A stretch of 29,298 bases of DNA, taken from a virus. The number at the start of each line of letters is the position of its first letter. Position 1 is the first letter of the stretch. Made by a program: the position numbers and the translations under genes. Below the pieces are notes generated by a model that did not search any database, was not told where the DNA came from, and saw only the letters and a program-made list of their open reading frames with translations. Location: positions 1 to 29,298 of IMG/VR virus record IMGVR_UViG_3300047994_000606; one strand, 5' to 3'. Of the stretch, positions 1 through 29,298 are shown one piece after another.

Positions 1-1335
1 CTACAGATTAGCGGTGGTGGTATTGGTAATTGTAATACCTGCGATATCGCTGGACTTCACGGCAGTCGTGTTCAAGAACAGGATATTGCTCCCGCTTGTC
101 GTTTGAAGCGCCACGAAGTCAGATTTGGTAAACACGGTCAGCCTTGCCGTGGCGCCGTTCGCATTGAACACATTCACTTTGTCAAGGCCTGAGATAAAAT
201 CATACACGGACGCATCTGTCGCACCAAGCGCCGAGCTTAACCCACCCAGGTTAATATTGTTGCTGACGGTCGTATTCAGGTTAAAAAGAGGCTGGCCTGG
301 TCCAGTATGCAGGGCAACGAAAGCACCGAAGAAACCCACACCGCCAGTCGTCGAATTCGCAAGCCAGAAGTTGTCGCCCTGCGACTGCGAGCCATACATC
401 AGCGTCGCGCCGTTGACGTTGCCCAACAGAGACTCGCCACCGGACGAGTTGGAGGCGGTGAGCGTCTCAGACCCAGAGCCGGCAATCAGTTCGTCTGCCG
501 GACCGTTCGAGGTCAGCACGTCGCCGCCACCACCGCCAATCAGTGTGGAGCCGCCAAGCGTGGAAGAACCCAACACGTTATCGCCGGCCGAGCCACCCGC
601 GAAATAGCCCTTGCCGTTGATCACCGTCAGCGAACCCGTGAACGCTTTGGCAGTCACGATGCCACCGCCCAGCGCAGCGGACGAACCGAACACCGTCTCA
701 GATCCGGCGCCACCAACGATCGTGACGTTACCGGCAGTCGGGTTGATCAGTGCAGTTGAGCCGGCGCCTCCATCCACATACACCAGAGGCACGCTGGCTC
801 CCAAAGCGCCGCTGATCGTATCGCTGGACGCAGTCGTGCCGACCACAGTATCGGCAAGGCCACGGCTCACGGCATTGAGTACGACCGTATTGCTACCGTC
901 GCCACCCACGAGCGCGCCAACACCGGAAAGCGTGAAACTATTGGACCCGCCGCCGACGTTGAACGTGTTGCCCGCGCCCAGATCGGTGAAGGTCAGCCCC
1001 CCGCTGCCGGCGACGACCGTGTTGTTGCCGTTGAAGACGCTGTTTGTCAGCGTGGTCGGACTAGTGTTGTTGATCAACACGGCAACGACATTCGGACCCA
1101 GGGACCCGACGATCGTTCCCGCGTTGGTATTGGTAGGGGTCGATCCACCGATCCCAACGACAACGGGTGTGGTCGATACGACGGGGTTTGTCAGGGTCAG
1201 CGCGTTGCCGCTTACCTGTGACCCGCCGTTGATCGCAGTGATCGCGTTAACAAGCGCTTGGGCCATCGCAGAGTTGTTGGAACTGCTCTGCGAAATGAAG
1301 GTTACGCCACTCGTTGCGCCTGTTACCGTTGCCAT
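1..1335 (-). CDS. RTX-like glycine/serine-rich repeat protein, probably secreted or surface-located
   Basis: The 444-residue protein is complete: its TAG stop is the first three bases of the window and its ATG lies at 1335-1333. Composition is dominated by Gly, Ser, Thr, Asn, Ala and Val, with very few charged residues. Degenerate RTX nonapeptides (GGxGxDxUx) occur near residues 144-152 (GGDGSNTVV), 208-216 (GGAGSETVF), 247-255 and 267-275 (GGGGGDVLT, the only canonical copy). The C-terminal 100 residues hold a FISGLDKVNVF-type segment like that closing many RTX proteins, which fits type I secretion without an N-terminal signal peptide; none is seen. RTX repeats normally fold as calcium-bound beta-rolls, but replacement of Asp by Asn or Glu in most copies suggests weak or no calcium binding. 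Base use is less GC-rich than the phage genes and the gene is separated from them by AT-rich DNA, so it is probably a host gene beside the prophage. Substrate and role are unknown. Confidence 0.7.
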   Translation of the reverse strand: MATVTGATSGVTFISQSSSNNSAMAQALVNAITAINGGSQVSGNALTLTNPVVSTTPVVVGIGGSTPTNTNAGTIVGSLGPNVVAVLINNTSPTTLTNSVFNGNNTVVAGSGGLTFTDLGAGNTFNVGGGSNSFTLSGVGALVGGDGSNTVVLNAVSRGLADTVVGTTASSDTISGALGASVPLVYVDGGAGSTALINPTAGNVTIVGGAGSETVFGSSAALGGGIVTAKAFTGSLTVINGKGYFAGGSAGDNVLGSSTLGGSTLIGGGGGDVLTSNGPADELIAGSGSETLTASNSSGGESLLGNVNGATLMYGSQSQGDNFWLANSTTGGVGFFGAFVALHTGPGQPLFNLNTTVSNNINLGGLSSALGATDASVYDFISGLDKVNVFNANGATARLTVFTKSDFVALQTTSGSNILFLNTTAVKSSDIAGITITNTTTANL

Positions 1336-1951
1336 CGATCAATTTCCCAAGTTTCTGCGTGAAGCGCCGTTAAGGACTTTTAGGGCACCGCACGAACGAA
1401 GGGCAAGCGTAAAGGGGTGGTAATGGGTGACAAAAATGCGAGAATGCGACGACCTTACCACAATTAACATTCCATCCACGCTCTTCGCCGTTTCTCCGCC
1501 CAGACCGTCTCGCGCAACTCAAAAAAGCGTCAGACTCAGGGGGTTGCCACATTTCTGTGAGACTGGCGTCTTCCAGCACGTGAATCACCGTTTTCTGTTT
1601 GACTGACTTCCTGATGCCGCTCGATGCGGCAGGGTACGAACGCAGCTTTTCCGGAATTCCACGTTGTCCGCGGGTTATCGGTTGTTTTCAGTCTGATTTC
1701 GTATCAGTGCTTCGCCATTGCGCCATGTCAGAGTAGCTGTTGCGCAGTTGGTTCCGGTGTCATGCTGCGGCGCACAGCCGGGAGGCGATTCGGGCTCTGT
1801 CATCTATACAAAAGTTTAACGAAAGGCGTCATGCTGAGGCTGTCTCATATGTTTCTGACGACGGCAAATACAATAAGTTTTCGAAATTATATTTAGGTTC
1901 TGTCCCAATCCGCGTTAAGCTAATTCATAATTTACTTGAAAGACTAAATTT
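1336..1951. other. Non-coding, partly AT-rich stretch; likely contains the prophage left junction
   Basis: About 616 bases lie between the start of the RTX-like gene and the stop of the repressor gene, without a convincing gene on either strand. The first half has ordinary composition and would carry the promoter of the leftward RTX-like gene; I see no strong -35/-10 pair. A perfect 6-bp inverted repeat with a 5-base loop (TGCCGC/GCGGCA) lies at 1615-1631, without a T-run. From about 1800 to 1965 the DNA is much more AT-rich than anything else in the window. This is the best place for an attachment site or imported DNA, but the partner att copy would be beyond the right edge and cannot be compared. 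Confidence 0.4.
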
Positions 1952-2296
1952 TTACTTTTTCGATAAAAGTCGATGTGCAAATCGCAGCAGAAGTCCCTGA
2001 TCATCGCCCTGCAGTGCACGGTACAACTCCACCAGTGCTCGCTCGTTCCCGGTCAGGTTCTCTGCCAGGTGACGTGACCCAGGATCGCTGACGCGTCCCA
2101 GCAGAAGCGACCCCACCTCCATCCCCAGAGCCTCGGCGACACGCGCCAGATTACCGCCGACCTGCCCGGATCGCCCCGTCTCCCATTGCGCCACCGCACT
2201 GCGTGACACGCCGATCTCTGCCGCAAGCTGCGCCTGAGTCATACCGAGCCGTTCACGTTCCGATCGAATACGCCGTCCAAGTGCCCGCAGATCCAT
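1952..2296 (-). CDS. XRE-family helix-turn-helix repressor (CI-like)
   Basis: The 114-residue protein begins MDLRALGRRIRSERERLGMT and carries a classic HTH_3/XRE domain at about residues 5-62: the recognition part reads QAQLAAEIGVSRSAVAQWETG, followed by LARVAEALGM. The last 50 residues form a short, mostly helical tail that may dimerise. There is no LexA-type peptidase domain, so induction by RecA-stimulated self-cleavage is not expected from this protein alone. The start at 2296 is chosen because a strong Shine-Dalgarno (GAGGAA) sits 7 bases before it; an in-frame ATG at 2311 overlaps that site and has no good one of its own. It is transcribed away from the early genes, the usual place of a lysogeny repressor, and the intervening 160 bases hold three similar sites it could bind. 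Repressor function is inferred from family and position. Confidence 0.85.
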   Translation of the reverse strand: MDLRALGRRIRSERERLGMTQAQLAAEIGVSRSAVAQWETGRSGQVGGNLARVAEALGMEVGSLLLGRVSDPGSRHLAENLTGNERALVELYRALQGDDQGLLLRFAHRLLSKK

Positions 2297-2333
2297 GAAA
2301 CTGTTCCTCATTGCCCGCAATCCGGAGTGTTCT

Positions 2334-2348
2334 GTCAAAAAGACTAAC
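2334..2348. promoter_or_regulatory. Candidate repressor operator 1
   Basis: The 15 bases GTCAAAAAGACTAAC match the pattern GTYAA-N5-YTAAC shared with the site at 2400. It lies about 40 bases upstream of the repressor start codon, so binding here could control the repressor's own transcription. Inferred from similarity between the sites and from context. Confidence 0.4.
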
Positions 2349-2388
2349 GGAGCACCAGCCAGCTTCGCCAATCGCCCGCGCAACCCTA

Positions 2389-2417
2389 TTGACAAGTATG
2401 TTAAAAAAATTAACAAT
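2389..2417 (+). promoter_or_regulatory. Sigma70-like early rightward promoter
   Basis: A perfect -35 hexamer TTGACA at 2389-2394 is followed, after 17 bases, by AACAAT at 2412-2417, which matches four of six positions of the -10 consensus. Transcription would begin near 2424 and run into the small early operon starting at 2456. The palindromic site at 2400-2414 fills the spacer and overlaps the -10, the standard arrangement for repression by steric exclusion. Confidence 0.6.
2400..2414. promoter_or_regulatory. Candidate repressor operator 2 (perfect palindromic arms)
   Basis: GTTAAAAAAATTAAC has perfect 5-base inverted arms (GTTAA/TTAAC) around an A5 centre, a size typical of XRE-family operators. 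It lies between the -35 and -10 of the rightward promoter, overlapping the -10, and is the most symmetric of the three related sites. Confidence 0.55.
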
Positions 2418-2429
2418 ATGCTCATGCCT

Positions 2430-2444
2430 GAAACCAAATCTAAC
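2430..2444. promoter_or_regulatory. Candidate repressor operator 3 (one conserved half)
   Basis: GAAACCAAATCTAAC keeps the right arm CTAAC seen in operator 1 but has a degenerate left arm. It lies just downstream of the expected transcription start and ends right before the Shine-Dalgarno of the first early gene. It could be a weak third site; spacing between site starts is 66 and 30 bases. Confidence 0.3.
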
Positions 2445-2455
2445 AGGAGTGCGAT

Positions 2456-2620
2456 GTGAGCCAAACAATCGTAGCCCCGGATCTTCTTGATTCCCGGCGA
2501 GATCCCCTGCCGCCCGGCCACCCCTTCACCTGGGCGCTCATCACCGCCGGCACGAGTCTTGAAGGCTCCCCCTACGCGCCACAGCCGGCCGCCACCCACC
2601 GCAGCGCCTTCCGCGCATGA
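2456..2620 (+). CDS. Small hypothetical protein, first gene of the early operon
   Basis: A 54-residue ORF beginning with GTG (MSQTIVAPDLLDSRRD...). It is supported by a strong Shine-Dalgarno (AGGAG at 2445-2449, 6 bases before the GTG) and by its stop, which overlaps the next start as ATGA at 2617-2620. The sequence is proline-rich with no motif I recognise, no membrane segment and no signal peptide. By position just downstream of the repressor-controlled promoter it could be a Cro-like or leader gene, but no helix-turn-helix is seen, so function is unknown. Oddly, the GTG is overlapped by an ATG (2454) that is followed immediately by TGA. Confidence 0.6.
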   Translation: MSQTIVAPDLLDSRRDPLPPGHPFTWALITAGTSLEGSPYAPQPAATHRSAFRA

Positions 2621-3033
2621 AGCCGTTCGAGCCCAGACCATCGCCGGCGCACGCTGCCGAGGTCATCCTGGCCAAGCTGACGACCCAAGGATTCCTCGGC
2701 AGAGTAGAGGCTCTGTCCGCCCTCGTCTCGGATGCATCCATCAGGGATCTCGGCCTGCCCGATCAGCACCACCGCCACGCCCGCCCTGCCGATCTCAGCA
2801 CCCGACCCGTTGCAGACAGAAGCGTCGCCGCGCAGGCGATCAGGCAGGTCGTCGGCTCCCTCATGCAAGGGGCCTGTTCGCGCAACCGGTTGCGGGAGGC
2901 CGTGAACCAGGTGTCGGGAACCAGACTGACGTCGGCCGAACGCGAGCAGATCCTCGCGGAAGCCATCGCCACCCAGCTGCGCCACACAAGAACGACCCGC
3001 TGCACCACCCGGATCGGGAGCACACTGCCATGA
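2617..3033 (+). CDS. Hypothetical early phage protein
   Basis: A 138-residue protein, ATGA-coupled to both the gene before and the gene after, which supports it as real. The N-terminal part (residues 12-45) and the segment at about 72-120 are predicted helical by eye (AAQAIRQVVGSLMQGA, SAEREQILAEAIATQL); the C-terminus is rich in Arg and Thr. No known domain is recognised. The operon position between the control region and a DUF6362 gene suggests an early regulatory or packaging-accessory role, but this is only context. Confidence 0.6.
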   Translation: MKPFEPRPSPAHAAEVILAKLTTQGFLGRVEALSALVSDASIRDLGLPDQHHRHARPADLSTRPVADRSVAAQAIRQVVGSLMQGACSRNRLREAVNQVSGTRLTSAEREQILAEAIATQLRHTRTTRCTTRIGSTLP

Positions 3034-3542
3034 CGCATTCCGCGCAGAGCCGTTATCCACAAGGCCGCATGGCCGTATCCGCCCTGTCCCCCACGCCGGC
3101 GGTGCTCGTGGTCGATGCCGAATATGTGATCTACAGGCTGGAAGAAGCCGGCCGCACTTTGCTGGCACTCCCGCATTCAGGATTCTCCACCCGCCTGCGG
3201 ACCAGTCGCCACGACATCGTGCAGGCGGCAGCCGAGGCCTATGGCTGGTCAAACGTCGATGCGAGACTGAGGCCCGCAATCCCCTCCGGCGCTCAGATCA
3301 CCCGCATGGACGAAGCGCTGGACTGGATCCCCCTCATCCCGGTCGATCGCTACGTCATCCGACGCATCGTCGGCAGCCGCGCCCTGATCAGCCCGATCAC
3401 GGAACGCCATCTGTTTCCCTGGCGCCGCCTCGGTGCCCTCCTGGGTGCTGACCACAAGGCCATCCAACGCTGGCATGCGCAGGGTATCGATCTCCTGGTC
3501 GCCGCCATCAACCGGCAACACAACAAGCACCGGGTCGCGTGA
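3030..3542 (+). CDS. DUF6362 family protein with C-terminal helix-turn-helix-like region
   Basis: The 170-residue protein starts at the ATG overlapping the previous stop (ATGA). Hallmarks of DUF6362, a family common in alphaproteobacterial prophages, are visible: RLEEAGRTLLALP (residues 38-50), a DIVQAAAEAYGW segment, RPAIPSGAQITRMDEALDWI (about 88-107), then PWRRLGALLGADHKAIQRW near 130-150, which looks like a helix-turn-helix. The family has no established function that I know of. In this prophage it is the last sizeable gene before the packaging genes and no other small terminase is recognised, so a DNA-recognition role in packaging or transcription is possible. The family call is by pattern recognition; the function is inference. 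Confidence 0.7.
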   Translation: MTHSAQSRYPQGRMAVSALSPTPAVLVVDAEYVIYRLEEAGRTLLALPHSGFSTRLRTSRHDIVQAAAEAYGWSNVDARLRPAIPSGAQITRMDEALDWIPLIPVDRYVIRRIVGSRALISPITERHLFPWRRLGALLGADHKAIQRWHAQGIDLLVAAINRQHNKHRVA

Positions 3543-3663
3543 AGCCTTGCAATCTGCAGGACTCTCTGCAGATCGAGAGGGCATTAACAAGAAATCAATG
3601 TCTTACCGTTGGCATACCCGGTGCAGGCCCGAACACGGTTCCGCTTGCACAGGAGAAGCCGTC

Positions 3664-3759
3664 ATGAATGCCATGTTCGAAGCCGCCTATCGTCTCAGCG
3701 CCGCCATTGCGATCGCGTCGATCGCGGCCTTGGTGGTCGTGGCGCTGACGGGTGGCTGA
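3664..3759 (+). CDS. 31-residue single-span membrane peptide
   Basis: A short ORF (MNAMFEAAYRLSAAIAIASI...) with a good Shine-Dalgarno (AGGAGA) 7 bases upstream of ATG 3664. Residues 11-28 form one uninterrupted hydrophobic helix (LSAAIAIASIAALVVVAL), ending in TGG. It could be a small membrane effector, for example for superinfection exclusion or an accessory to lysis, but no family is recognised. It is separated from the DUF6362 gene by 121 bases that contain no other ORF, only a CTGCAG-6-CTGCAG repeat near 3550. The terminator-like hairpin at 3767 follows directly. Confidence 0.45.
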   Translation: MNAMFEAAYRLSAAIAIASIAALVVVALTGG

Positions 3760-3766
3760 AACGCCA

Positions 3767-3791
3767 GGGCCAGGGGGGCATCTCCTGGCCC
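3767..3791. terminator. Hairpin between convergent genes (terminator-like, no T-run)
   Basis: A perfect 8-bp inverted repeat, GGGCCAGG (3767-3774) and CCTGGCCC (3784-3791), with a 9-base loop, lies between the plus-strand membrane peptide (stop 3759) and the minus-strand rlpA-like gene (stop at 3823). The location fits a bidirectional terminator. There is no run of T on either side, so intrinsic termination would be weak; it may instead protect transcript ends or need Rho. Confidence 0.4.
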
Positions 3792-3822
3792 GCCGTTCCT
3801 GCAAGGCGCCACGCGAAGGCCG

Positions 3823-4539
3823 CTACAGCGGCGTCAGCGTCACCATCGCAACGCCACGCTCCAGAATGCCGAGCTGCGCCGCCGCCTCACGTGACAGATC
3901 GATGATGCGGGTCCGCGTTCCCGGACGGTCATTGATCAGAACGATCACCGAGCGCGCACTGTTGTCATGCAACGTCACACGCACCCGCGTTCCTATCGGA
4001 AGTGTCGCGTGGGCCGCGGTCAACTCGCCTTGATTGTAACGCGTGCCCGAGGTCGTGCGGTGACCCTGCCACTTTGCACCGCCATACCAGGATGCAATCC
4101 CGGTCTGCTGCCACGTCGCCAGACTGCCGCTCTCGCGCCACATCGTGCCGTCATCGATCAGTGCTGAACCATGACTCGATGTCCGGTGCACAGGACGCGA
4201 GGCACCAAGCGCCGCCGCCGGAACAATCCGTGCCCGCGTCGCCCCGCGGGGCGCCTGGCTGGCAGCCGGCCTGGTCACTGCCGCCATATGATGCTCTGAA
4301 CCCTGCCGCGCTGCAGGTGGGTCCTGCCGTACCACGATCGAACGCCCTGCCGCCGTCTTCGGCGCTGCACCCTTGGCCATCTTACGCACAGCCGCCGCCT
4401 TGGGCGGAGCGTGCGCCGCCTTGCTGGCACGGGCCGCTTCGGTCGGAACCTGCGCAAACGCAGGATGGGCCAACACCGGCGCCGTCAACATCAGCGACAT
4501 CACCATGCCCGGGAATGCCCTTCTGGCACGTGCGATCAT
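3823..4539 (-). CDS. Exported RlpA-like double-psi beta-barrel protein
   Basis: The 238-residue protein opens with a Sec signal peptide (RARR, then hydrophobic GMVMSLMLTAPVLA, likely cleaved after AFA near residue 29) with no lipobox cysteine. An Ala/Lys/Pro-rich linker follows, then the RlpA/DPBB domain at about residues 145-238: GIASWYGGAKWQG, TTSGTRYNQGELTAAHATLP, IVLINDRPGT and RIIDLSREAAAQLG. RlpA proteins are septal lytic transglycosylases acting on peptide-free glycan in the periplasm. Here the usual TANGE/TASGE motif reads TTSGT, so the Glu is Thr, and NDRGPY is NDRPGT; activity is therefore uncertain. No SPOR domain is present. The Shine-Dalgarno GGAG lies 5 bases before the ATG. The gene is inverted between early and late operons, typical of a moron, but it could also be a captured host gene. 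Confidence 0.8.
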   Translation of the reverse strand: MIARARRAFPGMVMSLMLTAPVLAHPAFAQVPTEAARASKAAHAPPKAAAVRKMAKGAAPKTAAGRSIVVRQDPPAARQGSEHHMAAVTRPAASQAPRGATRARIVPAAALGASRPVHRTSSHGSALIDDGTMWRESGSLATWQQTGIASWYGGAKWQGHRTTSGTRYNQGELTAAHATLPIGTRVRVTLHDNSARSVIVLINDRPGTRTRIIDLSREAAAQLGILERGVAMVTLTPL

Positions 4540-5121
4540 TCAAGCTCCATTCTGAAACGTGAGCGCCCGCCCGAAGGCCGTCTGGCGTCACATTGAAGTT
4601 CCACAAACAAGGACTGCCACGCAACGACGTCTGTCGCGCACAACAATAACAATCCAAGCCTGGCGCAGACCCACAATAGGGTCCGCACGGTCGGCACGAT
4701 TTCGCCTCTGGACGACATACAGCCAACACACGCGATCGAGATCAACCCCTATTCACCCGGCCCCACAGGCCGTTGCTGCCACTGAAACGGGCAATGACTG
4801 TTCAGAACCCACCACGCCGATCGCATACTGTCCGACAACCGACTGTTTTCCTTGACCAACGCGACCGCAGCACCCAAGCCGCCCTAGCGCTTGCCATGAT
4901 CACGCCATATTTCATTTTCTTCACAGGACAAGCGTCGCCTTCGTCCAAAAAGGAAAAAACGCCCAGTGTGGAAATTTTTCCTTCCCATGCGCCCCAAAAT
5001 CGGATAGGCTTCTCGCCATGATCGAATAGCCGTCGGCACGATAGCCCAGCCGTCCGCTTCAACGCCTCGATCATCCGAAAACGATCAATCCCATTCGCCC
5101 TCCCATAGGGGAGACACATTC
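4540..5121. other. Non-coding leader upstream of the late (terminase) operon
   Basis: About 580 bases without a supportable gene; short open frames on both strands lack ribosome binding sites and family resemblance. It should hold the promoter of the minus-strand rlpA-like gene and the late promoter, though no clear -35/-10 pair stands out on either strand. A perfect 9-bp inverted repeat (AAGGAAAAA at 4950-4958, TTTTTCCTT at 4975-4983, 16-base loop) sits in a locally A/T-rich patch 140 bases before the terminase. As sequence just upstream of a terminase gene, it is also a candidate for the cos or pac site. Confidence 0.4.
4950..4983. repeat. 9-bp perfect inverted repeat in the late leader
   Basis: Arms AAGGAAAAA and TTTTTCCTT are separated by 16 bases. 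The A/T-rich arms contrast with the GC-rich surroundings. It could be an activator or repressor site for late transcription, an attenuator hairpin, or part of the packaging site. Only the symmetry is observed. Confidence 0.35.
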
Positions 5122-6507
5122 TTGTCGCAGGAAAGCCTGCCGGCAGCGCCGCCGCTGTCGCTCGTCGCGTGGGCCGAACGGGCTCTTGAACCAATCGGCC
5201 AGTCTCCCGCCGCCGTCCACCGTCGGATCCTCACCGAACTCGAACGCCTCGCGGAAGGACAGACCGATCGGCTGATGCTGCTGCTGCCCCCCGGTCACGC
5301 CAAGTCAACCTATGCCTCGGTCCTGTTTCCGGCCTGGTGGTTCACCCGCCATCCCGCCAGTTCCGTCATAACCGCCTGTCACACCGCCGATCTCGCCGAA
5401 CATTTCGCCCGCCAGGTCCGCGCCCTGGTGACGGACCAAACCGACCTTCTCGGCTATGGCCTCGCCAAGACCGACCGCGCCACGGCCCGCTGGCGCACCA
5501 CGAGCAGAGGTGACTATTTCGCCTCCGGCGTCCGCGGCCCCATCACGGGCCGCAGGGCCGACCTGATTCTGATCGACGACCCGATCAAGTCCCACACCGA
5601 GGCCGACAGCCCTGGTGCCCGCGACGCTCTTTGGAACTGGTACAGGTCAGACCTTACCACCCGCCTGAAGCCGGGCGGCCGGATTGTTCTGATCATGACA
5701 AGATGGCACGAGGACGATCTCGGCGGCCGCCTTATCGACGCCGACCCAAGCTGGCACGTCCTGCGCCTCCCCGCACTGGCCGAACCGGACGACCCGATGG
5801 GCCGTGCCCCCGGAGACGCCCTGTGGCCGGAATGGGAAAGCGCCGAAGCACTCTTACGCAGGCGGCAATCCGTCGGCCAGCGCGTCTGGCAGGCGCTCTA
5901 CCAGCAAAATCCCGGGCCTGACAGCAACGCCCTCTTTCTCACCACCCGCATCCACGTCACCGAGCCTGAAGCCCTCCCCACCGGCACCAGAGAGGTCCGC
6001 GCCTGGGATCTCGCGGCCACCCTTCCCGGAGAAGGTCGTGACCCCGACTGGACCGTCGGCATCAAACTTGCGCGCCTCGCCACCGGCCGCATCCTCGTCA
6101 CCGACATCGTCCGCCTCCGCGCGGGCCCGGCCGAGGTCGCGGACATGATCGTCGCCACAGCCAGCCAGGATGGCGCCGCCGTCCTGATCGGTCTGCCCCA
6201 GGATCCCGGCCAGGCCGGCAAACAGCAGGTCGCCTGGCTCACCCAACGCCTTGCCGGCTACCGCGTTCGCGCCTCACCCGAATCCGGCTCCAAGCTCACC
6301 CGCGCCACACCGGCCGCAGCCCAGGTCGAAGCGGGCCAGGTCAGCCTGTATCGCGCTCTCTGGAACCGCGGCTTCATCGACGAACTCAGGGACTTCCCCA
6401 ACGGCCGCAAGGACGACCAGGTCGATGCCCTGAGCCGCGGCATCGCCCTGCTTGGCGAAACCACCACACAACCCCGTCGTCTCAACGTTCCCTACCTGGA
6501 GCGATAG
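5122..6507 (+). CDS. Phage terminase large subunit
   Basis: The 461-residue packaging motor cuts concatemeric DNA and pumps it through the portal using ATP. The ATPase half shows Walker A PPGHAKST (residues 56-63), Walker B LILIDDP (148-154) and the coupling segment RIVLIMTRWHEDD (187-199). The nuclease half shows the RNase H-like acidic residues in RAWDLAAT (Asp296), QDPGQAGK (Asp361) and KDDQVDALS (Asp431/432/435), so both activities look intact. The length fits the family. The start is a TTG at 5122, chosen because AGGGGAG ends 8 bases before it and no upstream ATG is available near the conserved start. It opens the late operon, 20 bases before the portal gene. A recognisable small subunit gene is not adjacent. 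Confidence 0.93.
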   Translation: MSQESLPAAPPLSLVAWAERALEPIGQSPAAVHRRILTELERLAEGQTDRLMLLLPPGHAKSTYASVLFPAWWFTRHPASSVITACHTADLAEHFARQVRALVTDQTDLLGYGLAKTDRATARWRTTSRGDYFASGVRGPITGRRADLILIDDPIKSHTEADSPGARDALWNWYRSDLTTRLKPGGRIVLIMTRWHEDDLGGRLIDADPSWHVLRLPALAEPDDPMGRAPGDALWPEWESAEALLRRRQSVGQRVWQALYQQNPGPDSNALFLTTRIHVTEPEALPTGTREVRAWDLAATLPGEGRDPDWTVGIKLARLATGRILVTDIVRLRAGPAEVADMIVATASQDGAAVLIGLPQDPGQAGKQQVAWLTQRLAGYRVRASPESGSKLTRATPAAAQVEAGQVSLYRALWNRGFIDELRDFPNGRKDDQVDALSRGIALLGETTTQPRRLNVPYLER

Positions 6508-6527
6508 ACAGAAACAGGCGAGACCGC

Positions 6528-7928
6528 ATGTTCGAAACGATCGCAGGACTCATCCCGCCCGACCCCGACTATCCCCCTCGCGTCGCACGTCTGAATCTCC
6601 TCAAGCGCGCCCTCGACGGCACCCTCTACGACGCGCTGCCATACGCATTTGCCGACGAACGTACCGGCGCCGGCGACTACATCCCGTTACGGCAACGGCG
6701 CCCCTCCGTCCGCTACCCCCTCGCCAAAACGGTCGTCGACGACAGCATCTCCCTCGTCTTCGGCGATGGACACTTCCCCACCATCGACAGCGACAACGTC
6801 AAGGTCCGCGCCATCCTCGTAGACATTGTAACCGAAACGAAGCTCAATGCCGTCATGCAGGAGGCAGCCCTGCGCGGCTCCATCGGCTCGGTGGCCATCC
6901 TGCTGCGCGTCCTCAAGGGCCGTATCTTCCTCAAGGTGCTGGAAACCCTCTCCCTCGCTCCGGTCTGGGACCCCGAGGAGCCGGATCGTCTCGAAAGTGT
7001 GACGGAACGCTACAAGGTTCCCGGCACCACCCTGGCCGCCATGGGCTACGACATCGACGACCCGCAGACCCAGCACTGGTTCATGCGCGGCTGGGACACC
7101 GACCAGGAAACCTGGTACCTGCCCTGGCCGGTCACCAGCGACACTCCACCGCAGATCGACGAACGCCGCACCACCCGCCACGGCCTCGGCTTCGTCCCCA
7201 TCGTCTGGATCCGCAATCTCCCCGGCGGCCCGGACGGCCCGGACGGCATCGACGGCGCCTGCACCTTCCGCGCCGCGCTGGAGACCAGCATCGAGATCGA
7301 CTACCAGCTGAGCCAGGCCGGCCGTGGTCTGAAATACAGCTCAGACCCCACACTCCTCATCCGCGAACCCGCCGCCGACAGCCGCGAACTCGTCCGCGGC
7401 GGCGGCAACGCGCTTGTCGTCAGCGAACACGGAGACGCGCGATTGCTTGAGATCAACGGCACCGCCGCCGGCGCCGTCATCGACTATGTCCGCGCCCTGC
7501 GCGAAATGGCCCTGGAGAGCATCCACGGCAACCGCGCCAGCGCCGATCGCCTCTCCGCAGCCCAATCCGGTCGCGCCCTCGAAATGATGCACCAGGGCCT
7601 CGTCCTGCTCGCGGACAACCTGCGCATCAGCTACGGCGCAGGACTGCTTGAGCTGGCCCGCATGATCCTGCAGGCCAGTCAAACCTACCGGCTGACCGTT
7701 CTTGGTTCTCAGATCGATCCGATCGACCCGGGCACCCGCCTCAGCCTCGTCTGGCCACGCTGGTTCGCGCCCACCGCCGAGGACCGTTCTGCGGACGCGA
7801 CCACGCTGGCCACCCTCACCAATGCCCATCTGCTCTCGCCCGAGACCGCCCTGCGCAGTGTCGCCGACGTCTACAACGTCACCGACATCGCCCTCGAGCG
7901 AGCCCGCATCAAAACGGAGCAAGCATGA
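6528..7928 (+). CDS. Portal protein (SPP1 gp6-like)
   Basis: The 466-residue protein would form the dodecameric DNA gate at one capsid vertex, contacting terminase during packaging and the neck afterwards. The segment VRYPLAKTVVDDSISLVFGDG (residues about 60-80) resembles the N-terminal crown/wing region of SPP1-type portals. The central VPIVWIRNLPGGPDGPDGI and the helical stem region before NRASADRLSAAQSGRALEMM (about 330-350) are characteristic of the family, as is the closing ETALRSVADVYNVTD region. Position right after the terminase and before scaffold and capsid supports the call. The stop overlaps the next start (ATGA). Confidence 0.85.
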   Translation: MFETIAGLIPPDPDYPPRVARLNLLKRALDGTLYDALPYAFADERTGAGDYIPLRQRRPSVRYPLAKTVVDDSISLVFGDGHFPTIDSDNVKVRAILVDIVTETKLNAVMQEAALRGSIGSVAILLRVLKGRIFLKVLETLSLAPVWDPEEPDRLESVTERYKVPGTTLAAMGYDIDDPQTQHWFMRGWDTDQETWYLPWPVTSDTPPQIDERRTTRHGLGFVPIVWIRNLPGGPDGPDGIDGACTFRAALETSIEIDYQLSQAGRGLKYSSDPTLLIREPAADSRELVRGGGNALVVSEHGDARLLEINGTAAGAVIDYVRALREMALESIHGNRASADRLSAAQSGRALEMMHQGLVLLADNLRISYGAGLLELARMILQASQTYRLTVLGSQIDPIDPGTRLSLVWPRWFAPTAEDRSADATTLATLTNAHLLSPETALRSVADVYNVTDIALERARIKTEQA

Positions 7929-8308
7929 CCGACGAAGTCCAACCGCAAGGCGAAGACCCCAAGGTGACGGAGCTCGAACGCCGCCTCGCCGAACTCGAAG
8001 CCGCAACCCAACAGCGCGTCCTCCACGCCGAGCTGCGCTCTCATGCCACCCGCGCCGGGATGGTCGATCTTGACGGCCTGAAGCTGCTCGACACCTCCGC
8101 CCTCAAGCTCACCGAAGCCGGCGAGCTGGAAGGCGGCGCCAAGCTGATGTCCGATCTGCGCCGCGCCAAACCCTGGCTGTTCCAGTCGGCAAGCTCATCG
8201 AGCCCTGCCGCACCGCCACCCAACCGTCCGCAGCCGGTCAGGCGCGCCACCGAGATGAGCCACGCCGAATGGCGCGCCGCCCGTGCCGAGCTGCTGCGCC
8301 GGCGCTGA
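7925..8308 (+). CDS. Scaffold-like capsid assembly protein
   Basis: A 127-residue acidic-then-basic protein overlapping the portal stop by ATGA. Residues 12-35 form a charged coiled-coil-like helix (KVTELERRLAELEAATQQR), a Pro/Ser-rich hinge follows at about 82-100, and a short basic C-terminal helix (SHAEWRAARAELLRRR) closes the protein. A helical rod with a basic C-terminal capsid-binding tail matches small phage scaffolding proteins, and the location between portal and capsid is the usual one. At 127 residues it is small for a scaffold, and no protease domain is attached. Assigned by architecture and position only. Confidence 0.55.
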   Translation: MTDEVQPQGEDPKVTELERRLAELEAATQQRVLHAELRSHATRAGMVDLDGLKLLDTSALKLTEAGELEGGAKLMSDLRRAKPWLFQSASSSSPAAPPPNRPQPVRRATEMSHAEWRAARAELLRRR

Positions 8309-8411
8309 GCCGACGCAACACTAGCAACACCCGAGCCTCGCCCTCCTTCCTTCCCTGGCCTTCGCCCCGCGGCAGCGGGCGAGGACGGCCGCCTCCACAA
8401 GGACCAGCACC

Positions 8412-9734
8412 ATGGGTATCCAGAACTTCCCCGCCGCTCTCCAGCCCATCATCCAGCAGGGCTTCCTGGAGCGCGAATTCCAGGCCTCGCTCGAATCCCG
8501 CCTCGGCTACCGCATGTGCGCCGACCGCCAGGAATTCGCCGTCGGTATCGGTGAAACCCTCACCAAGACCCGCGCCGGTCTGAAGCCGTCCGTCACCACG
8601 CCCAGCGCACCGGCCACCAACACCAACCTCGACAACGGGCTCACCCCGGCCACCTTCGGTGTCGAACAGTTCACGATCACACTGAACCACTACGCCGCGA
8701 CCACCGACCTCAACATCGTCACTTCCCGCGTCGGCATCGCCTCGCAGTTCCTGCTCAACGCCGCCATCAATGGCGAACAGGCTGCCCGCAGCCTTGATGA
8801 ACTCGCCCGCAACGCCCTGTTCAACCCGTATTTCGGCGGCAACACCCGCGTTCGCACCACGCTGGCATCTGCCGGGCCCGCGGTTGCGGTGGATGACATC
8901 CGCGGCTTCCAGACGGTCTTCGTCAACGGCGTGCAGACCACCGTCGGCGGCAGCGCCTCGCTCTCCACGGCCGTGGGCAGCAACTCCTACACTCTGATCG
9001 GCGCGACGGCGGACACGGTGAATGTCAGCACCGCACCCAACGGCGTGTCAGGCGTGCTCACCTTCAGCACGTCCGTGACGATGGCCGACGCCACCGCCGG
9101 CAACACCGTCACCGCGACCACGGCCAGCGCGATCATGCGTCCCAACGGCCGCGGCAACACGCTCGCCCTGCAGTCGACGGACGTGCTGACCATGGCCACC
9201 CTGCTCAACGCCGTCGCCCAGCTCCGCCTCAACGCCGTCCCCGAGATCGATGGCGTCTACAATTGCTATCTCGATCCTGTGAGCGCCCGCCAGCTCTTCG
9301 CCGACAACGATTTCCGCCAGTTATTCCAGGGGGCCACCTCGGCCAACCAGGTGTTCAAAAAGGGCATGATCAACGACTTCCTCGGCCTGCGCTTCATCCC
9401 CACCACCGAGGCCTATGTCCAGGCCCATCCCAGCATCACCGGTGCCGTCATTCGCCGGCCGATCATCGTGGGGCAGGGCGCCCTCATCGAAGGCGACTTC
9501 GCCGGCATGATCGAAGCCGATGTGGCGCCGGACGACAGTCTGATCTCCCTCGTCGACGGCATCGCCATGGTCACCCGCGAACCGATCGACCGCCTGCAGC
9601 AGATCATCGCCCAGAGCTGGTACTGGATCGGCGGATTCTGCGCCCCGTCCGACACCACCACCAGCCCAACCACCGTCTCCACGGCAACCAACGCTGCCTA
9701 CAAGCGCGCCGTCATGGTCGAGCACATCGGCTGA
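8412..9734 (+). CDS. Major capsid protein (HK97-fold type, with inserted domain)
   Basis: The 440-residue protein follows the scaffold-like gene. The N-terminal arm (GIQNFPAALQPIIQQGFLEREFQ) leads into a region with DLNIVTSRVGIASQFLLNAAINGEQAARSLDELARNAL, the spine-helix type segment. Residues about 160-255 are Thr/Ser/Val-rich and look like an inserted beta domain (TTVGGSASLSTAVGSNSYTL). The axial-domain-like part (NCYLDPVSARQLFADNDFRQLF, then GLRFIPTTEAYVQ and the VGQGALIEGDFAG stretch) resembles coat proteins of the N4 gp56/P22-like groups. Family placement within HK97-fold proteins is uncertain, but the capsid role is well supported by order. A GC-rich hairpin with a bulge (8362-8382) lies in the 103-base gap upstream and could tune capsid expression. 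Confidence 0.82.
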   Translation: MGIQNFPAALQPIIQQGFLEREFQASLESRLGYRMCADRQEFAVGIGETLTKTRAGLKPSVTTPSAPATNTNLDNGLTPATFGVEQFTITLNHYAATTDLNIVTSRVGIASQFLLNAAINGEQAARSLDELARNALFNPYFGGNTRVRTTLASAGPAVAVDDIRGFQTVFVNGVQTTVGGSASLSTAVGSNSYTLIGATADTVNVSTAPNGVSGVLTFSTSVTMADATAGNTVTATTASAIMRPNGRGNTLALQSTDVLTMATLLNAVAQLRLNAVPEIDGVYNCYLDPVSARQLFADNDFRQLFQGATSANQVFKKGMINDFLGLRFIPTTEAYVQAHPSITGAVIRRPIIVGQGALIEGDFAGMIEADVAPDDSLISLVDGIAMVTREPIDRLQQIIAQSWYWIGGFCAPSDTTTSPTTVSTATNAAYKRAVMVEHIG

Positions 9735-9791
9735 TGACAGAAGCCGCGGCCGGTTCCCCGGCCGGTCGCGGCGCCTCCCAAGGAGCGTGTG

Positions 9792-10043
9792 ATGACCACC
9801 GATGATCCCGACGACCAGCTGCGCACCACTACCTACGGCGTCGTCCATGGCGCCATGACCCAGATGACCGCGGCGACGATGAAGACGCTGCATCCCGCGA
9901 ACAGCATCTACACCTTCTCCAAAGCGTTCACCTGGAACACCGGCCATGCCGTGCTGCAGTTCCACCATGGCCAGTCCTACTCCCTGGACCCCGCGCTGAA
10001 GGCCGCCCTGCTGGCTGCCGGAGCCCCGATCACCGCCGCCTGA
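9792..10043 (+). CDS. Small structural protein, head region (possible capsid decoration or completion)
   Basis: An 83-residue ORF with AAGGAG 6 bases before ATG 9792; a GTG one codon upstream would leave only 3 bases, so the ATG is preferred. The sequence includes LRTTTYGVVHGAMTQMTAATMKTL and ends LKAALLAAGAPITAA. No domain is recognised. Its position directly after the major capsid gene suggests a head accessory such as a cement protein or fibre. Confidence 0.6.
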   Translation: MTTDDPDDQLRTTTYGVVHGAMTQMTAATMKTLHPANSIYTFSKAFTWNTGHAVLQFHHGQSYSLDPALKAALLAAGAPITAA

Positions 10044-10077
10044 CCCCAAAAACTGTCCCCAATTCAAGGAGCCACGC

Positions 10078-10446
10078 ATGGCGTTCACCGACAGCGAGCG
10101 GACGGACCTGCGGCGCCATTGCGGCTACCCCGCCTATGGCCTCGGCAATGGCGGCTTCAGCAACTGGCGATTCTACCAGGCCTATGGCCTGCTGGAATAT
10201 CGCCTGCAGCGGCTGTGCGGCGCCGAAGAAACCGTCGCTCGCACCTATCTCGCCACGCTCGAATCGGCCATCACCGATGCCTCGGCGACCCTGGACACTG
10301 ACACGGCCGCCGTCTGGACCCGAAACGCAAGGGAGGTCGCCGAGCGCACGCGTCTGTTCGATGACTGGCGCCGGCGTCTCTGCGGGTTCCTGGGCATCCC
10401 GCCAGGCCCGGCCCTCGGCGACGGCAGCACCCGGCTGGTGGTGTGA
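10078..10446 (+). CDS. Head-tail connector-like neck protein
   Basis: A 122-residue, mostly helical protein: MAFTDSERTDLRRHCGYPAYG, then RFYQAYGLLEYRLQRL and a long helix TYLATLESAITDASATL, ending WRRRLCGFLGIPPG. Small helical proteins in this slot bind the portal base as adaptors (HK97 gp6/SPP1 gp15 type), although I do not see a diagnostic motif. A good AAGGAG precedes the ATG. The stop overlaps the next gene's start by one base (TGATG). Confidence 0.55.
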   Translation: MAFTDSERTDLRRHCGYPAYGLGNGGFSNWRFYQAYGLLEYRLQRLCGAEETVARTYLATLESAITDASATLDTDTAAVWTRNAREVAERTRLFDDWRRRLCGFLGIPPGPALGDGSTRLVV

Positions 10447-11096
10447 TGGACGATCTCTCCCTGCAGGACCGCCTCAACCGTGCCGCGGGGCGCGCGGCGA
10501 CGCACACCGGCGCCCCGCACGATCTGCTGCGCCCAGACAACCCGCGCGAGCCGCTCAGCTCCACCAATCGGATCCTCAAGCTCCATGCAAGCTTCCTGCC
10601 CCTCGGCGGCCGCCACACCAGACCCGTCGTGTTCGGCGAAAACCTGTGGGAAGGCGTCATCGACGCCGCCTACACCCGACCCGGAGACATCCTTCGAAGG
10701 ATTGACACCGGAACAATCCATTTCATCGCGGGACAGCAGCCGCTTCTGCCGGTCCTGTGCGTGCGTGCGAGCCGCCGTCTCGACATCAGCCGCGCCGCCG
10801 CCGCCAGCACCCCTGGCCTGAACGCCTACGGCGCAACCGTCACTGCCACCGAGACCACACTCGCCAAGGGCTGGCCGGCATCGATCCTGGTCGGAGGAGG
10901 GCAAGGGACCGGCCAATCCGGCATCGCCGCCGACATTCCCGCCGGCACCTGGCAGGTCCTGCTGCCGGTGAGCCTCAACATCACCCTGCGCATCGGCGAT
11001 CGCCTTACCGACGATCTCGGCCGCATCGCCGTCATCGCCACCTCCGAGCTCACCGATCTCGGCTGGCGCCTGCAGGCCCAGCAGGCCAACACGTGA
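10446..11096 (+). CDS. Neck/head-completion protein, function not assigned
   Basis: A 216-residue protein beginning MDDLSLQDRLNRAAGRAA; ATG 10446 shares its A with the previous TGA, and a GTG at 10443 is the alternative. The second half is beta-rich, with a C-terminal segment LNITLRIGDRLTDDLGRIAVIATSELTDLGWRLQ like the small beta-barrel 'stopper' proteins (SPP1 gp16/lambda gpFII type). This region suggests a role in closing the filled head, with the N-terminal half as an added domain. The assignment rests on position and on the barrel-like C-terminus. Confidence 0.5.
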   Translation: MDDLSLQDRLNRAAGRAATHTGAPHDLLRPDNPREPLSSTNRILKLHASFLPLGGRHTRPVVFGENLWEGVIDAAYTRPGDILRRIDTGTIHFIAGQQPLLPVLCVRASRRLDISRAAAASTPGLNAYGATVTATETTLAKGWPASILVGGGQGTGQSGIAADIPAGTWQVLLPVSLNITLRIGDRLTDDLGRIAVIATSELTDLGWRLQAQQANT

Positions 11097-11106
11097 GAGG
11101 CGCACA

Positions 11107-11937
11107 ATGGCCGATCAATCCGATGTCGAAGCAACCCTCGCCGGTCTCGTCAACGCCATCCTCTATCCCTCCGGAACCAACGCCGCGTCGGTGCTCGGCA
11201 GCGTCTGCCACATCTATCGCGGCTGGCCCAACCCGGCCAATCTCGACACCGACCTCGCCGCCGGCCACCTGACCGTCACCGTCATGCCCGATGCCGGGTC
11301 GTTTCGGACCACCACCCGCTACATCGATCCGCCCTCGATGCCGGGCCCCGTCACCCCAACGCTGACGATCACCGTCGCCGGCCAGACCGCCACCATCGGC
11401 GGCACCGCCGGAACCGGCCAGATCGCCGGCCTCATCGTGGACAACGCCGCCTTCGTACACCGCACCGCGATCGGCGACACGCCCGAACTGGTGGCCGCCA
11501 TCCTGGCCTCCTACATCCGCCGCACCCGCATCGCCCAGGTCACCGGCGCCGGCATCACCATCCCCGGTGCCGGACTGATCATCGGCCGCGTCGTCGCAGA
11601 CCAGACCGCGCTCGCCGAAACCCGCCGCCAGGTCCAGAGCTTCCGCATCGCCTGCTGGTGCCCCGACCCCACCACCCGCGACAGCCTCGCGTCCCTGCTC
11701 GACACCGCCCTGAGCCAGAACACCTTCATCGCCCTGCCCGACACCACCCAGGCCCGTGTCCGCCTCAGACAAAGCATCACCTTCGACCAGAGCCAGAACG
11801 CCAACCTGTTCCGCCGCGATCTGCTCTTCAACGTCGAATACGCCACCACCGTCTCCGAAACCCTGCCGTCACTGATCATCGGCGCCACCGCCATCGCCCC
11901 GAACGGTGGACCCACAACCCAATCCCTCCTCGGCTGA
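11107..11937 (+). CDS. Tail terminator/completion-like protein with inserted domain
   Basis: The 276-residue protein starts VEATLAGLVNAILYPSG and ends in a beta-rich part (RVRLRQSITFDQSQNANLFRRDLLFNVEY) similar to tail-terminator proteins that cap the tail tube below the neck. It is about 100 residues longer than typical terminators. The extra length seems to be a central module (about residues 80-165: TLTITVAGQTATIGG, AGLIVDNAAFVHRTAIGDTPELVAAILASYI) that looks like a small, Gly-rich beta domain used in other phage structural proteins. It precedes the sheath gene, the expected place for a terminator. Confidence 0.5.
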   Translation: MADQSDVEATLAGLVNAILYPSGTNAASVLGSVCHIYRGWPNPANLDTDLAAGHLTVTVMPDAGSFRTTTRYIDPPSMPGPVTPTLTITVAGQTATIGGTAGTGQIAGLIVDNAAFVHRTAIGDTPELVAAILASYIRRTRIAQVTGAGITIPGAGLIIGRVVADQTALAETRRQVQSFRIACWCPDPTTRDSLASLLDTALSQNTFIALPDTTQARVRLRQSITFDQSQNANLFRRDLLFNVEYATTVSETLPSLIIGATAIAPNGGPTTQSLLG

Positions 11938-11948
11938 AGGATCTCCCC

Positions 11949-12098
11949 ATGAACATCCAACTCGTCGTCGTGCAGGCCTTCGGGCCGCACGCGAAGGGCG
12001 ACTGCATCACGGACCCGGCGCAAATCCAGACGATCCTCGCCGGCGAGAATGCGCGCCACGTCGTCCGCGTCACCGCACCTGCCGCCAAGGAGGCCTGA
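11949..12098 (+). CDS. 49-residue conserved-looking protein preceding the sheath gene
   Basis: A short ORF (MNIQLVVVQAFGPHAKGDCI...) with AAGGAT 7 bases before the ATG and a stop three bases before the sheath start. The pattern 'FGPHAKGD..TDP..I..ILAGE....VVRV' is compact and well formed, like a small beta-strand/helix unit. Mu-like phages carry a similarly tiny gene (DUF2635 type) just before their sheath gene, but I do not see clear sequence agreement with that family. It may assist sheath folding or be a minor tail component; unknown. Confidence 0.6.
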   Translation: MNIQLVVVQAFGPHAKGDCITDPAQIQTILAGENARHVVRVTAPAAKEA

Positions 12099-12101
12099 CC
12101 G

Positions 12102-13673
12102 ATGCCGATCGTCCAGCAAGGCAACATCAACACCACCGCCCTGGTGGTGCCCGACCTCTACGTCCAGATTGTCCCGCCGCAGAACCTCGTCCTCAACGGT
12201 GTTCCCACCAACGTCCTCGGCGTCGTCGGAACCGCGAGCTGGGGGCCGGTCGGCCAGCCGGTCATCCTTGCCACGATGTCCGACTACGCCAGCAACTTCG
12301 GCCCGGTCATGCCCCGCAAATACGACATGGGCACAGCCGTTGCCGCCGCGGTCCAGCAGGGGGCGAGCAACTTCCGCTGCGTGCGTGCCACCGACGGCAC
12401 GGATACGGCCGCCAGCATGATTCTGCCCGGCACCAGCTTCCTGCTCGTCGGCCTCTACACCGGCAGCCTGGGCAACCAGATCGTCGTCACACTCGCGCCC
12501 GGCAGCAAGACCAGCACCTGGCGACTCACGGTGAGCCTGCCCGGCCTGCAGCCCGAGGTGTTCGACAACATTGCAGGCACCGGCTCGCAGTTCTGGATCA
12601 ACCTCGCTGCCGCCGTCAACGTCGGCACCGGCGCGCAGCGCGGCCCGAGCCAGCTCGTGGTCGCCACCTCCGGCGGCACCTCTGTGGCTCCCTCCGCCCA
12701 GACCGCCGCCTTCTCCCTCGGCAACCCCGGCACCGACGGCGCCACCAGCGTCGCCACCACCACGCTCGTCGGTGTCGATGTCATGCCCCGCAAGGGCATG
12801 TACGCCCTGCGTGGTCAGGGCTGCTCCATCGCCCTTCTCGCTGACGGCGACGATGCCACGCAATGGACCACCCAGGCTGGTTTCGGCCTGTCCGAGGGCA
12901 TCTATATGATTCTTGTATCGCCCTCCGGCGACACCATTGCCGACGTCGTCGCCGTCAAGCAGGCCGTGGGCCTGGACAGCTACGCCGCCAAGCTGATGTT
13001 CGGCGACTGGATCTGGTGGAACGACCAGATCAATGGCGTCCTGCGCCTCATCAGTCCCCAGGGCTTCGTCGCAGGACGCCTTGCCAACCTGTCGCCGGAG
13101 CAATCGAGTCTCAACAAGCCGCTCTACGGCGTCGTCGGCAGCCAGAAATCCGGCGCGCCGGGTTCCGGCCAGAGCACCAGCTATTCATCGGCCGAACTCG
13201 CGGTCCTGCTCGGCGGCGGTGTCGACGTCATCGCCAACCCCCAGCCCGGCGGGGCGTTCTGGGGTGTACGCGGCGGCCACAACAGCAGCTCCAGTTCGGC
13301 CACCAACGGCGACAACTACACCCGGCTGACCAACTATATCGCCGCCACCCTCGCCGCCGGCATGGGGCAATATGTCGGCCAGGTCATCAATGCCGCGCTG
13401 TTCCGCCGCATCCGCGCCACCCAGCTGAGTTTTCTGCAGGCCATGCTCGGCCAGAGGCTCCTCGGCAGCACCGACGGCAAGCTGCCGTTCAGCGTCATCT
13501 GCGACACCACCAACAACCCCGCCAGCCGCACCGGCCTCGGATATGTCCAGTCCGACGCGCAGATCCGCTACCAGGCGATCAACGAGAAATTCATCGTCAA
13601 CATGGAGGGCGGCCAGACCGTCCAGGTCCAGCGCCAGACCCTGCCCGGCGCCCCCGGCGCGCTGACTGCTTAA
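12102..13673 (+). CDS. Contractile tail sheath protein
   Basis: The 523-residue protein is the sheath that surrounds the tube and contracts on infection. The N-terminus (MPIVQQGNINTTALVVPDLYVQIVPPQ) and the LGVVGTASWGPVGQPVILATMSDYASNFGP segment (about residues 38-68) are typical of sheath proteins, as is the C-terminal core with RIRATQLSFLQAMLGQRL, LPFSVICDTTNNP and the 'FIVNMEGGQTVQVQRQ' ending that forms the inner ring contacting neighbouring subunits. The length is normal. AAGGAGG precedes the ATG by 8 bases. Its presence establishes a contractile (myovirus) tail. Confidence 0.93.
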   Translation: MPIVQQGNINTTALVVPDLYVQIVPPQNLVLNGVPTNVLGVVGTASWGPVGQPVILATMSDYASNFGPVMPRKYDMGTAVAAAVQQGASNFRCVRATDGTDTAASMILPGTSFLLVGLYTGSLGNQIVVTLAPGSKTSTWRLTVSLPGLQPEVFDNIAGTGSQFWINLAAAVNVGTGAQRGPSQLVVATSGGTSVAPSAQTAAFSLGNPGTDGATSVATTTLVGVDVMPRKGMYALRGQGCSIALLADGDDATQWTTQAGFGLSEGIYMILVSPSGDTIADVVAVKQAVGLDSYAAKLMFGDWIWWNDQINGVLRLISPQGFVAGRLANLSPEQSSLNKPLYGVVGSQKSGAPGSGQSTSYSSAELAVLLGGGVDVIANPQPGGAFWGVRGGHNSSSSSATNGDNYTRLTNYIAATLAAGMGQYVGQVINAALFRRIRATQLSFLQAMLGQRLLGSTDGKLPFSVICDTTNNPASRTGLGYVQSDAQIRYQAINEKFIVNMEGGQTVQVQRQTLPGAPGALTA

Positions 13674-13700
13674 GCACAGAGCGCATAAGGAGATCCCTCA

Positions 13701-14129
13701 ATGACCAGCAGCGCCTTCTCCGTCGGCCGCGACTGCCAGCTCGTCGTCATGGGCCCGTTCGGCCGCATCGACCTCACCCACACCACCGGCTTCGAAAGCC
13801 ACCAGCTCACCACCCCCATCCGCATCGACCGCATCGACGGCACCCAGCTCGGGGCTGAACTGCCCAAGGGCTGGGAAGGCAGCTTCGAGCTGGAACGCGG
13901 CAGCTCCAGTGTCGATGACTTCATCGCCCAGACCGAAGCCGCCTACCTCTCCGGCACGGCCGTCCCCACCGGCACGCTCTACCAATACGTGCAGGAGGTC
14001 GACGGCAGCACCAGCACCTACCAATACAGCGGCGTCGTCTTCAAACTCGCCCAGGCCGGCACCTGGCGCGGCGACCAGAGCGTCAAGCAGAAGCTCGACT
14101 TCTTCGCCACCACCCGCGTGCGCGTCTGA
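13701..14129 (+). CDS. Tail tube protein
   Basis: The 142-residue protein directly follows the sheath and has the size and beta-rich profile of contractile tail tube subunits. The sequence shows GPFGRIDLTHTTGFESHQLTTPIRI, then an 'AELPKGWEGSFELERGSSSVDDFIAQTEAAYLSG' region with the tube-type central helix, and a C-terminal sheet VFKLAQAGTWRGDQSVKQKLDFFA. Strong AAGGAGA precedes the ATG. Its TGA shares one base with the start of the chaperone gene, so the two are translationally coupled. Confidence 0.85.
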   Translation: MTSSAFSVGRDCQLVVMGPFGRIDLTHTTGFESHQLTTPIRIDRIDGTQLGAELPKGWEGSFELERGSSSVDDFIAQTEAAYLSGTAVPTGTLYQYVQEVDGSTSTYQYSGVVFKLAQAGTWRGDQSVKQKLDFFATTRVRV

Positions 14130-14470
14130 TGTCCTCGCCGTCCGCCCGCCTGATCGCCGCCGCCGAAGCAGCCCCCACCGCCACTGACAGCCAGGGCCGC
14201 CGCCTGTCGCTGCGTCGCCTCACGGCGCTCGACAAGCTGCGTCTGTTCAAGGCGGCCGGCCCGGCCCTGGCGCAGAACCATCTCTGGCTCGGCATGGCCA
14301 CTCTGGCCTGCTCGGTCACCGCCATCGACGACATCCCGGTCCCGCCCCCGGTCAACGAGGCACAGATCGAGGCCCTGGTCGGACGCCTCGGCGATCACGG
14401 CATCAACGCCATCGCCCGCGCGCTGACGCCCCCAGAACCGCTTGATGTGGCAACCCACGCGGGAAACTGA
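14129..14470 (+). CDS. Tail assembly chaperone, short form (gpG-like)
   Basis: The 113-residue protein starts at ATG 14129, overlapping the tube stop, and terminates at TGA 14468-14470. The central part (RRLSLRRLTALDKLRLFKAAGPALAQNHLWLGMATLACSVTAIDDIP, then EAQIEALVGRLGDHGINAIARAL) resembles chaperones that coat the tape measure during tail assembly. The stop codon directly follows a GGGAAAC slippery heptamer in the correct frame, and the -1 frame continues open for 57 codons, which identifies this as the unshifted G partner of a G/GT pair. It is not expected to be present in mature particles. Confidence 0.85.
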   Translation: MSSPSARLIAAAEAAPTATDSQGRRLSLRRLTALDKLRLFKAAGPALAQNHLWLGMATLACSVTAIDDIPVPPPVNEAQIEALVGRLGDHGINAIARALTPPEPLDVATHAGN

Positions 14471-14640
14471 GCCGGCACCCCGATCTGGTCGACAGTCTGT
14501 ATCTGTGCCGGAACGGGGTGCCGTTCGACGTCGCCTTCTCCCTTCCGCCCGAAGATCGCCTGGCCTGGGTGATCGCCCTCGGCCAGCTCGACGGCGGCGC
14601 GTTCGATTTCTCCTCGATGACCTGGAAGGAACGGCCATGA
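14129..14640 (+). CDS. Tail assembly chaperone, long form made by -1 ribosomal frameshift (gpGT-like)
   Basis: After residue 113 (Asn, from AAC at 14465-14467) a -1 slip makes the ribosome read from 14467 in the new frame: LSRHPDLVDSLYLCRNGVPF..., ending WKERP at TGA 14638-14640. The fusion would be 170 residues. The T extension is helical with a conserved-looking FDVAFSLPPEDRLAWVIALG segment, a typical size for T domains, and has no start codon of its own: upstream in that frame is a TGA at 14443. In lambda the T part recruits the tube protein while G coats the tape measure. The T stop overlaps the start of the next gene (ATGA at 14637-14640), so that gene is coupled to the shifted product only. 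Confidence 0.8.
14461..14467 (+). other. -1 ribosomal frameshift slippery site GGGAAAC
   Basis: The heptamer G GGA AAC fits X XXY YYZ exactly, in the frame of the chaperone gene (GCG-GGA-AAC-TGA), and is followed at once by the stop codon. Slippage re-pairs the two tRNAs on GGG and AAA. The only window in which a shift could join the two frames is 14446-14470, and this is the only good slippery site in it. Closely related to the lambda G/T site (GGGAAAG). Confidence 0.88.
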
Positions 14641-14999
14641 CCCTGTCCGACCTCGTCCTGCATCTCCAGTCGCTCGATCTCGACAGCATCGCGCGCGCCA
14701 CCCTCGACGAACAGGCACAGCGCCTGTGCGACCTCGCGCAGGAGGCGCTCGACGTCCTGCCCGGTGGCCAGCACGACCATCCCTGGCGCCGCACCGGCAC
14801 GCTGCACGACAGTGTCTCCGCCCAGGCCGAGGGCGACGAGGCCTGCATCGGCAGCACGTCACCGATCGCCCTTTACCAGGAGCACGGCACCGCCGCGCTC
14901 CCACCCCGCCCCACCTTCGGCCCGCTCGCCGCCGCCGAGGGTGAGGCCGTCGCCCGGTCCATCGCCGACCGCCTCATGTCAGCCCTCAGGAGCCAATGA
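14637..14999 (+). CDS. HK97 gp10-like/virion morphogenesis-type tail protein
   Basis: The 120-residue protein has a helical N-terminal half and a C-terminal pattern WRRTGTLHDSVSAQ ... IALYQEHGTAALPPRPTFGPLAAAEGEAV, which follows the 'tG.L..S ... YA.fvE.GT...P.RPFl.PA' signature of HK97-gp10 and Mu gpG-like tail completion proteins. These proteins usually act at the neck and are encoded between the connectors and the tube; here the gene lies after the tail chaperone. ATG 14637 overlaps the stop of the frameshifted chaperone, and its own TGA overlaps the next start. Confidence 0.6.
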   Translation: MTLSDLVLHLQSLDLDSIARATLDEQAQRLCDLAQEALDVLPGGQHDHPWRRTGTLHDSVSAQAEGDEACIGSTSPIALYQEHGTAALPPRPTFGPLAAAEGEAVARSIADRLMSALRSQ

Positions 15000-16006
15000 T
15001 GGACGACGCCTATGTCATCGGCATTCGCCTGGCGCTGGACAACGGCGTCAGCGCCGGCGTCGCCGCCATCGGCCGGGAGCTTGCAGCGCTCGACACGCAG
15101 ATCGCCGGCACCGCCGCCAACCTGCAGCGCCTCTCCGAGATCGCTGCGTCAGCCACCGCCGCAGCCGCAGGCGATCTTGCCCGCCTGACGCGCGAGCCAA
15201 ACGGCAGGCCGCCGACACCGTCTGTCCACGCGGACCCGCCTCCCGCCAATATCGCCCCGCCACCACCACGCCCATCGCCCGAACGGGAGCCCACCGCCCG
15301 TGCACCCGCCCCCCAGGCTCCAGCACCGCAGCCACCGAGCATCGCACGTCGCACGGAGGCCGCCATCGCGGCCCCAAGCCAACCCGGCCCCGCCGCATCA
15401 TCCTCCGTCTTGCAGTCGCTGACATCAACGGCCGCACCCGAACGCCCACGCGCGCCAACCATCGCCTCAGGCGCTCCAGCCGAGCCGTCGCCTCCGGTCG
15501 CACCATCCGCGCCCGCCCCAGCGTCACCGCCCCCGCCCGCACTATCCGCGCCCACTGCGGCGTCACCGCCGCCAGTGATCCGTATCCTCCCGCCAACCGA
15601 CCAACCGACGGCGCCCCAGCTCCTGCCGCCTGTCACACCGCTGCCTGTATCGGCACCAGGCGAGCGGCCGACGCCGTTCTCACCCCATACCCGCGATCGG
15701 GCCGTTCAGCTTCCGGCCATGCCGGGCTCAGCCGCCCCACCATGTCCGCAGCGCACCAGCGCGGAGACGCTCGCCGACCGCAGGCCGCTGGCCACGGCGC
15801 CCGCCCAGACGCTTCCCTCCGTCGCCCCCCAGTCCCCCGGCTCTGCCAGCCCGCCCACGAGCGGCGACGTTTATCTCGACGGCACCCGCCTCGGCACCTG
15901 GATGACCAATCACCTCGCCCGTGAGGCGAGCCGCCCGCCCTCGGGCGCCACCGGCTTCGACCCCCGCATGAGCATCGCCTGGCCCGGCGCCCAGCAAGGA
16001 GGCTGA
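14999..16006 (+). CDS. Proline-rich protein in the tape-measure position (short tape measure candidate)
   Basis: A 335-residue protein. Two ATGs occur (14996 and 14999); the second is preferred because AGGAG lies 6 bases before it against 3 for the first. Residues 1-66 are helical and alanine-rich (VSAGVAAIGRELAALDTQIAGTAANLQRLSEIAAS). Residues about 67-293 contain roughly 65 prolines, more than a quarter of positions, mixed with Ala, Ser and Thr. The C-terminal 43 residues regain complexity: GDVYLDGTRLGTWMTNHLA, then SGATGFDPRMSIAWPG. The slot between chaperone and baseplate U/X/D genes is normally filled by the tape measure, usually 600-1000 residues and helical. No other candidate exists. 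If it is the tape measure, it is very short and chemically unusual. Alternatively it is a minor tail or baseplate-plug protein. Confidence 0.55.
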   Translation: MDDAYVIGIRLALDNGVSAGVAAIGRELAALDTQIAGTAANLQRLSEIAASATAAAAGDLARLTREPNGRPPTPSVHADPPPANIAPPPPRPSPEREPTARAPAPQAPAPQPPSIARRTEAAIAAPSQPGPAASSSVLQSLTSTAAPERPRAPTIASGAPAEPSPPVAPSAPAPASPPPPALSAPTAASPPPVIRILPPTDQPTAPQLLPPVTPLPVSAPGERPTPFSPHTRDRAVQLPAMPGSAAPPCPQRTSAETLADRRPLATAPAQTLPSVAPQSPGSASPPTSGDVYLDGTRLGTWMTNHLAREASRPPSGATGFDPRMSIAWPGAQQGG

Positions 16007-16009
16007 CCC

Positions 16010-16708
16010 TTGTCCTATTCCTACCTTCTGCTTGGCCCCATTCTGTTCCAGGACTTCGAGCTGCCCCCCTCCGTCAGCTGGGGCGGTGCCCAGTCGCTCA
16101 CCGTCCACAAGCTCCCCGGCGGCACCCGCATCATCGACTCCATGGGCCGCGACGATTCCGAAATCACCTGGGCCGGTGTCTTCTCCGGCGGCGACGCCGG
16201 ACTGCGCGCCCGCGCGGTCGACCTCATGCGCGCCGACGGCGGTCTCTGGCCGCTCACCTGGGAAACCTTCTTCTACAGGGTGGTCGTGTCCCGCTTCGAA
16301 GCCGACTACCGCCGTCCCAACTGGATCCCCTACCGCATCACCTGCACCGTGCTGCGTGACGAGGCGGAAGCCGACGTCGAGGCCGCCCTGTCCATCGGCG
16401 CCTCCGTTCTGGCGGACCTGACCGCCGCCGACGATCTGGGCACCGGCGTCGATCTGACCTCCGCCACCGGGGCAAGCGCCGCCACCGGCGCCACTACACT
16501 CGGCACCTCCGCCTACGCCCAGGCCCAGTCCCAGCTCGCCGCCGCGACCGCTGCGACCTCCACCCAGCTCGCCACCACCGGCACGCAGCTGACAGCCGCC
16601 ACCGATCTCGGCCAGGCCACCACCCTCGCCGGCCAGGCCGCTCTGCTCGCCACGGCCCAGGGCTACCTGGGCCGCGCCGCCATCAACCTCGCCAACGCCA
16701 GCAGCTGA
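16010..16708 (+). CDS. P2 gpU-like tail/baseplate protein
   Basis: The 232-residue protein begins at TTG 16010, 3 bases after the preceding stop, with GGAGG in the end of the previous gene as its ribosome binding site. Residues 1-118 resemble the P2 gpU family: LGPILFQDFELPPSVSWGGAQSLTVHKLPGG, DSEITWAGVFSGGDAGLRARAVDLMRADGGLWPLTW, then a strand pair and PYRITCTVLRDE. The remaining 115 residues are an Ala/Thr-rich, helical, low-complexity tail (ATAATSTQLATTGTQLTAATDLGQ) not found in P2 gpU. The order U-X-D that follows supports the call. The extended tail may contact the tape measure or hub. Confidence 0.7.
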   Translation: MSYSYLLLGPILFQDFELPPSVSWGGAQSLTVHKLPGGTRIIDSMGRDDSEITWAGVFSGGDAGLRARAVDLMRADGGLWPLTWETFFYRVVVSRFEADYRRPNWIPYRITCTVLRDEAEADVEAALSIGASVLADLTAADDLGTGVDLTSATGASAATGATTLGTSAYAQAQSQLAAATAATSTQLATTGTQLTAATDLGQATTLAGQAALLATAQGYLGRAAINLANASS

Positions 16709-16719
16709 GGAACGGCACG

Positions 16720-16905
16720 ATGCAAAGCACCACCACCGTCGGCGGCACCCTGTTCCACGTCGCGGCAAGCCAGCTGAACGACGCCACGCAATGGATCCGC
16801 ATCGCCCAGCTCAACAACCTCTCCGACCCGATGCTGACCGGTCTCGTCGCCCTCAAACTGCCGGACCCCGACCCCAATGCAGGAGGTGGTATTGCCAGCC
16901 AATAG
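16720..16905 (+). CDS. P2 gpX-like LysM-type tail protein
   Basis: The 61-residue protein (TVGGTLFHVAASQLNDATQWIRIAQLNNLSDPMLTGLVALKLPDP) has the size and LysM-like pattern of tail protein X, which links the tube to the baseplate hub. GAGGAA precedes ATG 16720. It sits directly between the gpU-like and gpD-like genes, as in P2. Its end overlaps the beginning of the gpD-like gene. Confidence 0.75.
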   Translation: MQSTTTVGGTLFHVAASQLNDATQWIRIAQLNNLSDPMLTGLVALKLPDPDPNAGGGIASQ

Positions 16906-18019
16906 CACCAGCCTTCGCACCCCACGCCTGCTGGTGATGGCCAACGGCACCGCCATGCCCGCACCGCTCAGCGCCGACATCTTCAGCAACAACCACAGCG
17001 CCGCCGACCGCTTCCGCGTGACCGCCCACCTGACGGCCACCGACCTCGCCACCTGGTCCGCCACGGCAGACGCTCTGCTCGACATCCAGGTCTCGCTCGA
17101 CGGCCAGAGCTGGACCAGCCTCATCCAGGGAGAGGTCGACCAGCTTCAGATCGACCCCCGCACCATGCGCCTCACCCTCGAAGGCCGCGACCTCACCGCC
17201 CGTCTGATCGAGACCCGCACCCAGGAAACCTTCGCCAACCAGACCAGCAGTCAAATTGCCCAGACCCTGGCCACCCGCCACAGCCTCACCGCCGACGTCG
17301 CCGCGACCACGACCCCCGTGGGCGTCTACTGGCAACTCGAACACGACCACATCACGCTGGACAGCTTCAGCCGTTCCATCTCGGAATGGGACCTGCTCGT
17401 CACCCTCGCCGGACACGAAGGCTTCGACGTCTGGGTCTCCGGCACCACCCTGCATTTTCGCCCGCCGCCGACAACCCTCGATGCCACTGCCGTCCTGCAG
17501 CTCGTCGCATCGGTCGACAGCCCGGCCAATCTGATCTCTCTCCAGCTCGACCGGGCGTTGACCCTCACCCGCGACATCGAGGTCGTCGTGAAAAGCTGGA
17601 ACAGCCGCCAGGCGCAGTCCTTCACCCAGACCGCCCGCGCCACCCGAAGCGCCGGCACGGGTAGACCGTCCAACGGCAAGCCGCAGCGCTATGTCTACGT
17701 CGTCCCCAACCTCACGCCGGACGCCGCCCTCAAGCTCGCCCAGACCCGCCTCACCGAACTCACCCGCCACGAACGCGTCATCCACGCCGAAATGCCTGGC
17801 GAACTGACCCTCACCCCCCGCCAGCAGATCCTGCTGCAGGGCACCGGCACCGATTTCGACCAGCCCTACTGGATCGATGAAATCACCCGTCGCATCAGCT
17901 TCAGCAACGGCTTCACCCAGTCGCTGCGCGCCCGCAACGCCAGCACCTCCAGCCAGGCCACATCCCCAACCGCCCCCATCGGCACCGGCAGCGGAGGTGC
18001 CCCATGGAACGGTTTCTGA
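16892..18019 (+). CDS. P2 gpD-like baseplate hub protein (late control D family)
   Basis: A 375-residue hub protein of the gp27/gpD type that joins the tube to the central spike. The sequence includes the barrel-domain segments FRVTAHLTATDLATWSATADALLDIQVSLDG and GEVDQLQIDPRTMRLTLEGRDLTARLIETRTQE, then SEWDLLVTLAGHEGFDVWVSGTTLHF and the C-terminal MPGELTLTPRQQILLQGTGTDFDQPYWIDEITRRIS, all typical of this family. I choose TTG 16892 because AGGAGG lies 5 bases before it; an in-frame ATG at 16877 lies before that site and has no ribosome binding site of its own. The gene overlaps gpX by 14 bases and the spike gene by 16 bases. Confidence 0.82.
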   Translation: MPANSTSLRTPRLLVMANGTAMPAPLSADIFSNNHSAADRFRVTAHLTATDLATWSATADALLDIQVSLDGQSWTSLIQGEVDQLQIDPRTMRLTLEGRDLTARLIETRTQETFANQTSSQIAQTLATRHSLTADVAATTTPVGVYWQLEHDHITLDSFSRSISEWDLLVTLAGHEGFDVWVSGTTLHFRPPPTTLDATAVLQLVASVDSPANLISLQLDRALTLTRDIEVVVKSWNSRQAQSFTQTARATRSAGTGRPSNGKPQRYVYVVPNLTPDAALKLAQTRLTELTRHERVIHAEMPGELTLTPRQQILLQGTGTDFDQPYWIDEITRRISFSNGFTQSLRARNASTSSQATSPTAPIGTGSGGAPWNGF

Positions 18020-18555
18020 ACGCCCTGAAGGCCCAGTCCGGCGCGCAGGATCGCGCCACCGGGCAGCCGCGCTTTGCCACCGTCAGCAGCGTCGACCCCT
18101 CCCGCCCAGCGGCACGCGTCCTGCTGCAGCCCGAAGGAGTGCTCTCCGGCTGGCTTCCCATTCTGAGTGCATGGGTCGGCGCCGGCTGGGGCCTGTCCTG
18201 CCCGCCTTCCCCTGGCGACCAGGTCCTGGTGCTGCCCCAGGAAGGCCAGTCCGAACACGGTGTCATCATCGGCCGCGCCTGGTCCGACAGCGCCAGAACC
18301 CCTGCCGCCCCCACCGGCGAGCTCTGGCTCGTCCACCAGTCCGGCGCCTTCCTGAAACTGACCAATGACGGAATGATCCACCTGCAAGGCAACACCACGC
18401 TGGCCGGCAATCTCACCGTCACCGGAACCATCTCCGCCACCGGAGACGTCAGCGACGGCGTCGGCGCCCTGTCCCGCCTGCGCGGTCACTACGACAGCCA
18501 CACCCACACCGACTCCCGCGGCGGCACCACCTCCACCACCAGCCAGCCCGATTAG
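18004..18555 (+). CDS. Baseplate assembly protein V (central spike)
   Basis: The 183-residue spike protein has an N-terminal OB-fold region (residues about 20-95: FATVSSVDPSRPAARVLLQPEG ... PGDQVLVLPQEGQSEHGVIIGRAW), a short beta-helix stalk made of alternating Thr/Gly strands (LQGNTTLAGNLTVTGTISATGDVS, about 127-150), and a C-terminal tip with His-Thr-His at 166-168 (HYDSHTHTD). In P2 gpV and phi92 gp138 an HxH motif at the tip binds an iron ion that sharpens the membrane-piercing point. A GGAGGT site inside the end of the gpD-like gene drives translation. It is followed by the W, J and I genes. Confidence 0.88.
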   Translation: MERFLNALKAQSGAQDRATGQPRFATVSSVDPSRPAARVLLQPEGVLSGWLPILSAWVGAGWGLSCPPSPGDQVLVLPQEGQSEHGVIIGRAWSDSARTPAAPTGELWLVHQSGAFLKLTNDGMIHLQGNTTLAGNLTVTGTISATGDVSDGVGALSRLRGHYDSHTHTDSRGGTTSTTSQPD

Positions 18556-18563
18556 GAGCTTCG

Positions 18564-18935
18564 ATGGCCGACCTCTTCCACAGCTTCGGCTCAGATCTGG
18601 TGACATCCCCCACCGGCGACCTCGCCGCCGCCGCGGGCCCCACGCTCGGCCAACAGCGCGTCCTCAAGCGCCTGCTCACCAACCCCGGCGACTACATCTG
18701 GCAGCTCGACTACGGCGCCGGTCTCGCCCAGTTCGTGGGACAGCCCGCCGCGGTCGATCAGATCCGCGCCACCATCCGCGGTCAGATCTTCAAGGAAGCA
18801 GCAGTCGCCCGGACGCCCGAACCGACGATCGACGTCAGCTTCGACCAGACCGGCACCGTCTATGTCCATGTCCGCTACGCCGACGCCGGCACCGGCCAGA
18901 CCCAGCTCCTCTCCTTCTCGGCGGGAACCTCGTAG
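18564..18935 (+). CDS. Baseplate wedge protein W (gp25-like)
   Basis: The 123-residue protein carries the gp25/gpW signature: SDLVTSPTGDLAAAAGPTLGQQRVLKRLLTNPGDYIWQLDYGAGLAQFVGQ, then an IRATIRGQIFKE helix and a final beta-sheet (IDVSFDQTGTVYVHVRYADAG). gp25-like proteins nucleate sheath assembly at the baseplate; the conserved EPR-type motif is represented only loosely (RTPEPTIDV). AGGAG precedes ATG 18564. The J gene starts at the very next base after the stop. Confidence 0.85.
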   Translation: MADLFHSFGSDLVTSPTGDLAAAAGPTLGQQRVLKRLLTNPGDYIWQLDYGAGLAQFVGQPAAVDQIRATIRGQIFKEAAVARTPEPTIDVSFDQTGTVYVHVRYADAGTGQTQLLSFSAGTS

Positions 18936-20060
18936 ATGCAGCTCCAGCTCCAGAATTTCTCCACCCTCGTCAGCAACGCGGCCGCAGCCGTTCAAGGCTC
19001 CGCGCGCCAGCTGCTGGACCTGACCGTCGGAAGCACCCTGCGCGCCATCCTGGAGGCCAACGCCGCCATCGGCCTGTGGATGCAGTGGCTGATCCTGCAG
19101 GTGCTCGCCACCACAAGGGCTGCCACGAGCACCGGCACCGATCTCGACACCTGGACGGCCGATTTCTCCCTTGCACGGCTGCCGGCGTCTCCGGCCACCG
19201 GCCAGGCCACCTTCAGCCGTTTCACTCCCGCCACAGCGGCGCTGATCCAGGCCGGCGTCTCCGTTCGAACGTCTGACGGCAGCCAGACCTTCACGGTCGG
19301 CACCGACACCACCAACCCCGCCTGGAACGCCACCTCGGCCGGCTACACGCTCGGTTCCGGTGTCGCCAGCATCATCCTGCCGATCACCGCAACGACTCCA
19401 GGAGCGGCTGGCAACGTCCAGGCCGGCGCCATCACCTTGCTCGCCACCGCCATCCCCGGGATCGACATGGTCACCAACGCGGCCCCGCTCGCGGGTGGTC
19501 TGGATGCCGAAGGCGATACCGCGCTGCGCACCCGCTTCTCGAGCTATCTCGACAGCCGTGCCCGTGCCACCCCGCTCGCGATCGGCGCGGCCATCCTGTC
19601 GGTTCGACAGGGCCTGAACTACACGCTGCAGGAAAACCTGACGCCCACCGGCACCACAAGCATGGGATGCTTCGTCGTCACCGTCGATGACGGCTCCGGA
19701 GCTCCCTCGGCTGCGCTGCTCGCCAGCGTCGCCGCGGCGGTTGAGGCCATGCGCCCGATCGGCAGCCTCTACACGATCCAACCGCCCACGGTGGTGATCG
19801 CCAACGTCTCGATGGCGATCACCACGGCACCGACTGCCATGCACACCACCATCGCTGCCAACGTCGCCCGGAGCCTGACCACGGCGCTCAACACGCTCAC
19901 CCTCGGGGCCCCGCTCCCCTACACCCGCCTCGCCCAACTCGCCTACGCGGCCGATCCCAACGTCACCAACGTCACCGCCCTCACGCTGAATGGCGGCACG
20001 CTGGATCTCACCCCCAACGCCGCCAGCCTCATCAAGGCCGGCACCATTCAGGTGAACTGA
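18936..20060 (+). CDS. Baseplate J-like protein (gp47 family)
   Basis: The 374-residue wedge protein shows the Baseplate_J pattern: an N-terminal helical part (LLDLTVGSTLRAILEANAAIGLWMQWLILQVLATTRAATSTGTDLDTWTADFSLAR), then a beta-rich region with FTVGTDTTNPAWNA and IILPITATTPGAAGNVQAGAITLLA, followed by GGLDAEGDTALRTRFSSYLDSRARATPLAIGAAI, the family's most recognisable block (about residues 185-220). The C-terminal domain resembles other J proteins (VSMAITTAPTAMHTTIAANVARSLTTALNTL). It forms the arm of the wedge with I. The length is normal. Confidence 0.9.
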   Translation: MQLQLQNFSTLVSNAAAAVQGSARQLLDLTVGSTLRAILEANAAIGLWMQWLILQVLATTRAATSTGTDLDTWTADFSLARLPASPATGQATFSRFTPATAALIQAGVSVRTSDGSQTFTVGTDTTNPAWNATSAGYTLGSGVASIILPITATTPGAAGNVQAGAITLLATAIPGIDMVTNAAPLAGGLDAEGDTALRTRFSSYLDSRARATPLAIGAAILSVRQGLNYTLQENLTPTGTTSMGCFVVTVDDGSGAPSAALLASVAAAVEAMRPIGSLYTIQPPTVVIANVSMAITTAPTAMHTTIAANVARSLTTALNTLTLGAPLPYTRLAQLAYAADPNVTNVTALTLNGGTLDLTPNAASLIKAGTIQVN

Positions 20061-20061
20061 C

Positions 20062-20715
20062 ATGACCGGTGATCCCTCGGACATGCTGGCCCGCCTCAAG
20101 GCCACACTCCCGCGCAGCTGGTTCGCCGACACCACACCCATTCTCGATGGGGTACTTGCGGGTCTTGCCAATGCCTGGTCCTGGCTCCACGCAGCGCTGA
20201 CCTACACCGTGGCCCAGACGCGCATCGCCACCGCGACCGACAGCTTCCTCGATCAGATCGCCGCCGATTTCTTCGGCACGCGCCTGCTCCGCCTGCCCGC
20301 CGAGCCCGACGGGGCCTACCGCACCCGTATCAGCCGAGAACTCCTGCGCGAGCGCGGCACCCGCCACGCCGTCATCCAGGTGCTGCAGGACCTCACCGGC
20401 CGCACGCCGATCGTCTTCGAGCCCAGCCGCCCAGCCGACACCGGCGCCTGGGGCGGCCCGCTCGGCTACGGCATGGCCGGCGGCTGGGGCAGCCTGATGC
20501 TGCCCTATCAGTGCTTCGTCACCGCCTACCGCGCGCAGGGCGGCGGCATCGCCAACGTTGCCGGCTACGACGGCCCCGCCGGCTACGGTGCCGGCGCCAT
20601 CCAGTACGCCAGTCTCTCGATGCTGACCGGCACCGTCACCGACCAGCAGATCAACGCGGCCATCGCCCGCGTCATGCCGGTCTCGACCATCGCCTGGACC
20701 AGCATCTCCAACTGA
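20062..20715 (+). CDS. Baseplate/tail protein I-like (gp48-type) wedge protein
   Basis: The 217-residue protein follows J, as I does in P2. It starts MTGDPSDMLARLKATLPRSWFADTTPILDGVLAGLANAWSWLHAALTY, typical of Mu gp48/P2 gpI-related proteins, and includes DSFLDQIAADFFGTRLLRLP and DGAYRTRISRELLRERGTRHAVIQVLQDLTGR (residues about 85-115). The C-terminal half is Gly/Tyr-rich (GGPLGYGMAGGWGSLMLPYQCFV) and probably forms the platform for receptor-binding proteins. Confidence 0.75.
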   Translation: MTGDPSDMLARLKATLPRSWFADTTPILDGVLAGLANAWSWLHAALTYTVAQTRIATATDSFLDQIAADFFGTRLLRLPAEPDGAYRTRISRELLRERGTRHAVIQVLQDLTGRTPIVFEPSRPADTGAWGGPLGYGMAGGWGSLMLPYQCFVTAYRAQGGGIANVAGYDGPAGYGAGAIQYASLSMLTGTVTDQQINAAIARVMPVSTIAWTSISN

Positions 20716-20737
20716 AACCCCTGTCCGAGGCCAGAAC

Positions 20738-21997
20738 ATGGACCGCAGCATCGTCTACCCCGGCAGCATCCCGCTCGATACGGATCTGTTGTCGACCAAC
20801 CGCAACGCCATGGTGGCCCTCGGCGCCCTCCTGTCCGCCACGCTTGGCACTTCGCCGCAGATCGACGGCCTCGCGGTCACTCCCACGGTCCCCGCCAGCC
20901 TCTCGGTCGTCGTCGGCCCGGGCAGCATAACCCAGCTCACCACCGTCGATCAGAACGCCTATGGCTCGCTCGCGGCGGACACCACGGACGCCCTGGTGAA
21001 GATGGGCGTGAATCTGACCAGTACGAATTTCGCCCTGACCGCGCCCACCACCACCGGCCAGGCTATCAACTACCTCATCGAGGCCAGTTTCCAGGAAGCC
21101 GACGTTACCCCGGTCGTGTTGCCGTACTACAACGCCGCGAACCCAGCACTTCCCTATCTCGGCCCCGCCAACAGCGGCGTCGCCCAGGCCACGCAGCGCA
21201 CCCAGCGCGTGCAGCTCCAGCTCAAGGCTGGCGCTCCGGCCGTCGTCGGCAGCCAGACGACGCCCTCCGTTGACACGGGCTGGTCCGGCCTCGCCGTGAT
21301 CACCGTCGCCTACGGCCAGACCCAGATCACCGCCACCAGCATCACCAGCTGGCCCCAGGCACCGATCATCCCCTATCGTCTGGCTGCCCTGCGCCCGGGC
21401 TTCGCGCAGATCCAGCCCTTCACCGCGTCCGGCACCTTCGTCGTGCCCCAAGGCGTGACACGGCTTCGCGTCACCGTCATCGGCGGCGGCGGCGCCGGCG
21501 GCACCCACGCGACCATTCCCAGCGGTGGCGGCGGTGCCGGTGGCCAGGCGATCTCCATCCTCACCGGTATGACACCGGGCACCTCCATCCCCGTGACCGT
21601 GGGGTCCGGTGGCGTCGCACCGACTGGCGGCGCGACCGGCGCCGGCGGCGTCGGCGGCACATCGAGCTTCGGTGTCTATCTCTCCGCCACTGGCGGCCAG
21701 GGCGGTGGCGGTGGCTCGGTCTCCACGACCGCTGCCGGCGGCGGCGGAGGCTCCGGGGTCGGCGGGGTGATCAACTATGCCGGCTCCATGGGCACGGACA
21801 GCATCATCCCCGCGGCCCGCGGCGGCGATGGCGGCGGTCCCGGCGGCGGTCGCGGCACCACCGGTTTCGTCGCGGGCATCGCCGCCCCTGGCTACGGCGG
21901 CGGCGGCGGCGGCGGCGGCTCCAGCAGCGTCAGCGGCACCGGCACCGGCGCCGCTGGCGGCAATGGCGGCGCGGGCCTCGTGATCGTGGAGTACTGA
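20738..21997 (+). CDS. Tail fibre protein with glycine-rich C-terminal domain
   Basis: The 419-residue protein has an N-terminal attachment region (DRSIVYPGSIPLDTDLLSTNRNAMVALGALLSATLG), a mixed beta middle, and from about residue 228 the transition FTASGTFVVPQGVTRLRVTVIGGGGAGG that introduces glycine-rich phage fibre domains. The last 190 residues have runs of up to eight glycines mixed with Ser, Ala and Thr, ending in GGAGLVIVEY. Such regions can fold as polyglycine-II helix bundles, known from T-even-like gp38 adhesins and Salmonella phage S16, where loops between helices bind receptors. Location after the I gene fits a fibre. Receptor unknown. Confidence 0.75.
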   Translation: MDRSIVYPGSIPLDTDLLSTNRNAMVALGALLSATLGTSPQIDGLAVTPTVPASLSVVVGPGSITQLTTVDQNAYGSLAADTTDALVKMGVNLTSTNFALTAPTTTGQAINYLIEASFQEADVTPVVLPYYNAANPALPYLGPANSGVAQATQRTQRVQLQLKAGAPAVVGSQTTPSVDTGWSGLAVITVAYGQTQITATSITSWPQAPIIPYRLAALRPGFAQIQPFTASGTFVVPQGVTRLRVTVIGGGGAGGTHATIPSGGGGAGGQAISILTGMTPGTSIPVTVGSGGVAPTGGATGAGGVGGTSSFGVYLSATGGQGGGGGSVSTTAAGGGGGSGVGGVINYAGSMGTDSIIPAARGGDGGGPGGGRGTTGFVAGIAAPGYGGGGGGGGSSSVSGTGTGAAGGNGGAGLVIVEY

Positions 21998-22000
21998 GCC

Positions 22001-22270
22001 ATGAAAACCTACGCCCGCCTGGTCAACGGCATCGTCGCCGAACTGCTCACCACGGCCGCCAACCCGGCCCAGCTGTTCTATCCGACCCTGCAATGGATCG
22101 ACGTCACCAGCCAGTCCGGTATCCAGGTCGGCTACATCCAGAGCGGCGCCGGCTTCACCGCTCCGCCGGCACCGACGCCGGTCGTCATCCAGACCCCCTC
22201 GCTGGCCCAGCTGCAGTCGGAACTCTCGGCCCTCTCCGCCCAGATCGCCGCCCTCGCGCCCTCCACCTGA
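22001..22270 (+). CDS. Small fibre-associated protein, hypothetical
   Basis: The 89-residue protein starts MKTYARLVNGIVAELLTTAANPAQLFYPTLQWIDVTS. This opening (variable start, 'VNGIVAE', 'fhPdl.Wvdvts') resembles the N-terminal part of small tail fibre assembly/chaperone proteins. A Pro-rich hinge leads to a C-terminal helix SLAQLQSELSALSAQIAALAPS that could form a coiled coil. It lies 3 bases after the fibre gene, so a role as chaperone or trimerisation factor for the glycine-rich fibre is likely, but not demonstrated. Confidence 0.6.
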   Translation: MKTYARLVNGIVAELLTTAANPAQLFYPTLQWIDVTSQSGIQVGYIQSGAGFTAPPAPTPVVIQTPSLAQLQSELSALSAQIAALAPST

Positions 22271-22283
22271 AACGGAGCCGCCC

Positions 22284-22769
22284 ATGCCCACCATCGCCCA
22301 GCATGTCTGGCGCCCAAGCGGCGCCCGACGGGTCGTGCTCGACGGCTTCGTCCCCGTCCCCCGCGGCACCATCCCCACCACACCTGCACCTCTGGTCTGG
22401 CCCGCGAAGGACCCTGCCGACGTGCTCGACTACGAGTTCGACATCTCGGCCGCCCTGCTCGGCAACCGCGGCGACAGCATCAGCACCATCGACGTCGCGA
22501 TCACCCCCAATGCGACCGGTGACCTGACGCTCGCCAGCACGGGGGCCGATGGCGCGGTGGCGGTGCTCTGGCTCGGATCCGGCCAGGTCGGCACGATCTA
22601 CAGCGTTCAGATCACCATCGGCACAGCCGACGGCCGCACCGTCAACCGCGTCGTTCTGCTGCCGGTCCAGTCCCTCGCGGTCGCCAGCATGCCTTCGAAT
22701 GCCTTGACCAGCGACACCGGCGCCATCGTCACCGACCAGGCCGGCAACCCCATCCTGATCGGGAGCTGA
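22284..22769 (+). CDS. Phage fibre-tail adaptor protein
   Basis: The 161-residue protein contains the pattern of the fibre-tail adaptor family: LVWPAKDPADVLDYEFDISAALLGNRGDSISTIDVAITPNATGDL (residues about 38-82), then repeated beta strands VAVLWLGSGQVGTIYSVQITIGTADGRTVNRVVLLPVQSL forming an Ig-like sandwich. These proteins link fibres to the baseplate. The gene immediately precedes two large receptor-binding genes with matching N-termini, which suggests that it is their common socket. The stop is 2 bases before the tailspike start. Confidence 0.7.
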   Translation: MPTIAQHVWRPSGARRVVLDGFVPVPRGTIPTTPAPLVWPAKDPADVLDYEFDISAALLGNRGDSISTIDVAITPNATGDLTLASTGADGAVAVLWLGSGQVGTIYSVQITIGTADGRTVNRVVLLPVQSLAVASMPSNALTSDTGAIVTDQAGNPILIGS

Positions 22770-22771
22770 CA

Positions 22772-25330
22772 ATGCCAACGGTCGATGATCTCACTGCCGC
22801 AACAGCTGCGGCCTCCACCGATGAACTGCCGATCAGCCAGTCCGGCACCTTGCGCAAGGCCACCGTGGCCCAGGTGACAGCCGGGCTGCAGCCAACGCTG
22901 GCCCTGACCTCGGGCCAGCTGCTCGGGCGCATCTCAACCGGCACCGGCGCCCCCGAGGCGATCACAGTCGGCGCGAACCTGACCCTCTCGAATGGCAATC
23001 TCTCGGCCACGGCTACGCCGTTCAGCGTGGGCGGCCTGCCTGCGGCCAACGCGCCTTCGGGCGCCGATCTCGTCGCGATGTCGCAGAGCGGAGCCAGCGT
23101 GGCTCTTCCCTATAGTCAGTTCATGGCCGGACTTTCGAGCGTCAGCGGCGTGAACGTCTCCTCCACGCTGGCCACGGCCACTGGCGGCACCACTGCGCGC
23201 AGCCTGGCCGATCATTTCGCCAGCGCCGTTGCGATTGAGGATTTCGGCGCGGCCGGAGACGGCGTCACCGACGACACCGCGTCCCTCAACGCCGCCTTCG
23301 CGTCCGGCCGTCCTGTGCGCCTCGGCCCCAAGGTCTACGCCATCAAGGGACAGTTCACCGTGACCACCGCCACGGCGGCCCTGATCGGCACGCCTGGCCT
23401 CAGCACGCTGAAACGTTCGACCCAGGCCGGCTCCGGCGCGTGGATCCTTCTGCAGGGCAGCAGCTTTCACGCCGACGGTGTGATCTTCGATGCCAACAAA
23501 TCCGCCATCGGCGTCGACAGCTGGTCGGTCCTGGTCGCGAGTTCGTGCACCACGACGGATTTTCACCGCTGTGACTTCATCAACGCCTTTGGCCCCGTCC
23601 TCGGCCACGGCCTGTCCTATCTCGCCAACGACCCCACGCTCTGCCAGCACAGCATCCGGGACTGCACATTCGCCTTCAATGCCACCAACGGCCTCTGGGT
23701 CCAGGCCTGCGAAGGCATCCTGGTGGAGGGCTGCCGCGCCCATGACAACGGCCAGTACGGCCTGTGCCTCGACTACAACGACGCGACCTTCGGTCAGAAG
23801 GTCCACATGGCCCAGGTCTCCGGCAATCGCTGCTGGAACAACCAGCGCGGCATCGCCGTCGGCAACTACAATGCCACCAACCTCACCCCGCCCACCTGGG
23901 GCAACGCCAACCCGGATGCGATCGCCATCGTTGTCTCCGGCAACATCTGCCACGACAACACCGTCTACGGCATTGCCGTCTCCGGCCGCGCCCTGCTGGT
24001 GCAGGACAACCTGCTGTCCAACAACGGAACCGTCACGAACGCCGGTGCCGGCATCCTCGCCAACATCTCCTACTCCCGTGTGGCCTCGAACATGGTCACC
24101 GGCACAGGCCTCTACGGCATCGACTGTGGCGGTTCGCTGAACGCCGACATCACGGCCAATTTCGTCCAGGGATCCAGCTTCGGCATCAACTGCGGCGGCG
24201 GTGTCAATGTCAGAGTCGATGACAACTTCATCCAGGACTGCAGCTCCTGGTCGCTCGTTGCCAACAATGTCGAGACGGATTCCGACGGCACCAATTTCGG
24301 CCAGGCGGCCAATATCCTCTCGCTCAGCGGCAACTGGATCGGCATGTCGTCGGTTGCCGCCGGCGGCATCCTGCTGCGTGACGGACCTCAGAACGTAATG
24401 GTCGCGCGTAACAGTTTCGTCGGCACCAATGGCGCCCAGCTCGCCAACACGCTCTGGGCCAACACGGACAGCGTCATCATCGACGGCAATCGCTGGAACC
24501 TGTCACAGCGTTTCGTGATCAATCCGATATCCGTCGGCGGTCTGCAGACGCTGCTGGTGCCCGACATCGCAGACAGCGTGATGGTCACGACGGCGCCATC
24601 CGGCGTGCAGTCGATGGTGGGAATGCATCAGGCCCAGTCCGCCGGCGGCATCACCTTCATCCGCGTCACCGCGGGAGGCTCCGGCTACACCACGGCCACC
24701 ATCAGCATCACAGGGACCGGCACGGGCGCCACCGCCACCGCCATTCTGGCCAGGGGCACGCTCATCGGCGTCTCCGTCACCAGTTCCGGCAGCGGCTATG
24801 GCCCGACCGGAACCCAGGTGACGGTCACCGTCACCGGCAACGGAACCGGCGCAACAGCGACGGGTTGGTGCGGTCTGCCCGTCTCCGAGGAGCGGCGTCT
24901 GGTGGTGCGCTGCAACACCGCCGTCCGCTTCTCGCGCACGGGATCGTCTCCGCTGCAGGAAAACTGGACCTATACCGACCTCAACGTCCCCACCGCCGCC
25001 GATGTCGAATGGATCGGCACCTGGGGCACCTGGCGGGCGAGCTATTTCAACACCGCCGACTATCTGGCGCCGGACGGCGCCGGTGGCGCCAGCCTGCGCA
25101 GCGTCTCCAACGGTGACGTCCAGATCCATCCTAACGGCACCGGCAACCTGCGCTTCACCACCGATGCCGAGGCCACCGGCTGCCTCAACGCCATCGGTCG
25201 CGGGTCGCCACAGGGCGTCGTCACGGCCCCACCGGGTTCGACCTACCACAACCTCAACGGCGGCGTCGGCACCAGCTTCTATGTCAAGCAAAGCGGAACG
25301 GCCAACACAGGCTGGTTCGCCATCGGCTGA
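22772..25330 (+). CDS. Tailspike with right-handed beta-helix (pectate-lyase-like)
   Basis: The 852-residue protein has four parts. Residues 1-80 are an attachment module (STDELPISQSGTLRKATVAQ, LQPTLALTSGQLLGRIS). At 157-169, DFGAAGDGVTDDT is the classic entry motif of phage tailspike/Pectate_lyase_3 beta-helices. Residues about 170-600 form the helix, with repeated short N-G-containing turns such as NRCWNNQRGIAVGNYN, NLLSNNGTVTNAGAGI and NFVQGSSFGINCGGG. At about 628-702 two GSGYT-type repeats occur (VTAGGSGYTTATISITGTGTGATATA and a second copy). The C-terminal 130 residues end HNLNGGVGTSFYVKQSGTANTGWFAIG, a common spike terminus. Such spikes bind and often cut surface polysaccharide, but no catalytic pair can be assigned by eye. 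Confidence 0.85.
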   Translation: MPTVDDLTAATAAASTDELPISQSGTLRKATVAQVTAGLQPTLALTSGQLLGRISTGTGAPEAITVGANLTLSNGNLSATATPFSVGGLPAANAPSGADLVAMSQSGASVALPYSQFMAGLSSVSGVNVSSTLATATGGTTARSLADHFASAVAIEDFGAAGDGVTDDTASLNAAFASGRPVRLGPKVYAIKGQFTVTTATAALIGTPGLSTLKRSTQAGSGAWILLQGSSFHADGVIFDANKSAIGVDSWSVLVASSCTTTDFHRCDFINAFGPVLGHGLSYLANDPTLCQHSIRDCTFAFNATNGLWVQACEGILVEGCRAHDNGQYGLCLDYNDATFGQKVHMAQVSGNRCWNNQRGIAVGNYNATNLTPPTWGNANPDAIAIVVSGNICHDNTVYGIAVSGRALLVQDNLLSNNGTVTNAGAGILANISYSRVASNMVTGTGLYGIDCGGSLNADITANFVQGSSFGINCGGGVNVRVDDNFIQDCSSWSLVANNVETDSDGTNFGQAANILSLSGNWIGMSSVAAGGILLRDGPQNVMVARNSFVGTNGAQLANTLWANTDSVIIDGNRWNLSQRFVINPISVGGLQTLLVPDIADSVMVTTAPSGVQSMVGMHQAQSAGGITFIRVTAGGSGYTTATISITGTGTGATATAILARGTLIGVSVTSSGSGYGPTGTQVTVTVTGNGTGATATGWCGLPVSEERRLVVRCNTAVRFSRTGSSPLQENWTYTDLNVPTAADVEWIGTWGTWRASYFNTADYLAPDGAGGASLRSVSNGDVQIHPNGTGNLRFTTDAEATGCLNAIGRGSPQGVVTAPPGSTYHNLNGGVGTSFYVKQSGTANTGWFAIG

Positions 25331-25401
25331 CGCGAAGCATCCCGACCATCCCATCGCCCCGCATCACCCGCACCTGCCTCCAGGGCGGGGGGAGAACCCG
25401 C

Positions 25402-28400
25402 ATGACCACGATCCCGCAGCTGCCGCAGACCGCGGTCGTCAATCCCACCGACCAGCTCATGCTCGACCAGTCCGGCAGTTCGGCCGCGACGACGGTGTCC
25501 CAGCTGCTGCAGGGCCTGCAGCCTGAACTGACACTGGTCCAGGGCAAACTGCTTGGCCGCGTCAGTCCTGTCCCAGGTCAGCCGGAATCCGTCGATATCG
25601 GCCATGGGCTCACGGTCGCGTCCACCGCATTGACCGTCGATACCTCGGTGATTGCGCCCCTTGCGTCGCCGGCCTTCTCCGGCACGCCGACAGCACCCAC
25701 CCCGGCCGTCGGCGACAGCAGCAACGCGATCGCCACCACCGCCTTCGTCCAGGCAAAATACTACCAGCCGATCAGCCTGACGGGTGATGTGACCGGGACC
25801 GGCTCCAATGCGATCGCCGCCACGTTGCCGGCCATCACGACACCAGGCCAGTTCACCAAGGTCACAGTGAATGCCAAGGGACAGGTCACGTCGGGCACCA
25901 CGTCCCTGTCTCCCGCCGATATGTCCGGGCTCGCCGCGGTGGCGACCAGCGGAAGCTACACGGACCTCTCAAATCGGCCCGCTTCCTACGCGCTGCCGGC
26001 CGCGACCACGGCAACGCTGGGCGGGGTCAAGCCGGGCGCCAATCTTGCCGTCCTTCCCGACGGCACACTCTCCGTCACCGCCAGCCTGCTGGATGTCTCG
26101 CAGGCGACTGCGATCGCAAGCGGTACCACGCTCTCACGCTCGCTCGCCGGCCGAGCGGCCGATGTCTGCAACGTGCTCGACTATGGTGCCGATCCGACCG
26201 GCGTCGCCGATTTCGCGGCGGCCTTCCAGGCGCTCGCCTCCGGCCTGCCCGCGAACGGTGGCACCATCTATTTTCCCAAAGGCACCTACCGTTTCAACAG
26301 CGCCGTCTACGCGCCAGACAAGGCGCTGATCGAACTCGATGGCGGTGTGATCTTTGTCGGCTCGGGCGGCCCGAACACCGTGGCCGATGGGTCGGTGCTG
26401 CAGCAGCAGCAGGCCAGCAAGATCTTCATGCGCGTCGGCGCCACCGACACAAACTCCTTTACGCTGCACGCCTCCCAGGTCGTGTCCACCACCTCCGGAA
26501 CGACATCATACGAGAAGGCAGCGCTCTACGCCGCCGCCGCGAGCTACGATCCGTCGACCTACACTCACGGCACTTCCTTCGACACCGCCTCCACGACCAA
26601 GGACGTCGTCGGCATCCAGTCCACCGGCGCGATCCAGCCCGGCAATGCGACCGGCCGTGCCTGGGGCCTCACGGCCATGGCGGTGGTCAACCCGGCTTCT
26701 GACGGCGCAGCCACGGGTATCGAGGTGGACCTGGTCAACAACGGCGCGTCTCAGCCCGAGAACAGCCGTTGGAACTCCAAGAATGGCGTCATCGCCGTCA
26801 ATTTCGGCCCCAATCAAGGCACCAACGCGTTCCAGGTCGTGGCCGCCGGCGGCACCTGGTATGACGGCTACACCGTCCTCAAGGGTGCCGTCACCCGCTA
26901 CGCCTTTGTGCTGCGGGATCTGTCGGCTTATCCCTCGAACACACCCGCCTTCATCGATGCCAACGGCAACGCCCAGTTTCAGTCGCTCACCATCCCCGGC
27001 GGTACGATCTCGGGTGCCTCGATCACCGTCGCAACCCCGGCCACCTCCGACAACTCGACGACGGTCGCGAACACCGCCTTCGTCAAGGCGCAGAACTACA
27101 TCACCAGCGCCGGCGCGCCGGTTCAGTCTGTTGTCGGTCAGACCGGTTCCGTAACGGCAGCTCAGATCGCCGCCTCCGTTGCCGGTACTGGCCTGACCGG
27201 ATCGGGGGGCACCCTGATCGTGAACTACGGCACGACCTCCACCACGGCTGCCGCCGGCAATGACTCGCGCATTGCCGGAGCGCTGTCTGCGGCCACAGCA
27301 GCATCGACCTACGCGCCGCTGGCTTCGCCCTCCTTCACCGGAACGCCCACGGTTCCCACAGCCGTGCTCAACGCCAGCTCCACGCAGGCCGCCTCCACGG
27401 CCTTCGTCATCGGCCAGGCCGGCACATCCACGCCTGCGATGAACGGAACGGCCGCCGTCGGCACCACGACACAGTTCGCCCGTCAGGACCATGTCCACCC
27501 GACCGACACCTCGCGCGCGCCCACGGCGAGCCCAACCTTCACCGGCACGATCACCGCCAGCGGCACCATCGCCAACACCGGTTCGCTGGTCAGCACCCTT
27601 GGAACCGTGGCACTCGGCAGTCTGCTTTCCAGTTCCTACCTCTCTCCCTATGCGGGCTCCCTGCTGTTTGGCACCGGTGCGGATGGCAGCGTCACCATTT
27701 CCTCCGGCACGACCACGCTGAGCCGGGACATGCATTATACGAATCTCGTGCTGAGCGGGACGGGTGTGCTCAACCCGAACGGGCATCGCATCTTCGTCAC
27801 CGGCACGCTCGACATCTCCGCCGCAGCATCAGGCGCCATTCTGGTGACCGGCGGGACTGTTTCAAATGCGGTCGGTTCGGCTGCGGGTTCCGGCAACGGC
27901 GCCCAGTTCGCCGCCCGCGATGTGCCGTTGGCGGCGCCTGCCCTGAACGGTGTTGCCGGCGGCACGGGCGTCGGCGCCACCGGTACCAGCAGTGCCGCCT
28001 ATAATTTTGCCGCGAATGGCGGCCAGGGCGGGGTGGGTGGCGCCGGTGGCGCAGGCACGTCAGCTGGCGGCAGCGCAGGTTCCCTGGCGCTGACGGCCAG
28101 CTATCAGCCAAGCTTCTCCACGCCCACACAAACCTTCAGCCTCTATTACGGCACCTGCAACACCACCTTTGCCGGCTTCAGCGGATCTTCCGGCGGAGCC
28201 GGCGGCGGTGACGGCACCAACGCCGGCGGCGGTGGCGGCGCTGCCGCGCCGGGCGGTGGTTCCATCTGCCTCTATGCCCGCTTCATCCAGCGCGGCACCA
28301 ACACGAATGCCGGCATTCTGTCTGCCAAAGGGTCCAGCGGCGGCAACGGCGGCAACGCCGCCGGCGGCAACGCGGGCGGCGGCGGCGGCGGTGGGGCGGC

Positions 28401-28689
28401 GGGGGGCGGCTTTATCTACATCGTCACCGAGGCACTGCTCGGCAGCACCATCACCAATGCCGTCGATGTCTCCGGTGGCACCGGTGGCACCGGTGGCACC
28501 GGATCCGGCACCGGCAAGGGCGGTGCCGGCGGCGCCGGCGGCAATGGCGGCAACTACCAGATCATCAACCTTGGCGCACCATCATTCACCTCCGGCACGT
28601 TCAACACCTCCGGCTCCGCGGGCTCGACCACGTCGAGCACATCCGGCGGGTCTGGCGGGGCCGGCGCCACCGTAAGGGGCAACCTGTGA
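25402..28689 (+). CDS. Long composite tail fibre with shared attachment module, fibre repeats and glycine-rich tip
   Basis: The 1095-residue protein repeats the layout of the preceding tailspike at its N-terminus (PTDQLMLDQSGSSAATTVSQ, LQPELTLVQGKLLGRVS). Fibre repeats of the type APLASPAFSGTPTAPT...ATTAFVQA occur at about residues 85-118, near 545-575 (partial), 640-680 and 708-725. A beta-helix entry motif VLDYGADPTGVAD lies at 258-270 followed by FPKGTYRF, but the helical section seems short. DHVHPTD near 695 resembles fibre His motifs. From about residue 770, TLSRDMHYTNLVLSGTGVLNPNGHRIFV introduces a glycine-rich tip with runs of up to seven glycines. A GGGGGGAGAA ribosome site precedes the ATG. 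Together with the tailspike it is the likely receptor-recognition apparatus. Confidence 0.82.
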   Translation: MTTIPQLPQTAVVNPTDQLMLDQSGSSAATTVSQLLQGLQPELTLVQGKLLGRVSPVPGQPESVDIGHGLTVASTALTVDTSVIAPLASPAFSGTPTAPTPAVGDSSNAIATTAFVQAKYYQPISLTGDVTGTGSNAIAATLPAITTPGQFTKVTVNAKGQVTSGTTSLSPADMSGLAAVATSGSYTDLSNRPASYALPAATTATLGGVKPGANLAVLPDGTLSVTASLLDVSQATAIASGTTLSRSLAGRAADVCNVLDYGADPTGVADFAAAFQALASGLPANGGTIYFPKGTYRFNSAVYAPDKALIELDGGVIFVGSGGPNTVADGSVLQQQQASKIFMRVGATDTNSFTLHASQVVSTTSGTTSYEKAALYAAAASYDPSTYTHGTSFDTASTTKDVVGIQSTGAIQPGNATGRAWGLTAMAVVNPASDGAATGIEVDLVNNGASQPENSRWNSKNGVIAVNFGPNQGTNAFQVVAAGGTWYDGYTVLKGAVTRYAFVLRDLSAYPSNTPAFIDANGNAQFQSLTIPGGTISGASITVATPATSDNSTTVANTAFVKAQNYITSAGAPVQSVVGQTGSVTAAQIAASVAGTGLTGSGGTLIVNYGTTSTTAAAGNDSRIAGALSAATAASTYAPLASPSFTGTPTVPTAVLNASSTQAASTAFVIGQAGTSTPAMNGTAAVGTTTQFARQDHVHPTDTSRAPTASPTFTGTITASGTIANTGSLVSTLGTVALGSLLSSSYLSPYAGSLLFGTGADGSVTISSGTTTLSRDMHYTNLVLSGTGVLNPNGHRIFVTGTLDISAAASGAILVTGGTVSNAVGSAAGSGNGAQFAARDVPLAAPALNGVAGGTGVGATGTSSAAYNFAANGGQGGVGGAGGAGTSAGGSAGSLALTASYQPSFSTPTQTFSLYYGTCNTTFAGFSGSSGGAGGGDGTNAGGGGGAAAPGGGSICLYARFIQRGTNTNAGILSAKGSSGGNGGNAAGGNAGGGGGGGAAGGGFIYIVTEALLGSTITNAVDVSGGTGGTGGTGSGTGKGGAGGAGGNGGNYQIINLGAPSFTSGTFNTSGSAGSTTSSTSGGSGGAGATVRGNL
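28472..28498 (+). repeat. Tandem 9-bp repeat (3 copies) in the fibre gene
   Basis: Three perfect copies of CCGGTGGCA, plus a partial fourth, encode Gly-Gly-Thr units in the glycine-rich tip of the long fibre. Copy number changes would keep the reading frame and only lengthen or shorten the tip. Confidence 0.7.
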
Positions 28690-29012
28690 CCAACACCACT
28701 GAGCTCCGACCCTCTCGCCGACGACGAAACGCGCCCCTTCCAGCCGACCCGGAATGTGCAGCGATGCATGACACCGCTCCCCGCCTCATTGGCCAGCTCG
28801 AAGGCCGTGTCGTGGCCCTCGAGGACCGCATGGACCGCAATGACATCACGGCCGCCGCCCGACTTGAAACCATCGAACTCAAGCTCGACAAGCTGACCAA
28901 CACGCTGAGCCAGGGCATGGGCGGCCTTCATCTGGCGCACTGGATCGGTGGCGCCCTGCTCGCGCTGCTGGGCTTCGTTGCCTCTCATCTCTGGCCGGGA
29001 AAGCCCGGCTAG
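28686..29012 (+). CDS. XhlA-like coiled-coil/transmembrane protein (lysis module)
   Basis: The 108-residue protein begins at GTG 28686, whose bases overlap the fibre stop (GTGA), with AAGGGG 6 bases upstream; an ATG at 28764 is an alternative start. Residues about 37-72 form a heptad-like helix (LIGQLEGRVVALEDRMDRNDITAAARLETIELKLDKLTNTL) and one membrane span follows (LAHWIGGALLALLGFVASHLW, about 82-102). Coiled coil then C-terminal TM is the layout of haemolysin XhlA-like proteins that accompany holins in phage lysis cassettes. Position before the holin-like gene agrees. No direct evidence of function. Confidence 0.6.
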   Translation: MTNTTELRPSRRRRNAPLPADPECAAMHDTAPRLIGQLEGRVVALEDRMDRNDITAAARLETIELKLDKLTNTLSQGMGGLHLAHWIGGALLALLGFVASHLWPGKPG

Positions 29013-29064
29013 GTCCGGCCTCGACCTTTCTCTTTTCCTCATTCCCCTTCCTGGAGACTGTCCC

Positions 29065-29298
29065 ATGGAGTCCTCGCCCATCGCGGCGCTGGTGGCGGCC
29101 CTGAGCGGCACGCCGCTGGCGCCTTTGGCCGTCTATGCGCCGCTCGTGATCGCCGTCGCGGCGGTTCTTGCCGCCATTCTGCCAACCCCAGGGACCGGCA
29201 GCCCCTGGCTGCCGGTCCGCAAGCTGCTCGATCTGCTGGCCTTCAACGTCGGCTCGGCCCGCAACGCATCCACCCCGACACAGGGAAGCGCATCATGA
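29065..29298 (+). CDS. Small holin-like membrane protein
   Basis: The 77-residue protein starts at ATG 29065 with GGAG 8 bases before it. It has one clear hydrophobic segment at about residues 20-41 (LAVYAPLVIAVAAVLAAILPTP), preceded by a weaker apolar helix (IAALVAALSGTPLAPL), then WLPVRKLLDLLAFNVGSARNAS. Similar small proteins with a final 'N.G.A.NA' segment lie beside endolysin genes in alphaproteobacterial prophages. Holin function is inferred. Its stop overlaps an ATG at 29295-29297, so the next gene, possibly the endolysin, begins in the last four bases of the window. Confidence 0.55.
   Translation: MESSPIAALVAALSGTPLAPLAVYAPLVIAVAAVLAAILPTPGTGSPWLPVRKLLDLLAFNVGSARNASTPTQGSAS

Follow-up and report, generated by a model that had tools for sequence, protein, structure and literature searches.

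A short, proline-rich candidate tape measure protein with a predicted disordered centre in a probably domesticated contractile-tail gene cluster of Acetobacteraceae

The window analysed here is an entire IMG/VR record of 29,298 bases. It carries structural genes of a contractile-tailed particle in the order terminase, portal, scaffold, capsid, sheath, tube, chaperone G/GT, neck-like protein, tape measure, gpU-like protein, LysM protein, hub, spike, W, J, I and tail fibres. The features are as follows, each with its strand and the family matches that support it.

1952..4539, conserved left border as a whole
1952-2641, minus strand, XRE-type repressor (PF01381)
within 2487-3542, plus strand, DUF6362 protein (PF19889)
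3823-4539, minus strand, RlpA-like lytic transglycosylase (PF03330)
5122..9734, plus strand, head module as a whole (PF06810 in addition to the matches below)
5122-6507, plus strand, terminase large subunit (phrog_38, E=4e-94)
6528-7928, plus strand, portal (phrog_64, E=4e-13)
7925-8308, plus strand, scaffold (phrog_4866)
8412-9734, plus strand, major capsid protein (phrog_1357, E=1e-34)
12102..13673, plus strand, tail sheath (phrog_23, E=1.5e-45)
13701..14129, plus strand, tail tube, assigned by its position after the sheath (phrog_12993, a family of unknown function, E=6e-40)
14129..14470, plus strand, tail assembly chaperone, G product, 113 aa (phrog_20383, E=4e-21; weak match to phrog_508, tail assembly chaperone)
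14461..14470, plus strand, −1 slippery site GGGAAAC with the TGA of G after it; in the −1 frame, the GT extension reaches about 14635
14637..14999, plus strand, tail completion/Neck1 (HK97 gp10-like) protein, 120 aa (phrog_5, E=2e-7; PF04883 just under the cut-off)
14999..16006, plus strand, short tape measure protein, 335 aa, an intact ORF whose stop codon ends at 16006; helical N-terminus (residues 1-65), proline-rich disordered centre (about 66-288) and conserved C-terminal domain (289-335)
16010..16708, plus strand, gpU/DNA-circularisation-N-like tail protein, 232 aa (phrog_21362, E=2e-41)
16720..16905, plus strand, LysM-like tail protein X (phrog_28233, phrog_975)
16877..18019, plus strand, baseplate hub, gpD-like (phrog_52, E=7e-29)
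18004..18555, plus strand, baseplate spike with gpV-like OB domain (PF04717, E=4e-9; phrog_6142)
18564..20715, plus strand, baseplate wedge genes W, J and I
18564-18935, plus strand, baseplate wedge W, by position and conservation
18936-20060, plus strand, baseplate wedge J (phrog_6, E=3e-43)
20062-20715, plus strand, baseplate wedge I (phrog_26379 and baseplate families)

The myophage structural module is otherwise complete, and the ORF at 14999-16006 is the sole candidate for its tape measure. A conventional long tape measure elsewhere, which the original prediction had named as a finding that would count against it, was sought, but the window encodes none; the two long ORFs further downstream (22772-25330 and 25402-28689) have their matches in tail fibre or spike families. 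The neck-like gene between chaperone and tape measure is an addition to the gene list of that prediction, and a Neck1-like gene went undetected in many distant relatives of the cluster. The slip site and the following stop are present in the chaperone gene of 62 of 64 relatives, in the forms GGGAAAC, AAAAAAC or CCCAAAC.

Inspection of the ORF and a count of its prolines confirmed the initial description of a protein of 335 residues with about 65 prolines in its centre. Specifically, the centre enclosed by the conserved ends has 239 residues, 65 of them prolines (27%), and its longest proline-free run is at most 17 residues. An alternative ATG at 14996 would give 336 aa. The terminal sequence, GFDPRMSIAWPG, matches the one quoted earlier, and the C-terminal domain carries the motif GDVYLDG...GFDPR..AWPG. 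An ORF in an overlapping frame (14764-15924) was discarded because relatives conserve and constrain the ends in the frame of 14999-16006.

A search with the tape measure sequence itself returned a single relative. Since this is due to the unconserved centre, relatives were sought through the adjoining gpU gene; with the gpU-like protein as query, we recovered 12 viral loci at first and, in further searches, 22 loci from genomes and 56 from viruses. Most of them encode, in the slot or a few genes upstream, a short protein that shares both ends with the window protein. We ran profiles of the first 50 and the last ~50 residues on all frames of all loci and obtained 60 distinct complete short tape measures of 263-419 aa (median 326). 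The cultured Limobrevibacterium gyesilva RN2-1 (L022) carries a 294-aa form. In an alignment of 32 sequences, the N-terminal part (49 residues) and the C-terminal part (47 residues) show mean identities of 51% and 60%, respectively, and are nearly constant in length, while the centre is 29% identical and 171-323 residues long. Its proline content is 15-31% across the 32 relatives, with very short proline-free runs. In chromosomal relatives at greater distance, the slot protein is ~290-350 aa long, contains the C-terminal domain and has only 5-13% proline. The short, disordered-centre tape measure is a trait of the lineage and not an oddity of the window. The length that had been called unusual is indeed short, but it is not peculiar to this locus.

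Two genomes, G143 and G356, have an empty slot. A loss of the tape measure was considered and rejected, as an ORF of 268-273 aa that carries the C-terminal motif described above follows the lysis genes (regions L183-L184 and L197-L198). It lies ~10 kb downstream of the slot, at ~37 kb in the joined stretches. The tape-measure gene there appears to have been relocated, and the short form persists despite the move. A similar ORF in G227 runs off the edge of the region examined. At two further loci (L025, 8885-9985; L099, 264-2241) the N- and C-terminal parts lie in different frames, reflecting a frameshift in the centre, either genuine or introduced by mis-sequencing of GC-rich DNA. Two contigs from one metagenome, the end of L002 and the start of L005, both break within the proline-rich centre, probably as an assembly break.

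AlphaFold2, run with the 32-sequence alignment, predicts an N-terminal helix at residues 3-65 (pLDDT up to 92) and a C-terminal helix at residues 295-311, and leaves residues 66-294 without structure. The mean pLDDT of 62.7 is low, as expected of a largely disordered chain. Most dN/dS values of the closest pairs fall at 0.02-0.3 for the N- and C-terminal ends and at 0.3-0.66 for the centre. In every pair examined, prolines are retained more often than the other residues of the centre, and the proline content of the centre is uncorrelated with the GC content of the locus (r=0.05, 32 relatives), so base composition does not account for the proline richness.

The usual picture of a tape measure is a long α-helix. 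The window protein alone has no match in PHROG or Pfam family searches, and a fold search with it returned nothing useful. The N-terminal profile, built from the short proteins only, matches three longer proteins, L074 (850 aa, E=4e-9), L067 (537 aa, E=5e-6) and L082 (659 aa, E=2e-5); L074 and L082, and also Komagataeibacter phage phiKX1, match PHROG tape-measure families. Longer homologues, for which a search had been proposed at the outset, thus exist at 537-850 aa. In addition, the C-terminal profile matches the ends of the otherwise conventional L075 and L086 proteins. These matches indicate that the short form has its ends in common with long tape measures and differs from them in the middle.

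The tape-measure reading of the original prediction is supported by the slot between the tail assembly chaperone and the distal tail genes, by the frameshifting chaperone upstream, by the helical ends around a low-complexity centre, and by sequence homology that runs through the N-terminal profile to L074 and L082 and not through the window protein directly. A predominantly α-helical rod, which is typical of tape measures without being strictly defining, is absent; because helices are predicted only at the ends, we file the protein as a variant of the tape measure family and not as a typical member. Taken together, the sequence comparisons identify the ORF as a reduced tape measure in which a predicted disordered chain replaces the long middle.

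The same slot between chaperone and gpU-like gene holds the tape measures of L074 (850 aa), phiKX1 and phiKX2 (742 aa) and Brevibacillus phage Emery (gp16, 999 aa). An N-terminus like that of the short family is recognised in L074 by profile and in phiKX1 and Emery by eye only, and the C-terminal motif recurs in phiKX1 and its relatives. These proteins are, however, two to three times longer, and their long central domains are not proline-rich (3-6% proline in the whole proteins). L074, a 149.8-kb viral contig, combines its 850-aa tape measure with the same N-terminus, a chaperone slip site and a gpU neighbour, and large phages of this kind possibly represent the long-form ancestor type. In a tree of sheath proteins, the short or long label requires five changes, at least two of them forced by well-supported branches, and phiKX2 stands beside a chromosomal element with a short tape measure. 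The tape measure has probably been shortened or lengthened on more than one occasion.

Domesticated particles with a very short tape measure are not without precedent. In RcGTA, the alphaproteobacterial gene transfer agent (GTA) of Rhodobacter capsulatus, the g11 protein has ~216 residues, of which the N-terminal helix takes up 113, a part made of strands and loops 83 and the C-terminal helix 20 (PMC7296036). The likeness to the window protein, drawn from that description, lies in the length and in the N-terminal and short C-terminal helices; RcGTA differs in having a siphovirus-type tail, and a proline-rich centre is not described for g11. In the open-access literature searched, we found no described case of a proline-rich or disordered tape measure, nor of a contractile GTA in Acetobacteraceae.

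FliK and YscP are proline-rich molecular rulers of secretion needles. They share with the window protein the idea of an extended, partly proline-rich chain that measures a tube, whereas the machine and the length-switch mechanism differ.

Comparison of the window proteins with 17 genomic regions revealed that the genes from terminase to I recur as one block with an unchanged order, the capsid proteins being 53-89% identical. The cluster as a whole is compact and extends from the terminase to the lysin. The capsid protein occurs in 167 of 397 sampled Acetobacteraceae genomes (42%), usually as one copy, with two or more cluster copies in some genomes; in a sample of the class it was found in 2 of 385 genomes, both already in the Acetobacteraceae set, and in no other genome. 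An apparent pair of copies in G003 (L017/L018, CAIYCW010000145.1) was rejected as an assembly artefact, the contig being a perfect 50.8-kb palindrome. The borders in other genomes repeat the XRE repressor, DUF6362, RlpA and a muramidase-like lysin (the lysin recognised by eye). Among the matches listed (down to about 62 bits), no integrase (PF00589) lies within about 19 kb of the 17 elements. The head and tail cluster is complete, and wherever dS is unsaturated, each structural gene tested shows purifying selection (dN/dS 0.05-0.33).

Protein distances for eight element genes correlate with those for rpoB (Mantel r 0.51-0.77, p=5e-4, 14-15 genomes), which is a correlation that a phage of narrow host range would also give. 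Together with the restriction to one family, this suggests vertical inheritance without proving it, and some genomes have extra copies. The cluster thus appears to be inherited mostly vertically within Acetobacteraceae, so the word "prophage", used in the original prediction, needs care. Mostly vertical descent makes a domesticated phage, perhaps a contractile-tailed GTA, likelier than a recently acquired prophage; on this genomic evidence the cluster is probably a domesticated element and possibly acts as a contractile-tailed GTA. Acetobacteraceae-linked phage-like contigs of unknown nature have been described in peat moss (PMC12142844), and these may be the same element.

The tail that such a protein would specify can be gauged from four acetic-acid-bacterial phages that are both sequenced and imaged by TEM (PMC8566455, Table 1), all with conventional tape measures: phiAP1 (645 aa, 86.1 nm), phiKX1 (742 aa, 98.9 nm), phiKX2 (742 aa, 95.0 nm) and phiKM1 (805 aa, 104.6 nm). 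Their tails rise by 0.128-0.133 nm per residue. Two of them, phiAP1 and phiKM1, are contractile phages with acetic acid bacterial hosts, sequenced tape measures and measured tails (PMC8566455), like the window cluster in host and tail type but unlike it in having tape measures recognised by PHROGs and distant sheaths. A three-point fit, with phiKX2 left out, gives for 335 aa 44 nm through the origin and 50 nm with an intercept. A tail of ~44-50 nm is therefore likely as the default from conventional scaling, not as a measurement, and a disordered chain need not follow helix scaling. A further phage, phiAO1, departs from the calibration, with a 46.6-nm tail and a tape measure of 526 aa (0.089 nm per residue); it was considered as an example of a short tail with a short ruler and rejected because of that tape measure length.

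By analogy with established tape-measure biology, the C-terminal domain would dock in the baseplate or hub, where tail assembly starts; the chain would run up the tube lumen, held soluble by the frameshifted G/GT chaperone; and the N-terminal helix would mark the point at which the tube stops and a terminator caps it. With conserved ends and a centre free of sequence constraint, total length should set a short tail, in the range above at ~0.13 nm per residue. We are confident in the overall reading of a contractile-tail tape measure cut to two functional ends and a disordered, proline-rich linker, within a likely domesticated cluster of a lineage known here from its genes. The fuller proposal, an ancient domesticated myovirus-type GTA common to Acetobacteraceae whose tail was shortened when a disordered, proline-rich chain measuring by contour length took the place of a helical tape measure, is tentative.

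How the centre would measure is one point on which readings diverge. The original prediction offered two, a very short tail, which is the likely one, and a polyproline-II ruler; the centre is predicted to be disordered and its sequence is unconserved. With the rise of ~0.31 nm per residue of an extended polyproline-II chain, ~71 nm would be covered by the ~229 unstructured residues alone, and the tail set by the whole 335-aa protein would reach some 80 nm or more. The high proline content across the 32 relatives, the very short proline-free runs, the preferential retention of prolines and the lack of predicted helix all accord with such a ruler. Yet a disorder prediction does not demonstrate polyproline-II geometry within a tube, and the distant members, equally short with far fewer prolines, make extreme proline content unnecessary; we consider this ruler rather unlikely. 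That the protein is no ruler at all, the lumen being filled by another protein or the tail assembling without one, would explain why it has no direct match to tape-measure families, but the window holds no other candidate and the N-terminal profile matches recognised tape measures in the same slot, leaving this reading highly improbable.

Other readings concern the cluster and its history. It might be an ordinary temperate phage confined to Acetobacteraceae whose tape measure was shortened without domestication. The related phiKX1 and phiKX2 are inducible with MMC and have been imaged, phiKX2 adjoins a short-tape-measure chromosomal element in the sheath tree, and some genomes carry several copies. 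A usually single, intact copy in so large a part of the family, congruence with rpoB, flanking genes common to related genomes and the lack of a nearby integrase among the matches listed all weigh the other way, and we see the temperate phage as a real if doubtful contender. Decay in a defective prophage, with the long helical gene deleted and a remnant left drifting, could account for the fast-evolving centre of variable length and for the two loci with split frames. It is, however, scarcely credible against 60 distinct complete ORFs with strong purifying selection on both ends, adjoining structural genes that are intact and constrained, and a gene retained even after relocation.

For the reduced tape measure, nature supplies a large set of variants whose ends are fixed and whose disordered middle, free in sequence, is 171-323 residues long. 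Such a set amounts to an experiment already prepared, on the parts that a tape measure needs and on how many nanometres each residue contributes. If the cluster is a contractile-tailed GTA, it would extend from the siphovirus-type RcGTA a phenomenon best known in alphaproteobacteria, and gene exchange in acetic-acid-type bacteria would become testable.

PMC8566455 gives tails of 156 nm in its text and of 15-136 nm in its Table 1. The same table includes several unsequenced acetic acid bacterial particles with tails of 15-60 nm, of which clusters with short tape measures could be the source.
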